The notes below the pieces were generated by a model. The model was not told the DNA's origin. It saw only the letters and a list, made by a program, of their open reading frames with translations, and searched no databases. A stretch of 64,000 bases of DNA from Gemmatimonadaceae bacterium. GTDB taxonomy: Bacteria; Gemmatimonadota; Gemmatimonadetes; Gemmatimonadales; Gemmatimonadaceae. Of the stretch, positions 1-64,000 are shown piece after piece (the stretch's first letter is position 1; the number at the start of each line of letters is the position of its first letter). The position numbers were made by a program, and so were the translations under genes. Where the stretch lies: the NCBI GenBank assembly GCA_025928185.1, contig JAICKA010000005.1:1-64000 (forward strand), read 5' to 3'.

Positions 1-240
1 GCCTTCGTTCGGCTGGTAGATGTACGCCATCCACTTGCCGTCGTTCGACAGCGTCGCGTTGTTGATGCGGTTCCAGCGGCCGATGTCGGTGAAGCCGAGG
101 GTCTTCTTGACGCCCGGGTCGGTGCGCGCGATGCCTTGCGGCGTTGCAGTCGCACCGGTTTGCTGGGCGAGAATGACGGAGGGGAACGCCAGGGCCAGCG
201 CGCAGCCGGCGGTGAGGCGGGCGAGAGACGAGCGACGCAT
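1..240 (-). CDS. Secreted S9-type peptidase, N-terminal fragment
   Basis: Only the first 80 codons are present; the gene runs off the left edge. The ATG at 240 opens a clear signal peptide (basic MRRSSLAR, a hydrophobic stretch, then an AQQ cleavage region near residue 26). The mature start reads LGFTDIGRWNRINN followed by LSNDGKWMAY, a WD40-like/propeller N-terminus typical of large secreted prolyl-oligopeptidase-family (S9) proteins in Gemmatimonadota. The catalytic domain is outside the window, so the family is inferred from the N-terminus only. Another secreted propeller protein is possible. Confidence 0.6.
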   Translation of the reverse strand, partial: MRRSSLARLTAGCALALAFPSVILAQQTGATATPQGIARTDPGVKKTLGFTDIGRWNRINNATLSNDGKWMAYIYQPNEG

Positions 241-342
241 GCAGAATCTCCAGCGGGGGGCGGAACGGGCTGACGAATATACGCGCCGCTCAGGAGAAGT
301 GCTCGCCATGGCGGGCGCCCCGCCGTGGAACAGTGGAACAGC

Positions 343-370
343 GGGTGGCGGCGCGCTTGCGCCGCCACCC
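343..370 (-). terminator. Strong hairpin after small gene at 378-614
   Basis: Perfect 12-bp stem (343-354 pairs with 359-370) with a GCTT loop, directly after the stop codon of the minus-strand small gene. No clear T-tract follows, so this is a terminator-like or 3'-end stabilising hairpin. Just to its left is a direct GTGGAACA duplication (positions 335-350). Confidence 0.6.
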
Positions 371-377
371 GAGTCGT

Positions 378-614
378 TCAGCGGTTCGAGGAGCGCGACT
401 GATCGCCTTCCCCGTCGCTTTGCTGACTGGTCTCGCGATCGTTCTCCGGCTGATCGGGCAAGGTGCGGTACGTGCTCGAGCCGCTCAGGTTGTGGTCCTC
501 ACCCGTCTGATCGCGAAGCCACTCGCTGTTGTCGTTGCCCTTGTCGCCCGCGGGGATCTTGTGGTCGGGAATGTCGACCTTCTGATCGCCGTTGTTCCGG
601 TCCTGGTCCGCCAT
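378..614 (-). CDS. Small, highly hydrophilic protein of unknown function
   Basis: 78 aa if started at the ATG at 614 (MADQDRNNGDQ), which has an AGGAG ribosome site about 7 bases upstream; an in-frame ATG at 653 lacks one. The protein is almost entirely Asp, Asn, Gln, Gly, Ser, Arg and Glu, with no cysteine and only one tryptophan, so it is probably disordered. No family is recognised. It stands alone, followed by a strong hairpin. Three other proteins of similar length and composition occur in the window (7596-7757, 12174-12401, 26632-26889); stress protection or a chaperone-like role would be a guess. Confidence 0.65.
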   Translation of the reverse strand: MADQDRNNGDQKVDIPDHKIPAGDKGNDNSEWLRDQTGEDHNLSGSSTYRTLPDQPENDRETSQQSDGEGDQSRSSNR

Positions 615-754
615 GGTGCACTCCTGTCGAGGGTAGAGCAATGTGTGTCGCACGAGCCGTGCCCGACGGCGTGGTGTCCGGAGCGGTTATTCTTCGGGAA
701 CCCACCGGATCGCATTCGCATTTCGCACTCTGAGGCCATCAAGACGAGGATGTA

Positions 755-1192
755 GTGACGATTTTCGAACCTGCCCGCCCGTTGTGGACCAGTCGCATAC
801 TCAGCCTGCTGCGCATTGCCGCGGCACTCGTATTCATCGAGCATGGAACGCAGAAGTTGTTCGGATTTCCACCGGGCAATGGCCCGCACCATCTCGTGCT
901 GATCTCGCAGACCGGATTGGCCGGCGTCATCGAAACGTTCGGCGGTCTGTGTCTGCTGCTCGGGCTGTTCACCCGTGTCGCCGCGTTCTTCACGTCCGGC
1001 GAGATGGCCGTCGCCTACTTCCAGGTGCACAACCACCGCGGGTTGTTTCCGATTCAGAACGGCGGTGACAATGCCATCGTGCTCTGTTTCGTGTTCTTCT
1101 ATTTGATTTTCGCCGGCGGAGGGCTGTGGAGCGTCGACGCGGTGATCGCGGCGTCGCGCCGACAGCGTGCCGCGGAACCGCCGCCGACATGA
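755..1192 (+). CDS. DoxX family membrane protein
   Basis: 145 aa with a GTG start at 755 preceded by a purine-rich AAGACGAGGA site. It has the DoxX layout: four membrane segments, the first two joined by a conserved loop reading FIEHGTQKLFGFP (about residues 27-39). A second helix carries GLAGVIETFGGLCLLLGLF. The family comprises small quinone- or thiosulfate-related and redox-linked inner-membrane proteins; the substrate here is unknown. The stop overlaps the start of the creatininase gene (ATGA), so the two are probably co-translated. Confidence 0.85.
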   Translation: MTIFEPARPLWTSRILSLLRIAAALVFIEHGTQKLFGFPPGNGPHHLVLISQTGLAGVIETFGGLCLLLGLFTRVAAFFTSGEMAVAYFQVHNHRGLFPIQNGGDNAIVLCFVFFYLIFAGGGLWSVDAVIAASRRQRAAEPPPT

Positions 1193-1953
1193 CGTCGCGT
1201 CCATATCTGCTTTCCGCGTCGACCTGGCGGGAGGTGCGCGAGACGAAGTACCAGGCGGCGGTGCTCCCGTGGGGCGCCACCGAGGCGCACAACTACCACC
1301 TGCCGTACGCGACGGACACGGTCCAGGCCGAGCGGGTCGCGGCGCGGGCGGCGGAGCAGGCCTGGGCCGCCGGAGCGCGCGTCGTCGTCCTGCCCGGCGT
1401 GCCATTCGGCGTGAACACGACACAACTCGACATTCCGCTCTGCCTGAACATGAATCCGAGCACCCAGGCGGCGGTGCTGCGCGACATCGTCGCGTCGCTC
1501 GACGGCCAGGGCATTCACAAATTGCTCATCCTCAACGCGCACGGCGGTAACGATTTTCGCCAGATCATCCGCGAGCTTCAGCCCGCCACGCGCGTCTTTC
1601 TGAGCACGATCAACTGGTGGTCGTGCGTCGACACGCGGGCGTACATCGAGCAGCCGGGCGATCACGCGGGCGAGGCCGAGACGAGCGCCATGCTGCACCT
1701 CGCGCCGGAGATGGTACGCCCGCTCGAGGAAGCCGGCGGCGGACGCGCCCGGGCGTGGCGGCTGCGCGGCATTCGGGAGGGCTGGGCCTGGGCGCCGCGG
1801 CGCTGGACCGAGGTCACCGACGACACGGGCATCGGCGACCCGTCGCGGGCGACGGCGACGAAGGGCGAGATGTACGTGAGCGCCGCGGTCGATCGGATCG
1901 CCGGCTACCTCGTCGAGCTGGCCGCCGCAAAGCTGGACGACCTGTACGAGTAG
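1189..1953 (+). CDS. Creatininase family amidohydrolase
   Basis: 254 aa from the ATG at 1189, which overlaps the DoxX stop. It shows the metal-ligand motifs of the creatininase/MftE family: PWGATEAHNYHLPYATDT (E32, H34, D43), LILNAHGGND and a later HAGEAETSAML. Members hydrolyse amide bonds of creatinine, formamidopyrimidine-type pathway intermediates (ArfB) or mycofactocin precursor peptide. No creatine, riboflavin or mycofactocin genes lie nearby, so the substrate cannot be assigned. Length and motif set are complete for a functional, probably cytosolic, metallo-amidohydrolase. Confidence 0.85.
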   Translation: MTSRPYLLSASTWREVRETKYQAAVLPWGATEAHNYHLPYATDTVQAERVAARAAEQAWAAGARVVVLPGVPFGVNTTQLDIPLCLNMNPSTQAAVLRDIVASLDGQGIHKLLILNAHGGNDFRQIIRELQPATRVFLSTINWWSCVDTRAYIEQPGDHAGEAETSAMLHLAPEMVRPLEEAGGGRARAWRLRGIREGWAWAPRRWTEVTDDTGIGDPSRATATKGEMYVSAAVDRIAGYLVELAAAKLDDLYE

Positions 1954-1998
1954 CGTGCCGGGTGCGCATTGGCGCGCCCGGCACAATCAGCGCACGCG

Positions 1999-3351
1999 CT
2001 ACACGCCGCTCGGATATGTCTCCGGCACCTCGCCGTCGACATGCACCGGCATGTGCAGCGGGTCCACGGCGCGCGATTCGTCGATGTAGAGCATCGCGTC
2101 GTACCGGCGCGGAACGATCGTCGGCACGTAGTTGCCCCATCGCTCGTGGCGCGGGTCGTACACCACGCCGATCGCGCGATGCCCGAGCGGCCGATCGAAC
2201 CCGGGCACGCCGCCATCGTTGCTGCCGTCGAACAGCAGCAGCGAATCGCCGATGTCGGCGTCGTGCATTGCGTCCTCGAAGCTCCCTTCCCTGGCGGGCG
2301 GCACGTGCATGCGCCCCATCGGTGCGCCCCACTCGTCCGCGGCGATCACCGTGCCGCGATGCGAGCCGAAGCCGATCAGGCATACGCCGTCGCGCTCGTG
2401 CGCCTGGCGCACGAGCTGGCCGACGTTCACCATGCCGGCGCGCGCCATGTCCGTGAATCGTGCGTCGCCGATATGCGTGTTGTGCTCCCAGACGATGGCT
2501 CGCGTCTGCGGCCCGTGATGCTGCACCAGTCGTTGCAGCGTCTCGACCATGTGATGGTCGCGCACGTTCCACGAGTCCGGTCCGCCGCGCACCATCGTGC
2601 GATAGTACAGCTCCGCATTGCGCGCGACGAGCGCATTCTGCTCGGCGTTGAAGTAGCCCTCGCGTCCGTCCTCGGCGAAACGAGCGGCATTGGTGCGGAG
2701 CTCGCGCAGCACGGCCACCGCTTCGTCCTCGCACGACGTTGGCACGAGGGCCGTGGCGCGCGCGTACTCCTGCGCATCTTCGGCATACGGCTCGAAGCAG
2801 TTGTAGGCGCGGCGGGCGTCCGCCGCGAGCTTCGGATCGATGCGCTGGAGATACTCCATCACCACGTGCATGGAATCCCAGAGCGAGTAGACGTCGAGCC
2901 CGTAGAAGCCCGCTTGCGCTTCGGGAGCGCGGCCGCGGTTGTGCTCGCGCATCCACTCGACGAGATCGACGATCTCGCGGTTGGCCCACATCCACGTTGG
3001 CCAGCGCTCGAACGCATGCAGCACGTCGTGCGCGCTGGTGCCGGAATCAGGAAGGCCGCGCGCATACCGATTGACCCGGTAACAGTCCGGCCAATCGCCC
3101 TCCACCGCAATGAAGGTGAATCCGTGGTCGGCGATCAGCCGCTTCGACAGCTCGGCGCGCCAGGTATAGAACTCGGACGTGCCGTGCGAGGCTTCGCCGA
3201 GCAGCACGAATCGCGCATCGCCGATTTTGTGGATCAAGGGATCGAGATCGTCCGGCGAATCCAGTCGTTTCGCCAATTTCCTGAGGCCCGCCGACAGCTC
3301 GCGCCGGGCGTGGTCGTCTCTGTCGTCGTCCGTGTGTCGCATCCAGGGCAT
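1999..3351 (-). CDS. Erythromycin esterase family hydrolase
   Basis: 450 aa from the ATG at 3351, which has GGAGGAG just upstream; an alternative ATG at 3375 adds eight residues. It matches the erythromycin-esterase/succinoglycan-biosynthesis-like fold: FVLLGEASHGTSEFY near residue 45, IAVEGDWPDC, FYGLDVYSLWDS, VWEHNTHIGDAR and a C-terminal AIGVVYDP. These contain the Glu and His residues used in Ere enzymes for lactone opening. Most chromosomal members are uncharacterised, so antibiotic esterase activity should not be assumed. No resistance or mobility genes are adjacent. It faces the DUF4105 gene divergently. Confidence 0.85.
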   Translation of the reverse strand: MPWMRHTDDDRDDHARRELSAGLRKLAKRLDSPDDLDPLIHKIGDARFVLLGEASHGTSEFYTWRAELSKRLIADHGFTFIAVEGDWPDCYRVNRYARGLPDSGTSAHDVLHAFERWPTWMWANREIVDLVEWMREHNRGRAPEAQAGFYGLDVYSLWDSMHVVMEYLQRIDPKLAADARRAYNCFEPYAEDAQEYARATALVPTSCEDEAVAVLRELRTNAARFAEDGREGYFNAEQNALVARNAELYYRTMVRGGPDSWNVRDHHMVETLQRLVQHHGPQTRAIVWEHNTHIGDARFTDMARAGMVNVGQLVRQAHERDGVCLIGFGSHRGTVIAADEWGAPMGRMHVPPAREGSFEDAMHDADIGDSLLLFDGSNDGGVPGFDRPLGHRAIGVVYDPRHERWGNYVPTIVPRRYDAMLYIDESRAVDPLHMPVHVDGEVPETYPSGV

Positions 3352-3408
3352 TGCTCCTCCAGCATGACTCTCCACACGCGGAGCGATGCAAAATGAAGGC
3401 GAGGCGCG

Positions 3409-3414
3409 TAGTTT
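3409..3414 (+). promoter_or_regulatory. Putative -10 element, leaderless start
   Basis: TAGTTT lies exactly six bases before the ATG at 3421. Transcription would begin at or next to the A of ATG, giving a leaderless mRNA; there is no ribosome-binding site between them. The same geometry recurs at 27529-27534. No convincing -35 box is visible. Confidence 0.35.
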
Positions 3415-3420
3415 CCGGCC

Positions 3421-4686
3421 ATGCTCCGCGCCCTGTTCCGCTTGCTATTGGCCGTCCTCATTCCGGCCGCCGCGGCCGCTCAAGCTACGCCGTACGGTTT
3501 CGCGCCTCGCGGCGCCGACCCGCTGCACGACTCCGGAAAGAACGTCACCGTGTCGATGCTGACGATGGGGAACGGCGAGAACATTTGGGAGCTGTTCGGG
3601 CACAACGCGATCTGGCTGCACGACAACGTGAGTGGACGCGACACCGTGTTCAACTGGGGCGTGTTCAGCTTTGCGCAGCCGCACTTCATCGCCCGCTTCC
3701 TCCAGGGCACGATGCTCTACGCCATGGGCGGCGACTCGATGGGCGGCATCATGTACGAGTACCACTACTGGAATCGGTCGGTGCTCGCGCAGGAGCTGGA
3801 TCTCACGGCGGCCCAGACGGATTCCGTGCTGCACATCATCCAGCAGAATGCGCTGCCGGAGAACATCAACTATCGCTACGACTACTACCGCGACAACTGC
3901 TCGACGCGGGTGCGCGACATCATCGATCGCGCGCTCGGAGGGCAGCTGCGGACGCAGGCGCAGCAACTGACCGGAACGACGTACCGCTGGCACACGCTGC
4001 GGCTGATGCAGAGCGGCGTTCCGGTGGAGATCGGCGTCGACATCGGGCTCGGCGAGCCGGCCGACCGCAACCTCACGAAGTGGCAGACGATGTTTCTGCC
4101 AAAGCAGCTGCACGATTTCGTCGCAACCGTGCAGGTGCGCGACAGCGCCGGCACGCTGCATCCACTCGTGCGCAACGAACGCGTACTCTTCCGCGCAAAT
4201 CGGCCGCCGGAGCCCACGGCGCCGCCGCACATGATACTCTGGCTGCTTCCGCCCGGGCTGATCCTCTGCGCGCTGTTCGTCTGGCTGGGCGAGGCCGGTC
4301 ACCGCGGAAGCAGGGCCGCACAGATCACGGCGGCCGTGATCTTCTGCGTCTGGTCACTCGTCGCCGGCCTGCTCGGTATGCTGCTCACGCTCTTATGGAC
4401 GGTGACGGACCACGTGTTCGCGCACTCGAATGAGAATTTGCTGCTGTTCAACCCGTTGTGGCTGGTGCTCGCGGTGCTCGCCGTGATCTACTTCTGGTCG
4501 CATCGCGCCGTGCTGTGGACGCGAATCTTTGCCTATGGTCTCGCGGCGCTGTGTGTGATTGCCCTGCTGCTGCACGTCGTCGGGATCTCGGCGCAGGTGA
4601 ATGGCGCCGTGATTGGACTGGCGCTGCCGCCGGCGCTGGCGATTGCCTGGGCGGTTTTCCGCAGAACCGCCGCGCCCCGGATCTAA
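3421..4686 (+). CDS. DUF4105 (Lnb-type periplasmic domain) membrane protein
   Basis: 421 aa. A signal peptide (residues 1-20, ending AAAAAQ) is followed by a DUF4105 domain, which resembles NlpC/P60-type hydrolases: ENIWELFGHNAIWL (about 57-70), FNWGVFSF, and a Cys-containing RYDYYRDNCSTRVRD (about 155-169) where the Cys would be the nucleophile. From about residue 275 there are five membrane segments to the C-terminus, so the catalytic domain sits in the periplasm tethered to the inner membrane. Homologues in Bacteroidota are annotated as lipoprotein N-terminal acyltransferase-related, but the function here is unproven. Translation may be leaderless. Confidence 0.85.
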   Translation: MLRALFRLLLAVLIPAAAAAQATPYGFAPRGADPLHDSGKNVTVSMLTMGNGENIWELFGHNAIWLHDNVSGRDTVFNWGVFSFAQPHFIARFLQGTMLYAMGGDSMGGIMYEYHYWNRSVLAQELDLTAAQTDSVLHIIQQNALPENINYRYDYYRDNCSTRVRDIIDRALGGQLRTQAQQLTGTTYRWHTLRLMQSGVPVEIGVDIGLGEPADRNLTKWQTMFLPKQLHDFVATVQVRDSAGTLHPLVRNERVLFRANRPPEPTAPPHMILWLLPPGLILCALFVWLGEAGHRGSRAAQITAAVIFCVWSLVAGLLGMLLTLLWTVTDHVFAHSNENLLLFNPLWLVLAVLAVIYFWSHRAVLWTRIFAYGLAALCVIALLLHVVGISAQVNGAVIGLALPPALAIAWAVFRRTAAPRI

Positions 4687-4699
4687 GCCACTCGGCGGC

Positions 4700-5485
4700 T
4701 CACAACCGGAATTGCCAGGTCGCCGCCGCAGTGCCCGTTCCGGGCACTCGCTCGGCGCGAACCTGGAAGACGCGCTCGATCAGGCCAAGTGGAATGGCGT
4801 CGGCCGAATCAGTCTCGAGCGCGAGCCGGCCGCGCTCGAGCAGAAAGAACGCGTCGCCATACCGCGAGGCCACGTTCAGGTCGTGCAGGATTGCGATGAT
4901 CGTGCAGCGCCGCTCCCGGAACGCGCGAACGATCTCGAGCAGCGCCAGCTGATAATGGATGTCCAGGCTCGAGGTCGGCTCGTCCAGAAACAGACAGACG
5001 GGCCCTCGGGGCTCAACGTCATTCCAGATCTGTGATAGCACCCGGGCGAGCTGCACCTTCTGCTGCTCGCCGCCCGACAGCGTCGGATACGGCTGCGCGC
5101 GCTTCTCGTGCATTCCGACCAGCGCGAGCGTTTCGGCGACGATCGCGCGGTCGTGCGCGGACGGCGCACGACCGTAATGCGGATACCGGCCCATCAGCAC
5201 GACGTCCTCGACGGGCAACGGAAAGGCCAGCTCGACGTGCTGCGACAACACGCCGCGCATCTTCGCCAGCGCTTCCGGGTCGTAGTTGCCGATGGCCCGG
5301 CCGTCGTAGCGTACCTCGCCGCTCGTGGGATGCAGCAGACCGCTGGCGATCTTGAGCAGCGTCGACTTGCCCGCGCCGTTCGGTCCGAGGATGACGTTGA
5401 ACGCGTTGTCGCGAAAGCGCGCCGTCACGCCGTCGAGAATCCGCGTGCCACCGACGCGGTAGGCGATCTCCAGCGCCTCAACCAT
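4700..5485 (-). CDS. hmuV: Hemin ABC transporter ATP-binding protein
   Basis: 261 aa. All ABC motifs are present: Walker A GPNGAGKST (about 35-43), Q-loop, signature LSGGEQQKVQLARVL (about 138-152), Walker B LFLDEPTSSLD and the switch His in ILHDLN. The sequence LSQHVELAFPLPVEDVVLMG and the Trp after the signature are characteristic of HmuV/ChuU hemin ATPases rather than BtuD. It overlaps the permease gene by eight bases and is the last gene of a hmuTUV operon. It ends 13 bases from the convergent DUF4105 gene. Confidence 0.88.
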   Translation of the reverse strand: MVEALEIAYRVGGTRILDGVTARFRDNAFNVILGPNGAGKSTLLKIASGLLHPTSGEVRYDGRAIGNYDPEALAKMRGVLSQHVELAFPLPVEDVVLMGRYPHYGRAPSAHDRAIVAETLALVGMHEKRAQPYPTLSGGEQQKVQLARVLSQIWNDVEPRGPVCLFLDEPTSSLDIHYQLALLEIVRAFRERRCTIIAILHDLNVASRYGDAFFLLERGRLALETDSADAIPLGLIERVFQVRAERVPGTGTAAATWQFRL

Positions 5486-6542
5486 CGAGTCCGGGCGCGC
5501 CGGTGCCGTGCATGCCGCGCTGCCGCAGCAGGATTGAGAGAAAGATCGGCGCGCCGATCAGCGCGGTGATGATGCCGATCGGCAGCTCCGCCGGTGGAAT
5601 GACGACGCGCGCCACGACATCGATCAGCTCCATCAGCAACGCGCCGAGAATCGCCGAGCCGGGGAGCAGAAAAGTGTAATCGGACGACCGCAGGATGCGC
5701 AGCAGGTGCGGCACCACGAGCCCGATGAAGGCGATGACGCCGACCATCGCCGTCGCCACCGCGACCATCACGGTATTGACGACGAGCAGTTGCCAGACGA
5801 GCCGCCGCGGATCGATCCCGAGGTACGCCGCCTCGTCCTCGCCGAGCATGAGCGCGTTCAGCGACTTGCCGTAGCGCAACGACCAGAGGAAGCACGCGAT
5901 GAAGCACGCGGACACGAGCGTAACGCCGCGCCATTCGGCCGTGGTGAAGGTGCCGAGGTTCCAGAACGTGATGTTGCGCGCCTGCGGATCTCGAGCGATG
6001 TACGACAGGAAACCCGTGCCCGCCGCGCACACGGCGTTCACGGCGATGCCCGCGAGCAAGAGCGTCAGCACATTCACCTTGCCGAACGAGGTCGACAACC
6101 GATACACCAGCATCGTGGCGGCAAAGGCGCCGGCAAACGCGAACAGCGGTACGCCGAGGGTGCCGAGCGGGCGCGTGAATGCGGTCGATCCGAAGACGAA
6201 CACGAACGACGCGCCGAGCGCGGCGCCTGACGACGTACCGACGAGTCCCGGCTCGACGATCGGGTTCCGAAAGAGTCCCTGCATTAGAGTTCCGGAAACT
6301 CCGAGCACCGCGCCGGTGACGCCGGCGAGCACCACGCGCGGGAGCCGGAGCTGCAGAAATACATTGCGATCGAGGGTGTCGCCTGGCGGCGCGGCGATCC
6401 AGCCGAGCGCTTCGCCGACCAGCGTGGCAATGCGGTGCGGCGTGTAGGTGAATGCGCCGACGCACCCCGACGCCACGACGGCGGCAACGAGCAATACGCC
6501 GAACAGCAGATAGATCTGGCCGAAGCTGAGGCGCCGCAGCAT
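5478..6542 (-). CDS. hmuU: Hemin/cobalamin-type ABC permease (FecCD family)
   Basis: 354 aa from the ATG at 6542 (MLRRLSFGQIYLLFG); the longer in-frame reading from 6632 adds Arg/Pro-rich sequence and overlaps hmuT, so it is rejected. About ten membrane segments of the BtuC/FecCD type, with LRLPRVVLAGVTGAVLGVSG, the FRNPIVEPGLVGTSSGAALG loop and an ATPase-contacting segment near GEDEAAYLGID. It imports heme or a related tetrapyrrole or siderophore across the inner membrane using HmuV. It lies 22 bases after the binding-protein gene. Specificity is inferred from HmuV and HmuT. Confidence 0.86.
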   Translation of the reverse strand: MLRRLSFGQIYLLFGVLLVAAVVASGCVGAFTYTPHRIATLVGEALGWIAAPPGDTLDRNVFLQLRLPRVVLAGVTGAVLGVSGTLMQGLFRNPIVEPGLVGTSSGAALGASFVFVFGSTAFTRPLGTLGVPLFAFAGAFAATMLVYRLSTSFGKVNVLTLLLAGIAVNAVCAAGTGFLSYIARDPQARNITFWNLGTFTTAEWRGVTLVSACFIACFLWSLRYGKSLNALMLGEDEAAYLGIDPRRLVWQLLVVNTVMVAVATAMVGVIAFIGLVVPHLLRILRSSDYTFLLPGSAILGALLMELIDVVARVVIPPAELPIGIITALIGAPIFLSILLRQRGMHGTGAPGLDG

Positions 6543-6564
6543 CACCTGCCCAAGCCGCGGATCG

Positions 6565-7467
6565 TCAACGTCCTGCGCCCGTGGTTGTGGCGCCGCCCGA
6601 CGGGTGGAACCAGGCCGCCAGCTTGCGCACACCCTCCGGTGTCCGCGGCCCGAAGTACATGATGTAGTCCTCCGGCAGGCGATAGATGCGGAGCGACTTG
6701 CCCGCGGGCGTAAGACTGACGCCTGGCATCGTCGCGAACTTCTCCGCGCTCCCGTACCGGTCGAATCCGACGTCGGTGGCGATGATGATGTCCGGCGCCG
6801 CTTTGGCGATCAGCTCCGGCGTCAGACGGGCCATACCGCCCACCGAATCGATCGCGTTCTCGGCGCCCGCCCAGTGCAGCATCTGATCGGCGACACCGCC
6901 GCGCTCGAGCGCGAGATAGTTGTTCGCGATCTGGCCGAAGTGGATCATGAGCACGCGCGGACGCTTGCCGGCGTGCCATTGAGCCGTGTCGGCGAACACC
7001 GAATCCATGCCGGCGTTCCAGGCACTGATGAGGCTGTCCGCCGTCGACTCGCGATGGAATCGCTGCCCCAGATCCCGCATCAGCAGCTGTGCGCTGTCGA
7101 GCGTCGAGCCCGGCTTGATGACGAGAATTGGAATGCCAACCTTCTTGAGCTGGTCGAGCACCGGCTGCGGGCCAACGTTGCCGTCGGTGAGAAAGAGCGT
7201 CGGCTTCATCGAGATGATGCCTTCCGCACTGAGCGCGCGGTGGTAGCCGACCGAAGGCAGCGAGGTAATCTGCGGCGGATAGATCGACGTCAGGTCGCGA
7301 GCGACGATCAGGCTCTCGGCGCCGATGTCGTACATGAATTCGTTGATCTGTTTCGAAACGCAGACGATTCGCGTGGCTTGCGCCGGCGCTCCGCCGCCGC
7401 GGCACGCGGCAAGGCCGATCGCCAGCGCCACGAGCAGCCGAACGGCGCGGCGGCGGTGGGCAGTCAT
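6565..7467 (-). CDS. hmuT: Hemin ABC transporter substrate-binding lipoprotein
   Basis: 300 aa from the ATG at 7467. A lipoprotein signal (MTAHRRRAVRLLVALAIGLAAC, lipobox LAAC) tethers a class III periplasmic binding protein: IVCVSKQINEFMYDIGA, SVGYHRALSAEGIISMKPTL and the late conserved FGPRTPEGVRKLAAWFHP. SVGYxRxLSxEGI is typical of HmuT-type hemin binders. Upstream in-frame start codons to 7542 would bury the signal sequence. First gene of hmuTUV; no TonB-dependent heme receptor and no recognisable Fur box are seen in the window, so outer-membrane passage must be handled elsewhere. Confidence 0.85.
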   Translation of the reverse strand: MTAHRRRAVRLLVALAIGLAACRGGGAPAQATRIVCVSKQINEFMYDIGAESLIVARDLTSIYPPQITSLPSVGYHRALSAEGIISMKPTLFLTDGNVGPQPVLDQLKKVGIPILVIKPGSTLDSAQLLMRDLGQRFHRESTADSLISAWNAGMDSVFADTAQWHAGKRPRVLMIHFGQIANNYLALERGGVADQMLHWAGAENAIDSVGGMARLTPELIAKAAPDIIIATDVGFDRYGSAEKFATMPGVSLTPAGKSLRIYRLPEDYIMYFGPRTPEGVRKLAAWFHPSGGATTTGAGR

Positions 7468-7595
7468 CGAGGTGTTCCGTTGTCGGGAAAAAAGTGCGGC
7501 GGGACTTCGGAACAAGTTAGCGCGCACGGTCGGCTTCGTCACTCAGGCGCGATGCGGAACGGTCGCTCGCGCCCCGATGGCGGCCACGCGGCGCG

Positions 7596-7757
7596 TTACC
7601 CGATCGGCCAGCGTTCCTCGCGCTCGCGCCGGGTCAGATGCGGACGTTCGTTCGCGTGCCGCGATTGCTGTCGCGAGTCGTCGGCCTCTTGTCCTGTCGA
7701 CTCGCGATCATGTGTCGTGTCGCCCTGCTGCTCGCTACGGCGGGAATGTTCGTCCAT
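7596..7757 (-). CDS. Tiny hydrophilic protein, unknown
   Basis: 53 aa from the ATG at 7757 (MDEHSRRSEQQ), with GGAG seven bases upstream. It is composed almost wholly of Arg, Glu, Asp, Gln, Ser, His and Thr and ends ERWPIG. It is probably disordered and has no recognised family. It sits between the ROK kinase and hmuT genes on the same strand, in a region otherwise without genes. The good ribosome site and its likeness in composition to three other small proteins in the window are the only support; it could still be spurious. Confidence 0.4.
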   Translation of the reverse strand: MDEHSRRSEQQGDTTHDRESTGQEADDSRQQSRHANERPHLTRREREERWPIG

Positions 7758-7810
7758 GCTGTGCTCCGACCGGGGTGGAGCGCCGGTGCGTGCAGAGCGC
7801 ATGCCTTCGC

Positions 7811-8539
7811 TCACCGCTTGCGTCGCGTTTGCTGTCGAGCTTCCTCGGAGCCATGTCGCCAGAGGCGGACGCCGCCGAGGATGCCGGCGCTGTTGTCGAC
7901 GACGGTGATGTCGCGCGGCAGCCGGAGTTTCACGAGTCGCGAGTTGCCGCCCCCTACGTAGAGATGATCGAAGCTGGTCAGCGCCCGCAGCGCGGCGATC
8001 GCGTCGACGAGGCGGCGCATCCAGGTCGCGCGTCCGACACGCTTGAGCGCGGCGTCGCCAAGCTCGTCCTCGTAGGTGCGATCGTGGCGAAAGTTGTGAT
8101 GCGCCAGCTCGAGATGGGGCGCCAGGCGCCCGTTCTGGAAGAGCGCGGTGCCGAAGCCGGTGCCGAGGGTGATCACCATCTCGACGCCGCGCCCGCGAAT
8201 TACGCCCAGTCCCTGCATGTCGGCATCGTTGCAGACGCGCGCCGGCGCGCCGAGCCGCTTGGCGAGCGCGCGCTCGAGATTGAATCCGGCAAAGCGCTTC
8301 GTGCCCAGATTGGCCGCGGTGCGGACCACGCCGTCGTGTACCACGCCGGGAAAGCCGGCGGACACGCGGTCGTAGTGTGGCAGCCGCTCGGCGAGTCCGG
8401 CGATGATCTCGACGAGGCCGCGCGGAGTGAGATCATGCGGCGTGTCGGCCTGGATGCGTTCGTGAATCATTCGGCCGCGCGGCCCGAGTACCGACGCCTT
8501 GACGTGAGTGCCGCCGATGTCCACCGACAGAGTCTGCAC
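7811..8539 (-). CDS. ROK family kinase, polyphosphate-glucokinase-like
   Basis: 242 aa from a GTG at 8539 with a strong AGGAGGAG site; the longer reading to 8716 runs through repeat DNA and is rejected. ROK features: phosphate loop SVDIGGTHVKASV at the N-terminus, VSAGFPGVVHDG, CNDADMQGLG with the catalytic Asp, ITLGTGFGTALF and a C-terminal LYVGGGNSRLV. The segment ELAHHNFRHDRTYEDELGD matches PPGK-type strictly polyphosphate-dependent glucokinases better than ATP glucokinases or NagC-type regulators (no HTH is present). Phosphate donor and sugar are inferred. Confidence 0.78.
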   Translation of the reverse strand: MQTLSVDIGGTHVKASVLGPRGRMIHERIQADTPHDLTPRGLVEIIAGLAERLPHYDRVSAGFPGVVHDGVVRTAANLGTKRFAGFNLERALAKRLGAPARVCNDADMQGLGVIRGRGVEMVITLGTGFGTALFQNGRLAPHLELAHHNFRHDRTYEDELGDAALKRVGRATWMRRLVDAIAALRALTSFDHLYVGGGNSRLVKLRLPRDITVVDNSAGILGGVRLWRHGSEEARQQTRRKR

Positions 8540-8589
8540 CCGATCTCCTCCTTGCCTTGGGATATCCTTTGATTTCCGGAAAGCCTGTG

Positions 8590-8805
8590 CCGCGGATGCC
8601 GCAGAATAATCGGCCGCTGATGGCGCAGATAAGCGGATTGGCCGCAGATGGCGCAGGCAAACGCAGAGAAGCCCAGAAGAGCAATGCAGCCGCAGATGAC
8701 GCAGAGAAACGCACATTGAACAACTTTTGTCGTTGTCGTCGATCAGCGTTCATCTGCGTTCATCAGCGGCCACAAGAAATCTGTGTGCATCAGCGGGCCA
8801 CATGA
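8590..8805. repeat. Degenerate CGCAGATGA-word repeat with inverted arms
   Basis: This intergenic stretch is built of variants of CCGCAGATGACGCAGA (e.g. 8645-8661, 8692-8708) and, further right, the reverse complement ATCTGCGTTCATCAGCGG (8752-8769). The two halves form an imperfect palindrome around 8716-8745. It occupies the space between the divergent ROK and methyltransferase genes. A frame open across it (8557-8805) encodes only repeat-derived sequence. Confidence 0.8.
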
Positions 8806-8824
8806 CCGAAATTGCCAGACGCCA

Positions 8825-9436
8825 ATGACCTCATCCCCCGAATCCAAAAGCTACGACCGCGAGTACTACGATCGCTGGTACCGAGACCCGGTCGACCGAG
8901 TGTCCACGCGCGAGAGTCTCGAGCGCAAGGTGCGCATGGCGGTGTCCGTCGCGGAATATGTGCTCGGCCGGCACCTTCGAACGGTGCTCGACGTCGGGTG
9001 CGGCGAAGCGGCGTGGCTGCCGCTGCTGCGGCGCATTCGCCGCGGCGTGCGCTACACCGGCGTGGAGACCAGCGAGTACGCGCTCGAGCGCTATGGCGCC
9101 GAACGCAACATACGGCGCGGCGACATCCGCGGGCTGGCGGATCTCGGGCTTCGGCGGACATTCGATCTCATCGTCTGCGCGGACGTGCTCCAGTACGTCT
9201 CGGATCGCGACGTTTTGCGCGGTCTCGCCGCCATGCGGCGACTGCTCGGCGGCGTCGCCTACATCGAGGCCTTCGCCACGGAGGACGAGATGGAAGGCGA
9301 TCGCGTGGATTGGCAGGAGCGCAGCGCAGCCCGGTACCGCCGCATGTTTCGCCAGGCTCGTCTCACCGCATGCGGGCCGTACTGCTACGTCGATCTCGCG
9401 CGCCATCCAGAGCTCAACGTCTTCGAGCACCAGTGA
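8825..9436 (+). CDS. Class I SAM-dependent methyltransferase
   Basis: 203 aa from the ATG at 8825 (MTSSPESKSYDREYYDRWY); the upstream extension lies in repeat DNA. Rossmann-fold motifs: motif I TVLDVGCGEAAWLPLLR (about 51-67), motif II around YTGVETSEYAL, and motif IV FDLIVCADVLQYVSDRD. The opening YDREYYDRWYRDP is seen in stand-alone methyltransferases of small metabolites or glycans. No substrate-specific domain or partner gene is present. No ribosome site is visible before the ATG. Confidence 0.82.
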   Translation: MTSSPESKSYDREYYDRWYRDPVDRVSTRESLERKVRMAVSVAEYVLGRHLRTVLDVGCGEAAWLPLLRRIRRGVRYTGVETSEYALERYGAERNIRRGDIRGLADLGLRRTFDLIVCADVLQYVSDRDVLRGLAAMRRLLGGVAYIEAFATEDEMEGDRVDWQERSAARYRRMFRQARLTACGPYCYVDLARHPELNVFEHQ

Positions 9437-9452
9437 GCTCGCTGCGTTACGC

Positions 9453-9471
9453 GAGGCACCGATCGTGCCTC
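9453..9471 (+). terminator. Short hairpin after methyltransferase gene
   Basis: GAGGCAC and GTGCCTC (9453-9459, 9465-9471) form a perfect 7-bp stem with a 5-base loop, 17 bases after the methyltransferase stop. No T-tract follows, so intrinsic termination is uncertain. Confidence 0.35.
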
Positions 9472-9502
9472 ATGGCGATGCAACATGGGAGGGGAGGGAA
9501 GG

Positions 9503-9904
9503 ATGTTTAGAGTTCGCTTATTTCTGGCCATCGCGACAGCGGCCGTGCTCGGCGCCGGCTGCGCCGGATACAATCAGGCGTCATCGGCGGGCGACGTGCT
9601 CGACCCGGCCGCGGCGGCTCAAACCGTCGTGCTGCACGTGTCAAATCTCAACACGCAGTCCATGGAGCTGCGCAGCATCGTGAACGGCAGGTCCGAGTTC
9701 ATCGGTTCGGTGGGCGGCAGCGACACGACGAGCATCCTCATGGACCGGTCGCTCTTTCCGGCCGGATTTCTGTACATCGAAGCCATTCCAGGCAACGGGC
9801 TCGGACGCGCGATCGTCGGACCGCTGTCGGCGTCGAAAGGGGACCGCATCCGGTTCACCATTCAACCGGCGCTCGGCATGAGCAGCGCGACCGTCATGCG
9901 CTGA
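9503..9904 (+). CDS. Putative lipoprotein, unknown function
   Basis: 133 aa from the ATG at 9503, with GGGAGGGGAGGGAAGG directly upstream. The N-terminus is a lipoprotein signal with lipobox LGAGC at about residues 18-22. The mature part is mostly predicted beta strand: VVLHVSNLNTQSMELRSIVNG, a Ser/Thr-rich turn, then ATVMR at the end. It looks like one immunoglobulin-like or transthyretin-like sandwich. No family is recognised; membrane anchoring is the only firm inference. Confidence 0.7.
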   Translation: MFRVRLFLAIATAAVLGAGCAGYNQASSAGDVLDPAAAAQTVVLHVSNLNTQSMELRSIVNGRSEFIGSVGGSDTTSILMDRSLFPAGFLYIEAIPGNGLGRAIVGPLSASKGDRIRFTIQPALGMSSATVMR

Positions 9905-9952
9905 CGCAAGGGGGACGCGAAACCCCATTCAGCGGTTGGGGGTAGAACCGGC

Positions 9953-9980
9953 GCTGCCCAATTCCTAACTTGTGGGCAGC
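9953..9980. other. Perfect 8-bp hairpin with 12-base loop
   Basis: GCTGCCCA (9953-9960) pairs with TGGGCAGC (9973-9980). It lies between the lipoprotein stop (9904) and the ATG at 10005, without a T-tract. It could be a terminator for the lipoprotein gene or an operator/leader hairpin for the next gene. Hairpins with the same 12-base loop size occur at 13185-13212 and 22003-22032. Confidence 0.4.
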
Positions 9981-10004
9981 AGTTCCCCCAACCGCAGCGT
10001 CCCA

Positions 10005-11462
10005 ATGAACCCAGCGACCCCATCCGCCGCGCGACTCCCGCGCTGGCTCTTGGCCGGTCTCGCGGCCTGTCTTGCCACCGCGCCGGCGCAGCGAGCTCAC
10101 GCCCAGACTCCAGCCGCGCCAACGACGCCAGGCTTCACCGTGCTCCAGGGCGTCGTGGCCGACAGCGTCCACGGAATTCCCCTGGCAAACGCCGTCGTGA
10201 CGATCGAGGGCACAAACCGCTCGGCGAAGACGTCGGACGACGGGCGGTTTCGGATCGACAGCATTCCGCCGGGCCAGCACCGCATCGATGTCACGCACCC
10301 ACTGCTCGACACGCTCGGCATCCAGATGCGTACCCAGGAATATCCGTTCGAGGCGGGCGGCTCGCACGAGATCAGCCTGATCGTTCCAGGCGGCGCGCAA
10401 CTCGTCGCCAACCTGTGTCCGCCGAATCTACGACTGCGCGGACCCGCAGCGATGGTCGGCTTCGTTCGCGACCCTGACACCGGCGGCCCGGCGATCGGCG
10501 CCGAGGTCGAGCTGGTCTACTACGTGACGGATCCCGTGGGGCGCAAATTCCCGCGCGTGCCCAAAGTCCCCGTCGACTCCTCGGGCATGTACCGCATCTG
10601 CGGCCTGCCTGCCGACATGACCGGCAAGGTGCAGGTGTTCCGCGGCGGCGTGAGCTCGGGCGAAGTCCCGGTCGAGATGTTGAGCAGCCTCGTGCTGCCG
10701 CGTGCGTTCAGCGTCGCACAGCACCAGACCGTCGCGCTGGTAAAGGGCGACAGCGGCAAAGTCCGCCGAATCGCCAAGGGCACGGCGCGGGTCACTGGCA
10801 AAGTCACAGACAAGAAGGGACAGCCGCTCTCGGGCGCGCGCATCACGCTGCAAGGCGGCGGCGAGACAGTGATCAGCCGTCCGAACGGCGAATTCGCGCT
10901 CGACAGCTTGCCGTCCGGCACGCAGGCGCTCGAGGTGCGCAAGCTCGGCTACGCGTCCACTGACGTGGCCGTGGAGCTGTCGTCCAACAAACCGGCGCGC
11001 ACGACGGTCGTGATGGGCGACTTCGTGCCGACGCTCGCCGCGATGCGCGTCGAGGCCGCGGAAGACAAGGGCCTGTCGCAGGTCGGCTATCTGCAGCGCA
11101 AGCAGATGGGCATGGGCTCGTTCATGGACGGCAAGCAGATCAATCACGAGGCGATCTCGTTTGCCGACGTGATGCGCGCCGCGCCAGGCCTGACCGTGCA
11201 GCCGCTCGGCGACGGTCGCACATACGTGATTCGCGACTCGCGCACGGCGGGCGGCGGCTGCGTCAACTTCTGGGTCGACGGAACGCCGTACCCGGAGATG
11301 ACGCCGGGTGACATCAGTGAGTACGTGCAACCGTCGGAGCTGGTCGCGGTCGAGATCTATCACGGCACCGAAACGCCGGCGCAGTACCAGACCTCGGGCC
11401 AGACCAGCTGCGCGACGGTCGTCGCATGGACGGTCGCACGCGTCCGCCCCAAGAAGAAATGA
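10005..11462 (+). CDS. Carboxypeptidase-regulatory repeats plus TonB-plug-like domain, no barrel
   Basis: 485 aa from the ATG at 10005, with a signal peptide to about residue 34 (AQRAHAQ). Three beta-sandwich regulatory-like domains follow: LQGVVADSVHGIPLANAVV (about 45), MVGFVRDPDTGGPAIGAEV (about 150) and VTGKVTDKKGQPLSGARI (about 265). The C-terminal 130 residues resemble a TonB-receptor plug (FADVMRAAPGLTVQPLGDG, NFWVDGTPYP, LVAVEIYHGTETPAQYQ), but no outer-membrane barrel follows. Two cysteines (C419, C469) bracket the plug end and probably form a disulfide. The protein at 59533-60303 has the same architecture with one regulatory domain. Function unknown; secreted or periplasmic. Confidence 0.8.
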   Translation: MNPATPSAARLPRWLLAGLAACLATAPAQRAHAQTPAAPTTPGFTVLQGVVADSVHGIPLANAVVTIEGTNRSAKTSDDGRFRIDSIPPGQHRIDVTHPLLDTLGIQMRTQEYPFEAGGSHEISLIVPGGAQLVANLCPPNLRLRGPAAMVGFVRDPDTGGPAIGAEVELVYYVTDPVGRKFPRVPKVPVDSSGMYRICGLPADMTGKVQVFRGGVSSGEVPVEMLSSLVLPRAFSVAQHQTVALVKGDSGKVRRIAKGTARVTGKVTDKKGQPLSGARITLQGGGETVISRPNGEFALDSLPSGTQALEVRKLGYASTDVAVELSSNKPARTTVVMGDFVPTLAAMRVEAAEDKGLSQVGYLQRKQMGMGSFMDGKQINHEAISFADVMRAAPGLTVQPLGDGRTYVIRDSRTAGGGCVNFWVDGTPYPEMTPGDISEYVQPSELVAVEIYHGTETPAQYQTSGQTSCATVVAWTVARVRPKKK

Positions 11463-11487
11463 TCGCGCAGGCGCACACCGCAGTCGC

Positions 11488-11706
11488 ATGAGTCGCCGCA
11501 TCCGCGTTTTCAGGCGCACCGAGATGGCGACGGACTGCGACGTGTGCGGTGTGCGCTTCGACCTGGTGAGCGGTGGCGTGTGCACGCGCTGCAAGAAGAT
11601 TTTGTGCGCGCGTCACCTGCACGGCTCGTTCTTCCGCCGGCTGCTCGTGGATCTCGGCGCTCCGTCGGTTTGTGTTGCCTGCCGCTCCGGAGGCGCGCGG
11701 GCGTGA
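11488..11706 (+). CDS. Small zinc-ribbon/treble-clef protein
   Basis: 72 aa from the ATG at 11488; an ATG at 11524 is an alternative. It has the metal-binding pattern CDVCG ... CTRCK ... CARH(L)H ... CVACR, i.e. several CxxC knuckles plus His, like a compact RING/FYVE-type or AN1-type finger that could hold two zinc ions. It starts 25 bases after the plug-protein stop and its own stop overlaps the thioesterase GTG (GTGA), so it is probably translated with that enzyme. The partner (nucleic acid or protein) is unknown. Confidence 0.7.
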   Translation: MSRRIRVFRRTEMATDCDVCGVRFDLVSGGVCTRCKKILCARHLHGSFFRRLLVDLGAPSVCVACRSGGARA

Positions 11707-12155
11707 AGCAATTCACACCGCAGGATCCGCAATTCGAGGAACGCGTGCGCGCCAGCTTCGGCCGGCAGCGCTTCATGGCGACGATCGGTGCGCGCCTGGC
11801 GCGCGTGGCGCCGAGCGAGGTCGACATCGAGCTGGATGTCCACGGCGATCTCGAGCAGCAGCACGGCTTCGTGCATGCTGGCGTGCTGGCCGCGGCCGCG
11901 GACAGCGCGTGCGGCTACGCGGCGCTCACGTTGATGCCGCCGGGCACCGGAGTGCTCAGCATCGAGTTCAAGATCAACATGCTGCGACCTGCGGCCGGCG
12001 ACCGCGTGCTGGCGCGCGGCCGCGTGATTCGCGCCGGCCGTACGATCACCGTCTGCTGGGGCGAGGTCGCGGCCATCAGCGGCACCGACGAGCGCACCGT
12101 CGCGACGATGGTCGCGACGATGATGACAGTCCGCGACCGCGGACTGACCGACTAG
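11703..12155 (+). CDS. PaaI-type hotdog-fold thioesterase
   Basis: 150 aa from a GTG at 11703, overlapping the zinc-ribbon gene. Hotdog-fold features: helix-leading QQHGFVHAGVLAAAADSACGYAA (about residues 52-74, with the HGGxxxxxxD-type motif reading HGFVHAGVLAAAAD), then LSIEFKINMLRPAAGD and a final strand TVCWGEVAAI. Members hydrolyse acyl-CoA thioesters, for example of phenylacetate or aromatic acids. No phenylacetate genes are near, so the substrate is unassigned. Length is standard for the family. Confidence 0.85.
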   Translation: MKQFTPQDPQFEERVRASFGRQRFMATIGARLARVAPSEVDIELDVHGDLEQQHGFVHAGVLAAAADSACGYAALTLMPPGTGVLSIEFKINMLRPAAGDRVLARGRVIRAGRTITVCWGEVAAISGTDERTVATMVATMMTVRDRGLTD

Positions 12156-12173
12156 CTCGACCGGCTCGCGCGA

Positions 12174-12401
12174 TCAGCGCGAGCGATCGACGTCGTTTGC
12201 GCGCTCCTCGCGCGCCTCGATCTCCGCCTCGGTCACCATCGATTCGCCCGATTCGTCGAGGTGCACGCGGCCGGCGCGCTCGCGCTCGTCCGTCTGCTCG
12301 CGCTCGTTCGCGCCGTACTCGGCGCCGGCGAGACTGCGGCCGTGCATCACGTCCTCTTCGCGCTTGGTCTGGTCGTTCTTTTTCGCCTGATCGTCGGTCA
12401 T
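12174..12401 (-). CDS. Small acidic/basic hydrophilic protein, unknown
   Basis: 75 aa from the ATG at 12401, with a GGGAGGAA ribosome site. The sequence (MTDDQAKKNDQTKREEDVM ...) is about half Asp, Glu, Arg and Lys, with no aromatic core beyond one Tyr, and is probably disordered or a single helix (MVTEAEIEAREERANDV). It converges on the thioesterase gene and is divergent from the PAP2 gene. No family recognised. It belongs with the other hydrophilic mini-proteins of the window. Confidence 0.6.
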   Translation of the reverse strand: MTDDQAKKNDQTKREEDVMHGRSLAGAEYGANEREQTDERERAGRVHLDESGESMVTEAEIEAREERANDVDRSR

Positions 12402-12445
12402 GAGTTCCTCCCGACGGGTTCCATGGCAGGGTACGTGCCTCAGAG

Positions 12446-13177
12446 ATGAGCATGGCACTCGACCTCGCGCCCGAACACATCGGTGACGCGGCGTCCGACA
12501 GACCATGGTGGCGACAGCGCTGGGGCGAGCTGACGATCGGCTACGCGCTCTGCTACGCCGTGGGGATCGGATTCGCCGAGCTGGTACGCAGCGCCGGACG
12601 ATGGAATCTTGGCTTGCCTTGGGAGCGCGCGATGCTCGTGCGCATTCACGTGCACCTGCCGGAGCTGCTCGACCGCTCGACGCTGATCTTTCCGTGGTTC
12701 GGAACGAGCATCTCGCTCATTCCGTGCGTGGCATTGCTGTGCTGGTGGCTGTGGCGGCGCGAGCATCAGCCACACGAGGCCGTGCGGCTGGCCGTGGTGC
12801 AGCTCGGCGCGTACATCCTGAATCCGGCGCTCAAGGGCATGTTCGGCCGCGCGCGCCCGGACCTCTTTCCGCGCCGCGGCTGGTACGGCTGGAGCTCGTA
12901 CCCCAGCGGCCACGCGATCGCCAGCGTCTCGGTGCTCGTCACGCTGGCGATCATTCTGTATCACGTGAAGGGCTGGCTGTGGCCGTACTACGTGCTGCTG
13001 CCGATCATGGTGATCAGTCTTTTCTCACGACTGTACCTGGGCGTGCACTGGCCGACTGACGTCTTCGGCGGCGCATTGGTAGGGCTGGTGTGGCTGGCGG
13101 TAACGACGGTGGCCTTCAGGGGAGAGTGGACAGAGGAGAGGGGAGAGGGGAGAGACCCACCGAGTAATCGGGCGTGA
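12446..13177 (+). CDS. PAP2-family phosphatase, membrane-bound
   Basis: 243 aa with six predicted membrane segments. The three phosphatase motifs are intact: KGMFGRARP (about 130-138), YPSGHAIAS (about 152-160) and SRLYLGVHWPTDVFGG (about 191-206), giving the His nucleophile and acid residues of phosphatidate or undecaprenyl-diphosphate phosphatases. The last 17 or so residues (EWTEERGEGRDPPSNRA) are encoded by the purine-rich repeat at 13118-13154, suggesting the original 3' end was replaced or extended by repeat DNA. Substrate is uncertain; lipid-linked phosphate in the inner membrane is likely. Confidence 0.87.
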   Translation: MSMALDLAPEHIGDAASDRPWWRQRWGELTIGYALCYAVGIGFAELVRSAGRWNLGLPWERAMLVRIHVHLPELLDRSTLIFPWFGTSISLIPCVALLCWWLWRREHQPHEAVRLAVVQLGAYILNPALKGMFGRARPDLFPRRGWYGWSSYPSGHAIASVSVLVTLAIILYHVKGWLWPYYVLLPIMVISLFSRLYLGVHWPTDVFGGALVGLVWLAVTTVAFRGEWTEERGEGRDPPSNRA

Positions 13178-13271
13178 GTCGCCGGATGCGAGTGTCGGCT
13201 TCGGCTCGCATCTGAATTCTCATATGCGTCTCGGTTATTCCCTCCCCTCTCCCCTCTCCCCTCTTCTCTCT
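13118..13271. repeat. Inverted GAGAGGG/CCCTCTC repeats shared by two convergent gene ends
   Basis: A purine arm (13118-13155, repeats of GAGAGGG) and a pyrimidine arm (13239-13271, repeats of CCCTCTC) are reverse complements of about 20 bp with minor mismatches. Between them is a perfect hairpin, GATGCGAG (13185-13192) with CTCGCATC (13205-13212). The left arm codes the PAP2 C-terminus and the right arm, read on the minus strand, codes the dehydratase C-terminus. In RNA it could act as a two-way terminator. Confidence 0.8.
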
Positions 13272-14218
13272 AGCACGCTGACAAGCGTGCCGGCATCCAC
13301 ATTCCCCCCGCTCACCACCGCCGCCACGTGCTCGCCACGGCGCAGTGGAATCGCGCCCGAGATGATCGCCGCCGTTGCCGCGGCGCCGGCGCCTTCGGCG
13401 AGCAGCTTCGCGTCGAACAGCAGCGCGCGCATCGCCTCCTCGATTTCGGCGTCGTCGATCACGACGACATCCTCCGCGTAGCGCCGCACGACGTCGTACG
13501 TGAGATCGCCCGCCATCGGCGCGGCGAGTCCGTCGGCGATGGTCTTCACGGAATCGAGACGGACGGCATGGCCCGCGTCGAGACTGCGGCGCATCGACGC
13601 CGCACCTTTTGGCTCGACGCCGTACACGCGGATTTTCGGATTCGTTTCCTTGATCGCCACGAGCATGCCGGCGATCAGGCCGCCGCCGCCGATCGCGATC
13701 ACGACGCTGTCGAGATCCGTCGTCTGCTCGAGCAGCTCGAGGCCGACGGTGCCGGCGCCGGCCGCGACCAGCTCGTCCTCGAAGGGATGCACGAACGTGA
13801 GGCCGCGCTCGCGCTCCAGCTCGCGCGCCTTCTCGAACGCTTCGATGCTGCTCGCGCCGTGCAACACCACCTCGGCGCCGTAGCCGCGGCTCGCGTCCAC
13901 TTTCACCGACGATGCCGTCGCCGGCATCACCACCGTCGCCTGCACGCCTGCCGAGCGCGCCGCCCAGGCCACACCCTGCGCATGATTTCCCGCCGACACC
14001 GTCACGACACCGCGCTTCCGTTCGTCGGCGCCCAGTTGACTCAACTTGTTGAGGGCTCCGCGGACCTTGAATGATCCGGTCTTCTGAAAGTTCTCGCACT
14101 TGAGCGAGAGACGAACGCCCACGCGTTGGCCGATGCGCGAGGCGGACATCGTGGGCGTGAGATGAACGTGGCCGGCGATGCGTTCGCGGGCTGCGCGGAT
14201 GGCGGCGAGATCGAGCAT
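13235..14218 (-). CDS. Threonine/serine dehydratase (PLP-dependent)
   Basis: 327 aa. Fold type II PLP enzyme: SFKVRGA with the Schiff-base lysine K51, SAGNHAQGVA, the phosphate-cup IGGGGLIAGM (about 178-187) and a C-terminal SGGN. It converts threonine to 2-oxobutanoate or serine to pyruvate. It lacks the C-terminal ACT/regulatory domain of biosynthetic IlvA, so it resembles catabolic TdcB or serine racemase-like enzymes. The final residues (LERRGERGEGRE) come from the repeat region. It diverges from the antiporter gene, with a possible TAGGGT element upstream. Confidence 0.88.
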   Translation of the reverse strand: MLDLAAIRAARERIAGHVHLTPTMSASRIGQRVGVRLSLKCENFQKTGSFKVRGALNKLSQLGADERKRGVVTVSAGNHAQGVAWAARSAGVQATVVMPATASSVKVDASRGYGAEVVLHGASSIEAFEKARELERERGLTFVHPFEDELVAAGAGTVGLELLEQTTDLDSVVIAIGGGGLIAGMLVAIKETNPKIRVYGVEPKGAASMRRSLDAGHAVRLDSVKTIADGLAAPMAGDLTYDVVRRYAEDVVVIDDAEIEEAMRALLFDAKLLAEGAGAAATAAIISGAIPLRRGEHVAAVVSGGNVDAGTLVSVLERRGERGEGRE

Positions 14219-14339
14219 GCAGTCGGGAAAGAGAGTATCGAAACCCTAACACGACCGCGAGCGCACCGGCACTGGTGCTGCACCGCCTCGGTGGCGTTAG
14301 ATTCGCCCGTCCTTCCCCACGGTCGATCCCACCCGCCGC

Positions 14340-15407
14340 GTGCTGAAACGCAACGACATCATCACGTTCTCCGGCACTCTCGCCGCGGTGATCCTCGCGG
14401 CCGTGCTGCACGTCGCCGGCGCGAACGCGATCCTGCGCTTTGCCGTCGACGCCGCGGCGCTGTCCCTCTTGGCGACGAACGTGTCGCACGGCACGGAGGA
14501 AATCGGACGGCATCTCGGACCGGCCGCGACGGGACTGATGCAGGCCGCGCTGGCGAATCTGCCCGAGCTGCTCGTGTCGATCTTTGCGTTGCGCGCTGGC
14601 CTCGTCGAGGTAGTGGAGGCAGCGCTGATCGGGTCGATTCTCGCCAACTCGCTGCTCGTGCTGGGCATTGCGATCCTCGTGGGCGGCCTCAAGCACGGCC
14701 GGCTGCATTTCGATTCGGAGTCGCCGCGCATGATCGCATCGCTCATGATGCTGGCCGTCGCGGCGCTGACGATTCCCACGCTCGCAGCGCGACTGCACAC
14801 GCCGGCCGCGGCCCACGAAAACGCGCTCGGCATTGCCTGCGCGATCCTGCTGCTCTGCGTCTTTCTCGCCAGCTTGCCCTTCTCGCTCAGCGCCGACCCG
14901 GAGCGGTCGGCCCGGCACGATGACACCCAGACGGAAGTCGCCGCGCACTGGCCGCTCTGGCTCGCGATCGTGGTGCTCGCCGCTGCCTCCGTGGGCGCGG
15001 CGTTCGTCTCGGAATGGTTCATCGATGCACTCGAGCCGGCGATCGTGCAACTGCACATCTCGCAGGCGTTCGCCGGCCTGGTGATCGTCGCGATCGCCGG
15101 CAATGCGGTGGAGAACGTCGTTGGCATCCGGTTGGCGGCCGACAACCGGCCCGACTACGCGATCAGCGTGATTCTCAACAGCTCGCTGCTGATCGCGCTC
15201 GGCCTCATCCCGGCGCTCGTGCTGCTGTCATTCGTGCTCGGCGGCGGCGTGCTCACGCTCGTGCTGCCGCCGCTGTTGATCGCGGCCCTGTTGCTCACCA
15301 CGCTGACATCGGCGATCATCGTGAACGACGGCGAGACGGTCTGGATCGAAGGCGTGGCGCTGATCGGGTTGTACGGCATCATCGCGGCGGCGTTCTGGTG
15401 GGGGTGA
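14340..15407 (+). CDS. Ca2+/H+ antiporter, CaCA superfamily
   Basis: 355 aa from a GTG at 14340. About eleven membrane segments with two inverted alpha repeats: LMQAALANLPELLVSIFAL (about 69-87) and VIVAIAGNAVENVVGIRLA (about 247-265). These contain the acidic ion-coordinating Glu residues (NLPEL, NAVEN) of the CAX/ChaA group rather than K+-dependent Na+/Ca2+ exchangers. It likely exports Ca2+ against the proton gradient. A TAGATT element 36 bases upstream (14298-14303) may be the promoter; the dehydratase gene is divergent. Confidence 0.86.
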   Translation: MLKRNDIITFSGTLAAVILAAVLHVAGANAILRFAVDAAALSLLATNVSHGTEEIGRHLGPAATGLMQAALANLPELLVSIFALRAGLVEVVEAALIGSILANSLLVLGIAILVGGLKHGRLHFDSESPRMIASLMMLAVAALTIPTLAARLHTPAAAHENALGIACAILLLCVFLASLPFSLSADPERSARHDDTQTEVAAHWPLWLAIVVLAAASVGAAFVSEWFIDALEPAIVQLHISQAFAGLVIVAIAGNAVENVVGIRLAADNRPDYAISVILNSSLLIALGLIPALVLLSFVLGGGVLTLVLPPLLIAALLLTTLTSAIIVNDGETVWIEGVALIGLYGIIAAAFWWG

Positions 15408-15430
15408 GCGTTTTGCGCCAAGGGAGAACC

Positions 15431-16498
15431 ATGAGAGTACTCTTATCAGCGGTGGCAGTGTCGGCCGTCGCCACGATCGCGTCGGCCCGCGCTGCAGGCG
15501 CGCAATGGACGCCGCAGGCGAGCGGCACGACGGCGGAGTTTCGCGGCCTGAGCGTCGTGTCGCCGTCGATCGTATGGGCGAGCGGCACCGGCGGACGCGT
15601 CGCCCGCACGACGGACGGCGGCAGAACCTGGACAGTCGACACCATCGCCGGCGCGGCGAATCTCGACCTGCGCGCCATCGCGGCGCGCAGCGCCACCCAC
15701 GCGGTCGCGCTCAGCTCCGGCCCCGCCGAGCAGGGCCAGGCGAAGATCTTCCGCACGACCGACGGCACGCATTGGACGCAGCAATATCAATCGACGCAGG
15801 CCGGCGTCTTTCTCGACGCGCTCGCATTCTGGGATGACGAGCATGGCATCGCGATGAGCGATCCCGTGGGCGGCAAGCTCTTTCTGCTGTCGACGGGCGA
15901 CGGCGGCGCGACCTGGACGCCGATCGACACGCACGCCGCACCAGACGTGCTCCCGGGGGAAGCCGCGTTCGCGGCGAGCGGCACGTGCATCACCGTGCAG
16001 GGCGCGGCGAACGTGTGGATCGCGACGGGCGGCGGTGCGCGGGCACGCGTGTTCCACTCGACGGACCGCGGCCGCACGTGGGCGGTCGCGGACACGCCGA
16101 TTCACGCCGGGAACTCCGCGTCGGGAATATTCTCGGTGGCATTTCGCGACGCACGGCATGGTGTGGTCGCGGGCGGCGAGTACACGAAGCCGAAAACGCC
16201 CGTCGACAACGTGGCGCTCACCGATGACGGCGGCCGCACGTGGCGGCTCGCGCGTGGTCCGCTGCCGGTCGGCTACATGTCCGCGGTGGCGTACATCCCG
16301 GGCACTCGCGGCCGAAGCGTCGTGGCGGTGGGCCTCGCCGGCACGGCGCTGTCGCGCGACGGCGGCGAGTCGTGGGCGATGACGGACAGTGTGGCGTACA
16401 ACAGTGTGGCGTTCGCGTCGCGCGATGCCGGGTGGGCGGCGGGGCCGCGCGGCAGGATCGTAGTTTGGGCCGGCAAAGGAAGTTCGGTAAAACACTGA
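15431..16498 (+). CDS. Secreted BNR/Asp-box beta-propeller (YCF48-like)
   Basis: 355 aa from the ATG at 15431 with AGGGAGAA upstream; the open frame to the left overlaps the antiporter gene and is not used. A signal peptide ends near residue 24 (AAGAQ). At least six Asp-box repeats follow: RTTDGGRTW, RTTDGTHW, STGDGGATW, HSTDRGRTW, LTDDGGRTW and LSRDGGESW, spaced about 45-60 residues. This is the propeller seen in photosystem-II assembly factor YCF48 and in sialidase-like secreted proteins. There are no catalytic sialidase residues, so binding or scaffolding is more likely. Confidence 0.82.
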   Translation: MRVLLSAVAVSAVATIASARAAGAQWTPQASGTTAEFRGLSVVSPSIVWASGTGGRVARTTDGGRTWTVDTIAGAANLDLRAIAARSATHAVALSSGPAEQGQAKIFRTTDGTHWTQQYQSTQAGVFLDALAFWDDEHGIAMSDPVGGKLFLLSTGDGGATWTPIDTHAAPDVLPGEAAFAASGTCITVQGAANVWIATGGGARARVFHSTDRGRTWAVADTPIHAGNSASGIFSVAFRDARHGVVAGGEYTKPKTPVDNVALTDDGGRTWRLARGPLPVGYMSAVAYIPGTRGRSVVAVGLAGTALSRDGGESWAMTDSVAYNSVAFASRDAGWAAGPRGRIVVWAGKGSSVKH

Positions 16499-16515
16499 GC
16501 TAGCCGTTTGCGGTT

Positions 16516-18954
16516 GTGCAGAGAGGTCCTGGAACATTGAGCTCTTCAATTCCGCAGCAGGTGAAATTCGCGATTCGGTCCCTCAGGAGGGCGCCGGTCT
16601 TCACGACGGTTGCGATTCTGTCGCTCGCCTTCGCCATTTCATTGAACACGACCGCGTTCGCCATCGTTGACGCGTTGTTCTGGCCTCGATATCCGATACG
16701 GTCACAGAACGAGTTGTACCGCATTCGATTCAATCCGCCGCTTCGTGCAGTTCAGGGCGGCGCGGCTCGATACGAAGCGATGCAACATCGCGCTTCGGAT
16801 CTGGTGCATCATGCGCGATTCTTCGCGAGCGAATCGGATCAGGGATGGTTCGCCTTTCGGGCGCAGATCGAGACGAAAGGGCGAGTTGTTTCGCTCGGAC
16901 ACGCGCTGACAGTCGACCCGGGATTCTTCGAGTTTCTCGGGGTACGACCGTATCGCGGCAGGTTCTTCACCTCGCTCGATCAGTTGGCGATCGCGGGCGA
17001 ATACGGGATTCTTAGCTACCCGGCATGGCATCGGCTTGCGCACGGCGCCGAATTTCATCCCCTTGCCGTGCTCGTAAACGGGCGACCCGTCACGATCATC
17101 GGAGTTCTACCCGATCGCGTCGAACGCCTGATCGACGCCGATCTGCTCGTATCACGGCCCGCTGTCGCAGCTGGATTTCTGCCGTTCCAGCTGATCCGCC
17201 TTCATCGAGGCATGCGTGGCGCCGAAGCGTCCGCCGAGTTGACCACCATCAACGCGCGGCTTGCGAAGGAGTCAGGAACCAGTCCTGGCGAGAGCAACTT
17301 CACGTTGCAGCCGTTGGTGCAAGTGAGCCGGCCGCTGAATGATTTTCACACGGCGCTGCTCGTCGCTGTGTTTGCGGTGCTGATGCTCGCGTGCGCGAAC
17401 GTGTCGAACCTGCAACTCGCGCGTGGCCTCGCTCGCGCGCGAGAGCTCGCTGTTCGAACCGCACTTGGTGCGACACAGCGCGATCTGGTCGGCCTGTTGC
17501 TGGTTGAAAATGCTCTTGTGGCGTTGGCCGGGGGTCTTGCCGGAACACTTGTGGCGCTCTGGGCGATCGCCGGAATCCGCGGCACCATTCCCCCAAGCGT
17601 GCAAGGACTCGGCTTCATAGACCCGCAGCTCAGCTGGCGAGTGTTCGCCTTCGCTGTCGTGATCACGTCCATTGTCGTGATCGGGTTCGGCTTGTGGCCT
17701 GCGGTTCGGACGTCGCGCACGAATATCGATGTGCTGTTGAAGGCCGCCGCAACCGCAACCGGCCCGCGAGCGGATCGCCGCTATTACAGTGTGCTCATCG
17801 TTGGCGAGATTGCGGCCGCACTGTCGCTCTGCATTGGCGCGACGCTGCTGTTCGGCGCTTCGCAACAATTGCACGAGCTCGATTTCGGATACGACACTCA
17901 CAATCTGGTTGCTTCCAGCCTCATTGTTGCCAGTCGCCCCCAAGAGCCAATCGCGGTCCAGGTCGCGAGTTTCGTCCAGCACCTCGAGCGTGAGCCGGCA
18001 ACGACCTCGGTGGCGGCGCGAACGCAGCGCCAGTATGCCAACGGCATGGTGAGCGTGGATGATCCCATGCGACCGGGCGCGGAATACCCGATGCCGATGG
18101 AGTCGTACGATCTCGTCACGGCGGATTTGATTCGCACGCTCCGGGTCCACATCCTCCGGGGGCGGGACTTTTCCGCCAACGACGATGGCGCCACGCCGTC
18201 GGCAATCATCGATTCGATCGCTGCTGCCCGCTGGTGGCCCGGCGTGAACCCCGTGGGCCGGATGATCAAGCTCGGCGACAGGCAGTCAGCCGAGCCGTGG
18301 ATTCGCGTGATCGGGGTGAGCCGGCACGTGCTCTTTCGTGCCACGAGCGATGCGAGCGTGGCTGTACCGGAAGTCTTCGTGCTGGCCCGTATCGGCGAAG
18401 ACCGAGACGCGAGTGAGCACGTGGAGATTATCGCGCGCGTGTCGCGAGATCCGGCGGCCTTCCTGGTCTCGATGCAGCGTTTGCTCGCGCCGGACACTCG
18501 CTTCGCGAGCACGCAGCTGTGGGATGCACTCACAGGTTACAACGCGCTTCGCGACAGCCACGATTTCGTCGCGACCATGTTCGTCGGATTCTCGAGTTTC
18601 GGCCTCCTGCTCGCGATGATTGGCATCTACGGGGTCGTCGCGCACTCGGTCGGACAACGTCGTCGCGAGTTCGGTGTTCGACTCGCGCTCGGTGCTACCG
18701 GACGCGACGTGTGTCTGATGGTTCTGCATGAGGGCAACGTCGTCACGCTATTGGGCCTCGCTGCTGGACTCACGCTCTCGTATTGGGCAACTCAACTGAT
18801 CGACTTTTTCCTCTTTGGGATCGGATTCGCCGCGCAAATGAGCGTACTCACATTGGCACCCGTCGCGATGTTCGGAATCGCCTCTCTCGCGGCGCTTGGA
18901 CCGGCGCTGAATGCCGCGCGCGTCGATCCGGTCGAAGCACTGCGCGCCGAGTGA
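16516..18954 (+). CDS. ADOP-type MacB/FtsX permease without ATPase
   Basis: 812 aa from a GTG at 16516; a TTG at 16537 is an alternative. An N-terminal helix (VFTTVAILSLAFAISLNTTAFAIVD) leads a large MacB_PCD periplasmic domain, then FtsX domains at about 275-400 (LMLACANVSNLQLARGLARA) and 690-812 (ending ARVDPVEALRAE), with an extra middle membrane pair. This is the acidobacterial-duplicated-orphan-permease layout: two FtsX modules in one chain and no ATPase beside it. It may export peptides or take part in envelope remodelling. Codon third positions look less GC-rich than in neighbours, which could mean transfer. Confidence 0.85.
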   Translation: MQRGPGTLSSSIPQQVKFAIRSLRRAPVFTTVAILSLAFAISLNTTAFAIVDALFWPRYPIRSQNELYRIRFNPPLRAVQGGAARYEAMQHRASDLVHHARFFASESDQGWFAFRAQIETKGRVVSLGHALTVDPGFFEFLGVRPYRGRFFTSLDQLAIAGEYGILSYPAWHRLAHGAEFHPLAVLVNGRPVTIIGVLPDRVERLIDADLLVSRPAVAAGFLPFQLIRLHRGMRGAEASAELTTINARLAKESGTSPGESNFTLQPLVQVSRPLNDFHTALLVAVFAVLMLACANVSNLQLARGLARARELAVRTALGATQRDLVGLLLVENALVALAGGLAGTLVALWAIAGIRGTIPPSVQGLGFIDPQLSWRVFAFAVVITSIVVIGFGLWPAVRTSRTNIDVLLKAAATATGPRADRRYYSVLIVGEIAAALSLCIGATLLFGASQQLHELDFGYDTHNLVASSLIVASRPQEPIAVQVASFVQHLEREPATTSVAARTQRQYANGMVSVDDPMRPGAEYPMPMESYDLVTADLIRTLRVHILRGRDFSANDDGATPSAIIDSIAAARWWPGVNPVGRMIKLGDRQSAEPWIRVIGVSRHVLFRATSDASVAVPEVFVLARIGEDRDASEHVEIIARVSRDPAAFLVSMQRLLAPDTRFASTQLWDALTGYNALRDSHDFVATMFVGFSSFGLLLAMIGIYGVVAHSVGQRRREFGVRLALGATGRDVCLMVLHEGNVVTLLGLAAGLTLSYWATQLIDFFLFGIGFAAQMSVLTLAPVAMFGIASLAALGPALNAARVDPVEALRAE

Positions 18955-18973
18955 TTGCCAAGGATAGTAGTGT

Positions 18974-19141
18974 TCAGCCGAACAGCATCGTCAGCGCCGC
19001 CGCCGCGATCGCGATGACGACCGACCACACACCGATCCACGCCGCACGCCGCCGATCTGCCGCATACTCCGCCGGCGGAATCTCACTCCCCCGCTCGGCT
19101 GTCATCTCCGGATCGCGCTGCCCGAGCGCGCCGAGCACCAC
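18974..19141 (-). CDS. Tiny single-span membrane protein
   Basis: 55 aa if started at the GTG at 19141, which directly follows the stop of the upstream gene; an ATG at 19105 gives 43 aa. The N-terminal half is charged (TAERGSEIPPAEYAADRRRAAW); the C-terminal 20 residues form one membrane helix (GVWSVVIAIAAAALTMLFG). It is the last of three abutting minus-strand genes after the O-antigen-ligase-like gene. No family recognised; a small envelope-associated partner is a guess. Confidence 0.5.
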   Translation of the reverse strand: MVLGALGQRDPEMTAERGSEIPPAEYAADRRRAAWIGVWSVVIAIAAAALTMLFG

Positions 19142-19327
19142 TCACGTTTTCGCCCGCGCCTGAAGCAGGCCGAGCGCGGCGAGCGCGAATGGAATCGCCA
19201 GCCACAGTCGCGCGCCGCGCGGCGCGTGCGTCACCAGCATCACGATCAGGGCGGCGACGCCGAGCACCAGCCACACGACGCCGGTGATGCGCCGCTGTCG
19301 AATTCCGCGCGCGCCGATGTTCGCCAT
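19142..19327 (-). CDS. Small two-span membrane protein
   Basis: 61 aa from the ATG at 19327. Basic start (MANIGARGIRQRR), then two hydrophobic segments, ITGVVWLVLGVAALIVMLV and LWLAIPFALAALGLLQ, and a short basic tail. It follows the polymerase gene by 21 bases and abuts the next small gene, so all three are likely one transcript. No family recognised. Confidence 0.6.
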   Translation of the reverse strand: MANIGARGIRQRRITGVVWLVLGVAALIVMLVTHAPRGARLWLAIPFALAALGLLQARAKT

Positions 19328-19348
19328 GATCAGCTCACCGTCGCCGGC

Positions 19349-21082
19349 TCAGCGGCTGCCGCACTCGGCGAGCTGTCGCTTCGGCTCGCCGGCGTTTGGC
19401 AGCAACCCGCGCGCGGCGCGCGCTTCGGCGCGGGCGTGCGTGCAGTCGCCGCGCGCCAGATACGCCTGCGCCAGGCGCGTGCGGATGCGGTAGTTGCCCG
19501 GATCGAGCATCGCGGCGCGTGACAGCGACGCCGTTCGCGTGCTCGAGTCGTACACCGCCATTGCCGACAGTTGGCCGACGCTGCGTCCAATGACCACGAT
19601 GGCCAGCCCGGTCACGATCGCCGGCCCCAGCTCCTCGATGCCCGCGTGCACGCGAATGCCGCCCGGCCCCGGCGGCGACAGGATGCCGGCAAGCGTCCAC
19701 ACGTAGAATGTCGGCACGGCGATGAGCAGCACGGCGTCGAACGCGCCGACGACCGCCAGTGCCACGAGCGTGCCGATGAGCGCGATTGCCGTGAGCACGC
19801 GCTCCGGATCGCGCCCCGTGCGGCCGCGCAGATCGCGCACGGCGCGGCCGAGCAGTCCGAGCATCGTCAGCAGCAGGAACGCGAATCCGACCACGCCGCG
19901 CTCCGACAGGAATGCCATCCAGTCGCTGCTCGGCCACGGATTCGACGTGACGCGGTCGTCCTGCGACATCGAGGGATCGCTGCGCGACGCGTATTTCGGG
20001 TATGCCACCGGCCAGTTGCCGGGACCGACGCCAAAGACGATGTGCGCCCGCGTCATCTCGAGCGAGTTGGCATACTGCAGCAGCCTGCCGCGGCCGCTCC
20101 CGGCTTTATAGTTCACTAAACCGGCGGCCGAGTCGAGGTAGGGCGACTCGCTGTTCCAGTCGAGACGATTCGGCAGCACGATGGCCGCGATCACGCCGAC
20201 GACGGCCGCCGCGGCGAGCACGATCAGGCGCCGAACGGTTCGCGCCTCGCGCCAGCGGTCGCGCGTCACGTAGCCGAGCAGCCCGACCGGAATGGCCAGC
20301 ACGAGCACGGCGAGCCATGCGCCGCGGCTGCGCGAGAGGACGAGGGCGGCCGTGACGATCGCCATCCCGCAGCCGCCGAAAATGCTCCCGAGCCCGCGCC
20401 GCGCGGTGAGCGCCACGAGCACCAGCGCCGGCAATCCGATCGCGACGAGGTGCGCGACGAAGTTCCGGTTGCCGAACGTGCCGCCCGGCGCGCGATTGAT
20501 CGAGAAGTACACCGATTCCACACCGTACGCCTGCGCGAGCGACGTCGCGGCTCCGAGCACGACCCCGAAAGCCAACGCGACGAGCAGCGGGCGGACGAGT
20601 CCCACGCGCCGCAGCGCCGACGCCGCCCAGAAGAGCCCGGCGCCGGCCAGTGAAATCGCGAACGCACGCTCGGCTGCCCAGTGATTCGTGGCGAGTATGG
20701 CCGACACGAGACTCACGATGAGAAAGTCGCCGAGCAGGATGTCGACGACCGTGAGGCGGATGGCTCGGCGGCCGGCGAGGCAGAGCAGCGAAGCGAGGCT
20801 CGCGGCGACGAGCAGCACCAGCTCCTTGGGCACGAAGAAGCGATCCAGGTCGAACGCCTTGTACGGGAGGGCCGCGAGCACCACGGCAATCGCGCCAACC
20901 TGGAGGATGTGCAGCGCCCATCTCTCGCGCGCGGTTGGGGCGGACGCCGAAGCGGATTCCATGGTGACGGAATCAAATCGGGCCGCCGGTGCGTGCGCCA
21001 GCGCCGGAGCGGCGTCGCTGGTCTGAGAGCTGGCGCCGGGCGTCACGGGGCGTGCCGCTTGCATGCGTTCATCGATTGACAC
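19349..21082 (-). CDS. O-antigen ligase/polymerase-like protein with C-terminal TPR
   Basis: 577 aa. After a soluble, Ala-rich N-terminal extension of about 50 residues come some twelve membrane segments of the WaaL/Wzy_C family, with the large periplasmic loop motif GRLLQYANSLEMTRAHIVFG and GVGPGNWPVAYPKY (about 360-375). The end (RIRTRLAQAYLARGDCTHARAEARAA, about 540-565) looks like one or two TPR helices. Family members join or polymerise glycans on lipid carriers in the inner membrane. No glycosyltransferases are nearby, so the glycan is unknown; bacterial O-linked glycosylation is a possible alternative. Start not certain; the extension could be shorter. Confidence 0.83.
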   Translation of the reverse strand: MSIDERMQAARPVTPGASSQTSDAAPALAHAPAARFDSVTMESASASAPTARERWALHILQVGAIAVVLAALPYKAFDLDRFFVPKELVLLVAASLASLLCLAGRRAIRLTVVDILLGDFLIVSLVSAILATNHWAAERAFAISLAGAGLFWAASALRRVGLVRPLLVALAFGVVLGAATSLAQAYGVESVYFSINRAPGGTFGNRNFVAHLVAIGLPALVLVALTARRGLGSIFGGCGMAIVTAALVLSRSRGAWLAVLVLAIPVGLLGYVTRDRWREARTVRRLIVLAAAAVVGVIAAIVLPNRLDWNSESPYLDSAAGLVNYKAGSGRGRLLQYANSLEMTRAHIVFGVGPGNWPVAYPKYASRSDPSMSQDDRVTSNPWPSSDWMAFLSERGVVGFAFLLLTMLGLLGRAVRDLRGRTGRDPERVLTAIALIGTLVALAVVGAFDAVLLIAVPTFYVWTLAGILSPPGPGGIRVHAGIEELGPAIVTGLAIVVIGRSVGQLSAMAVYDSSTRTASLSRAAMLDPGNYRIRTRLAQAYLARGDCTHARAEARAARGLLPNAGEPKRQLAECGSR

Positions 21083-21099
21083 TCATCGCGGAGACAGCA

Positions 21100-21459
21100 A
21101 TGGCGGACTTCACGAAACGGACCGTCGCCGACATGGCGGAGGATCGTGCCGACATCAACATGGGGACCACGGGGTCGCTGCACGAGATCAACTGGGGAAC
21201 GGACGACGTACACTGGCGCGAACAGTACCAGGAGCGCCCCTACGCGACGAGCGACCGGCCATACGAGTTTTATCAGCCGGCGTATCGCTACGGGTGCGAG
21301 GCGGCGTTCACGTACGGCACGCTGCCGTGGAGCGACGAGGTCGAATCGGAGCTCGAGCGCGGATGGCCGCAGGCGCGCGGCGATTCCACCGCGACGTGGG
21401 ACCAGGTGAAGGAAGCCGTGAAGGACGGATGGGAGCGAGCGAGGTCGCGCCGGCGTTAG
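21100..21459 (+). CDS. Small hydrophilic, aromatic-rich stress-type protein
   Basis: 119 aa from the ATG at 21100 with GGAG eight bases upstream. Polar throughout, with a Tyr/Trp-rich middle: WREQYQERPY ... DRPYEFYQPAYRYGCEAA ... TYGTLPWSDEVESELERGW, and a C-terminal helix TWDQVKEAVKDGWERARSRRR. This pattern recurs in uncharacterised bacterial proteins that are often near CsbD- or general-stress genes. I do not know a defined activity. It is divergent from the polymerase gene; the DUF411 gene follows after 27 bases. Confidence 0.65.
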   Translation: MADFTKRTVADMAEDRADINMGTTGSLHEINWGTDDVHWREQYQERPYATSDRPYEFYQPAYRYGCEAAFTYGTLPWSDEVESELERGWPQARGDSTATWDQVKEAVKDGWERARSRRR

Positions 21460-21486
21460 ATTTCCGGCGTCCCCTTCCCTGCGCCC

Positions 21487-21945
21487 ATGATCAATCGTCG
21501 TGAATGGCTTCGCGCATCGCTGGGTGGCGCGGCCGCGCTCCTCGTGAGCCGGCGCGGCCTCGCCGCCGCACCCCCGACGCCCATCGTCACGGTGTACAAG
21601 GACGCCCGCTGCGAGTGTTGCAACAAGTGGATCAAGCACCTCACGGCCAACGGCTTCGTGGTGACTCCGCACGACGTGAAGAACATCGACGAGATCAAGC
21701 GCACGATGTTCGTGCCGGCGACGCTGCAGGCCTGCCACACGGCGCTCGTGGGAGCGTTCGTCGTCGAAGGTCACGTGCCGGCCGATCTCATCCACAAGAT
21801 GCTGAAGGAGAAGCCGGCGATCCTCGGACTCGCCGTGCCGGGAATGCCGAACGGCGCGCCGGGAATGGAGACGGGACGGGTCGATCCGTACGACGTAATC
21901 GCGTTCATGCGCGACGGCCACTCCCGGGTGTACGCAAAGCGTTAG
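21487..21945 (+). CDS. DUF411 metal-binding protein, exported
   Basis: 152 aa. The N-terminus is a Tat-like or Sec signal (MINRREWLRASLGGAAALL). The DUF411 hallmarks are complete: YKDARCECCNKWIKHL (Cys cluster), ACHTALVGAFVVEGHVPAD and LAVPGMPNGAPGME with two Met. Known members accompany copper and other metal-resistance genes and probably bind Cu in the periplasm. No copper ATPase or multicopper oxidase is adjacent here. A TAGATT element overlaps the preceding stop codon (21457-21462) and may drive the gene. Confidence 0.86.
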   Translation: MINRREWLRASLGGAAALLVSRRGLAAAPPTPIVTVYKDARCECCNKWIKHLTANGFVVTPHDVKNIDEIKRTMFVPATLQACHTALVGAFVVEGHVPADLIHKMLKEKPAILGLAVPGMPNGAPGMETGRVDPYDVIAFMRDGHSRVYAKR

Positions 21946-22002
21946 CACCGCCGTTCATAAGCCGTACAATCCGCTACCGGGCGCCGTTCTTGCTCGCCTG
22001 TT

Positions 22003-22032
22003 CGAGGCTGCTTGATTACACGGGCAGCCTCG
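22003..22032. other. Perfect 9-bp hairpin with 12-base loop
   Basis: CGAGGCTGC (22003-22011) pairs with GCAGCCTCG (22024-22032), between the DUF411 stop and the M1 peptidase start (22065). A TACAAT element sits at 21965-21970. If that is the promoter the hairpin lies in the 5' leader; otherwise it may end the DUF411 transcript. No T-tract. Confidence 0.4.
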
Positions 22033-22064
22033 GCCGTTCGTGTTCCTCTAGCCCGCACGTTCCA

Positions 22065-24026
22065 ATGCGCATTGCACTCCGCTCCACGCTCGCTGCGCTG
22101 CTTGGCGCAGCGATCTTCACGCCGCTCGCCGCACAGACGCCGACCCAGCAGCAGCGGCTCAAGTTCGACCGCACCGGCGTTCCCGACACGTCGTTGTTTG
22201 CGCCACTCGGCCTGCCGTTCGGCAACGAGTTCCGCAGCGGATCCGGCAAACCCGGCCCGCGGTACTGGGAGCAGCGCGCCGACTACGATCTGCACGGCAC
22301 GCTCGACACCGCGGCGAAGGCGCTCACCGGCCAGATGACGCTCAAATACACGAACAATTCGCCGGACACGCTGCGCTTCGTGTGGATGCAGGTCGAACAG
22401 AACGCGTTCAAGAGCGGCTCGCTGAACTCGTACGTGTTTCCGCCGGACTCGCGATTCGGCGCGCGCAACTTCGAGGGTGGCGACGTCATCGACCACTTCA
22501 ACGAGGTGACGGCCGGCAAGCAGATGCCGCTCAAGACCCGCGTCGAAGGGACGATCATGAAGGTCGACCTCGCGGCGCCGCTCGCGCCCGGGCACTCGAC
22601 GACGTTCGACGTCGCGTGGCACTTCAACATTCCCGAGCACGGCGCCGACCGCATGGGCCGCGACGGCTCGCTGTACGAGCTGGCGCAGTGGTACCCGCGC
22701 ATGTGCGTGTACGACGACCTGCGCGGCTGGAACACGGAGCCGTATCTCGGGCAGGGCGAATTCTATCTCGAGTACGGCGACTTCAATCTCGCCGTGACGG
22801 TGCCGGCCGGGTACATCGTGGCGGCGACGGGCACGTTACAGAATGCGAACGAAGTGCTGACGCCGACGGAGATCAGCCGGCTGGCGCAGGCGTCGCACTC
22901 GGACACGCCGGTCCACATCATCACGCAACAGGATCTCACGAGCGGCAAAGCGCGCCCGCGAAAGACGGGAACGATGACCTGGCGCTTCCACGCGAACGAT
23001 GTCCGCGACGCCGTATGGGCCGCGTCACCGGACTACATGTGGGACGCGTCGAGCTGGCAGGGACACATGGCCTACGGCTACTATCGGCCGAGCGCGATCG
23101 ACACGTGGAAGGATGCGGCGGACATGTCGCGCATGTCGATCATGGAATACTCGGAACGCTGGTTCCCGTATCCCTATCCGCAGATCAGCGCCGTCGAAGG
23201 TCCGATCAGCGGCATGGAGTACCCGATGCTCGCGATGGAGACGAAGAGCGCCGACAAGTACGACCTGTACAACGTCGTCACGCACGAGATCGGGCACATG
23301 TGGTATCCGATGATCGTGGGCTCGAACGAGCGGATGCACATGTGGCAGGACGAGGGCTTCAACACGTTCATCAACTACTTCTCGGAAGCGCGGCGCTTTC
23401 CGGAGAAGGGCACGTACGCGGAGCGGATCGCGCACGATCGCGCGCTGGTCGAGAATTACATGCAGCACGATGTCGATCAGCCGCTCGAAGTGCAGCCGGA
23501 CCGGATCAACCCGCAGCTCCTCGGAGAAAACGCGTACGTGAAGACAGCGGTCGGGCTCGGCCAGCTGCGCGACGAGATCCTCGGCCCGGAGATCTTCGAC
23601 GACGCCTTCCGCGCGTACACCCGCCGCTGGGCGTTCAAGCACCCGAGCCCGGACGACTTCTTCCACACCATGGAGAATGTCAGCGGCATCCGGCTCGACT
23701 GGTTCTTCCGCGAGTGGTTCATCGAGAATCCGCACTTCGACGTCGCGGTGGACACCCTCGAACAGAAGCAGGTTGGCAACATCGATTCGCTCGCGGTGCT
23801 GTACGTGAACCACGCCCGCGGCGTGCTGCCGCTGCACGTCCGCTTCACATTCAACGACGGCTCGACGCAGACGTTCGACTACCCGGCGGAGATCTGGAGT
23901 ACGAACACGACCTTCTACGAGCGGGAGTACGCGTTCACGGGCAAGAAGGTGACGAAGATCGAGATCGATCCCGACAAGCGCAGCGTGGACATCGATCGCA
24001 CGAACAACGTCTGGCCGAGGGGATGA
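22065..24026 (+). CDS. Secreted M1-family zinc metallopeptidase
   Basis: 653 aa from the ATG at 22065; the open frame continues further left, but only this start gives a signal peptide (MRIALRSTLAALLGAAIFT ... AAQ). The gluzincin site is HEIGHMWYP (H407, E408, H411) with the third ligand in MWQDEGFNTFINYF about 19 residues later; the exopeptidase motif is GMEYPMLAME (GxMEN-like). An N-terminal beta domain precedes the thermolysin-like domain. It probably releases N-terminal residues from peptides in the periplasm or outside. A strong hairpin ends the gene. Confidence 0.9.
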   Translation: MRIALRSTLAALLGAAIFTPLAAQTPTQQQRLKFDRTGVPDTSLFAPLGLPFGNEFRSGSGKPGPRYWEQRADYDLHGTLDTAAKALTGQMTLKYTNNSPDTLRFVWMQVEQNAFKSGSLNSYVFPPDSRFGARNFEGGDVIDHFNEVTAGKQMPLKTRVEGTIMKVDLAAPLAPGHSTTFDVAWHFNIPEHGADRMGRDGSLYELAQWYPRMCVYDDLRGWNTEPYLGQGEFYLEYGDFNLAVTVPAGYIVAATGTLQNANEVLTPTEISRLAQASHSDTPVHIITQQDLTSGKARPRKTGTMTWRFHANDVRDAVWAASPDYMWDASSWQGHMAYGYYRPSAIDTWKDAADMSRMSIMEYSERWFPYPYPQISAVEGPISGMEYPMLAMETKSADKYDLYNVVTHEIGHMWYPMIVGSNERMHMWQDEGFNTFINYFSEARRFPEKGTYAERIAHDRALVENYMQHDVDQPLEVQPDRINPQLLGENAYVKTAVGLGQLRDEILGPEIFDDAFRAYTRRWAFKHPSPDDFFHTMENVSGIRLDWFFREWFIENPHFDVAVDTLEQKQVGNIDSLAVLYVNHARGVLPLHVRFTFNDGSTQTFDYPAEIWSTNTTFYEREYAFTGKKVTKIEIDPDKRSVDIDRTNNVWPRG

Positions 24027-24033
24027 GCGCATG

Positions 24034-24060
24034 AACGGTCCTGCCAAGAGCAGGACCGTT
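24034..24060 (+). terminator. 11-bp perfect hairpin after M1 peptidase
   Basis: AACGGTCCTGC (24034-24044) and GCAGGACCGTT (24050-24060) enclose a 5-base CAAGA loop, eight bases after the stop codon. There is no strong T-tract, but position and stem strength make it the likely transcription end. Confidence 0.65.
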
Positions 24061-24120
24061 GATCCGATTCGGGTTGAACTGCCTTCGAGGACGCGGACAT
24101 CGCAGTGATAAGGAAGGGGG

Positions 24121-24353
24121 CCGCGGAGAACTGCGGAGAACTGCGGAGAACTGCGGAGAACTGCGGAGCGCGCGCGGAGGGGCGTTGCTGGAGATCGTGA
24201 TGAATGGTGAACAACGATTGCACCGTCCTTGACGCATGAGATTCTCAGCCCGTTCTCGGAACGGCAATCCCTGATCGACAATGCCTTCGTCAACCCCTCA
24301 CAAAGTGAAGTCCTATTCGTCGTTCTCCGCAGTTCTCCGCCGTTCTCCGCGGC
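24121..24353. repeat. 10-bp GGAGAACTGC tandem repeat with distant inverted arm
   Basis: Positions 24121-24168 hold CTGCGGAGAA repeated with an exact 10-bp period (about four and a half copies). At 24321-24353 the reverse complement appears (CGTTCTCCGCAGTTCTCCGC and a further unit). The 150 bp between and the sequence to 24589 hold no credible gene; the whole 24061-24589 gap appears non-coding on both strands. Confidence 0.85.
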
Positions 24354-24589
24354 TTCGCGACGCTCTCCGAAGCAATGATGCCGACCCAGTCCCAACATTT
24401 TGAAAGACCGATGACACGGAGCGACCGGATCGAACGAATAAAAGCCAAATGCGTTTGCGGTGTGGCGCGACGGACTCGACGCGCAGGTAGAAGCCAATCC
24501 GCACCTCGTTCGCCATGTTTCCGCAAAATCCGCGTTTCCCAATTCAGTCCAACCCGATTCGGCGATCCTGGCGGGCAAGTACGGAACAC

Positions 24590-25045
24590 TCATCGCTTCT
24601 TCGCCAATATCGTCCCCCGACAATTTCCCGCTCCGCAGTGGCAGGGAAAGCGCCGCTTCGCCGCCGGCGTGTGGCGTTCGTCGAGGATGTACGCATAGTC
24701 GTACGCCAGCTCTTCGCCCCGTTCGATATCGCGGATCGACTCGATCCAGATCCGACCGTCGTCGACCACCGCATCGCAGTTCGGATCGCATGAGTGATTG
24801 ATGAATCGCGCGTCGTTGCCGTTCACGGCCGCGTCGATCACGATATCATCATCGATCGCAAAGAGAAAAGTGTGATGCCGCTCGCCGGCAACGTCGGGGT
24901 AGCGCGCGTCGGCCGCCGCGGGCGTGAGACGCTCGCCGGCGTACTCGATCAGTCGAACGCCGGCGGGAATGTGCTGCGTGGCGAAGACACCGACTCCCTG
25001 GATCGGTGACGGGCGGATCTCGAACGGCCGGTCGTCGTGCGTCAT
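24590..25045 (-). CDS. SET-domain protein (lysine methyltransferase-like)
   Basis: 151 aa. It has the core of a SET domain: IQGVGVFATQHIPAG and IEYAGE at the N-terminus, the pseudoknot RFINHSCDPN (about 79-88), GEELAYDYAY, and a post-SET cysteine cluster CHCGAGNCRG (about 135-144). With the SAM site and post-SET present it should be an active protein methyltransferase; bacterial targets are mostly unknown and may be ribosomal or DNA-binding proteins. It starts nine bases after the formate/nitrite-type channel gene on the same strand, suggesting co-transcription. Confidence 0.86.
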   Translation of the reverse strand: MTHDDRPFEIRPSPIQGVGVFATQHIPAGVRLIEYAGERLTPAAADARYPDVAGERHHTFLFAIDDDIVIDAAVNGNDARFINHSCDPNCDAVVDDGRIWIESIRDIERGEELAYDYAYILDERHTPAAKRRFPCHCGAGNCRGTILAKKR

Positions 25046-25054
25046 GCACGAAAA

Positions 25055-25915
25055 CTACGGGGCGGTCGCTGCCTCCTCCGTCTTCTTTTTCGCCTTGGAC
25101 CCCACCTGACCGTGATTCACGAGCGCGACGAGCACCACGCCGCCGACGATGTTCCCCGCCAGCGCCGGCAGCTCGTACGACGTGAGCATCTGGCCGAAGC
25201 CGAAGTCGCCGATCCACACGCGGTAGAACGCCTCGGCCGCCCCGGCAATCGAATGTCGGAATCCAAACGCCGCGATCGGCGCCGTGGTCAGCCAGATGAG
25301 CGCCATCTGCGCGAGCGTCTCCCGCGTCGACGCCAGCAGCCAGGCCATGAGCGCCACGAGCCAGCCCGCCCAGATCGCTCGATAGAACACCAGCAACGCC
25401 CCACCCTCCGTCGCGTGCCGCGCCAGCTCGCGCAGCGGTGCGTCGAGATTCGGATCGAGCGCATTCGTCTTCGCGATCACCAGCCCGAAGAGCGCGGCGC
25501 CAAGCAGGTTCGCCGGCAGCACGATGCTCCACAGCCGCAGCACGCGTCGCAGCGCCTCGCCGTTGTGTCGCTCGAGCAATGGAATCACCGGCTCGAGCGT
25601 GTTCTCGGTGAACAGCTGATGGCGCGACAGCACGACGAAGATGAAGCCGAGCGGGTACGTGATCGCCTTGGCGATCGGCGCGTTCGCCGGCGACATGCGA
25701 GACGTCAGCAGGGCCGAGGCGAGCATGCTGAAGCCGATCCCGAGTCCCGCGGCCAGCCCCGAGTACGCCAGCTCGAACACCGGCCGCTCCATCTCCTCGT
25801 CGGCATCCGTGAGAATATGCTCATGGATCTCCTCGGCGGAGTACCGCGTTCCCGTTTCGGGATCCTTTGCGCCTTCCGGCTTTTCGGGCGTGGACGGCGC
25901 TGTCGCGTCCGGCAT
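25055..25915 (-). CDS. Formate/nitrite transporter (FNT) family channel
   Basis: 286 aa. A polar N-terminal extension of about 40 residues precedes six membrane segments of the aquaporin-like FNT fold. Conserved features are GLAAGLGIGFSMLASALL, LGFIFVVLSRHQLFTENTL (the L5/TM2 broken helix), ANLLGAALFGLVIA and PALAGNIVGGVVLVALVNH near the end. The long extension and FTENT motif match the YfdC-like subgroup rather than FocA or NirC, so the anion is uncertain. The SET-domain gene follows closely. Confidence 0.84.
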   Translation of the reverse strand: MPDATAPSTPEKPEGAKDPETGTRYSAEEIHEHILTDADEEMERPVFELAYSGLAAGLGIGFSMLASALLTSRMSPANAPIAKAITYPLGFIFVVLSRHQLFTENTLEPVIPLLERHNGEALRRVLRLWSIVLPANLLGAALFGLVIAKTNALDPNLDAPLRELARHATEGGALLVFYRAIWAGWLVALMAWLLASTRETLAQMALIWLTTAPIAAFGFRHSIAGAAEAFYRVWIGDFGFGQMLTSYELPALAGNIVGGVVLVALVNHGQVGSKAKKKTEEAATAP

Positions 25916-25975
25916 GCGGGTCTCCCCAGGTTCCTGCCGGCCAATGGAAGAAGCGTACCCCGAGTGCTGGGGCCG

Positions 25976-26539
25976 TCAGCGCTCGATGCTGCGCTGCTCC
26001 ACGTGCGTGACACCGCCCGAGATGATGAACGCCATGACGACGGCCGCGTCGGCGTCGATCCGCGTGACGCGATCCCCCGGCACCACGATGATGTGCCCGG
26101 CGAGGCCGTACGACTGCGGCATGTAGACGCTGACGTGATCGGCGACGCCCAGCTGCTCGAGCGATTCGGAGGTGAGAAACGCGAGCACCTTCACGGCACC
26201 GTCGGCCGAGAGCGTGACGAGCACCGGCTTGTCGAAGCGCCGCTTCTCGCCGACGAATGCGTTGAGCATGTCCTTGGTCGACGAGTACAGCAGGCGCACG
26301 AACGGCAATCGCTCGAACATCTGATCGAGCGTGCCGAGCAGGCTCCGCGTGATGATGCTCGACGCGGTGAATCCGACGAGCGTGATCAGCACGAGCGCGA
26401 GCAGGAAACCCACGCCGGGCACCGGCAGGCCCAGCCAACTGTCGATCGTCGTGAAGATCAGCGCGCAGACATAGATCGTCACCGCGAGCGGCACGACGAC
26501 CACCAACCCACGCACGAAGTAGTTGAGAAGACGCGCCAT
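25976..26539 (-). CDS. DUF502 family membrane protein
   Basis: 187 aa from the ATG at 26539 (MARLLNYFVRGLVVVVPLAVT); the longer frame overlaps the divergent gene. Two membrane helices (about 9-30 and 50-75) are followed by a soluble beta domain with RLPFVRLLYSSTKDMLNAFVG, VSVYMPQSYGLAGHIIVVPG and VMAFIISGGV, the DUF502 signature (plant COV/LCV1 relatives). Function unknown in bacteria. A TAGATT element at 26548-26553 lies only eight bases before the ATG, so the mRNA may be nearly leaderless. Confidence 0.82.
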   Translation of the reverse strand: MARLLNYFVRGLVVVVPLAVTIYVCALIFTTIDSWLGLPVPGVGFLLALVLITLVGFTASSIITRSLLGTLDQMFERLPFVRLLYSSTKDMLNAFVGEKRRFDKPVLVTLSADGAVKVLAFLTSESLEQLGVADHVSVYMPQSYGLAGHIIVVPGDRVTRIDADAAVVMAFIISGGVTHVEQRSIER

Positions 26540-26547
26540 GAGGACGG

Positions 26548-26553
26548 AATCTA
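26548..26553 (-). promoter_or_regulatory. Putative -10 element for DUF502 gene
   Basis: Read on the minus strand, TAGATT ends eight bases before the ATG at 26539. This spacing leaves almost no 5' leader, as in the elements at 3409 and 27529. Confidence 0.35.
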
Positions 26554-26631
26554 CCGCACTCGGCGATACGCACGCGAACGGCTGGCCTTTCCCTTGCCCC
26601 ATCACGCCAACATCACTCGTCAGGCAGGCAC

Positions 26632-26889
26632 ATGACACAGAACGACGGAGATGGAAAGGGCCCGCAGGATCACGACGAAGGGCAGCACGGCGACAAGACG
26701 CATTCGGCCTTCATCGAGAGTCTGCACGGCCGTCACGGCGGCAGCGAAGAATCGGAGGGCTCGCCGCAGGCCGAGAACGACGTCGACGCGTACGGGCGGC
26801 CGATCGCCGGTCACCATCGTTTGCACGAAGATCGACAGCAGCACGACGAGGCCGAGAAGAACAGTGAAGCCAACCGGCTCCGCCGCTGA
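26632..26889 (+). CDS. Small hydrophilic His/Asp/Glu-rich protein, unknown
   Basis: 85 aa from the ATG at 26632, preceded by AGGCAGG. Rich in Asp, Glu, His, Gly and Gln (MTQNDGDGKGPQDHDEGQHG ...), with only short nonpolar patches (SAFIESLHG, DAYGRPIAG). Probably disordered; the eleven or so histidines could bind metal. Its 3' end overlaps the UdgX gene by 26 bases in another frame, so the two are probably co-expressed. One of four such mini-proteins in the window. Confidence 0.55.
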   Translation: MTQNDGDGKGPQDHDEGQHGDKTHSAFIESLHGRHGGSEESEGSPQAENDVDAYGRPIAGHHRLHEDRQQHDEAEKNSEANRLRR

Positions 26890-27616
26890 CTTCGTTCCGC
26901 CGCGGCCCACGCTCGCCACGCTGCGGGCCGCGGCGGAGCACTGTCGCGGCTGCGACTTGTTCAAGGTCGGAACGCAGACCGTGTTCGGTGAAGGCCCGCG
27001 CGGCGCACGCGTCGTGATGATCGGCGAGCAGCCCGGCGACATGGAAGATCGCGCTGGCCGTCCGTTCGTCGGTCCGTCCGGTGCGCTGCTCGATCGTGCG
27101 CTCGACGCCGCGGGCCTGTCGCGCGATGACGTGTACGTCACCAACGCGGTGAAGCACTTCAAGTGGGCGAAGGACGCGCGCACGAAACGGCGCATTCACA
27201 AGACGCCGAACGCCGCCGAGATCCGCGCCTGCTTTCCATGGCTCAGCAACGAGCTCGGGCTCGTGAAGCCGGACGTCGTCGTCTGCCTCGGCGCCACCGC
27301 CGCCAAGGTCCTGCTCGGCCGCACGTTCAGCGTGATGAAGCAGCGCGGCACGCCGATCGAATCGGAATGGGCGCCGGCGGTATTCGCGACCGTGCATCCG
27401 TCGGCCGTGTTGCGCGCGCCGCGCGACAAGCGCGCCGCCGCCGAAGAAGCGTTCTTTGCCGACATCCGGGCGGTGAGCCGACATCTCACTCGCAAAAGCA
27501 CCGGAAAGCGAGCCGCTGGCGCGGGCGGTAAATTCACCGCATGGCCAACTACCGCGCGGCGGTCCGCCACCTCAAGAAAGTCGACCCGGTCCTCGCGCGC
27601 GTCATCGAAAGCGTAG
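26864..27616 (+). CDS. udgX: UdgX-type uracil-DNA glycosylase
   Basis: 250 aa from a GTG at 26864 with GAGAAG before it. It is a family 4-like UDG with four Fe-S cysteine candidates (CRGC near residue 27 among them), motif A GEQPGD, and the diagnostic loop KRRIHKTP (108-115). In UdgX the His of that loop (H112 here) forms a covalent bond to the abasic sugar after uracil removal. Motif B is HPSAVLRAP. The Lys/Arg/Ser-rich last 40 residues overlap the AlkA-type gene by 76 bases in another frame and may be a dispensable read-on tail. It acts on uracil in DNA and single strands. Confidence 0.87.
   Translation: MKPTGSAADFVPPRPTLATLRAAAEHCRGCDLFKVGTQTVFGEGPRGARVVMIGEQPGDMEDRAGRPFVGPSGALLDRALDAAGLSRDDVYVTNAVKHFKWAKDARTKRRIHKTPNAAEIRACFPWLSNELGLVKPDVVVCLGATAAKVLLGRTFSVMKQRGTPIESEWAPAVFATVHPSAVLRAPRDKRAAAEEAFFADIRAVSRHLTRKSTGKRAAGAGGKFTAWPTTARRSATSRKSTRSSRASSKA
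27529..27534 (+). promoter_or_regulatory. Putative -10 element inside udgX, leaderless start
   Basis: TAAATT lies six bases before the ATG at 27541, the same spacing as TAGTTT before 3421. It is inside the udgX reading frame, so it could give the second glycosylase gene its own leaderless transcript. Confidence 0.3.
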
Positions 27617-28170
27617 GGCCATGCCGGATCGAGCTCCGCACCGCGGGCTCGCACTTCCAGGCGCTCACGCGCTCGATCGTCTACCAGCAGCTGTCCGGCA
27701 AGGCCGCCGGAACCATCCTGTCGCGGTTCAACGCACTGTATCCCGGCGGCGAGCCAACGCCGGAAGCCGTGCTCGAAACGACTGACGAGGCCCTGCGGGC
27801 CGTCGGCCTTTCGCGACAGAAGATCGGCTACATGCGAGATCTCGCATTGAAGGTCTCGACGGGACTGCTGCCGCTCGATCAGGTCGAGCACATGGACGAC
27901 GACGACCTCATCGTCCACCTCGTCCAGGTCAAGGGCATCGGCCGCTGGACGGCGCAGATGTTCCTGATGTTCCGCCTCGGCCGGCCGAACGTGCTGCCGG
28001 AGCTCGACCTCGGCATCCAGAACGCAATCAAGCGAGCCTACCGCATGCGCAAGCGGCCGACGCCGAAGCAGGTGACGCGCGTCGGCAGCAAATGGGCGCC
28101 GCACAGCACGGTCGCCTGCTGGTATCTTTGGCGCTCGCTCGATAACGGCGACGGGCAAATCGGCGCCTGA
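27541..28170 (+). CDS. AlkA-type DNA-3-methyladenine glycosylase
   Basis: 209 aa. HhH-GPD superfamily: QQLSGKAAGTILSRF, then the helix-hairpin-helix LVQVKGIGRWTAQMFLMF (about 127-144) and the catalytic Asp in LPELDLGIQNA (about 153-163). It lacks the N-terminal domain of E. coli AlkA, matching the shorter bacterial MAG/AlkA2 type. It excises alkylated purines such as 3-methyladenine. The start lies within the 3' end of udgX, so the pair forms a two-enzyme base-excision repair unit. No cysteine Fe-S cluster is present, unlike MutY or Nth. Confidence 0.87.
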   Translation: MANYRAAVRHLKKVDPVLARVIESVGPCRIELRTAGSHFQALTRSIVYQQLSGKAAGTILSRFNALYPGGEPTPEAVLETTDEALRAVGLSRQKIGYMRDLALKVSTGLLPLDQVEHMDDDDLIVHLVQVKGIGRWTAQMFLMFRLGRPNVLPELDLGIQNAIKRAYRMRKRPTPKQVTRVGSKWAPHSTVACWYLWRSLDNGDGQIGA

Positions 28171-28247
28171 TCGACGCGGCGGTCCCCTTCCAGCCGCCGA
28201 ACGGTTGTGCACGGTATCTCCGGACAGGATCTCCTCGTCTCATTGAC

Positions 28248-30719
28248 ATGGGCTCGAGCCACACAACCAGCGACAACGGAAGGGCTTCCGGGATAAACGG
28301 CTCGCTGCCGCTCGAGCGGAAGCTTCCGCTGCTCATTCTCGGCGTGCTCGCGATCGTGCTCGTCACATCGTTGGTCGTGTCGGCGTACGAGATTCGTCGT
28401 TCGGCGGAGACCTCGGCGGTCGAGCGGCTCGCGGGCCTTGCGACCGTGCTCGGATCGCTCGCCGAATCGCCACTCGAGGGCCGGCTAGCGGCCATGCGTC
28501 ACGTGGCTCAGGACACCACCGTCGTGAATGCCGTGAGCACCCCGGACCGACCGGCGAATGCCGCGACCCAGCGCGCGCTCAGGCGGTTGATCGGCGGCGT
28601 CGATTCCATCACGCCGCGACTGTGGACGGCGGACGGCCGACCCGTAGGCAACGTCAATCTGGAAACGCCCGCCGAAACGGAGCGGTTGCACGGCGAGCTG
28701 CATGCGCTGGCGGAGTCCCGCGATTCGGAGCGCGTCAGTCGGCTGTATCCCACCACAGGCGCCACCGCATTCTGGCTCAGCGTGCCGGTGCGCCGCGACG
28801 GCCGCACCATTGGCTATTTGACGCAGGAGCGGCGTCTGACCGCGAGACCCCGCCCGCAGGAGCAGATGCTGCGGCAGCTCGTCGGCTCCGACATTTCGAT
28901 GTATTACCACAACGTCGACAACGACACCTGGGTGGAGCTGAATGGCTCACAGGTGACGCCAACGACACCAGCCGGACGTTTCAACGACAGCGTTGCAATC
29001 GGAGAGCGTGGCACCACCGGACGCGTGTTGATGGCGACATCCCGCGTCGCAGGCACGCCGATTCTGATCACGGTGGAATATCCGATTTCGGCGATTCTCG
29101 CGCGGCCGAACATCATCATTCGCGCGCTCGCCCTGATCGCGCTCGTGCTGCTGCTGCTCGGCGGCGCGCTGGCACTCACCGTCGGCCGGCAACTCGCCAG
29201 GCCGCTGGTGGAGCTCACGGGTGCGGCGGAGGCCATTGCCGACGGCGAGTACTCGCAGCGCGTTCAGGCGCGCGGCCCGCACGAGGTGGGACGCCTCGCC
29301 CAGGCATTCAATCAGATGGCCGAGCGCGTCGAGGAATCATCCGCCGCGTCGTCGGCCGCGGTCGCGCGACTCACCGAGTCGGTCGAGACGCAGGAGTTCC
29401 TGGCCGAGGGGAGCCGCATTCTCGCCGAATCGATGTCGGATCAGACGCTGCTCGCCGAGCTGGTGCAGCATTGCGTGCCGGCGCTGGCGGACTACTGCAG
29501 CATCTACATCGCGGACGAGAGCGGCACGCTCCGCCGCGTCGAAACGGCTCATTACGATTCTCGAAAGCAGGCCGCGGTGCAGGAGCTGGTGCGCCGCTAC
29601 GAATACGCCGTGGACGGCCCGGGTGAAGTGCCGCTCGTCATCCGGACGCAGCAGCCGCTGGTGATTCCACGACTCGATCTCGCCTCGATCCGCGGCTCGG
29701 CGCGCGACGAGACGAGCCGCCGGCTGCTCGACGAAGTCGGGCCCTCGTCGTTCCTCTGTGTGCCGCTCGTCGCGCGTGGGCGCGCGTTCGGCGCCATGGC
29801 GTTCACGATGACCGACTCCGGCCGGCAATTCGGACCGGAGAGTCTGATCCTGACGACGGAGCTGGCTCGTCGCACGTCGGTGGCGATCGACAACGCGATC
29901 ATCTACCGGCGCTCGATCGCGCTGCGCCTCGAGGCGCAGGCGGCGAGCAATGCCAAGTCCGATTTCCTGGCGAAGATGAGCCACGAGATCCGCACCCCGA
30001 TCAACGCCATGCTCGGCTACGCCGAGTTGATCGAGATGGGCATCGCCGGCCCGATTACCGAGGCGCAGGCCAAGCATCTGCATCGCATCCGCTCGAGCGG
30101 CGAGCATCTCACCGCGCTGGTGAACGAGATCCTCGATCTCGCCAAGATCGAGGCCGGACGGATGTCCGTCGAGCCGATCGTCGGCATCGTCGCCGACGTC
30201 TCGGAGGCGGCGCTGTCGCTCATTCGGCCGCAGGCGGCGAGCAAGGGCGTCGAGCTCACGGCGCGCGCAGCCTCGACGCCGCCTACCGAATATGTCGGCG
30301 ACCCGCAGCGTGTTCAGCAAATACTCACGAACCTGCTGTCGAACGCGGTCAAGTTCACGCCGGCCGGCGGCATGGTGCGGATCGAGTGGCACACGGTCGA
30401 CACCCCGGACTTCGTGCCGGCGACGCCGAGCGCGTCGTGGGCGAAGATCGTGGTGGAAGACTCGGGCGTGGGCATCGCGCCGCAAGATCTCGATCGCATC
30501 TTCCAGCCGTTCGTCCAGGTGGACGCCGGCTACACGCGCTCGCATGGCGGCACGGGCCTCGGCCTGACGATCAGCCGGACGCTCGCGCGCATGATGGGCG
30601 GCGAGATCACCGTCGAGAGCGTGGTCGACAAGGGCTCGCGCTTCACCCTCTGGCTCGCCGCACCCGCCGCCATCCACTCGCCCGTTTCACTCGCCGCCTC
30701 GCCCACCGCGAGCGTCTGA
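28248..30719 (+). CDS. Transmembrane sensor histidine kinase (HAMP-GAF-HisKA)
   Basis: 823 aa. Membrane helix at about 26-46, a periplasmic double-domain sensor (about 47-285), a second helix (about 287-312), HAMP (RPLVELTGAAEAIADGEYS), a GAF domain (about 380-550), HisKA with SHEIRTPINAM (phospho-acceptor H579) and a full HATPase (NLLSNAVKF, DSGVGIAPQDL, GGTGLGLTISR). The signal is unknown; the periplasmic part looks Cache-like. No response regulator adjoins it, so it is an orphan kinase. Its last 33 bases overlap the convergent PAP2 gene. Confidence 0.9.
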   Translation: MGSSHTTSDNGRASGINGSLPLERKLPLLILGVLAIVLVTSLVVSAYEIRRSAETSAVERLAGLATVLGSLAESPLEGRLAAMRHVAQDTTVVNAVSTPDRPANAATQRALRRLIGGVDSITPRLWTADGRPVGNVNLETPAETERLHGELHALAESRDSERVSRLYPTTGATAFWLSVPVRRDGRTIGYLTQERRLTARPRPQEQMLRQLVGSDISMYYHNVDNDTWVELNGSQVTPTTPAGRFNDSVAIGERGTTGRVLMATSRVAGTPILITVEYPISAILARPNIIIRALALIALVLLLLGGALALTVGRQLARPLVELTGAAEAIADGEYSQRVQARGPHEVGRLAQAFNQMAERVEESSAASSAAVARLTESVETQEFLAEGSRILAESMSDQTLLAELVQHCVPALADYCSIYIADESGTLRRVETAHYDSRKQAAVQELVRRYEYAVDGPGEVPLVIRTQQPLVIPRLDLASIRGSARDETSRRLLDEVGPSSFLCVPLVARGRAFGAMAFTMTDSGRQFGPESLILTTELARRTSVAIDNAIIYRRSIALRLEAQAASNAKSDFLAKMSHEIRTPINAMLGYAELIEMGIAGPITEAQAKHLHRIRSSGEHLTALVNEILDLAKIEAGRMSVEPIVGIVADVSEAALSLIRPQAASKGVELTARAASTPPTEYVGDPQRVQQILTNLLSNAVKFTPAGGMVRIEWHTVDTPDFVPATPSASWAKIVVEDSGVGIAPQDLDRIFQPFVQVDAGYTRSHGGTGLGLTISRTLARMMGGEITVESVVDKGSRFTLWLAAPAAIHSPVSLAASPTASV

Positions 30720-31310
30720 CCACACCGCGGCGCTGCTCGCGATGGCGCCGCCGAGCAGCCATCCGCCGACGACGTCCGTGGCCCAGTGGTCGTCGGCCAG
30801 CACGCGATACGCGCCCATCAACACCGGCGGCACGATCGCCACGACCAGTACACCGCGCGTCGACAACAGCCGTTGCTGTCGCAGCACGCGCGCCGTCGCG
30901 AGCGCCAGGGCCGTGGCGCCGGTCGTGTGCCCGCTCGGATAGCTGTCGGTGCGACGCGGCTCGCCCGGGCGGCGCGGCCGCTCGCGTCGATAGAATACTT
31001 TAAATCCGCGATGTACGAGCCACCCGGCCCACGCGGCGCGTCGAATCTCGGGCGCGCGGCGACCGGTGCGACGGGCGATACGCCACTCGATGAGGTACGC
31101 AAGCGGGATATAGCCGCCCGGCAACCCGAGTGGAAAGAGCGGCCGAAGGGCCGTGGCGACGGGGCGTACACGCGGCGTGCGCGCCATGCGCCGTATTCGC
31201 AGGTCGATGGCCGTCGGCTCCTCGAGCTCGAGGGCGCGCGCCAGTAGAATCATGCCGCCGGCCGCGGCAATCGCCAGCGCTGAGTGTTTGGTCGGCACGC
31301 GCGGCAGCAA
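30687..31310 (-). CDS. PAP2-family phosphatase
   Basis: 207 aa if started at a TTG at 31310; a GTG at 31298 or an ATG at 31253 are alternatives and no ribosome site decides. Motifs: KVFYRRERP, YPSGHTTGATAL (about 124-135) and VLADDHWATDVVGGWL (about 172-187). The third motif has Asp-Asp-His where most members have SRxYxGxHxxxD, but the catalytic His and Asp remain. Mostly membrane-embedded. Substrate unknown. It overlaps the sensor-kinase 3' end and faces the AhbAB-like gene divergently. Confidence 0.8.
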   Translation of the reverse strand: MLPRVPTKHSALAIAAAGGMILLARALELEEPTAIDLRIRRMARTPRVRPVATALRPLFPLGLPGGYIPLAYLIEWRIARRTGRRAPEIRRAAWAGWLVHRGFKVFYRRERPRRPGEPRRTDSYPSGHTTGATALALATARVLRQQRLLSTRGVLVVAIVPPVLMGAYRVLADDHWATDVVGGWLLGGAIASSAAVWSDARGGRGGE

Positions 31311-31390
31311 TGCAGGGGATGCGCCAGCGACTGCGCACGGCAGGCGCGCGGTCGCTACAATTCGATCAGGTCATCACTCTGCCCCAGACG

Positions 31391-32515
31391 ATGCTCGACA
31401 CCATTCCCGCTGAGATCACCGATCCGGTAAACGCGCGCATTCTCGCGGTCTCCGAAGATCGTATTGCCGGTTTTCTCGTCGACCCGTTCGCGGAAATCGC
31501 GCGGCTGGCCGGCCTCGACACGCCGACCGTGCACGAGCGGTTGCGCGCCATGCTTGGCGCAGGCACGATCCGCCGCATCCGGCAAACGCTCATGGCCACG
31601 AATCTCGCGCCCGGCGCGCTGATCGCATGGCGAATTTCCAACGACAAGCTCGAGGCCGCGTTCGATTATCTCTGGAAGCAGGACCCGTTCTCCGGCCACA
31701 TCGTGATCCGGTCGACCGACTCGGAGACGACGGGATCGGCGTACCGGCTGTGGACCACGCTCAAGGTGCCGCAGGGCTTCTCGATGCAGAAGCACTGCGA
31801 TCTGCTCGAGGATCGAATCGGCGCCGAGGCATACCGCATCATGCCGGCAAAGCGGCTGTTCGCGCTCGGCGTCGGGCACGTGCGGCGGCGCGGCGTGGAA
31901 CCGGGCAGCAAGACCGATGAGCTGGGTGCGGTGATCAACACGAACATCGTCGAGCTGAGCGCGCTCGATTGGCGCGTGCTCGAGCCGCTCAAGCGCGAGC
32001 TGTCGGTGGACGAGATCGGCGACGACCTCTGGGCGAAGCGCGCCGCCGAAGCGGACCTGCCACTCGACGAATTCGTGCGCGTCGCGCGTTCGCTCAACGA
32101 GCGCGGGGTGATCGGCCGCTTCTCCACCTTTCTCGAGCACGTGAAGCCATCGGCTGGCGGCACGCGCGTCACGCGGTACAACGCGCTGTTCCACTGGCGC
32201 GTGCCGCCGGGCCGGGAGATCGAGGCCGGCCGCGAGATCGGACGCTTCCACATCCTGACGCACGCATACTGGCGCGAGGGCGGCGATGAGTTCGCGCACG
32301 TCAACATCATGGCCGTGGCGCACGGTACGGACAAGGCGCTCGTGCTCGCGCACAAGGCGGCGATCGACGAACACCTTGCGGCGATCGGCATGCCGGTGAG
32401 CTACACCAACGTATTCTGGGGCGGACGCAGCGAGATCAAACCATCGGAGATCTCGCCGGGCGCCTACGCGCGCTGGTGCCAATCGATCGGCGTCGACCCC
32501 GAGTCGATGCGCTGA
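31391..32515 (+). CDS. Fused AhbA/AhbB-like (Lrp/AsnC-type) protein
   Basis: 374 aa from the ATG at 31391; a longer frame starts at 31310. It is two Lrp/AsnC-like units in tandem. Unit 1 has a winged helix (FAEIARLAGLDTPTVHERLRAM) then SAYRLWTTLKVP and PAKRLFALGVG. Unit 2 has VIGRFSTFLEHVKP, YNALFHWRVPP, EIGRFHILTHAYWRE and AHVNIMAVAHG. These correspond to the siroheme decarboxylase subunits AhbA and AhbB (and NirD/L/G/H), which are normally separate chains. It could decarboxylate siroheme, bind a tetrapyrrole as a regulator, or have been repurposed; no other ahb gene is here. A TACAAT element lies at 31356-31361. Confidence 0.72.
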   Translation: MLDTIPAEITDPVNARILAVSEDRIAGFLVDPFAEIARLAGLDTPTVHERLRAMLGAGTIRRIRQTLMATNLAPGALIAWRISNDKLEAAFDYLWKQDPFSGHIVIRSTDSETTGSAYRLWTTLKVPQGFSMQKHCDLLEDRIGAEAYRIMPAKRLFALGVGHVRRRGVEPGSKTDELGAVINTNIVELSALDWRVLEPLKRELSVDEIGDDLWAKRAAEADLPLDEFVRVARSLNERGVIGRFSTFLEHVKPSAGGTRVTRYNALFHWRVPPGREIEAGREIGRFHILTHAYWREGGDEFAHVNIMAVAHGTDKALVLAHKAAIDEHLAAIGMPVSYTNVFWGGRSEIKPSEISPGAYARWCQSIGVDPESMR

Positions 32516-33426
32516 TGCCAGGCATCTCGCCCGACGCACGCGTCGGCCGCGTGCGACTTCGCGTCGCGGATCTCGAGCGCTCGCTCGAGCTGTACCGCGA
32601 CGTGCTCGGCTTCGAGGTCTCGGGGCGGGCGCACGGACTCGCCGCGTTGTCGACGCCTGCCGACGACCAGGGCGAGGGCGAGGAGCTGATCGTGCTCGAG
32701 GAGCGTCCCGGCATTGCGCGGCGTCCGAGTCGCCCGGTGACGACGGGCCTCTACCACGTCGCGTTGCTGCTGCCGAGCCGCGTCGCGCTCGGCGCGATGC
32801 TGCAGCAGTTCGCGCGCACGAACTACCAGTTGCGCGGCATGTCCGATCACGGTGTGAGCGAGTCGCTCTACCTCGACGATCCGGACGGCAATGGACTCGA
32901 GATCTACGCCGACCGTCCGCGCGAACGCTGGCCCATGCGCGACGGATCGATCGAGATGTCGATCGACCCGATGGACGTGAACGGCGTGCTCGGCGAAGCG
33001 GGCGCCGATCGCGACTGGACGCTGCCGAGCGGCACGCAAGTGGGCCACGTGCACTTTACGGTTTCCTCGTTGCAGGCCGCGGAAGCGTTCTACTGCGGCG
33101 CGCTCGGTCTGGACGTCACGCAGCGCACGCTCGTCGGCATCCTCGCCATGTCGGCCGGCGGCTACCACCATCACGTCAACCTGAACGTGTGGGCCGGGCG
33201 CAATCCGCCGTCCGATTCCGATGCCGTTGCGGGCCTGATCGAGTGGGAGCTGGTGATGGGTAGCGAACACGCCAAGGACGACGTGGAGCAACGGCTCGAG
33301 GCGGGCGGCTACGCGTTCCAGCGCGATGCGGAGGTGGTGCGCGCCGCCGATCCGGATGGCAACGTCGTCGTCGTGCGCGCCGTCACCGCGCGATCGCCAC
33401 GCCCCACGGCCGCTGCCCGCCCTTGA
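32515..33426 (+). CDS. VOC-family protein, two glyoxalase-type domains (CatE-like)
   Basis: 303 aa from the ATG at 32515, which overlaps the previous stop (TGATG). It has two VOC units: RVGRVRLRVADLERSLELYR with GLYHVALLLP and GNGLEIYAD, then GHVHFTVSSLQAAEAFYCGA with GGYHHHVNLNVWAG. The His/His/Glu arrangement of an Fe- or Mn-dependent extradiol dioxygenase (CatE/YfiE group) is present. The substrate is probably a catechol-like ring or glyoxal adduct, not determined. Its last 44 bases overlap the convergent propeller gene. It may be in an operon with the AhbAB-like gene. Confidence 0.82.
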   Translation: MPGISPDARVGRVRLRVADLERSLELYRDVLGFEVSGRAHGLAALSTPADDQGEGEELIVLEERPGIARRPSRPVTTGLYHVALLLPSRVALGAMLQQFARTNYQLRGMSDHGVSESLYLDDPDGNGLEIYADRPRERWPMRDGSIEMSIDPMDVNGVLGEAGADRDWTLPSGTQVGHVHFTVSSLQAAEAFYCGALGLDVTQRTLVGILAMSAGGYHHHVNLNVWAGRNPPSDSDAVAGLIEWELVMGSEHAKDDVEQRLEAGGYAFQRDAEVVRAADPDGNVVVVRAVTARSPRPTAAARP

Positions 33427-34396
33427 TCGTCGCGACCACGCGCCCAGTCGCGGTATCGATGGCCGAGATGTCGTTCGATAGACCGTTCGCCGTGTAGACG
33501 TATCGGCCGTCCGGCGTGATCGCGATGCCCCACGGCCGCTTTCCGACGGGAATCGTCGCCAGGAGCTTGTAGGTCCGCGCGTCGAACACCGACACGTTGT
33601 TCGTGTGGCCGTTCGCGACGTACACGCGCCTGCCGTCCGGCGAGACGACGACGCCGACCGGTTTACCCTCGCCGCGCTCGATCGGGATCGTCTTGATGAT
33701 CTGACGCGTCTTCGTGTCGACGACGGTGAGCGAGCCGCCCACCTCGGCCGTGATGAACGCCCGCTTGCTGTCGGGCGAGAATGCGGCGGCGCGCGGGCGT
33801 AGATCGACGAGCAGATTGTCGACGACCTTGTTGGTGTGCGCGTCGATGACGGACACGCTGTTGCTCGTTTCGCTCGTGACGTAGATCCAGCGCTGGTCCG
33901 GACTGACGGACACGCCTTCCGGCTCGATGCCGACGACGAACGTGCCGATCTGCCTGCCCGTGCGCACGTCGACGGCGGTCGCGGTGCCGCCGTCTTCATT
34001 GGAGGCGTAGATGCGTGTGCCGTCCGGCGTGATGCCGAACTGCTCCGGGTCGGACCCGACGCGATATCGGCGGACGATCTTGCGCGACGCGACGTCGATC
34101 GCGACGACGGCATCGATGCTCGACGTGGTCTTCATCGCGGTGTTCACGCCGATGTGCGGCGTTTCGCCGCTCACCGCCACGTAGACGCGTGAGGGATCGC
34201 GGCCGACCTGGATGCCACGCGCGCGGCCGCCGACCGGCACCGTGGCGACAACGCGGTTCGTGCGCGAGTCGATGAACGTGACGTTCTTCGACAGCTCGTT
34301 GCTGACGAAGACGAGCGGCGCCGACTGTGCGCGGGCGGCATGCGCGCCGCCGCCGAGCAGCATGGCGGCCGCGACGATGTATGAGCTTTCTCTCAT
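33383..34396 (-). CDS. YVTN beta-propeller protein of PQQ-dehydrogenase clusters
   Basis: 337 aa. Signal peptide to about residue 23 (HAARAQ). The rest is a seven-bladed YncE/YVTN-type propeller with repeats such as IYASNEDGGTATAVDVRTGR, IYVTSETSNSVSVIDAHTNK, VYVANGHTNNVSVFDARTYK and VYTANGLSNDISAIDTATGR. This matches the PQQ-dependent-catabolism-associated propeller family (TIGR03866), found next to alcohol dehydrogenases of the XoxF/ExaA type. It is translationally coupled (four-base overlap) to the binding-protein gene upstream. Role in the periplasm unproven. Confidence 0.83.
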   Translation of the reverse strand: MRESSYIVAAAMLLGGGAHAARAQSAPLVFVSNELSKNVTFIDSRTNRVVATVPVGGRARGIQVGRDPSRVYVAVSGETPHIGVNTAMKTTSSIDAVVAIDVASRKIVRRYRVGSDPEQFGITPDGTRIYASNEDGGTATAVDVRTGRQIGTFVVGIEPEGVSVSPDQRWIYVTSETSNSVSVIDAHTNKVVDNLLVDLRPRAAAFSPDSKRAFITAEVGGSLTVVDTKTRQIIKTIPIERGEGKPVGVVVSPDGRRVYVANGHTNNVSVFDARTYKLLATIPVGKRPWGIAITPDGRYVYTANGLSNDISAIDTATGRVVATIKGGQRPWGVAIAR

Positions 34397-35295
34397 TGCG
34401 CGAAGTAGCAGGGTGAGTCGGCGGCCGCTGTGCCGAGCTGGTCGAGCAGCGCGCGCGACGACTCCTCGCCGGAGCGCGCGACGGGTTGCTCGGCCGCGTG
34501 CGTCAACGCGCCGTTCGCCGCGCGCGTCATGACGTACACCGGCTGGCGAAGCTGGTGGTTCCAGGCGCGGAAGCTGAGCGGGCGGCCCTTGTAGCCGTCG
34601 AACTGCGTCGTGTCGCGCGCGAGGAACTCCGCGATCGCCGCGGCCGAGCCGGAGCGGGCGCGCAGCGCCGATTCCCAGAGAATCTTCACGGCGAACCAGG
34701 CGCCCCAGGCGTCGGGTGACATTCCGGTGTCAAACCGCGAGCGGAAGCGTGCGTTGAGCGTGTCGGCGCCGAACCGGACGAGCGACGGATCCCACGCGAC
34801 GGCGACGAGCGATGCGCCGGCGGCGCCGTGTTCCGACGCATGCGCGAGAGCGAGCGCGTCGCGCAGCATGGCGTCGCTCGGGACGACGTGATACGCCGAC
34901 CGATTGCACTCCGCGCCGCGCAACGCGTCGCTCGTGCACGCGGTGTTGAAGTAGAGAATGCCGGCGGCGGCCGCCGCGTGAGCGAGCGCCGAGCAGGTCG
35001 AGGAGTCGTCGCCGCCAAGGAGCGCGGACAAGCGGTGCGATCGTGCGTCGGCCGCGGTGGTGACGATCATCTCGATCGAACCGCCGAACAAGCTTGCGGC
35101 GCGCTTTGCTTCGTCGACGCCCATCGCGACGCCTTGCTGACGGGCGTGCGTCGGCGCGGCGTTCCGGTTGTCGCCGGGAACGACGCCGATGCGCACGACC
35201 ACGGGCGCGCGCGTACGATGGCGAACGAGTGGAGCGACCGCCGTCATCAGCGACAGTCGGCGGACGAACTCTCGTCGGGTGAGAACGAACGTCAT
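34393..35295 (-). CDS. Periplasmic binding protein-like, PQQ-alcohol dehydrogenase associated
   Basis: 300 aa. The Tat-like signal (TRREFVRRLSLMTAVA) is followed by a type I periplasmic-binding fold: GVDEAKRAASLFGG, HAAAAAGILYFNTACTSDALRG, YHVVPSDAMLRDAL and FAVKILWESALRA. It resembles the substrate-binding family linked to PQQ-dependent alcohol dehydrogenases (TIGR03863). No permease or ATPase is in the cluster, so it may deliver a ligand or act as a chaperone rather than feed an ABC importer. It is divergent from xoxF with 151 bases between them. Confidence 0.8.
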   Translation of the reverse strand: MTFVLTRREFVRRLSLMTAVAPLVRHRTRAPVVVRIGVVPGDNRNAAPTHARQQGVAMGVDEAKRAASLFGGSIEMIVTTAADARSHRLSALLGGDDSSTCSALAHAAAAAGILYFNTACTSDALRGAECNRSAYHVVPSDAMLRDALALAHASEHGAAGASLVAVAWDPSLVRFGADTLNARFRSRFDTGMSPDAWGAWFAVKILWESALRARSGSAAAIAEFLARDTTQFDGYKGRPLSFRAWNHQLRQPVYVMTRAANGALTHAAEQPVARSGEESSRALLDQLGTAAADSPCYFAQ

Positions 35296-35446
35296 TTCAA
35301 GTGCTCGGCAGGCGATGCAAACCGCGCGCCTCAGGTGCGTACGGCGGCGTACAAACGTCCGTTGATGCGATCCGCCGTTCTGCGCGCGACCGATTCATGG
35401 GAACGCTTCGTGCACCCGGGGCTGCTCGAGCACCTTCACGAGACAC
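35296..35446. promoter_or_regulatory. Divergent promoter region between xoxF and its partner genes
   Basis: 151 bases separate the divergent starts at 35295 (minus) and 35447 (plus). It must hold both promoters and any lanthanide or alcohol control. A TACAAA at 35350-35355 is a weak -10 candidate. No strong operator palindrome and no good ribosome site before the xoxF ATG are visible. Confidence 0.5.
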
Positions 35447-37315
35447 ATGCCCCGGCCAGCGCTGAGACACCGATTCGCGCGCCGCCTCCCCTGGCGCGCC
35501 GCCACATTCGCGGCAGTCCTCGTCGCAGCTTGCCATCCAGAGCGCTCGCGCTCCACTGGAAGCATCGATGTGCAGACGGGTGGAACGGCGAATCCCAACG
35601 CCGCGAATCTGCCGCCCGACGACGGGCAGTGGGTACGCCCCGCAAAGGATTTCGCCTCGACGCGCTTCAGCAGTCTGACCGAGGTCAATACGCAGACGGT
35701 GCGCAGCCTGCGCCCGATCGCGACATTCTCCACCGGCGTGTTGCGCGGCCACGAAGCGGCGCCGATCGTCGCGAACAACACGATGTACATCATCACGCCG
35801 TATCCGAACATCGTGTACGCGCTCGACCTCACGAAGCCCGGGCTGCCGGTGAAGTGGAAGTACAATCCGAAACCCGAGCTGTCGTCGCAGGGCGTCGCGT
35901 GCTGCGACGTCGTGAATCGCGGCGTCGTGTTCGACGCCGGCAAGATCTTCCTCAATACGCTGGACGGCCACACCATCGCCCTCGATGCGGCGACGGGCAA
36001 ACCCGTGTGGAATACAAAGGTGGCAGAGATCAACCTGGGCGAGACCATTACGATGGCGCCGCTCGTGGTGAAGGGGCGCGTGCTCGTCGGCGACTCTGGC
36101 GGCGAGATGGGGGTGCGCGGTTGGGTCAGGGGACTCGATGAGAATACTGGTGCCGTGGTCTGGACTGCGTATCACACCGGACCCGATCAGGATGTGCTCA
36201 TCGGCGCGAACTTCAAGCCGTTTTACGCCAAGGATCAGGGCAAGGATCTCGGAGTGAGCAGTTGGCCGCCGGGAATGTGGAAGATCGGCGGCGGCACGAT
36301 GTGGGGATGGATCTCGTACGATCCGGCGCTCGATCTCATCTACTACGGAAGCGCCAACCCGGGCCCGTGGAATCCGGACGTGCGCCCGGGCGACAACAAG
36401 TGGACGGCGACGTTGTTCGCGCGGCATCCGGAAGACGGACAGGCAGTGTGGGCGTACCAGATCACGCCGCACGATCTGCACGACTACGATGGCGTCAACG
36501 AGCAGATTCTCGTCGACCTGCCGATCGGCGGCGCGACGCGCAAGGTGCTCATTCGGCCGGATCGCAACGGCTACGTCTACGTCATCGACCGGCAAACCGG
36601 TCAGGTGCTCGCGGCCAACCCGTACGGTTTCATCAACAGCACCACCGGCGTCGATCTGAAGACCGGCGCGCTGCAGTACAATCCCGCCAAGCAGCCGCAG
36701 GTCGAGAAGGTCGTGCGCGACATCTGTCCGGCGGCACCCGGCGCCAAGGACTGGCAGCCGACCGCGTTTTCGCCGGTCACCGGCCTGCTCTACATTCCTC
36801 ATCAGAATTTGTGCATGGACGAGGAAGGACTCTCGGCCAACTACATCGCCGGCACGCCGTACGTCGGCATGAACGTGAAGATGTACCCTGGCCCCGGCGG
36901 AAATCGCGGCGAGTTCGAAGCGTTCAATCCGGTCACCGGCAAGCAAGCGTGGGCGATCAAGGAGGATCTGCCGGTGTGGAGCGGCACCGTCGTCACGGCC
37001 GGCAACGTCGCGTTCTACGGCACGATGGACGGGTGGTTCAAGGCCGTGGACGCGCGCACGGGACAGCTGCTCTGGCAATTCAAGACCGGCTCGGGCATCA
37101 TCGGCCAGCCGGTTACCTATCGCGGACCTGACGGCCACCAGTACGTCGCCGTGCTCTCCGGCGTCGGTGGGTGGTCCGGCGCGATCGTCGCCGGCGCGCT
37201 CGACCCACGCGATTCGTCGGCGGCGCTCGGCTTCGTCAATGCCATGCGCGACCTGCCCGACAAGTCGTCGCTCGGCGGAATGTTGTACGTGTTCGGACTC
37301 GGTCCGGCGACATGA
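35447..37315 (+). CDS. xoxF: XoxF-type lanthanide-dependent PQQ methanol dehydrogenase, lipoprotein
   Basis: 622 aa. The PQQ eight-bladed propeller carries the vicinal disulfide Cys152-Cys153 (GVACCDVV), Glu220 (GGEMGVRGW), Asn304 in SANPGPWNPDVRPGDNKWT, and HDLHDYDGVNE. The last has catalytic Asp346 plus the extra Asp348 (DYD) that marks lanthanide-binding XoxF; Ca-dependent MxaF has Ala there. The N-terminus reads AAVLVAAC with Cys29 as a likely lipid-anchored residue, unusual for a soluble periplasmic enzyme. It oxidises methanol or other primary alcohols and passes electrons to the cytochrome encoded next. Its stop overlaps the xoxJ start. Confidence 0.92.
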   Translation: MPRPALRHRFARRLPWRAATFAAVLVAACHPERSRSTGSIDVQTGGTANPNAANLPPDDGQWVRPAKDFASTRFSSLTEVNTQTVRSLRPIATFSTGVLRGHEAAPIVANNTMYIITPYPNIVYALDLTKPGLPVKWKYNPKPELSSQGVACCDVVNRGVVFDAGKIFLNTLDGHTIALDAATGKPVWNTKVAEINLGETITMAPLVVKGRVLVGDSGGEMGVRGWVRGLDENTGAVVWTAYHTGPDQDVLIGANFKPFYAKDQGKDLGVSSWPPGMWKIGGGTMWGWISYDPALDLIYYGSANPGPWNPDVRPGDNKWTATLFARHPEDGQAVWAYQITPHDLHDYDGVNEQILVDLPIGGATRKVLIRPDRNGYVYVIDRQTGQVLAANPYGFINSTTGVDLKTGALQYNPAKQPQVEKVVRDICPAAPGAKDWQPTAFSPVTGLLYIPHQNLCMDEEGLSANYIAGTPYVGMNVKMYPGPGGNRGEFEAFNPVTGKQAWAIKEDLPVWSGTVVTAGNVAFYGTMDGWFKAVDARTGQLLWQFKTGSGIIGQPVTYRGPDGHQYVAVLSGVGGWSGAIVAGALDPRDSSAALGFVNAMRDLPDKSSLGGMLYVFGLGPAT

Positions 37316-38202
37316 CGCGCGAACGACCCGATACCGTGGCGCGCTGGCAGGAGCTCGGCGTGCTACTGCTGCCGGCACTGCTGTTCGCCGGACTGGCGGC
37401 CCACCGCTCGTCGCCGGATGCCCTCGCGCAAACCACCGGACAGAGCGAAGCGACCGCGTTGCGCGTCTGCTCCGATCCCAACAATCTGCCGTTCTCGAAC
37501 CGCGCCGGTGAAGGCTTCGAGAACAAGATCGCGGAGCTGATCGGCCGCGAGCTCGGATTGCCGGTGACGTACGACTGGTGGGCGCAGCGTCGCGGCTTTG
37601 CGCGGAACACGCTGAACGCCGGCGACTGCGATCTCGTGGTCGGCACGGTGGCGGGCATGGAGATGCTCGCGACGACGCGGCCGTATTATCGGTCGACGTA
37701 CGTCTTCGTCATGCGGCGCGACCGCCACCTCGACATTCGCTCGCTGAACGATCCGCGGCTGCGGACGCTCCAGGTGGGCGTGCAGCTCATCGGCGACGAT
37801 TTCTCGAACACGCCGCCGGCCCACGCACTGGCCAATCGCGGCATGTCGCGCAACATCGTCGGCTATCCGGTCTACGGAGACTATCGCCAACCGAATCCGC
37901 CGGCGCGCATCGTCGACGCCGTCGCCAAGGGAAGCGTCGACGTTGCGATCGTGTGGGGCCCGCTGGCTGGCTATTTCGCAAAACGCTCATCGGTGCCGCT
38001 CACGGTCACGCCGGTCAGCCCGCAGGTCGATCTGCCGTATCTCCCATTCGTGTTCGACATCGCCATGGGCGTGCGGCGCGGCGATTCGACGTTCAAGGCG
38101 CGCATCGAGTCGGTGATCGTCAGGCGCCAACCGGCCATCGACAGCATTCTGGACGCGTACGGCGTGCCGCGGCTGCCGCTGGCGCACCGCGCATCGCCAT
38201 GA
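37312..38202 (+). CDS. xoxJ: XoxJ-type periplasmic binding protein
   Basis: 296 aa from the ATG at 37312, overlapping the xoxF stop by four bases. Signal or anchor helix at about 17-35, then a solute-binding fold: LRVCSDPNNLPFSNRAGEGFENKIAE, LPVTYDWWAQRRGFARNTL, CDLVVGTVAGMEML and VDVAIVWGPLAGYF. This is the quinoprotein-dehydrogenase-associated binding family (MxaJ/XoxJ, TIGR03871), thought to help assemble or activate the dehydrogenase. Gene order xoxF-xoxJ-xoxG is kept except that xoxJ precedes the cytochrome. Confidence 0.88.
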   Translation: MTRERPDTVARWQELGVLLLPALLFAGLAAHRSSPDALAQTTGQSEATALRVCSDPNNLPFSNRAGEGFENKIAELIGRELGLPVTYDWWAQRRGFARNTLNAGDCDLVVGTVAGMEMLATTRPYYRSTYVFVMRRDRHLDIRSLNDPRLRTLQVGVQLIGDDFSNTPPAHALANRGMSRNIVGYPVYGDYRQPNPPARIVDAVAKGSVDVAIVWGPLAGYFAKRSSVPLTVTPVSPQVDLPYLPFVFDIAMGVRRGDSTFKARIESVIVRRQPAIDSILDAYGVPRLPLAHRASP

Positions 38203-38212
38203 GGATTCCCTG

Positions 38213-38767
38213 ATGTCGCTTCGTTCCCTTTCAGGGTTGCTGCTCGCCGGGGGTGCGCTGCTTGCGCAGGGCTGCAAGCGCGAAGCTCGGCCGCTCGAGA
38301 GTCCCTCGCCCGGCGCGCCGACGCTGCGCGTCGCCGAAGGCGTGCTCCAGCCCGGACCGACCTTCATCAGCGATACCGTGGAAGGTCCATACGACGACAA
38401 CGCCTACGGCACGGCGATGGGCCAGCAGCTGTTCGTGCAGATGAACTGCAGCGGCTGTCATTCCAACGGCGGCGGCGGCATGGGGCCGGCGCTGATGGAC
38501 GACGAATGGATCTACGGCAGCGCGCCGCAGCAGATCTTCTCGACCATTGCCGAAGGCCGACCGAACGGCATGCCGTCGTGGAAGTACAAGCTGAACGACA
38601 AGCAGATCTGGGAGCTCGTGGCGTACGTCCGTTCGCTGAGTGGGCTCACGCCGAAGGGCTCACGGCCCGGACGCATGGATCACATGATGACGTCGCCCGC
38701 GCCGAACCAGACGCCGAACGCCAAGCCGAAGAACACCGGACTGCCCAACGCCTCCAAGCAGCCCTGA
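38213..38767 (+). CDS. xoxG: XoxG-like lipoprotein cytochrome c
   Basis: 184 aa. Lipobox LAQGC gives a lipid-anchored Cys21. One c-type heme site, CSGCH (C79, C82, H83), with Met120 in GRPNGMPSW as the likely sixth ligand. The tail is Pro/Asn/Lys-rich and poorly conserved. From its position it should take electrons from XoxF and give them to the fused cytochrome domain of oxidase subunit II, whose gene begins only three bases after its stop. Named XoxG by context; a generic cytochrome c would look alike. Confidence 0.82.
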   Translation: MSLRSLSGLLLAGGALLAQGCKREARPLESPSPGAPTLRVAEGVLQPGPTFISDTVEGPYDDNAYGTAMGQQLFVQMNCSGCHSNGGGGMGPALMDDEWIYGSAPQQIFSTIAEGRPNGMPSWKYKLNDKQIWELVAYVRSLSGLTPKGSRPGRMDHMMTSPAPNQTPNAKPKNTGLPNASKQP

Positions 38768-38770
38768 CGC

Positions 38771-39721
38771 ATGCACTCGTTCTTTCATCCGACGTCGCCG
38801 CAGGCCCACGTCGTCACCACGCTGTGGTGGTGGATGTTCGGCGTGGGTGGCGCGGTATGGCTGATCGTCGTCATCGCGATGCTGTACGCGGCTCGCGCGC
38901 ACCGCGGCGAACGCGGCGACGATGGGCTGCTGCACGTGTCCGAATCGACGTACCACGCGATGGAACGTACCGTCATCGGGGCGGGTGTGGTCACGGTCGT
39001 GATTCTGCTGGCATTTCTGGCCTACGACTTTTCGGTCGGCGAGGCGCTGGCGCAGCATCCGGATCGCGCGCTCACGATCGATCTCACCGGACATCAGTGG
39101 TGGTGGGAAGCGACGTACGAGGATCCTGATCCGAGCAAGCGCATCACCACGGCGAACGAGATCCACGTGCCCGTTGGCCGGCCGGTGCAGATCAAGCTCC
39201 GATCGGCGGATGTCATTCACGGCTTCTGGGTGCCGAACCTGAACGGCAAGCGCGATCTGATTCCGGGCTACGTGAGCAGCCAGTGGTTCACCGCCGACAC
39301 CGCCGGTACATACCGCGGGCAGTGCGCGGAGTTCTGCGGATTGCAGCATGCGAACATGGCGCTGTACATCATCGCCGAACCTGCGGCGAAGTTCGACGCG
39401 TGGCTCGCCGCCTCCAGAACGACCGCCCCGCTGCCGACCAATTCAGCGACGCGCTTCGGCGAGCAGGTGTTCCTGACGGCGAACTGCGCGGTCTGTCACT
39501 CCATCGCGGGCACGCCGGCGATGGCGACGGTCGGGCCGAACCTCACGCACGTCGCCAGTCGGCGGAGCATCGCGGCGGGAACGCTCGCCAACAACAGAGC
39601 GAATCTCATGGGCTGGATCGTCGATCCGCAGGCGTTCAAGCCCGGCACGCTCATGCCGAAATCCACGATGCAACCGGCGGAGCTCCAGGCACTCGTCGCC
39701 TATCTGGAGACGCTGAAATGA
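38771..39721 (+). CDS. ctaC: Cytochrome c oxidase subunit II fused to cytochrome c (caa3 type)
   Basis: 316 aa. Two membrane helices (about 18-42 and 67-86), the HQWWWEATYED strand, and a complete CuA site: His150, Cys185, Cys189, His193, Met196 in CAEFCGLQHANM. After a linker, a C-terminal cytochrome c has CAVCH (239-243) and Met295 (GTLMP). This fusion defines caa3-type oxidases, which take electrons directly from a donor cytochrome. The stop overlaps the subunit I start (ATGA). The gene begins right after xoxG, tying the oxidase to alcohol oxidation. Confidence 0.93.
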   Translation: MHSFFHPTSPQAHVVTTLWWWMFGVGGAVWLIVVIAMLYAARAHRGERGDDGLLHVSESTYHAMERTVIGAGVVTVVILLAFLAYDFSVGEALAQHPDRALTIDLTGHQWWWEATYEDPDPSKRITTANEIHVPVGRPVQIKLRSADVIHGFWVPNLNGKRDLIPGYVSSQWFTADTAGTYRGQCAEFCGLQHANMALYIIAEPAAKFDAWLAASRTTAPLPTNSATRFGEQVFLTANCAVCHSIAGTPAMATVGPNLTHVASRRSIAAGTLANNRANLMGWIVDPQAFKPGTLMPKSTMQPAELQALVAYLETLK

Positions 39722-41670
39722 CCGCCCACGGCGCGAACCTGCCAGCCGACGTGACGCTCAGCGATGCCGCGATCGCCGATGAAGCCGCGACGCTGGACGC
39801 CGTGTGGCGCGACAAGCCCGGCTTCTGGGGCTGGCTCACGACGGTCGACCACAAGTCGATCGGCAAGCGGTATCTGATCACCGCCTTTCTCATGTTCCTG
39901 GCCGGCGGCATCGAAGCCGCCATGATGCGCACGCAGCTTGCGCGGCCGGAGAATGCGTTCCTCGGGCCCGATCGCTACAACCAGATCTTCACGACGCATG
40001 GCACGACGATGATGTTCCTGTTCGCCGTGCCCGTGATGAACGCCATGGGACTGTACTTCGTTCCGCTGATGGTCGGCGCGCGCAACGTCGCCTTCCCGCG
40101 CCTGAACGCGTTCGGCTACTGGTGCTATCTCGTCGGGGTCGTGTTCCTGTACGTGTCGCTGTTCGTGAACATGGGTCCGAACACCGGATGGACGGCGTAC
40201 GTCCCGCTCTCTGGGCCGCAGTTCGCGCCGGGCCATCGCGTGGACGTGTGGGCCCAGCTCGTGACGTTCACCGAGATCGCCGCGCTCGCCGCGGCCGTGA
40301 ACATCATCGTGACGACGTTCAAGATGCGAGCGCCCGGGATGTCGCTGAATCGCATCCCGATCTTCGTCTGGGCGCAGCTCGTCGTGTCGTTCATGATCGT
40401 GTTCGCGATGCCCGCCGTGGCGACGGGCAGCACGATCATGCTCGCCGCTGATCGCGCGGTCGACACGCAGTGGTTCAACCCCGCCGAAGGCGGCGACTCG
40501 CTGCTCTGGCAACACGTGTTCTGGTTCTTCGGGCACCCCGAGGTCTACATCATCTTTCTGCCGGCGCTCGGCATGATCACGCCGATCATCGAAACGTTCA
40601 GCCGGCGGCGGGTGTTCGGCTACTCGGCGCTCGTGCTGGCGAACATCACGACCGCGTTCTTCGGGTTCGGGTTGTGGGTGCACCACATGTTCGCGACGCC
40701 GATTCCCGAGTTGGGGCAGAGCTTGTTCACGGCGGCGAGCACGCTCATCGCCATTCCAACGGGCGTGCAGATCTTCTGCTGGATCGTTACGATGTGGTCC
40801 GGCCGGCCGCGCTTCACGACGGCGATGCTGTTCGTGCTCGGCTTCTTTTTCACCTTCGTGATCGGCGGCATCACCGGGGTGATGCTCGCGTCGGTCGGTT
40901 TCGACCAGCAGGCGCACGATACCTTCTTCGTCGTGGCGCATTTCCATTACGTGCTGCTCGGCGGCGCGGTGCTGCCGCTCATGGCCGCGTTCTATTTCTG
41001 GTATCCCAAAGTCACCGGCCGGCTGCTCAGCGAGCGGCTGGGCAAGTGGCACTTCTGGCTGTTCGTGATCGGCGTGAACGTCACCTTCTTCCCGATGCAC
41101 ATCCTCGGGCTCGAAGGCATGCCGCGGCGCGTCTACACGTATCACGAGCCGACCGGCTGGGGACCACTCAACCTGCTCGCGTCGCTTGGGGCGGTGGTGA
41201 TCGCGATCTCCGTCGTCATCTTCGTCGTCAACCTCGTCAAGAGCTATTGGTCGGGCGAAGTGGCCGGGCCGGATCCGTGGAGCTCGTCGGGTCTCGAGTG
41301 GGCGACAGCATCGCCCGCACCGTCATACAACTTTCTACATACGCCGATCGTCGGCAGCCGGCACCCGCTCTGGGAGCCGACCACGGACGCGCCGGTGCTC
41401 GTCGGCCTGCGCACCGACCGGCGCGAGGTGCTGTTGACGACGACCTTCGACGCACGGCCCGACAGCCGCAATCATCACCCCGATCCGTCGATCTGGCCGC
41501 TGTACGTCGCGTTGTGCATGGGCGTGACGTTCATCGGATCGATTTTCTCGCCGTACTTCATTCTCGGCGGAATCGGGCTGGCCTTCATCGGGCTCGCGGC
41601 GTGGGCGTGGCAAAGCTCGCATTCGGGCGGCCATGAGCTGATCGCCGCACCCGAGGCGGAGCCGATATGA
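39718..41670 (+). CDS. ctaD: Cytochrome c oxidase subunit I
   Basis: 650 aa from the ATG at 39718. Twelve core helices contain the heme a ligand His94 (FTTHGTTMMF), the CuB site in FFGHPEVYI with the cross-linked His/Tyr, HHMFATP, and AHFHYVLLGG with the heme a3/heme a histidines. The usual HHMFxTG is HHMFATPIPELGQ here. After the core, a polar linker (about 540-600) leads to two extra helices (SIWPLYVALCMGVTFIGSIF ...). Haem-copper oxidase type A by the HPEV Glu. Four-base overlaps on both sides. Confidence 0.93.
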   Translation: MTAHGANLPADVTLSDAAIADEAATLDAVWRDKPGFWGWLTTVDHKSIGKRYLITAFLMFLAGGIEAAMMRTQLARPENAFLGPDRYNQIFTTHGTTMMFLFAVPVMNAMGLYFVPLMVGARNVAFPRLNAFGYWCYLVGVVFLYVSLFVNMGPNTGWTAYVPLSGPQFAPGHRVDVWAQLVTFTEIAALAAAVNIIVTTFKMRAPGMSLNRIPIFVWAQLVVSFMIVFAMPAVATGSTIMLAADRAVDTQWFNPAEGGDSLLWQHVFWFFGHPEVYIIFLPALGMITPIIETFSRRRVFGYSALVLANITTAFFGFGLWVHHMFATPIPELGQSLFTAASTLIAIPTGVQIFCWIVTMWSGRPRFTTAMLFVLGFFFTFVIGGITGVMLASVGFDQQAHDTFFVVAHFHYVLLGGAVLPLMAAFYFWYPKVTGRLLSERLGKWHFWLFVIGVNVTFFPMHILGLEGMPRRVYTYHEPTGWGPLNLLASLGAVVIAISVVIFVVNLVKSYWSGEVAGPDPWSSSGLEWATASPAPSYNFLHTPIVGSRHPLWEPTTDAPVLVGLRTDRREVLLTTTFDARPDSRNHHPDPSIWPLYVALCMGVTFIGSIFSPYFILGGIGLAFIGLAAWAWQSSHSGGHELIAAPEAEPI

Positions 41671-42275
41671 GACGACTGCGCCCCGCAGGCAGCGTCGCCG
41701 AGCTGCCGACCGTGACGTTCGGCCACCGGAGCCTGATGTGGTGGGGCACGCTCGGCTTCATGACGATCGAGGGGTGGACCACCGCGCTGCTCGTAGCCTG
41801 CTACTTCTATCTGCGGCAGAACTTCGTGTCGTGGCCGCCGCTCCGCACGCCGCTTCCGAGTTTGCTCATCCCGTCGATCAACCTCGCAGTGATGCTGATC
41901 AGCATCGTGCCCGCGTATCTGGTCGAACGGGCGGGCAAGCGACTCGACGCGATGCCGATGCGCCGCTGGCTCGTGGTCTCGAGCCTGTTCGGCATCGCCA
42001 TTCTCGTGCTGCGCTGGTACGAGCTCTGGTCGCTGAACATCCGCTGGGACACCAACGCGTACGGCACCGCGGCGTGGACGCTCGTCGGCTTCCACGCCAC
42101 GCTGCTCGTGCTGGACGTGGCCGATACGATCGGGCTCACGCTGTTCCTGTTCATCAAGCGGATGCCGCCCAAGACGTTCAGTGACGCGGCGGACAACAGC
42201 TTCTACTGGTATTTCACCGTCTGTCTCTGGATTCCGCTCTATCTCATCGTCTATGTCGGCCCGCGAATTTTCTGA
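41667..42275 (+). CDS. ctaE: Cytochrome c oxidase subunit III
   Basis: 202 aa, shorter than classic subunit III (about 260), with five membrane segments as in caa3/bo3 oxidases. Recognisable features are LGFMTIEGWTTALLVACYFYLRQN, WDTNAYGTAAWTLVGFHATLL and DNSFYWYFTVCLWIPLYLIVY at the end. It overlaps the subunit I stop (ATGA) and the next gene by 23 bases. It stabilises the core subunits. Confidence 0.87.
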   Translation: MRRLRPAGSVAELPTVTFGHRSLMWWGTLGFMTIEGWTTALLVACYFYLRQNFVSWPPLRTPLPSLLIPSINLAVMLISIVPAYLVERAGKRLDAMPMRRWLVVSSLFGIAILVLRWYELWSLNIRWDTNAYGTAAWTLVGFHATLLVLDVADTIGLTLFLFIKRMPPKTFSDAADNSFYWYFTVCLWIPLYLIVYVGPRIF

Positions 42276-42675
42276 TCGCGCCGTCGGTTCGCCGCCCGAC
42301 CTCGACGCGCTTCCCTGGTTCGCACGTTGGCGCGGACTGCTCAGCCTCTCGCTCGGGTTGCTGCTCGCGCCGACCGTGGCGCTGATCAATCAGGAGCTGA
42401 TCTACACGGCGGACACCTGGGCGTGCGGCCACGGCATGGGTGGGACCATTCACATCGTGCCGGCACTCTGCCTGATCGTGACGATTGGCGCCACGATCAG
42501 CGCCTATCGCAACTGGCGCGCGGTCGGCGGCGGACTCGAAGAGGAAGCCGCGACGGTGAGCGCGCGCACGCGGTTCCTCGCGCTGCTCGGGATCGTCAGC
42601 AGCGCGTTCGCGTCGCTGGTGATTCTCGCGCAATGGGCGGCGGTGTTCGTGTTCAACCCCTGCGCGCGCGGCTGA
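42253..42675 (+). CDS. Small membrane protein of the oxidase operon, unknown
   Basis: 140 aa from the ATG at 42253, overlapping ctaE by 23 bases. Three membrane helices (about 30-52, 68-87 and 112-133) with a conserved-looking loop TADTWACGHGMGGTIHIVP and a final FNPCARG. Its place between subunit III and CtaG suggests an oxidase subunit IV-like or assembly role, but I recognise no family. The Cys/His-containing loop might bind copper or heme; this is a guess. The stop overlaps the ctaG start. Confidence 0.7.
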   Translation: MSAREFSDRAVGSPPDLDALPWFARWRGLLSLSLGLLLAPTVALINQELIYTADTWACGHGMGGTIHIVPALCLIVTIGATISAYRNWRAVGGGLEEEAATVSARTRFLALLGIVSSAFASLVILAQWAAVFVFNPCARG

Positions 42676-43541
42676 TGCTTCCGATTGGCGGCGTCGGCGT
42701 GCGCGACCTGACCGAATGGTCGTGGGAGCCGGGCGTCCTCCTGCCACTGCTCGCGAGCGCCGTGGTGTACGCGCGCGGGGCGTACGCGCTGCGCCGCCGC
42801 GCCGCGCGTGGTGGCGTTCGATCGTGGGAGATCGCCGCGTTCGCCGCGGGGTGGCTGACCACGGCGCTGGCGCTCCTCTCGCCGCTGCACGAGGCGTCGG
42901 AGCAGATCTTCACGGCACACATGATTCAGCACGAGCTGCTGATGGTCGTCGCCGCGCCGCTCTTCGTGCTCGGCCGCCCGATTCCGGTCATGCTCTGGGC
43001 CTTTCCGCGCGACACGCGCCGCCGGCTCGGCGATGTGGCGCACGCGCGCCCTGTGCGCGGTACATGGGCCGCGCTCACCCGGCCGGTCGACGCGTGGCTC
43101 ATTTACGGAATCGTGATCTGGGTGTGGCACATCCCGGCATTCTACGATCTCACGCTGCGCAGCGATGCGGTGCACGCGCTGCAGCACGCCTGCTTTCTCG
43201 GGAGCGCCCTGCTATTCTGGTGGAGCATGCTGCGCGGCGGCCGGCGCGCAGCAGCGGGTACCGCGGTGCTCCTGCTATTCACGACCGCCGTGCACACGAG
43301 CGTGCTCGGCGCGCTCATGACGTTCTCACGCACGCCATGGTACCCGCCGTACGCCGCCGGCGCGGCAGCATGGGGACTCACACCGATGGGTGACCAGCAG
43401 CTCGCCGGTCTGATCATGTGGATTCCACTCAGCGTGGTATACCTCGTCGCCGCACTCGCCGTTCTACGGCGCTGGCTGGCCGACTCCGAGTGGACGGTGG
43501 CGCAACGCGAGCGCGCCGTAGCCGCCGCACCGCTGCGCTGA
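42675..43541 (+). CDS. ctaG: Cytochrome oxidase assembly protein, CtaG/caa3_CtaG family
   Basis: 288 aa from the ATG at 42675 (TGATG overlap). Seven membrane segments; conserved motifs SPLHEASEQIFTAHMIQHELLMVVAAPL (split by helix turns), VWHIPAFYDLTL, LQHACFLGSALLFWW and MGDQQLAGLIMW. The His-rich motifs are typical of the caa3_CtaG family, needed for copper delivery to haem-copper oxidases. It closes the xox-cta operon, 18 bases before the Nramp-like gene. Confidence 0.88.
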   Translation: MLPIGGVGVRDLTEWSWEPGVLLPLLASAVVYARGAYALRRRAARGGVRSWEIAAFAAGWLTTALALLSPLHEASEQIFTAHMIQHELLMVVAAPLFVLGRPIPVMLWAFPRDTRRRLGDVAHARPVRGTWAALTRPVDAWLIYGIVIWVWHIPAFYDLTLRSDAVHALQHACFLGSALLFWWSMLRGGRRAAAGTAVLLLFTTAVHTSVLGALMTFSRTPWYPPYAAGAAAWGLTPMGDQQLAGLIMWIPLSVVYLVAALAVLRRWLADSEWTVAQRERAVAAAPLR

Positions 43542-43559
43542 AAGAGGACGCGATTCGCG

Positions 43560-44771
43560 ATGCCAAAGCCCCTCGAGATCACCCTTGGCATCGTGACCAG
43601 TGTCGGCGGCTTTCTGGAAATCGGATCGATCACGACCGCGGCGCAGGCGGGCGCCGGCTTCGGGTATCAGCTCGCCTGGTCCGTGCTCCTCGGCACCGTA
43701 TGCATCGCGTTCCTGGTCGAGATGTCCGGCCGATTCTCCGCGGTGAGCAAACACACCATCCCCGATGCGATGCGCGAGCGATTCGGCGTCAACTTCTTCG
43801 CCGTGCCGTTGTTCGTCATGCTCGGGGTGTCGCTGCTCGTTCTCGCCGCCGAATTGGGCGGCGTGGCCGCGGCGCTGAAGCTCGCAACCGGCATCAGCAT
43901 TCCCGTATGGGCAGTGCCGGTGGCTTTCATCGCGTGGGGTGTGTTGTGGCGTGCACCGTTCAGTCTGATCGAGAACGGCGTCTCGCTGCTCGGTCTCGTG
44001 ACGATCGCGTTCGCCGTGGCCGCCGTGAAGTCGCATCCGTCGTACGCCGGCGTCGCCCACGGACTGCTGCCGACGCTGCCGCACCGCGATTCGGCGCACT
44101 ACTGGTTCATTGCCGTGAGCGTTCTCGGTGCATCGATCACGCCCTCGCTCTACTACTTCTACTCCTCCGGTGCGATCGAGGAGAAGTGGGACTCCAGCTA
44201 CATCGCCACCAACCGCGCGATCGCCGCGATCGGCATGGGGTTCGGCGGGTTCCTCTCGCTCTCGGTGCTCGTCGTCGCGGCGCACGTCTATCCGCGCGGA
44301 TCGAGCATCGATCACTACCAGCAGTTGCCGGCGCTGCTGTCCTCGCTGTTCCATCGAACGGGCTTCTGGCTGTTCATCGCCTCGCTGGGGATCGCCTGCA
44401 TCGGGGCCACGATCGAGATCGCCCTGTCGCTCGCGTACCTCGTCGCGCAGGGATTTGGTTGGAACTGGGGTGAGAATCTGCAGCCCCATGTTGATGCGCG
44501 GTTCAGTCTGACCTACACTGCGCTCATAGCGATCGCATCGCTGCTCGTGTTGTGTGGTCTGGATCCGATCAAGCTGACGAACATCTCGATGGCGCTCACC
44601 GCCGCGTCGCTGCCGATCGGCGTGTTCCCGTTTCTCATTCTCATGAACGACTCTTCCTACCTGGGTGAGCACACCAACGGGCGCCTCGGCAACGCCGTCG
44701 TGCTTGCGATCAGCGTGATTGCGGCGCTGCTCGCCGTCGTGTCGATCCCGCTCGAGATCGTCGGAGGCTGA
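43560..44771 (+). CDS. Nramp-fold transporter with altered metal site
   Basis: 403 aa, eleven membrane segments. It aligns to Nramp along QAGAGFGYQLAW and the TM6 region, but the helix-1 DPGN is EIGS (20-23) and the helix-6 MPH is TPS (194-196). The soft Met ligand is thus lost and all candidate ligands are oxygen-based, so Mg2+ or another hard cation is more likely than Mn2+ or Fe2+. Nramp-related Mg2+ transporters with changed sites are known. Two PRC-barrel genes and a kinase gene follow with two- to three-base gaps or overlap, pointing to one operon. Confidence 0.85.
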   Translation: MPKPLEITLGIVTSVGGFLEIGSITTAAQAGAGFGYQLAWSVLLGTVCIAFLVEMSGRFSAVSKHTIPDAMRERFGVNFFAVPLFVMLGVSLLVLAAELGGVAAALKLATGISIPVWAVPVAFIAWGVLWRAPFSLIENGVSLLGLVTIAFAVAAVKSHPSYAGVAHGLLPTLPHRDSAHYWFIAVSVLGASITPSLYYFYSSGAIEEKWDSSYIATNRAIAAIGMGFGGFLSLSVLVVAAHVYPRGSSIDHYQQLPALLSSLFHRTGFWLFIASLGIACIGATIEIALSLAYLVAQGFGWNWGENLQPHVDARFSLTYTALIAIASLLVLCGLDPIKLTNISMALTAASLPIGVFPFLILMNDSSYLGEHTNGRLGNAVVLAISVIAALLAVVSIPLEIVGG

Positions 44772-44773
44772 GC

Positions 44774-45130
44774 GTGCATCTCATCGCCGAAGTGCTCGAC
44801 GCGCAACTCAAGGATGTGAACGGCCGAAATTCCGGCCGCATCGACGGCATCGTCCTGGAACTACGCAACGACAAGCCGCCTCGCGTCGCGTACGTCGAGA
44901 TCAGCCCAATCACGCTGCTGGCTCGGTTCAGCGAGCGTTTTGCCTGGTGGTACGCCAGGTTCGATCGGCGGCTCGCGCCCGGGCGCGGCACACCGTTCCG
45001 CATCGCATGGTCGCGCATCACCCGGTCCGGTCCGACGCTGCAAACGGATCTCGATGTGGAGTCCACGTCGATCATGGCGCTCGAGGATTGGCTGCGCGAA
45101 CGAGTGGTCTCGCACATTCCGGGGAACTGA
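44774..45130 (+). CDS. PRC-barrel-like protein 1
   Basis: 118 aa from a GTG at 44774, two bases after the transporter stop. The N-terminal half (EVLDAQLKDVNGRNSGRIDG and IVLELRN) looks like a PRC-barrel; a basic, aromatic middle (RFAWWYARFDRRL) and another strand set follow. PRC-barrels bind RNA, proteins or membranes and, in some Nramp and MgtE relatives, are fused to the transporter. Here they may regulate it as separate subunits. Confidence 0.65.
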   Translation: MHLIAEVLDAQLKDVNGRNSGRIDGIVLELRNDKPPRVAYVEISPITLLARFSERFAWWYARFDRRLAPGRGTPFRIAWSRITRSGPTLQTDLDVESTSIMALEDWLRERVVSHIPGN

Positions 45131-45131
45131 C

Positions 45132-45458
45132 GTGATCGCGAAGGAAGTGCACGTCGAGCTGCTGCTCGGCCGCCGCGTTCACGACGTCGACGGCCGCGCC
45201 GTCGGCCGGATCGAGGAGCTGCACGTCGAGATCATCGACGGCGAGAGCGTGGTGACCGAGTATCACCTCGGCAGCGCAGCCCTCGTCGAGCGAATGGCCG
45301 AGTTCGTCAGACAGCTTCCGTTCTTCCAATCGCTGCCCGGCATGCGGTCCGAATATCGCGTCCGCTGGAAGGATCTCGATCTCTCGGATCCGCGCCACCC
45401 GCGGCTTCGTGTTCCACGATCCGCGCTCCAGCGCGGACCCATCGAAGGTCCTGCGTGA
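45132..45458 (+). CDS. PRC-barrel protein 2
   Basis: 108 aa from a GTG at 45132. A clearer PRC-barrel: KEVHVELLLGRRVHDVDGRA and VGRIEELHVEIIDGE with following strands. The C-terminal half (YRVRWKDLDLSDPRHPRLRV) is basic. It starts one base after the previous stop and overlaps the kinase gene start (GTGA). Likely an accessory or regulatory subunit for the transporter. Confidence 0.75.
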   Translation: MIAKEVHVELLLGRRVHDVDGRAVGRIEELHVEIIDGESVVTEYHLGSAALVERMAEFVRQLPFFQSLPGMRSEYRVRWKDLDLSDPRHPRLRVPRSALQRGPIEGPA

Positions 45459-47758
45459 CGAACGAGCTCGAAAAGCGACTCGCGGTCCAACATGCCGTGA
45501 GCCGGGCGCTGGCCGAGTCCGAGACGATCGATCAGGCGATCAGCCGTACGCTCGCCGCGATCGGTCAGAACCTCGGCTGGGGCTTTGGCGTATTCTGGCT
45601 GCGCGACGCTCTTGAGAACGTGCTCCGCGCGGTGCGCACGTGGAACGACGGCGTCATGCCGGAGTTCGCGGCCACCACGCGGCAAACGACATTTGCCCGC
45701 GGCGTTGGATTGCCGGGCCAGGTGTGGAACAAGCGCGTTCCGATCTGGTCCGGCGACGTGCCGCACATGGACAATTTTCCGCGCTCCGACGCCGCCGTTC
45801 GCGCCGGCATCCGCGGGGCGCTCGCGCTGCCGGTCCTGACGCGCGAGGAATTCCTCGGCGTGATCGAGCTGTTCAGCACTGATACCACCGCGGAGCCGCC
45901 CGAAGAGCTGCGCGATTCGCTCGCCGCCGTCGGGCTGCAAATCGGACAGTTCATCGCCCGGCGCCGCGCGATCGACGCCGAAGCCGCGGTGAAGCAGCTC
46001 AGCAATCGGATGATCGAAGCGGCGATCGACTGCATCATCACGATCGATCAGGAAGGCCGCGTAATGGAATTCAACCCGGCAGCCGAGCGGACCTTTGGCT
46101 ACAAGCGCAGCGAAGTGCTCGGCAAGCCGATGGTGGATTACATCGTGCCGCCCGATCTGCGCGACGCGCATCGCGCTGGCATGGCGCGCTATCTCGCCAC
46201 GGGCGAGGCGCACCTGCTCGGGCGACGCGTCGACACGCGGGGGCATCGTGCCGACGGCAGCGAATTCCCGCTCGAGCTGACGATTCTTCGCGTGGAGCAG
46301 CCGGGCGCACCGATCTTCACCGCGTTCCTTCGCGATCTGTCCGAGCAAAAGCGACTCGAGCTGGCGCAGCAGCTCCTGCTCGGCGCGAGCGAGATTCTGG
46401 CCGGCTCGCTCGATTACGAGGAGACGCTGCGCAATCTCAGCCGAATCATCGTTCCGGCATTCGCCGACTGGTACGCGGTGGACATCGTGGGTGCCGACGG
46501 AAAGCCGCACCGACTCGAGGTCTCGCACCGCGATCCGGAGAAGGTCTCGCTCGCGAAGGAGCTCGCCGAGCAATATCCCGAGCGACCGGAAGACGAGCAC
46601 GGTGTCTATCAGGTGCTCCGCACCGGAAAGGGGGAATTCCTGCCGGACATTCCGGAAGAGCTGCTCACCCGAGTTGCGCGCGACCCGCAGCATCTGGCGC
46701 TCATTCGCGCGCTCGGCCTGCGCTCCGCGATCATCGTTCCGCTTCGCAACAATGCGCGCGTGTTTGGCGCGATGACGCTCGTGACCGCGGAGTCCGGACG
46801 TCGATATGACGAACGCGATTTCGCCGTCGCAAAGGATGTAGCCGCCCGCGCGTCGCAGGCGATCGAGAAGGCGCGACTCTTTCGAGAGGTCGAAGAGTCG
46901 CGTTCGCTGCTCGAGCAGCAGGCGACGGAGCTCGAGGCGCAGGCCTCGGAGCTGGAGGAAACCGCGTCCGAGCTCGAGGCGTCAGTAGACGATCTGCGCG
47001 CCGCCAACGATGCCTTGCGCCAACAGACCGAACGCGCCGAGCAGGCGCGCGCCGACGCGGACCAGGCCAATCGCGCGAAGAGCGAATTTCTCGCGGCGAT
47101 GAGCCACGAGCTGCGAACGCCGCTCAATGCCATCGTCGGATATTCCCAGTTGCTCGAGATCGGCGTGCACGGCGAGCTCACGGCGGCGCAGGTGACGGAT
47201 CTCAAGCGCATCGACCGAAGCGCACAGCACCTGCTCGGCCTGATCACCGACATTCTCAACTTCGCGAAGATCGAAGCCGGACGCCTCGAGTACGACCTCG
47301 AGCGTGTCTCGATCACCGACGTGCTCGCGCGCGTGGAGGAGCTGATCGCGCCGCAGACCAAGGCAAAGCACCTCGAATACGCCCTCGTCAACCGTTGCGA
47401 GGGCGCCTACGTCTGCGCCGATCGCGAAAAGCTGGTGCAGATATTCGTGAATCTCGTGTCGAACGCCGTGCGCTACACGAAAGAGGGCGGCCAGATTCGC
47501 ATCGAGTGTCGCGCCACCGACGAGCAGGTGATCGCGGAGGTGCACGACACCGGCATCGGCATTCCCGAAGACAAGCTCCAGGCGATCTTCGAACCTTTCG
47601 TGCAGGTGGACCGCGAGTATTCGGGACAGCGACAGGGCACCGGACTCGGACTCGCGATCAGCCGCGATCTCGCGCGCGGCATGGGCGGCGATCTCACCGT
47701 GCGGAGCCAACTTGGGGTTGGCTCCGTGTTCACGCTGGAGCTGCGGCGCGAGGCCTGA
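45455..47758 (+). CDS. Soluble GAF-PAS-GAF histidine kinase
   Basis: 767 aa from a GTG at 45455. No membrane segments. Domains: GAF (about 1-170), PAS (about 180-300, ITIDQEGRVMEFNPAAERTF), a second GAF (about 310-480), a Glu-rich coiled coil (about 480-535), HisKA with MSHELRTPLNAI (H551) and HATPase (NLVSNAVRYT, DTGIGIPEDKL, GTGLGLAISRDLA). A cytosolic input is expected. No response regulator is adjacent. The overlap with the PRC-barrel gene suggests it works with the transporter unit, perhaps sensing the same ion or state. Confidence 0.9.
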   Translation: MTNELEKRLAVQHAVSRALAESETIDQAISRTLAAIGQNLGWGFGVFWLRDALENVLRAVRTWNDGVMPEFAATTRQTTFARGVGLPGQVWNKRVPIWSGDVPHMDNFPRSDAAVRAGIRGALALPVLTREEFLGVIELFSTDTTAEPPEELRDSLAAVGLQIGQFIARRRAIDAEAAVKQLSNRMIEAAIDCIITIDQEGRVMEFNPAAERTFGYKRSEVLGKPMVDYIVPPDLRDAHRAGMARYLATGEAHLLGRRVDTRGHRADGSEFPLELTILRVEQPGAPIFTAFLRDLSEQKRLELAQQLLLGASEILAGSLDYEETLRNLSRIIVPAFADWYAVDIVGADGKPHRLEVSHRDPEKVSLAKELAEQYPERPEDEHGVYQVLRTGKGEFLPDIPEELLTRVARDPQHLALIRALGLRSAIIVPLRNNARVFGAMTLVTAESGRRYDERDFAVAKDVAARASQAIEKARLFREVEESRSLLEQQATELEAQASELEETASELEASVDDLRAANDALRQQTERAEQARADADQANRAKSEFLAAMSHELRTPLNAIVGYSQLLEIGVHGELTAAQVTDLKRIDRSAQHLLGLITDILNFAKIEAGRLEYDLERVSITDVLARVEELIAPQTKAKHLEYALVNRCEGAYVCADREKLVQIFVNLVSNAVRYTKEGGQIRIECRATDEQVIAEVHDTGIGIPEDKLQAIFEPFVQVDREYSGQRQGTGLGLAISRDLARGMGGDLTVRSQLGVGSVFTLELRREA

Positions 47759-47761
47759 TCG

Positions 47762-48991
47762 TCAGCGCACGTTCTTGTAGACTGTGCCGCCCTTCATCAC
47801 GAACATCACGTGCCGCATGGCCGTGATGTCCGTGGTCGGATCGCCCTGCACCGCGATGAGGTCCGCGTCGAGGCCGGGAACCACCGCGCCGATCTGGTCC
47901 GCCATGCGCAGCGATTCCGCATTCAGCGAGGTCGCCGACGTGATCGCATCGAGCGGTGACTGGTGCCCCGCCTGCACGCGACAGATCAGCTCCTCGGCGT
48001 TGCGGCCGTGCGCGCCGGCCACGGCGTCGGTGCCGAACAGCACCTTGAGTCCCGGCGTGTGGATCGCGCGCGTGAACATCGCCGTGGAGATGGGGATCGC
48101 CTTCTCCATCGCGGCAAAACCCGCTTCGTTGTAGTTGCCGATGCCTTCGTACTTGGCGCGGTTGTCGAGATAGTTGCGGAAGACGAGACACACCTGCGGA
48201 TCGAAGTACACACCGCGCGCTGCCATCAGCTTGAGCACCGTGTCGTTGGCGAACACGCCGTGCTCGATCTGCTTGCAGCCGGCATTGATCGACGCCGTCA
48301 TGCTCGCCGTGCTGTGCGCGTGCACCATCGTGCGCATGCCGAGCGCGTTCGCTTCGCCGCACAGGGCCTGGAGCTGTTCGTCGGTCATCGTCTGCGCGCC
48401 GCCGTCGCGAATGCTCGCCGACGCGAAGATCTTGATCACGTCCGCGCCATCCGCCTTGCGCTTGCGCACGAGCGCGCGGAGCGAGTCGGGCGTGAGTCGC
48501 GTGGGACTGCCGAACGGATTGAGTGACGTGAGAATCCGCGGTCCCGGAATCTGTCCGGACGCAATCCACTCGCGCAGATCCTTGTCCTCGTTGGCGCCGG
48601 GACTCTGAATCGTCGTGAAGCCGCCCATCAGGGTGGCGTAGGCGTTGCCCGCCATCGACAGCATGCCTTCTTCCGGCGTCATACCGTCGCGCCGCGTGTG
48701 CAGCCGGCCCTGCGGATTGAAGTACCAGCTCAGATGCGCGTGCACATCGATCAGGCCCGGCATCAACGTCATGCCTTTCAGATCGTACGTCGGCACACCA
48801 TGTGGCGCCGTGTTCACTGCCGTGATCTTGCCGCCGTTCACGACGACGCTCGCGCCGCGCAACACGTGGCCGCGTCCATCGAGCACGCGGTCGGCGTGAA
48901 TGACGATCGGACCTGCGGGAGCAGAGGGGGACATGGTCGGCGTTTGCGTCACCGCCTGGGCGGCGACGAGGAGGAGGGCGAGCGTGATCAT
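47762..48991 (-). CDS. Secreted amidohydrolase-family protein
   Basis: 409 aa with a signal peptide (MITLALLLVAAQAVT) and a start supported by GGAG upstream. TIM-barrel amidohydrolase of the imidazolonepropionase-like/prolidase group: metal motif GLIDVHAHLSW (HxH, about 82-86), KIFASAS (the Lys), HAHSTASM, IEHGVF and the final Asp in LFGTDAVAG. The lost or changed residues are none I can see. Relatives act as Xaa-Pro dipeptidases or N-acyl-amino-acid hydrolases in the periplasm. It is convergent with the kinase gene, three bases apart. Confidence 0.87.
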   Translation of the reverse strand: MITLALLLVAAQAVTQTPTMSPSAPAGPIVIHADRVLDGRGHVLRGASVVVNGGKITAVNTAPHGVPTYDLKGMTLMPGLIDVHAHLSWYFNPQGRLHTRRDGMTPEEGMLSMAGNAYATLMGGFTTIQSPGANEDKDLREWIASGQIPGPRILTSLNPFGSPTRLTPDSLRALVRKRKADGADVIKIFASASIRDGGAQTMTDEQLQALCGEANALGMRTMVHAHSTASMTASINAGCKQIEHGVFANDTVLKLMAARGVYFDPQVCLVFRNYLDNRAKYEGIGNYNEAGFAAMEKAIPISTAMFTRAIHTPGLKVLFGTDAVAGAHGRNAEELICRVQAGHQSPLDAITSATSLNAESLRMADQIGAVVPGLDADLIAVQGDPTTDITAMRHVMFVMKGGTVYKNVR

Positions 48992-49091
48992 TCCGGACTC
49001 CGCGGGTGAAGTGCTGCGCTGCGCGGAGAGTATGTACAGCCACGGAAGGTTGCGCCAGTTGCCGACGCTCGCTCGATCGCGGTGCTCCCTA

Positions 49092-49937
49092 CTAGGGATC
49101 GTCGGCCGACGCGCCGCCTCCGAACGGAATCGTCTTGACGAGCAGCATGTTGCCGTGGCCGTCGGGCGCCAGCGTGGTGCCGAGCAGCACGCGATCGAGC
49201 TTCGAGCGCTCGTGCGTGTGCGCGTAGTGCACCACCTTGTGCCCGAGCAGCGCGCCGAGCACGGAACCGGCGACCACGTCGCTCGCCCAGTGCTGGTTCA
49301 GATACATGCGCGTAAAGCCGGGAATCACTGCGGCCGTGTAGAGCACCGGCGCGGCCCACTTGGCCGCGCTGGAGTTCCGTTCGTGCATCTCGCTTACGAG
49401 GGACGTCGCCGCGGCCCACGCGACCGCCGCGTGAATCGATGGATACGAGCGCGACGCAAAATCGGTGAAGCCCTTGCCGAAGTGAAAGTTGTACTGGTCG
49501 TCCGGCGATTCGCGTGGCCGCGCCCGGCCGAGCGGACTGCGAATCAGTTCGCTGATCGCGACCGTCAGCACGAGGGACTCGGTGGTGTGCAGCCCCACGT
49601 CCGCCACCGTTGGCGAGTGCATCAGCCGTCCGATGCCGTACGTCGCCAATGCGGCGATCGTGAGCGGCTGCTCGTTCACGACGGTGAGATTGTCGATGAG
49701 ATCGTGCCGCGACGAGCTGCCCTGGATGTTCGGCTGCTGCGTCCAGTTCGCGATGCGCTTGTCGAAGATCGACACGATCCCGCTCGCGGCCAGCGTAGCG
49801 CCGGCGATCACGGCGTCCCGCCGGGTGAAAAAAGTCTTGTCGACGTGCGAGCTATCGAGCGGCGCGCTCTGCGCCGCCGCGCTCGCAATGGGCGTGGCAA
49901 GAAAAACGGCGAGCACGCAGAAACGGATCGAGCGCAT
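49092..49937 (-). CDS. Exported PAP2-family protein
   Basis: 281 aa from the ATG at 49937 (MRSIRFCVLAVFLATPIASAAAQ), a signal peptide; an ATG at 49958 lies upstream. Motifs: RSPLGRARP, SYPSIHAAVAW with Ile where Gly is usual in PSGH, and TRMYLNQHWASDVVAG. The I-for-G change is common in the periplasmic/outer-membrane PAP2 subgroup. Probably periplasmic, so a lipid-phosphate phosphatase facing the periplasm. It lies 56 bases after fadA on the same strand but is functionally unrelated. Confidence 0.83.
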   Translation of the reverse strand: MRSIRFCVLAVFLATPIASAAAQSAPLDSSHVDKTFFTRRDAVIAGATLAASGIVSIFDKRIANWTQQPNIQGSSSRHDLIDNLTVVNEQPLTIAALATYGIGRLMHSPTVADVGLHTTESLVLTVAISELIRSPLGRARPRESPDDQYNFHFGKGFTDFASRSYPSIHAAVAWAAATSLVSEMHERNSSAAKWAAPVLYTAAVIPGFTRMYLNQHWASDVVAGSVLGALLGHKVVHYAHTHERSKLDRVLLGTTLAPDGHGNMLLVKTIPFGGGASADDP

Positions 49938-49993
49938 GGCTGAGTACGGGTGAGTCACGCCTCAGCACGTCGCACGAACCGCGCCGACGCCAA

Positions 49994-51163
49994 TCAGTGC
50001 CCGTACACCTCGAACAATCCCGCCGCGCCCATGCCGCCGCCGACGCACATCGTGACCAGCCCGGTGCCGCCGCCGCGCTTTCCCAACTCGTGCACGAGCT
50101 GCGTCGTCAGCTTGCTGCCTGTGGCGCCAAGCGGATGCCCGAGCGCGATCGCGCCGCCGTTCACGTTCACCTTGTCGGGCGGCATCTCGAGATCGCGCAC
50201 GACGGCAACCACCTGCGCGGCGAATGCTTCATTGAATTCGATCAGATCCACGTCGCCCATTGCGATGCCCGCGCGCTTCAGCGCTTTCGGAACTGCCTTG
50301 AGCGGGCCGACGCCCATGATGTCCGGATCGACGCCGGCTGTGACGTAAGTAATGAAGCGCGCGAGCGGCGTGAGGCCGAGTTGCCGTGCGCGATCTTCGG
50401 TCATCAGCAGCACCGCCGCCGCACCGTCGGAATATGGGCTGGCGTTTCCCGCGGTCACGGTGCCCTTCACCTTGAACGCCGGGCGCAACTTCGCGAGTCC
50501 TTCCATGCTTGTATCGGGCCGCAGCAGCTCGTCGCGCGCAAACTCGGTCGTCGTCGACTGCTTCTCGGCGCCATCCCATTGCACCTGTTCCACCGGCACG
50601 GGAACGATCTGTCCGTCGAAGGCACCATCGCGCCAGGCGCGCGCGGCCTTCTGCTGACTCTCGAACGCCCAACGATCCTGATCCTCGCGCGTGACCTTCC
50701 ATCGCGCCGCCACGCGTTCGGCGGTGAACCCCATGCCGATGTACGACTCCGTGAGCTCCGGATCGAGCCGTGTGTGATAGCCCGACATCGGCACCTGGCT
50801 CATCATCTCGACGCCGCCGGCGAGGACGACATCGGCCATGCCGCTGAGTATTTCCTGCGCGCCGAGGGCAATGCTCTGAAGCCCCGACGAGCAGAAGCGA
50901 TTGATCGTCGCTGCCGGTACCTCCACGGGCAGCTGCGCTCTGAGCCACGCCAGTCGGCCGATGTTCAGCCCCTGCGTGGCCTCCGGCATCGCGCATCCCC
51001 AGAACACGTCATCGATCGTCGCCGGATCGATGCCGGCACTATCGATCGCGGCGCGCATGAGGTGCGCGGACAGATCGACGGCGTGCACGCTCGCGAGCGC
51101 GCCATCCTTTTTCCCTTTGCCAACCGCGCTCCGAAGCGCGGTGACTATGACAACGTTTGACAT
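49994..51163 (-). CDS. fadA: Acetyl-CoA acyltransferase (thiolase)
   Basis: 389 aa. Catalytic residues are all present: Cys91 in NRFCSSGLQ, His in GGAIALGHPLGATG and Cys in TMCVGGGMGAAG. It cleaves 3-oxoacyl-CoA with CoA to acetyl-CoA and a shortened acyl-CoA. It follows the multifunctional fadN gene in the order fadN-fadA of Bacillus subtilis. Between them lies repeat DNA (51163-51312). No acyl-CoA dehydrogenase gene follows, so FadE is elsewhere. Confidence 0.92.
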   Translation of the reverse strand: MSNVVIVTALRSAVGKGKKDGALASVHAVDLSAHLMRAAIDSAGIDPATIDDVFWGCAMPEATQGLNIGRLAWLRAQLPVEVPAATINRFCSSGLQSIALGAQEILSGMADVVLAGGVEMMSQVPMSGYHTRLDPELTESYIGMGFTAERVAARWKVTREDQDRWAFESQQKAARAWRDGAFDGQIVPVPVEQVQWDGAEKQSTTTEFARDELLRPDTSMEGLAKLRPAFKVKGTVTAGNASPYSDGAAAVLLMTEDRARQLGLTPLARFITYVTAGVDPDIMGVGPLKAVPKALKRAGIAMGDVDLIEFNEAFAAQVVAVVRDLEMPPDKVNVNGGAIALGHPLGATGSKLTTQLVHELGKRGGGTGLVTMCVGGGMGAAGLFEVYGH

Positions 51164-51312
51164 AGTGGCTAGTTGCTAGTGGCTGGTTGCCAGTGGGTTG
51201 CAAGATCGAAGGTGCCAGGCGCTACAAGGCCCTGAAAACGAGCCGGAGGCTGCTAGTTGCCAGCCGCCAGTCACCCGCCAGCCGCTAGCAACAAGCAACT
51301 AGCATCTAGTTT
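51163..51312. repeat. Degenerate CTAGTTGCTAGTGGC-type repeats between fadN and fadA
   Basis: Blocks 51163-51202 and 51250-51312 are built of TAGTTGC, TAGTGGC, GCCAGC and their inverses (e.g. CTAGCAACAAGCAACTAG at 51286-51303), forming several possible stem-loops. The fadN stop codon TAG (51306-51308, minus strand) lies inside the repeat block. It is non-coding otherwise. Confidence 0.8.
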
Positions 51313-53621
51313 CTCAGCGCCTTCCCCGTCTTCAACATGTGCGTCACCCGCTCCTGCGTTTCCTTCGTGCCGAGCAATTTCAGAAATGCCTCGCGTTCGA
51401 GATCGAGAATGTCTGTTTCGGTAACGACGCGCGGCGGGCCGTCACCGCCGGCGAGCACGTACGCCAGCTCGTGGGCGATCCGTACTTCATGGTCGGTGAT
51501 CTGCCCCGCCTCATGCATCGCCCAGGCCGCGTAGCGCAGGTTGCCGAGCGCTTCCTTCCCCAGCGCGGTGATCTTCGTCGGGAGCGGCGCCACGTACTCC
51601 GGCGCGAGGTCCACCACCCGCGCGACTGCGTCGGCGATCAAGCGGTCGCGGTTCATCGTGATGCGGTCGCAGTCGCGCAGGAACCCGAGCCGTCGCGCGT
51701 CGAGTGCGCTCGTGCTCATCGTCGCCATCGCGATCAACTGGAACGCGCGCTTCACCGCTTCGAACGGATCCGCCTCCACGTAAGGCACCATGTCGCGCGC
51801 GAACCGGAACAGCAGCTCCGTCGTTCCGCCGCCGGCCGGAATGAGACCGACGCCGACTTCGACCAGCCCCATGTACAGCTCCGCGTGGGCCTGCACCTGA
51901 TCGGCGTGCAGCGAAAACTCGCAACCGCCGCCGAGCGTCAGCCCGAACGGCGCCGCTACGACAGGAAACGGCGAATGTCGAATGCGTTGCGCCGTGTCCT
52001 GAAAGCGCCGAACCGCGGTCTCGGTCGCCTTCCAGTCGCCGCCTTCCGCCAGCTTCATGATCATCATCAGATCGGCGCCGGCAGTGAACGTGCGAGGATC
52101 CTCATTGCCGATGACGAGGCCCGCAAGGCCTTCGCGCTCGATCCGATCCAGCGCGCGATGAATCATCTCGATCACGCCCTGGCCGAGCGTGTTCATCTTG
52201 CTGTGGAACTCCAGCACCGCCACGCCATGCCCGGCGTCGAGCAGCGAGGCACTGTCGGAATGCTCGAGCACCCGCTGCGCGCGGTTCGACGGCAGGTGCA
52301 GCTCGGCGAGGCGAATCTCGCCCGGCTCGCGCGGAATAAGCTCGTAGCCGCCGCTGAGTGACAGCACCTGCGTGCCGTCCGCCGAATAGAACCCGTCGGT
52401 GGCTTCGCGCAGGAGCGCCGGCTCGTCGAGTCCCATCGCGGCGAACTGGCGTCGCAGCCAGTCGACGCCGAGCAGGTCCATCTGCTTGAACGGGCCGATC
52501 TCCCAGGCGTAACCCCATTCCATCGCGTGGTCGACCGCCGCGAGATCGTACGCGATCTTCGGCGTGGTGCTCAGCACATAATGCGAGAACCGTAACAAGT
52601 ACTCCTTGACGAACGCCGCCTCGGTGCCGGTCCAGTCGCGAAGAGCGGCGAACCGTTCCGGCAGCGACAGCTTCGCGAGGCGCGAGAGCTCCGGCGTGTC
52701 GGGTTTCGCTTGCGGCGCGTACTCGCCGGTGCGCCAATCCAGCGTCTGGATCTCCTTGCCGACCTTTCTATAGAAGCCTGCGCCGCTCTTTTCGCCCACG
52801 CGGCCGGCATCGATCAGCTTGCGGACCCACGCCGAGAGCGAGAAATCCTCACCCGTCGTCTGGCTGAGGCCCGACGTCACGTGCGCGATCACGTCGATGC
52901 CCGACAGATCCGCCGTGCGATACGTCGCCGACTTCGATCGCCCGGTGAGCACGCCGGTGAGCACGTCCGTCTGATCGATCGTCAGCCCGTGCTGCTCCAT
53001 GAGGCGGATGGCCAGCACCATGCCGAACACGCCGAGCCGGTTGGCGACGAAGCCCGGCACGTCGCGAGCGACGACGATTCCCTTGCCGAGGAGCTGATCG
53101 CTGAACCGGCGAGCGCTGTCGAGCGTGTCCTGCGACGTCTCCGTCGTGGGAATGATCTCGAGCAGGTGCAGGTAGCGTGGCGGATTGAAGAAGTGCATGC
53201 CGAGAAAGCGCTGGCGAAACGAGTCGCCGCGCCCTTCGGTGAGCAGGTGGATCGGGATGCCGGACGTGTTCGAGGCGACAATCGAGTGCACCGGCAGCAG
53301 CGGCTCGAGTCGCTCGTACAGCGCCCGCTTGGGCTCGAGCTGCTCGATGATCGCTTCGACGATCAGATCGCACTCGCCGAGGCGGCCGAGGTCGTCCTCG
53401 GTGTTGCCGATCTCGATCGCGGAGGCGCGGTCGACGTCCATGAATGCCGCGGGCTTCGCTTTTTTCGCGCGCTCCAGTCCTGCTCGCGCCGTCGCTTGGC
53501 GATCGGCACCGGCTGCCGGAATGTCCAACAGCAGCACCGGAATGCCGGCGGATGCGGCGAGCGCCGCGATCCCGCTGCCCATCGTGCCCGCGCCTACCAC
53601 GCCCAGCTTCCGAATCCGCAT
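51306..53621 (-). CDS. fadN: 3-hydroxyacyl-CoA dehydrogenase/enoyl-CoA hydratase (FadN type)
   Basis: 771 aa with GGAGGG before the ATG at 53621. Dehydrogenase first: NAD-binding GAGTMGSGIA (about 10-19), catalytic His in RFLGMHFFNPP, 3HCDH domains to about 430 (VPGFVANRLGVFG), then a crotonase domain at about 460-690 with LVIGNEDPRTFTAGADLMMIM and GLTLGGGCEFSLH. This order is the reverse of E. coli FadB and matches FadN/YusL. It does hydration and NAD-dependent oxidation of beta-oxidation intermediates. Few other genes of the pathway are in the window apart from fadA. Confidence 0.92.
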   Translation of the reverse strand: MRIRKLGVVGAGTMGSGIAALAASAGIPVLLLDIPAAGADRQATARAGLERAKKAKPAAFMDVDRASAIEIGNTEDDLGRLGECDLIVEAIIEQLEPKRALYERLEPLLPVHSIVASNTSGIPIHLLTEGRGDSFRQRFLGMHFFNPPRYLHLLEIIPTTETSQDTLDSARRFSDQLLGKGIVVARDVPGFVANRLGVFGMVLAIRLMEQHGLTIDQTDVLTGVLTGRSKSATYRTADLSGIDVIAHVTSGLSQTTGEDFSLSAWVRKLIDAGRVGEKSGAGFYRKVGKEIQTLDWRTGEYAPQAKPDTPELSRLAKLSLPERFAALRDWTGTEAAFVKEYLLRFSHYVLSTTPKIAYDLAAVDHAMEWGYAWEIGPFKQMDLLGVDWLRRQFAAMGLDEPALLREATDGFYSADGTQVLSLSGGYELIPREPGEIRLAELHLPSNRAQRVLEHSDSASLLDAGHGVAVLEFHSKMNTLGQGVIEMIHRALDRIEREGLAGLVIGNEDPRTFTAGADLMMIMKLAEGGDWKATETAVRRFQDTAQRIRHSPFPVVAAPFGLTLGGGCEFSLHADQVQAHAELYMGLVEVGVGLIPAGGGTTELLFRFARDMVPYVEADPFEAVKRAFQLIAMATMSTSALDARRLGFLRDCDRITMNRDRLIADAVARVVDLAPEYVAPLPTKITALGKEALGNLRYAAWAMHEAGQITDHEVRIAHELAYVLAGGDGPPRVVTETDILDLEREAFLKLLGTKETQERVTHMLKTGKALRN

Positions 53622-53865
53622 CGACCCTCCGCAACCCCGTCGTTCACCGCGTCTGACACGTTTTGTACTGTGAGAGATAGCGCCGTTCAGAAGGCCTCGG
53701 CAGTGCCGATACTCTGATGCGGAGAACTGGATTTGATGAAACGTCGCGAGGCACTCGGACGAGGCCTGCGACTTTGGCAGTGATCACGATTACAGACCAG
53801 TGCGTCAGCGTGACGTAGTCATCGCTGGCGACGTCCTGTATCGAATGCTCTTCCTCAGGTGCCGT
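53622..53865. promoter_or_regulatory. Divergent gap between fadN and pilin genes
   Basis: 244 bases with no gene. An AT-rich core near 53658-53680 (TGACACGTTTTGTACTGTGAG) includes TACAAA read on the minus strand, a possible fadN promoter. No clear FadR-type palindrome is visible. Confidence 0.35.
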
Positions 53866-54339
53866 ATGCAGACAGCTTGCCGAAAATCCGGACTGCGCGC
53901 GCGCCGCGGCTTCACGATCCTCGAGCTGATCATCGTGATCGTCGTCGCCGGCGTGGTGATGACCATCGGCTTTCCCAAGGTGCACGACCTCATGGTGCAG
54001 CAGCGGGTCTCTCGCGCGTCGACGGCAGTGCAGAACACCCTCGAGGCCGCGTTTGCGATCGCTGGCCGGAATCGGCGGCCGATTCGCATCAGCTGGGATT
54101 CGTCGAAGATGCAGCTGGCGGTGACGGACCGTGCCGGCACGGTGTTCTACCGTCGCACCGGCCTGGGTCAGGATCCATACGGCTTGACGTCGAGCGATGT
54201 GACGTTCTCAGCGTCGCCGATCGAGGTTTTCCCGAACGGTCTGGCGAACGACAGCCTCACGATCACGCTCTCCACCGGCGGTGTCACGAAGAAGGTCGGC
54301 ATGTCGCGTGGCGGGATGGTCTACATCAAAAGACTATGA
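53866..54339 (+). CDS. Type IV prepilin-like protein (GspH/FimT type)
   Basis: 157 aa from the ATG at 53866 (MQTACRKSGLRARRGFTILELII); an ATG at 53845 is possible. It has the class III prepilin leader: a basic region ending in Gly, then FTILE with Glu+5, and a hydrophobic helix (IIVIVVAGVVMTIGF). The C-terminal domain is a small beta sheet with a GspH-like ITLSTGGVTKK and no Cys pair. First of four overlapping minor-pilin genes. Confidence 0.85.
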   Translation: MQTACRKSGLRARRGFTILELIIVIVVAGVVMTIGFPKVHDLMVQQRVSRASTAVQNTLEAAFAIAGRNRRPIRISWDSSKMQLAVTDRAGTVFYRRTGLGQDPYGLTSSDVTFSASPIEVFPNGLANDSLTITLSTGGVTKKVGMSRGGMVYIKRL

Positions 54340-54734
54340 CGCGCTCCCGTGAAGGTTTCACCCTCATCGAGGTGATGGTCGCGCTCACGCTGCTGTCGAT
54401 CATCCTCCTCTCGTTTGCCAACGCCGCCACCGCGGTGGCCGTGCGCGGACGCACGAACGATCTCGTTGCCAAGCGAACCGCCGCGCTCCAGGGCGAGGCG
54501 AACAAGTTCGCGACGGTGCCTTTCAGCAGCCTCGCTGCCTGGAGCACCGCCGACCAATCGTTCACGAAGGGCAATTTCACGTACACACGACGGCTGAGCA
54601 TCACGGCGCTCGCCTCGAATCGCGACAGCATCAAGATCACCATCGTGCCGGCAACCGATACGACGAAGAAGGATTACGCGATCCTTTTCCGGACGAAGCC
54701 GACCACGAGCTCTCTCCTCTGCTCGAGCTGCTGA
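54336..54734 (+). CDS. Prepilin-like protein (PilV type)
   Basis: 132 aa from the ATG at 54336, four-base overlap with the previous gene. Leader REGFTLIEVMVALTLLSIILL with Glu+5. The remainder contains NKFATVPFSSLAAWS and ends in a CSSC motif. The PilV-type leader and its place in the set suggest a minor pilin that helps start pilus assembly. Its stop overlaps the next ATG. Confidence 0.83.
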   Translation: MTRSREGFTLIEVMVALTLLSIILLSFANAATAVAVRGRTNDLVAKRTAALQGEANKFATVPFSSLAAWSTADQSFTKGNFTYTRRLSITALASNRDSIKITIVPATDTTKKDYAILFRTKPTTSSLLCSSC

Positions 54735-55627
54735 TGCGATCCCGCGCCCGCCGCCCAGGCTTCACGCTCATCGAGTTGCTGATCGCGATGGTCATCGCGT
54801 CGATTATCGGTGTGTCGTTCACGAAGCTGCTCATGAACCAGTCGCGGTTCTTCGACCACGAGACGAACATCCGCCAGGCCCGCAGCATCGCGCGGAACGC
54901 GAGCAACATCCTGCTCTCGGACCTGCGGATGGTGCAGGACAAGGGCGGCGTCACGGCCGCCGCGGCCGACGGCAAGTCGATCACCGTCGTCGTGCCGTAC
55001 CGCTTCGGCCTGGTGTGCAGCGTCGGCACGCTCGGAATCAAGACGACGGTCAGTATGCTGCCGACCGATTCGAGCACGATTGCCGGCGCGATCTACGCCG
55101 GCTGGGCGTGGCGCAACACGACCACGGGCGTCTACAACGTCATAACCGCGACCAGTCCGCTCACCACTGGGAAACCGGTGACGAGCACATCGTCGTCGGA
55201 CTGCACGAGCGGCGGGGGCGCGCAGATCAGCACCGTCTCGATGAACGGCCGCACTGGCGACATCCTCGACATCCCGACCGTCGTGTCGTCTGGCGCGACC
55301 GTCGGTACGACGATGTTCCTCTGGCAGAAGATCACCTACACGTTCGCCGCTGATACATCGGGCCCGTACCCCGGCAAGATCGCGCTGTGGCGCGACGTCT
55401 CCGGCGGTACGAACGAGGAGATCATGGGCCCGTTCGACACCACGGCGCATTTCGAGTTCTATCAATCGGGCAGCGACACGCCCACCACCACACCACCCGC
55501 GGTCACGTTGATTCGGGGTCTCGATCTCGTTCTCAATGCCGACAGCCCGCGGACCGTTGCCGGCGGCACCATGTCGACCACGAAGGTCGTCACGTCCGTG
55601 TTCTTCAAGAACGTCAGCTCCTTCTGA
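54734..55627 (+). CDS. Prepilin-like protein (PilW type)
   Basis: 297 aa from the ATG at 54734. Leader RRPGFTLIELLIAMVIASII with Glu+5, followed by a long helix (NIRQARSIARNASNILLSDLRMV). The globular part is Thr/Ser-rich with two Cys (VCSVGTL and SSSDCTSGGG) that may pair. PilW-like by length and position. It probably sits at the pilus tip complex with the neighbours. Confidence 0.82.
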   Translation: MRSRARRPGFTLIELLIAMVIASIIGVSFTKLLMNQSRFFDHETNIRQARSIARNASNILLSDLRMVQDKGGVTAAAADGKSITVVVPYRFGLVCSVGTLGIKTTVSMLPTDSSTIAGAIYAGWAWRNTTTGVYNVITATSPLTTGKPVTSTSSSDCTSGGGAQISTVSMNGRTGDILDIPTVVSSGATVGTTMFLWQKITYTFAADTSGPYPGKIALWRDVSGGTNEEIMGPFDTTAHFEFYQSGSDTPTTTPPAVTLIRGLDLVLNADSPRTVAGGTMSTTKVVTSVFFKNVSSF

Positions 55628-55641
55628 ACCGGGGTACTCCC

Positions 55642-56793
55642 ATGTCCCAGCATTTGAAGAATCGTGAAGGCTTCGCACTGCCGATGGTGATCGTCATCAT
55701 CGCGGTGCTCACCGCCGCGCTGGCGGCGAGCTTCTCGTCGACCAACGCGGAGATCACGACGAACTCCGCCGAACGGGGGCAGAATCGCGCCTTCGACATC
55801 GCGGAAGCGGGCCTCGAGCAGTTTCTGGTACGCCGCAGCACGTCCTGGTGCGTCCCGTCGGGCGCTTGCGTGACCGATCCCACCAAGGTCGACTCGGAGT
55901 ACACGCGAGTCACGTTCACGAACGGCTACGCCGACGTCGTCGCGCGCAAAGTTCGTCCGGTGATCGGCACGTCGAACGCGATCTTCTTCGTCCGCTCCAA
56001 GGGCGTGGACACCACGCTGTCCGGTCGCCTCAACGCGGCCGCGGGAACCGTCTACGCCGAACGGACCGTTGGCGTATACGCGAAGTGGTTGACGACGACC
56101 ATGAACGTGAAGGCAGCCTGGTTGAGCTTGTCCGGCCTCGTGAAGAACGGATCCGGGCAGATCAGCGGCCTCGATGAATGCGGCAAACAGAGTGACGTCG
56201 CTGGCGTGACCGTACCCAAGGGCGACCTGACCGTCAGCGGAAGCTTCACGCCCACCGGCAATCCGCCGGTGGACACGTCCAAGACGATCACCCAGCTCCA
56301 GGCGTCGACGGACATCTCCTGGCAAAGCATTCTCAACGGTGGCATCGACGCCGACATCACCATCCCTGGCGGTACCTTCCCATCGGCGGGCACCTTCTCC
56401 GCCGACACGAGCTACTGGCCGATCATCCGGATCCACACCAACGGCTACTCTTTGCCCAACGCGGGCCGCGGAATGATCATCGCCGACAGCGACTTCACGA
56501 TCAGCGGCAGCAACATGTGGGAGGGCATCATTCTGGTTGGTGGTCAGCTCACGTCGAACGGAAACAACACCACGTCCGGTGCCACGGTGAGCGGCCTGAA
56601 TCTGCTCATCGGCGGCAGCGCCGACACGAGCAGCGTGAACGCCGCCGTCGATAGTACGAGCGTCAACAACGCGACGGCCAACGGTACCAAGTCCTACGTC
56701 TACAACTCGTGCAACGTCACGAAGGCGAGCTCCAAGCTGCAGCACTACGGTGTGATCTCGAACAGCTGGGTGGACAACCTCGCCTCCTGGTAA
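55642..56793 (+). CDS. PilX-like prepilin with long extracellular domain
   Basis: 383 aa from the ATG at 55642. PilX-type start REGFALPMVIVIIAVLTAAL, lacking Glu+5 as in PilX proteins. A conserved helix (RGQNRAFDIAEAGLEQFLV) is followed by about 300 residues rich in Thr, Ser, Gly and Asn with regular short strands (ITIPGGTFPSAGTF, SDFTISGSNMWEGIILVGGQ), which look like a beta-helix or adhesin-like fold. It could present a binding domain at the pilus tip. It ends the pilin set before a terminator. Confidence 0.8.
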   Translation: MSQHLKNREGFALPMVIVIIAVLTAALAASFSSTNAEITTNSAERGQNRAFDIAEAGLEQFLVRRSTSWCVPSGACVTDPTKVDSEYTRVTFTNGYADVVARKVRPVIGTSNAIFFVRSKGVDTTLSGRLNAAAGTVYAERTVGVYAKWLTTTMNVKAAWLSLSGLVKNGSGQISGLDECGKQSDVAGVTVPKGDLTVSGSFTPTGNPPVDTSKTITQLQASTDISWQSILNGGIDADITIPGGTFPSAGTFSADTSYWPIIRIHTNGYSLPNAGRGMIIADSDFTISGSNMWEGIILVGGQLTSNGNNTTSGATVSGLNLLIGGSADTSSVNAAVDSTSVNNATANGTKSYVYNSCNVTKASSKLQHYGVISNSWVDNLASW

Positions 56794-56853
56794 CCGGGCG
56801 AATTGAGCCCGTCGCGGCCTCCCTGGCGCGCTAGATTCGAGAACGCTTTTCCG

Positions 56854-56890
56854 CCGGTCCGGGGCTTGCACCCGGACCGGTGTCTTTCTG
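56854..56890 (+). terminator. Intrinsic terminator after pilin operon
   Basis: CCGGTCCGGG (56854-56863) pairs with CCCGGACCGG (56871-56880), 7-base loop, followed by TGTCTTTCTG. A strong stem plus T-rich tail makes this the best intrinsic terminator in the window. Confidence 0.85.
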
Positions 56891-56923
56891 TACATGCACT
56901 CTCTCTACAATTCCGAGGTTCCA

Positions 56924-57520
56924 GTGCGTTCCGCTATTCTCACGACGGCCGCTGCAACCACGCTCGTCGGCATGCTCGCGGGCTGCGCGAGTGCACCGAA
57001 GCGCTTTGGCGAGTACACTGACTTCGCTCCGATCGTCGTCCCGACAAAGGGCGAACGCGTCCCCGGCCATCTGACCGTGCAGCTCGCCCGGCCGGCGAAC
57101 GTCGTCGTCTTTCTGGTCGCACCGGGACGCGGCAGCACGCTGCTCTTCCCCGAGGACTCGACCCAGAGCGAGTACATGGAAGCGGGCGCGCATCTCATCG
57201 AGACGTCGGCCGCCAAGCTGCTCGACGATACGATGCCCGTCCGTCGGGTCCCCGCGGGCGCACGGCCGAGTCCCGCGCGCGAACGTGGGATGGGCATCAA
57301 CGACTCGATGCCGACCACCTTCGGCTTCAATCAGCACGGGTTCCTCTTGATCTACGCGTCCCAGGCGCCGCTCCCCTACTCGATCCTCAAAACGCGCGTC
57401 GCCGGGCTCTCGCTGCCGTTCGAGGACCAGGAAGCGCTGAACACGGTGACGAAGCTGATCCGCGAGCGGACCAACACCACCGGGCCGTGGGCGGCCTACG
57501 CGACGGACTTCCCGCCCTGA
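56924..57520 (+). CDS. Putative lipoprotein, unknown function
   Basis: 198 aa from a GTG at 56924 with CGAGG upstream; an ATG at 56894 adds ten residues. The signal ends in lipobox LAGC at about residue 21. The mature protein begins ASAPKRFGEYTDFAPIVV and has a beta-sandwich-like core (GHLTVQLARPANVVVFLVAPG, STLLFPED) resembling DUF4384-like lipoproteins, then LLIYASQAPLP and NTVTKLIRERT. No catalytic motif seen. Confidence 0.65.
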   Translation: MRSAILTTAAATTLVGMLAGCASAPKRFGEYTDFAPIVVPTKGERVPGHLTVQLARPANVVVFLVAPGRGSTLLFPEDSTQSEYMEAGAHLIETSAAKLLDDTMPVRRVPAGARPSPARERGMGINDSMPTTFGFNQHGFLLIYASQAPLPYSILKTRVAGLSLPFEDQEALNTVTKLIRERTNTTGPWAAYATDFPP

Positions 57521-57536
57521 GCCACGGCCGGCGCGC

Positions 57537-59348
57537 TCACGCGCCGGTCACACCGTGCAGGATGCCGTTGCGGATCCGAACCGCCTTGGCGCTCGCCGCC
57601 GGATCGGGGTCGATCGTCACTTCGCCGGCGCCGAACTGCAGCCGCCCCGACAACGTCAACGTGGCCCCGTCTCGCCGCACGACGATCGCGAGCGGCGCGC
57701 CTTCCACCGACGCGCCATAGCGGGTACGCAGGCGCGTGCCGAAGTCCTGGTCGGTGATCGCCACGTCGCCGACGGACACCAGGTAGTCGCCGGCCTCCAC
57801 GCCCGCGGCCGCGGCCGAGCCGCCGGCCTGCACGTTCGCCACGAGCACACCGGTTGAATCCTCGCGCGTCAGGACGCCCAGCCGCGGCACCCGCGGCTGA
57901 TTCACCTTCATGCCGGCGAGCGCCAGCACGCTGTCCCACGGAAAGGCGGCGCGGCCGTCGACGTAGCGCGATTCGAAATCGGCGAACGACTTGCCGCCCG
58001 CGGCGGCGCTCACGGCGTTCCACCAGTCCGCCGCGGTGAAGCCGCGCGCGTGCTCGTACGTCGCGCGGTACAACGAGCGCATCACGTCGTCGAGCGAATG
58101 CGTGTTGTCGCTGGCGTCGCGAATCAGAATGTCCAGCGCCAGCCCGGCGAGCGAACCTTTGGGATAGTAGAGATACTCCGATCCGTCCACCGGCTGAATC
58201 CAGGTGTCGAGGGAGGCGTCCTGCAACGACACCGCCGGTACGGCTTCGACCTGATTGATCTTGCCGGCCGCCAACGCATAGAAGCTCCGGTCGTCGATCA
58301 CGCCGCCCCGCACCTCGGCGAGATCGGCGTAATAGTCCGTGACGCCCTCCGACACCCAGAGCCACGGCGTCGGCTGCGCGCGGTTGTACGCGTACGGCCA
58401 CATGTCGGCGGGCCGCAGGCGCTTCACGTTCCACGAATGAAAGATCTCGTGCGCGTAGAGCGAGGGCTGGAACTCGCTGCCCACGTACGACGGCGCGAGC
58501 ACGTCGACGTGCGAGCTCTGATGCTCCAGCCCACTCGCTCCGCCGAACGACGGATCGACGATCTCCATGACCGTGTAGCTCGTCCACGGCACCGTGCCGA
58601 ACACCGCAATCTCCGGCGGAATGACGTGCTGCAACTGCCCCAACGCCAGTTGTCGCGCCTGACCGCTGACCGCGCCCGCGGGATACGTCGCGAAGCGGAC
58701 GAACCGGCCGGCGGTCTGCACGCTGTCGAGATCGAACCGTCCGATGAAGAACGGCATGTCGACGAGATCGTGATAGCTGGCCGCGGTATAGATGTGCCGC
58801 ACGGCGGTCGGCGTCATGCTCGTCGCCACGCGCCACCCCGCATCCGTACGGATCATGACCGTCGACGCAAACGATGCAGGCTGCCCCTGCGGAAACAGGA
58901 ACACATTCGTGCCGTTGACGAGCAGAAAGTCCGGCGTGCTCCACGACATCGCGTTGTCGAGCGTGTCCGCCACATACCGGAAGCTCACCCGGATCGACTT
59001 CGCGCCGGCGGGCCGGATACGCCACGTGTCGAAGTCGAGCTTGTCCCACGAGAGCTCGTGGCCGCCACTCGAGGCGTCGAGGCTGGACGCGTCGAAACCC
59101 GTGACCCAGCGCGAGAAGTTGCTGATCTCGTACGCGCCCGGCGTCCACGCCGGCAGCGACAGCAGCACGTTTGCCGTCCCGGCGGTCGTAAACGTCATCG
59201 AAACGTCTACGACCCGCAGCTCCGCCTGCGCTCGCGTGAAGGTGAGCTCGTAGCGAACGTCGTGAATCGGCGCCGACACGCTGTCGGCCGGCGGCGCGCC
59301 GGCGAGCAGGAGCGCGAGTGGAAGAGCGAGTGGAAACGGGAGAAGCAT
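57537..59348 (-). CDS. Secreted M61 family peptidase with PDZ domain
   Basis: 603 aa with a signal peptide. An N-terminal beta domain (about 25-200) precedes the gluzincin core: GLEHQSSHVD, then HEIFHSWNVKRLRP (H300, E301, H304) and the third ligand in WVSEGVTDYYADL near 330. A C-terminal PDZ domain (about 480-600, with VQAGGSAAAAGVEAGDYLVS) recognises substrate. This is the glycyl-aminopeptidase M61 architecture. It acts in the periplasm or outside. A 14-bp tandem repeat sits just upstream of the start. Confidence 0.9.
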   Translation of the reverse strand: MLLPFPLALPLALLLAGAPPADSVSAPIHDVRYELTFTRAQAELRVVDVSMTFTTAGTANVLLSLPAWTPGAYEISNFSRWVTGFDASSLDASSGGHELSWDKLDFDTWRIRPAGAKSIRVSFRYVADTLDNAMSWSTPDFLLVNGTNVFLFPQGQPASFASTVMIRTDAGWRVATSMTPTAVRHIYTAASYHDLVDMPFFIGRFDLDSVQTAGRFVRFATYPAGAVSGQARQLALGQLQHVIPPEIAVFGTVPWTSYTVMEIVDPSFGGASGLEHQSSHVDVLAPSYVGSEFQPSLYAHEIFHSWNVKRLRPADMWPYAYNRAQPTPWLWVSEGVTDYYADLAEVRGGVIDDRSFYALAAGKINQVEAVPAVSLQDASLDTWIQPVDGSEYLYYPKGSLAGLALDILIRDASDNTHSLDDVMRSLYRATYEHARGFTAADWWNAVSAAAGGKSFADFESRYVDGRAAFPWDSVLALAGMKVNQPRVPRLGVLTREDSTGVLVANVQAGGSAAAAGVEAGDYLVSVGDVAITDQDFGTRLRTRYGASVEGAPLAIVVRRDGATLTLSGRLQFGAGEVTIDPDPAASAKAVRIRNGILHGVTGA

Positions 59349-59356
59349 GATTCCAG

Positions 59357-59454
59357 GTACTAGGTGCTGGGTACGAGGTGCTGGGTACTAGGTGCTGGGT
59401 ACTAGGTGCTGGGTCGTGGGTCCTGGGGACCAGGTACTAGTTGCCAGGCACTAG
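59357..59454. repeat. Seven copies of a 14-bp unit
   Basis: Exactly 98 bases made of seven 14-base units. The first four are nearly GTACTAGGTGCTGG; the fifth to seventh (GTCGTGGGTCCTGG, GGACCAGGTACTAG, TTGCCAGGCACTAG) drift, and the last two read partly as inverted units. It lies directly upstream of the M61 gene and downstream of nothing on the right until 59533. Confidence 0.9.
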
Positions 59455-59532
59455 CGACTATATCGTGCAGACGACCCATCGGGCCGGGGAGTCATTTCCT
59501 GCGCAGCGGTCGAGGGACACCGGGAGGCCGGC

Positions 59533-60303
59533 ATGAGAGAACGCGAATGGAAGCGACGCCTTGCCGTCGTGATCGGCGGCGCGTCGATGCTGGCACTCCG
59601 GGCCGCACTGATGCATGCCCAGGGAATTCACATCATCCAGGGCACCGTCACGGGACTCGTCCACGATGATGAAGGCAAGCCGATCGCTGGCGTCGAAGTT
59701 TCGGCACTCGAGCGTGCCGCGCCCGTACGCACCGACACCGCCGGCCGGTTCATCATCGACAGCGTCAACTCCGGATCGCTCGCGTTGCGCTTTCGGCACC
59801 TCGCCTTCGAGCCCGTCGTGCTCAACGTGGAAGTGCCGCCCGCGGACACGGCCGACGTGGACGTGACGCTGAGCATCATCGCCCACCGGCTTACCGGAGT
59901 CATCGTTCAGGAGAACGCCCGGCAGCTCCGGTCGCTCGCCGACTTCAACGCTCGCCGAAAACGCGGCGTGGGTCACTTCATCACGCGCTACGAGATCGAG
60001 CAGCGGCATCCCATGCTGCTCAGCGACATGGTGCGCATGGTCCCTGGCGCCATCCTGACGCCCAGCTTCGGCGGCCGAGCCTTCCTCCACTTCGCCCGCA
60101 ACGGCCGGGCGCGCTGCCCGCCGCAATACTTCGTGGACGGCATCGAAGTCACCGGCTACAACATCGACGACATGCCGCCGGGCGACGTCGAAGGGATCGA
60201 GCTCTACGCCGGCACCACGGGCGTTCCGCCACAGTACAACAGGCCGTTCGGCAACACGGAGTGCGGCACGGTCCTCATCTGGACTCGAATCCCCGGCGTG
60301 TAG
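59533..60303 (+). CDS. Regulatory-domain plus TonB-plug-like protein, no barrel
   Basis: 256 aa with a signal peptide (to about residue 30) and GGGAGG before the ATG. One carboxypeptidase-regulatory-like sandwich (GLVHDDEGKPIAGVEVSALE, FIIDSVNSGSLALRFRHL) is followed by a plug-like domain: ISDMVRMVPGAILTP-type LLSDMVRMVPGAI, FVDGIEVTGYNID, GIELYAGTTGVPPQYN and CGTVLIWT. Only two cysteines (C195, C244), 49 residues apart, matching the 50-residue spacing in the protein at 10005-11462. No barrel follows. Function unknown; possibly a periplasmic ligand or TonB-interacting factor. Confidence 0.8.
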   Translation: MREREWKRRLAVVIGGASMLALRAALMHAQGIHIIQGTVTGLVHDDEGKPIAGVEVSALERAAPVRTDTAGRFIIDSVNSGSLALRFRHLAFEPVVLNVEVPPADTADVDVTLSIIAHRLTGVIVQENARQLRSLADFNARRKRGVGHFITRYEIEQRHPMLLSDMVRMVPGAILTPSFGGRAFLHFARNGRARCPPQYFVDGIEVTGYNIDDMPPGDVEGIELYAGTTGVPPQYNRPFGNTECGTVLIWTRIPGV

Positions 60304-60420
60304 CGCTGTCAGCAGGCCGGAATCGCCACAACCGGCAAGAAATTCCTCGGTTGCGTCCGTGTACGCGCCGTATATTGCCTCACGGAAGTTGGACGCACCC
60401 GAAGAATTCAGGCCGGGTTA

Positions 60421-60852
60421 ATGTTGACCACCAACGACGCGATCAGCGAACACTACCCATGGCTCACCGCCGACCGGCTCACCCGGGTGCGCGCGGTGCT
60501 GCTCGCGTTGACGCTGTTCTTCGGGCTGGCGGTCTACGTCTTTCACACCCTCGGCGCCTCGCACCTCGCGAATCCCGTCATGGTGCGCAAGCTGCGCGGA
60601 CTTGGCGTCCTCACCTGGATCTACGCGCTCGTCCAGATGATCGATCTCCGGTTCTATAACAGCCGCTGGATCCGTCGCCGTCGCGAGTCGAGCGGCATCC
60701 CGGACAGTCTGCACGGCTGGCTCTTCGGCCAGATGCTCGCGCTGTTCGGGATCGTTTATTACGGAATGACGGAAGACCTCCGCTGGTACGTCGCCGGCCT
60801 GATCCTCCTCGGCCTGAGCTTTCTCGCATTCCCCATTCGTCGCGCGCGCTGA
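60421..60852 (+). CDS. Small four-span membrane protein, unknown
   Basis: 143 aa. Four hydrophobic segments (about 24-44, 58-75, 98-115 and 120-138) separated by basic loops (RFYNSRWIRRRRESSG). No family recognised. A TATATT element at 60371-60376, 44 bases upstream, is a plausible promoter. A polar N-terminal part (NDAISEHYPWLTADRLTRVR) precedes the first helix. Confidence 0.6.
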   Translation: MLTTNDAISEHYPWLTADRLTRVRAVLLALTLFFGLAVYVFHTLGASHLANPVMVRKLRGLGVLTWIYALVQMIDLRFYNSRWIRRRRESSGIPDSLHGWLFGQMLALFGIVYYGMTEDLRWYVAGLILLGLSFLAFPIRRAR

Positions 60853-60971
60853 GCACTCGTGCTCGGCAGATTGTGATGGACGCCGCAACGCTGTGCGGCC
60901 TTCCCTCACGCTCCGATCTGCGGTAGGATTTCCGGTCCGTTCGGATCGCCGTTGACCCCTGCCCTCACAAC

Positions 60972-62042
60972 ATGCTGAGCCCGTCTTCGCTCGCTTTTCT
61001 GAAGCGCCTGCTCGATACCCCGGCACCCTCCGGCTTTGAAGGGCCCGCTGCTCGAGTCTGGCGCGAGGAAGCCTCGACGTTCGCCGATCGCGTGACCACC
61101 GACGTCGCAGGCAACAGCATGGCGGAGATCAACCCTGGCGGTTCGCCGACGATCATGCTCGATGGCCACATCGACGAGATCGGGCTGATCGTGCAGTACA
61201 TCGACGACGACGGCTACATCTATCCATCAGCGGTCGGTGGGTGGGACCCGCAAGTGCTCGTCGGGCAGCGCATTCGCTTTCTTGGGCGCGGCGGCGATGT
61301 GCTCGGTGTGATCGGCAAGAAGCCGATTCACCTCATGAAGCCGTCCGATCGCGAGCAGGCGTCCAAGCTCACCGAGCTGTGGGTCGACATCGGCGCCTCG
61401 TCGAAAGCAGAGGCGGAAGGCCGGCTCGCCGTCGGCGATCCCGGCGTGATCGACTCCAAGTCGATCGACTTTCCGAACAACATGCTCGTGTCGCGGTCGA
61501 TCGACGATCGCATCGGCGCGTTCACGGTGCTCGAGGCATTGCGCCGCTATGCGCAAAATCCCGGACCGGCGCGGCTCGTCGCGGCCGCCACGTCGCAGGA
61601 AGAGATTGCCTGGCACGGTGGCGGCGCGCTGATCTGCACGAACTGCGTCAATCCGCAGGTCGCCATCGTCGTCGACGTCACGTTCGCCACCGACCATCCG
61701 GGCGTCGAGAAAAAGGAGATCGGCGATCATCGCATCGGCGGCGGTCCGGTGCTGAGCCGCGGCGCCGTCGTGTCGCCTGTGGTGTTCGAGCTGCTGCGCG
61801 CCGCGGCCGAGCGGCAGAGCATCAAGCATTCGGTTCACGCGGTGGGACGCGATACGGGCACCAACGCCGACGCCATCCACATCGCGCGGGAGGGCGTCGC
61901 GACGGGTCTCGTGTCGATCCCGAATCGCTACATGCACTCGCCGAACGAGCTGGTGAGTCTCGAGGACGTGGACAAGACGGCGGCGCTGATCGCCGAAACC
62001 TGCCGCGCGATCACCGACAAGACGGACCTCACGGCCCGCTGA
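60972..62042 (+). CDS. M42-family zinc aminopeptidase
   Basis: 356 aa. M42/FrvX-type: PAPSGFEGPAARVW at the start, MLDGHIDEIGL (first metal His/Asp), SRSIDDRIGAF, ATSQEEIAWHGG with the catalytic Glu, DVTFATDHPG and a final metal His in NRYMHSP. It is a two-zinc aminopeptidase or endoglucanase-like hydrolase of the TET type, probably assembling as a large cytosolic oligomer. A TAGGAT element lies at 60924-60929. Confidence 0.9.
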   Translation: MLSPSSLAFLKRLLDTPAPSGFEGPAARVWREEASTFADRVTTDVAGNSMAEINPGGSPTIMLDGHIDEIGLIVQYIDDDGYIYPSAVGGWDPQVLVGQRIRFLGRGGDVLGVIGKKPIHLMKPSDREQASKLTELWVDIGASSKAEAEGRLAVGDPGVIDSKSIDFPNNMLVSRSIDDRIGAFTVLEALRRYAQNPGPARLVAAATSQEEIAWHGGGALICTNCVNPQVAIVVDVTFATDHPGVEKKEIGDHRIGGGPVLSRGAVVSPVVFELLRAAAERQSIKHSVHAVGRDTGTNADAIHIAREGVATGLVSIPNRYMHSPNELVSLEDVDKTAALIAETCRAITDKTDLTAR

Positions 62043-62081
62043 GCGCCGCCGCGCGGCGTTGACAGAGCGGATCGGGCGGCG

Positions 62082-62993
62082 GTGTCGCTTCACCTCTGGT
62101 CGAGCGCGGCGTTCTCCTTTCCGCTGCCGAGCGGACACCGGTTTCCGATCACGAAGTACGCCATGCTGCGCGATGCGGTGGTCGCGGAAGGCATCGTGCC
62201 GCCGGAAGCCGTCCACGAACCGGCCGCCGTCCGTCGCGACGATCTGCTGCTCGTCCACACCGCGGATTACGTCGACCGATTCACGCGCGGACAACTGACG
62301 CGCGACGAGGAGCGGCGCATTGGGCTGCCGTGGTCGGAGGCGCTCGTCGAGCGATCGTATCGGTCGACCGGCGGTACGTGCGAGGCGGCGCGCCACGCGC
62401 TGCGACACGGCATCGCGATGAATCTCTCCGGGGGCACGCATCACGCATTCGCGGATCACGGCGAGGGCTTCTGCGTGTTCAACGACGTCGCGGTCGCGAT
62501 CCGTACGCTCCAGCGCGACGCGCACATCGCACGCGCGGCGATCGTCGATCTCGACGTGCATCAGGGCAATGGCACGCACGCCATCTTCGCCGACGACGAT
62601 TCCGTGTACACCTTCAGCATGCACGGCGGCCGGAATTATCCGTTTCATAAAGTCGCCGGCCGACTCGACGTCGAGCTGGATGACGGCATCAGCGATGATG
62701 ACTACCTCGCCCAACTTTCGGCGACACTGCCGCGCGTACTCGCCGACGCGCGGCCGGACGTCGTGTTCTATCTCGCCGGCGCCGATCCGCACGAGCACGA
62801 TCGACTGGGTCGACTTCGCATGACCTTCGACGGTCTGTCGCGCCGCGACGCGCTGGTGCTGGAGCAGTGCCGTGAAGTCGGATTTCCAGTGGTAGTCGTG
62901 ATCGGCGGCGGCTACGGGCAGCCGATCGAGGATACGGTGCGGGTCCACGTGAACACGGCTCGAATCGCATCGCGTTGGGCGCGGTCGGGATAG
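62082..62993 (+). CDS. Histone-deacetylase-family (class II-like) amidohydrolase
   Basis: 303 aa from a GTG at 62082 (start not well supported). Arginase/deacetylase fold with AMNLSGGTHHAFADHGEGFCVFND (catalytic His-His), DLDVHQGNGT with the zinc Asp and His, and AGADPHEHDRLG with the third zinc Asp. These match acetoin-utilisation/APAH-like bacterial homologues of class IV/II HDACs. It probably deacetylates small amides such as acetylpolyamines or acetyl-lysine. No partner is evident. The next gene starts nine bases later. Confidence 0.87.
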   Translation: MSLHLWSSAAFSFPLPSGHRFPITKYAMLRDAVVAEGIVPPEAVHEPAAVRRDDLLLVHTADYVDRFTRGQLTRDEERRIGLPWSEALVERSYRSTGGTCEAARHALRHGIAMNLSGGTHHAFADHGEGFCVFNDVAVAIRTLQRDAHIARAAIVDLDVHQGNGTHAIFADDDSVYTFSMHGGRNYPFHKVAGRLDVELDDGISDDDYLAQLSATLPRVLADARPDVVFYLAGADPHEHDRLGRLRMTFDGLSRRDALVLEQCREVGFPVVVVIGGGYGQPIEDTVRVHVNTARIASRWARSG

Positions 62994-63002
62994 CTTGTCT
63001 GC

Positions 63003-63890
63003 ATGCCGCCCATTCCGCCGCCACGCGCCTCCGGATACACCGAAACCACCGACGTGCCGCTCTACTGGGCGGCGTATGGACCGCGCGGCGCGCCCACGCT
63101 GCTCGTGCTGCACGGCGGCCCGGGCGCGCACCACGATTATCTGCTCCCGCAGATGCTGGCACTCGCGGACGACTATGAGTTGCTGTTCTACGATCAGCGC
63201 GGCGGCGGCCGCTCGAAGACCGATGATCGTGCGCCGATCTCCTGGGAGACGCACGTCAACGATCTCGCGCTCGTGGTCGCCGAGCTGGAGGTCGATCCGC
63301 TGTCGCTCGTCGGGTACTCGTGGGGCGGACTGCTCGCGCTGCTGTATTCGATCGAAGCGGCGGCTGGGCGCGTCTCGCCGATGCCCGATCGACTGGTGCT
63401 CATCGACCCCGCACCGGTGACGCGCGCCTACCGCGCCGAGTTCGAGCGCGAATTCGCGCGCCGCCAATCCGGCGCCGATGTGGCGCGGTTGCGCGCCGAG
63501 CTCGCAGCCTCGGATCTTCGCGAGCGCGATCCCGATGCGTACCGGCAGCGTGCGTTCGAGCTCAGTGTCGCCGGCTACTTCGCCGATCCCGCGGCCACGC
63601 ACGATCTCACGCCGTTCCGCGTCACCGGTCGCGTGCAGCAGTCCGTGTGGGACAGCCTCGGCGATTACAACCTCCTCAAACCCGGGGCGCTGGACACAGT
63701 CAAGCTGCCGGCGCTCGTGCTGCACGGCCGACAGGACCCGATCCCGCTCGCATCGTCCACTGCCGCGGCGGCCGCGCTTGGCGCGCGCCTGGTGCCGATC
63801 GACGGCGCCGGTCACGTGCCGTACGTCGAACAGCCCGCCGCACTGTTCGCTGCCATTCGCGAGTTTCTTCACACATCGGCCTCGGACTGA
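63003..63890 (+). CDS. Alpha/beta hydrolase, proline-iminopeptidase-like
   Basis: 295 aa. Complete triad: HGGPGAHHDYLLP oxyanion loop, nucleophile elbow GYSWGGLLAL (Ser about 106), Asp in LHGRQDPIP and His in GAGHVPYVEQP. FYDQRGGGRS and the cap helices match the proline-iminopeptidase subgroup (S33). It probably trims N-terminal Pro or related esters in the cytosol; no signal peptide. Possibly co-transcribed with the deacetylase gene. Confidence 0.86.
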   Translation: MPPIPPPRASGYTETTDVPLYWAAYGPRGAPTLLVLHGGPGAHHDYLLPQMLALADDYELLFYDQRGGGRSKTDDRAPISWETHVNDLALVVAELEVDPLSLVGYSWGGLLALLYSIEAAAGRVSPMPDRLVLIDPAPVTRAYRAEFEREFARRQSGADVARLRAELAASDLRERDPDAYRQRAFELSVAGYFADPAATHDLTPFRVTGRVQQSVWDSLGDYNLLKPGALDTVKLPALVLHGRQDPIPLASSTAAAAALGARLVPIDGAGHVPYVEQPAALFAAIREFLHTSASD

Positions 63891-63966
63891 ACGACCGGCG
63901 AATGCTCGGCTCCGGCCAGCCTGACCACCCTTGCGGCCCGTGCCTTTTCGCTGTTAGCTGTTGCAC

Positions 63967-64000
63967 ATGCCGAGTCCGGACACCGCCACGCAAGCGCAGA
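63967..64000 (+). CDS. Possible start of a further gene
   Basis: An ATG at 63967 opens a frame (MPSPDTATQAQ) that runs off the right edge. No strong ribosome site. Eleven codons are too few to judge. Confidence 0.3.
   Translation, partial: MPSPDTATQAQ

Follow-up and report, generated by a model that had tools for sequence, protein, structure and literature searches.

An XoxF3 alcohol dehydrogenase operon of a Gemmatimonadaceae bacterium with a haem-copper oxidase altered in both proton channels

Here, we describe a locus in a 64,000-nucleotide stretch of DNA (the window) from a soil bacterium of the Gemmatimonadaceae (phylum Gemmatimonadota) that we read, with a probability of about 0.6, as a module for XoxF3-dependent alcohol oxidation that includes a terminal oxidase of its own, predicted to pump few or no protons and to act as a weak electron sink, and supplied with imported PQQ. 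XoxF, located in the periplasm and loaded with PQQ and a lanthanide, would oxidise methanol or another short alcohol, with XoxJ presumably assisting; electrons would pass to a lipoprotein cytochrome c, to the haem c and CuA of CtaC, and then by way of haem a to the haem a3-CuB site of CtaD and O2. The chemical protons would reach this site by a rebuilt or periplasmic route, and PQQ would probably enter through a PqqU-type receptor. Because the usual proton-channel residues are missing, electron flow to oxygen by this route may yield little or no conserved energy. Soils commonly harbour XoxF3 systems, and if the oxidase does not pump, alcohol oxidation by these systems gives little energy and their abundance in soils needs a different reading.

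The operon itself is of a published kind, XoxF3 clusters having been reported from Acidobacteria and Gemmatimonadetes (Voutsinos et al., 2024; PMC10875860), and the idea that an XoxF operon with an oxidase is new was rejected on that ground. The accessible part of that paper states that XoxF3 systems have so far not been studied experimentally, and does not take up the phylogeny of the oxidase or the residues of its proton channels. Judging from the open-access literature, the altered proton channels are undescribed for XoxF systems; no earlier description of this oxidase clade was found in open-access full text, and one may exist elsewhere.

Gene content and conservation of the operon

The genes named in the initial annotation are all real open reading frames with the positions, order and strand given there. 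On the plus strand, xoxF (35447–37315) encodes an XoxF3-type PQQ alcohol dehydrogenase (TIGR03075, 614 bits, cut-off 480; alignment with 4mae, invariant columns, codons and tree) and is followed by xoxJ (37312–38202), for a periplasmic binding protein (TIGR03871, 311.9 bits, cut-off 212), and by a gene for a lipoprotein cytochrome c (38213–38767) with the lipobox LAQGC and one CxxCH motif, CSGCH, at residue 79. This cytochrome is called XoxG-like from its position, because it scores just 44 bits against the MoxG family (cut-off 148). Next come ctaC (38771–39721), for a caa3-type subunit II with a CuA site and a C-terminal haem c, both with complete ligands (TIGR02866, over cut-off); ctaD (39718–41670), for subunit I of the channel-altered clade (TIGR02891, 705 bits, cut-off 671; AlphaFold model and tree); and ctaE (41667–42275), for subunit III, which has weak family matches and was assigned by position and conservation. 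A small membrane protein (42253–42675), conserved in relatives and matching a published small hypothetical protein at the same place (PMC10875860), precedes the caa3 assembly factor gene ctaG (42675–43541; Caa3_CtaG Pfam, 209.6 bits).

ATGA overlaps join xoxF to xoxJ, ctaC to ctaD and ctaD to ctaE; gaps of 10 bases (after xoxJ) and 3 bases (before ctaC) flank the cytochrome c gene, and the small gene overlaps ctaE by 23 bases and ctaG by 1 base. A consensus scan of the unit's interior, which covered one promoter type and is thus weak evidence, found no excess of promoters or terminators. On the minus strand lie the two divergent genes that the initial annotation placed in families known beside PQQ dehydrogenases. 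The assignment stands for the YVTN/YncE-like periplasmic beta-propeller of the PQQ-dependent-catabolism family (33383–34396; TIGR03866, 290.6 bits, cut-off 287.3), and falls short for the periplasmic binding protein (34393–35295; Peripla_BP_6), which resembles TIGR03863 of the PQQ alcohol dehydrogenase system at 126.8 bits against a cut-off of 413.6.

The same-strand run continues past the end set by the initial annotation. An NRAMP-like transporter gene with altered metal-site motifs (EIGS, TPS) starts 18 bases beyond ctaG (43560–44771, plus strand; PF01566, 185.6 bits, and alignment), and two small, conserved open reading frames with conserved neighbours accompany it on the same strand, one without a Pfam match (44774–45130) and one placed also by its start codon (45132–45458). 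That annotation had overlooked these three genes, the changes in the oxidase's proton channels and a second, permuted xoxF-oxidase locus, which lies on contig C146 of the same genome in the order ctaD-ctaE-ctaG-xoxF-xoxJ-cytochrome-ctaC. A related oxidase lies on contig C224, which stops just upstream. The source genome is a draft (90.1% complete, 288 contigs), and statements about it rest on family searches.

Of the genus's five other genomes, four retain the gene order of the unit, so the arrangement is not due to chance. The order is found again in other families and in other phyla (Acidobacteria, Proteobacteria, Verrucomicrobia, Rokubacteria). Among 80 loci found with the XoxF alignment, ctaD lies on the same strand as xoxF in 53, on the opposite strand in 3 and is absent from 24, as counted within the available piece, which for many of the 24 is a short contig or a contig end. 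The view that such genes are usually scattered is therefore wrong for this XoxF clade, for which the cluster is also published (PMC10875860). As given in the accessible part of that paper, the published clusters have in common with ours XoxF3, XoxJ, XoxG, CytC, CoxI-III, CtaG, NRAMP and YncE, as well as a small hypothetical protein between CoxIII and CtaG; what the present genome adds is the second permuted locus and the lack of matches to pqqC, pqqE and fae described below.

The window XoxF has adjacent cysteines (Cys152-Cys153) and, from the alignment with 4mae, the metal ligands E220, N304 and D346 with an extra aspartate, D348, two residues beyond the catalytic one in the motif HDYDG; MxaF (4tqo) has DYA where D346 and D348 stand. 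The extra aspartate is a mark of lanthanide enzymes, and D348 thus supports the proposal that this bacterium uses lanthanides. In the XoxF tree, the protein falls in a 111-row clade (SH-aLRT 99) with Acidobacteria and Gemmatimonadota sequences, to the exclusion of all five PDB references (XoxF1, XoxF2, XoxF5 and MxaF structures); named references for XoxF3 and XoxF4 were not part of the tree, and the enzyme is called XoxF3 on the strength of this separation and of the published clusters. Compared with the XoxF-XoxG-XoxJ systems of methylotrophs (XoxF1, XoxF2, XoxF5), the window system has an enzyme of the same family, the same metal ligands and the same partner, XoxJ, whereas its XoxF lies outside those clades, the terminal oxidase is in the same operon and fae is absent.

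Lineage and proton channels of the oxidase

The window CtaD falls among sequences linked to xoxF in other phyla and away from the housekeeping CtaDs that its own genus and family encode; a housekeeping CtaD fragment from the same genome (contig C168) groups with its genus and keeps D124 and E278 (Paracoccus denitrificans numbering, used for all canonical positions). After housekeeping CtaDs of Mesorhizobium, Microvirga, Bradyrhizobium, Azospirillum, Acidobacteria, Verrucomicrobia and others were added, the xoxF-linked group was still set apart by one branch (SH-aLRT 99.9), and with plasmid sequences included, a single branch (SH-aLRT 99.7) split 88 CtaD rows lacking the K-channel lysine (K-less) from 51 others, all in quick trees without bootstrap. 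The oxidase thus belongs to a separate clade within the family-A haem-copper oxidases, and from this grouping it looks dedicated to the XoxF module. The conserved gene order and the oxidase tree lend good support to the dedicated path initially proposed, in which electrons from an alcohol reach a caa3 oxidase by way of XoxF and cytochrome c, and we consider it likely.

The redox sites are intact. Nearly all of the 68 CtaC rows retain the ligands of CuA and haem c; in the window CtaD the six His ligands of haem a, haem a3 and CuB and Tyr277 are present, and the six His and Tyr280 are retained in all CtaD rows wherever readable. For CtaD, an AlphaFold model has a normal family-A fold (Z 46). With A1-type oxidases (the aa3 oxidases of P. 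denitrificans and R. sphaeroides and the caa3 oxidase of Thermus) the window oxidase shares this fold (Z 43–46), the haem and CuB ligands, Tyr280, E278 and, in the complex, CuA and the fused haem c as in caa3, and it differs in having Q for K354, N for D124 and L for N113. In these respects it resembles the R. sphaeroides laboratory mutants D132A and K362M (structures 3omi and 3om3) combined.

In canonical oxidases both channels bring protons from the cytoplasm, the pumped ones through the D channel. At the canonical D-channel positions D124, N113, N131 and E278 (PMC3084760), the window CtaD has N, L, N and E, and at the K-channel positions K354, T351, S291 and Y280 it has Q, T, T and Y, so neither set is complete. 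The D-channel entry aspartate is replaced by N123 (codon AAC, 40084–40086, plus strand), and the K-channel lysine by Q351 (CAG, 40768–40770, plus strand). The lysine is missing from all 88 rows of the clade; in the K354 column it occurs in 0/54 rows of subclade A, to which the window belongs and where Gln stands in 52, in 0/23 of subclade B and in 42/42 readable others. D124 is kept in 5/54 subclade A rows and N113 in 2/54, against 43/43 others for each. Subclade B (23 rows) mostly keeps D124 and has Trp at the E278 position in every row, and seems altered by a different way. Because both key channel residues are lost while the oxygen site is intact, these residue states suggest an oxidase whose pumping is reduced or absent, or which uses a rebuilt route by way of E186 and E275.

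Counting against a loss of pumping are the retained E275 (E278 equivalent, in 53/54 subclade A rows), the aspartate kept in five of those rows and a new glutamate, E186 (40273–40275, plus strand), which is Glu in 54/54 subclade A rows and Gly in 41/43 other oxidases. E186 adjoins the D-channel serine positions, and with E275 kept, pumping through a rebuilt channel is possible. The locus might then be an ordinary energy-conserving XoxF3-caa3 chain that pumps normally with the help of E186, E275 and other residues, and alternative K channels are known in other oxidase families (PMC3084760). We consider this somewhat unlikely, as in subclade A the key residues of both usual N-side entries are gone, the Glu-Val-x-Trp motif usual in the subunit II helix is missing (judged by eye) and subclade B has Trp in place of E278. 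The reading of an oxidase with little or no pumping has a stronger form that we regard as speculative and unlikely, in which XoxF3 systems would end in an electroneutral haem-copper oxidase of a widespread clade that lost both canonical inputs and takes periplasmic protons, making alcohol oxidation in many soil bacteria an uncoupled sink and not energy respiration.

Loss of the K-channel lysine alone was rejected as a unique mark of the clade: related genomes contain three oxidases from a different lineage that are likewise without it but keep D124 and E278, and losses have also been reported in archaea (PMC8239418). If the reduced pumping is true, these proteins would be natural counterparts, within conserved oxidases, of the classic D-channel and K-channel mutants, and a direct test of the proton routes to the oxygen-reducing site; the altered channels make a clear bench test possible.

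Electron donors adjoining the oxidase in other genomes

Because the first set of CtaD sequences was found through XoxF and was biased in that way, a survey was made of family-A COX1 genes in 24 related genomes. Within 10 kb of xoxF lay 13/19 K-less CtaD and 0/26 lysine-bearing ones (Fisher p 4e-7, which ignores kinship); three of the 19 K-less genes belong to another lineage. In plasmid records found independently through CtaD, 10/10 examined oxidases were K-less; one is clearly beside xoxF, five are beside an FdhF/YdeP-like gene, and the remainder adjoin sorbosone or glucose dehydrogenase genes, or neither. The proposal that the altered oxidase is specific to xoxF was accordingly rejected. 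The same oxidase type stands beside other dehydrogenases, so the channel changes are not an adaptation specific to XoxF; the oxidase is a module combined with several donors, of which XoxF3 is one.

A further step would make it a general alternative respiratory oxidase that merely adjoins xoxF and takes electrons from several cytochrome c donors in vivo. Consistent with this, the FdhF/YdeP-adjoining relatives occur on rhizobial, Paraburkholderia and Sphingobium plasmids, and 6/19 K-less CtaD of the 24 genomes were not seen near xoxF; against it, the tight order from xoxF to ctaG is kept across phyla, and when the oxidase type (A or B) of 71 linked loci is mapped on the XoxF tree, just five changes are needed. 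On balance, we find a general oxidase distinctly unlikely at this locus. The K-less CtaDs on pSymB of S. meliloti and on other plasmids, which we take to be of the coxMNOP type, are related to that of the window and differ in an apparent fusion of CtaD to CtaE and in their dehydrogenase neighbours.

The NRAMP-like protein was considered as a lanthanide importer for XoxF. This role is weakened by the same set of NRAMP gene and small open reading frames adjoining an FdhF-linked oxidase on a Rhizobium plasmid, and further by an NRAMP set away from xoxF in the present genome (L311).

PQQ supply and carbon metabolism

Family searches found no match to pqqC or pqqE in the genome or its congeners (six genomes, three at least 99% complete), with strong matches in seven relatives. 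The initial statement that PQQ must come from elsewhere, made from the lack of pqq genes in the window, holds more strongly at this scale, but the genome does encode a PqqU-like importer. PQQ synthesis is possible in just 16/38 XoxF genomes, as given in the accessible part of Voutsinos et al. (PMC10875860), and the genus-wide lack of the synthesis genes would be an added cofactor dependency on neighbours. Searches for fae gave no match in the genome or genus (six relatives were positive), and no glutathione formaldehyde dehydrogenase was found over its cut-off. Growth on methanol is therefore doubtful, and the organism is probably not an H4MPT-type methylotroph; methanol or some other alcohol may serve as substrate.

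Without PQQ synthesis, the locus could be non-functional here, as none of the six congeneric genomes has a pqqC or pqqE match. This we consider extremely improbable, given intact active-site residues, conservation of the locus and a probable means of import. A TonB receptor on contig C197 (L116) carries F99, R304 and R365, the published PqqU signature (an aromatic residue at 99, R304, R365), so PQQ is probably imported. This receptor scores 370 bits against the NCBIfam PqqU family, under the cut-off of 1200, with PqqU still its best family by about 200 bits. A receptor with the signature is also present in relatives, and PQQ scavenging has been reported for Gemmatimonadetes (PMC12124388).

Oxidase loci without the K-channel lysine

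A second xoxF-oxidase locus lies elsewhere in the same genome as the window (L037, G000:C146:169000-188999, positions 5414-15918), with a permuted gene order (ctaD-ctaE-ctaG-xoxF-xoxJ-cytochrome-ctaC) and a divergently placed PQQ dehydrogenase near TIGR04528. Its oxidase belongs to subclade B of the xoxF-linked CtaD proteins that lack the K-channel lysine, with E278 of the D channel replaced by W. The third caa3 cluster of this genome (L038, G000:C224) also lacks the lysine, and its contig ends just upstream of the cytochrome c gene. In Rhizobium, Paraburkholderia, Sphingobium and Paracoccus, plasmid-borne caa3-like oxidases without this lysine adjoin FdhF/YdeP-family oxidoreductase genes (L302, L303, L304, L305 and L308). 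Oxidases from a different lineage in related genomes (L282, L283 and L284) lack the lysine and retain D124 and E278. A match to formate dehydrogenase alpha in the window's own genome (L312, G000:C134:51691-53559; 660 bits) contains a single in-frame TGA, possibly encoding selenocysteine.

An NRAMP-like transporter set

An NRAMP-like transporter gene with two small ORFs is found in three settings: next to the xoxF operon (window 43560-45458), alone elsewhere in the same genome (L311, 9505-11442), and adjoining an FdhF-linked oxidase of a Rhizobium plasmid (L302, 13603-15510). The TM1 and TM6 motifs of the transporter differ from DPGN and MPH.

Neighboring genes in the window

GAF-domain sensor histidine kinases are encoded on either side of the region (28248-30719 and 45455-47758). 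A gene for an AsnC/siroheme-decarboxylase-like protein (31130-32515) is followed directly by a glyoxalase-family gene (32476-33426).
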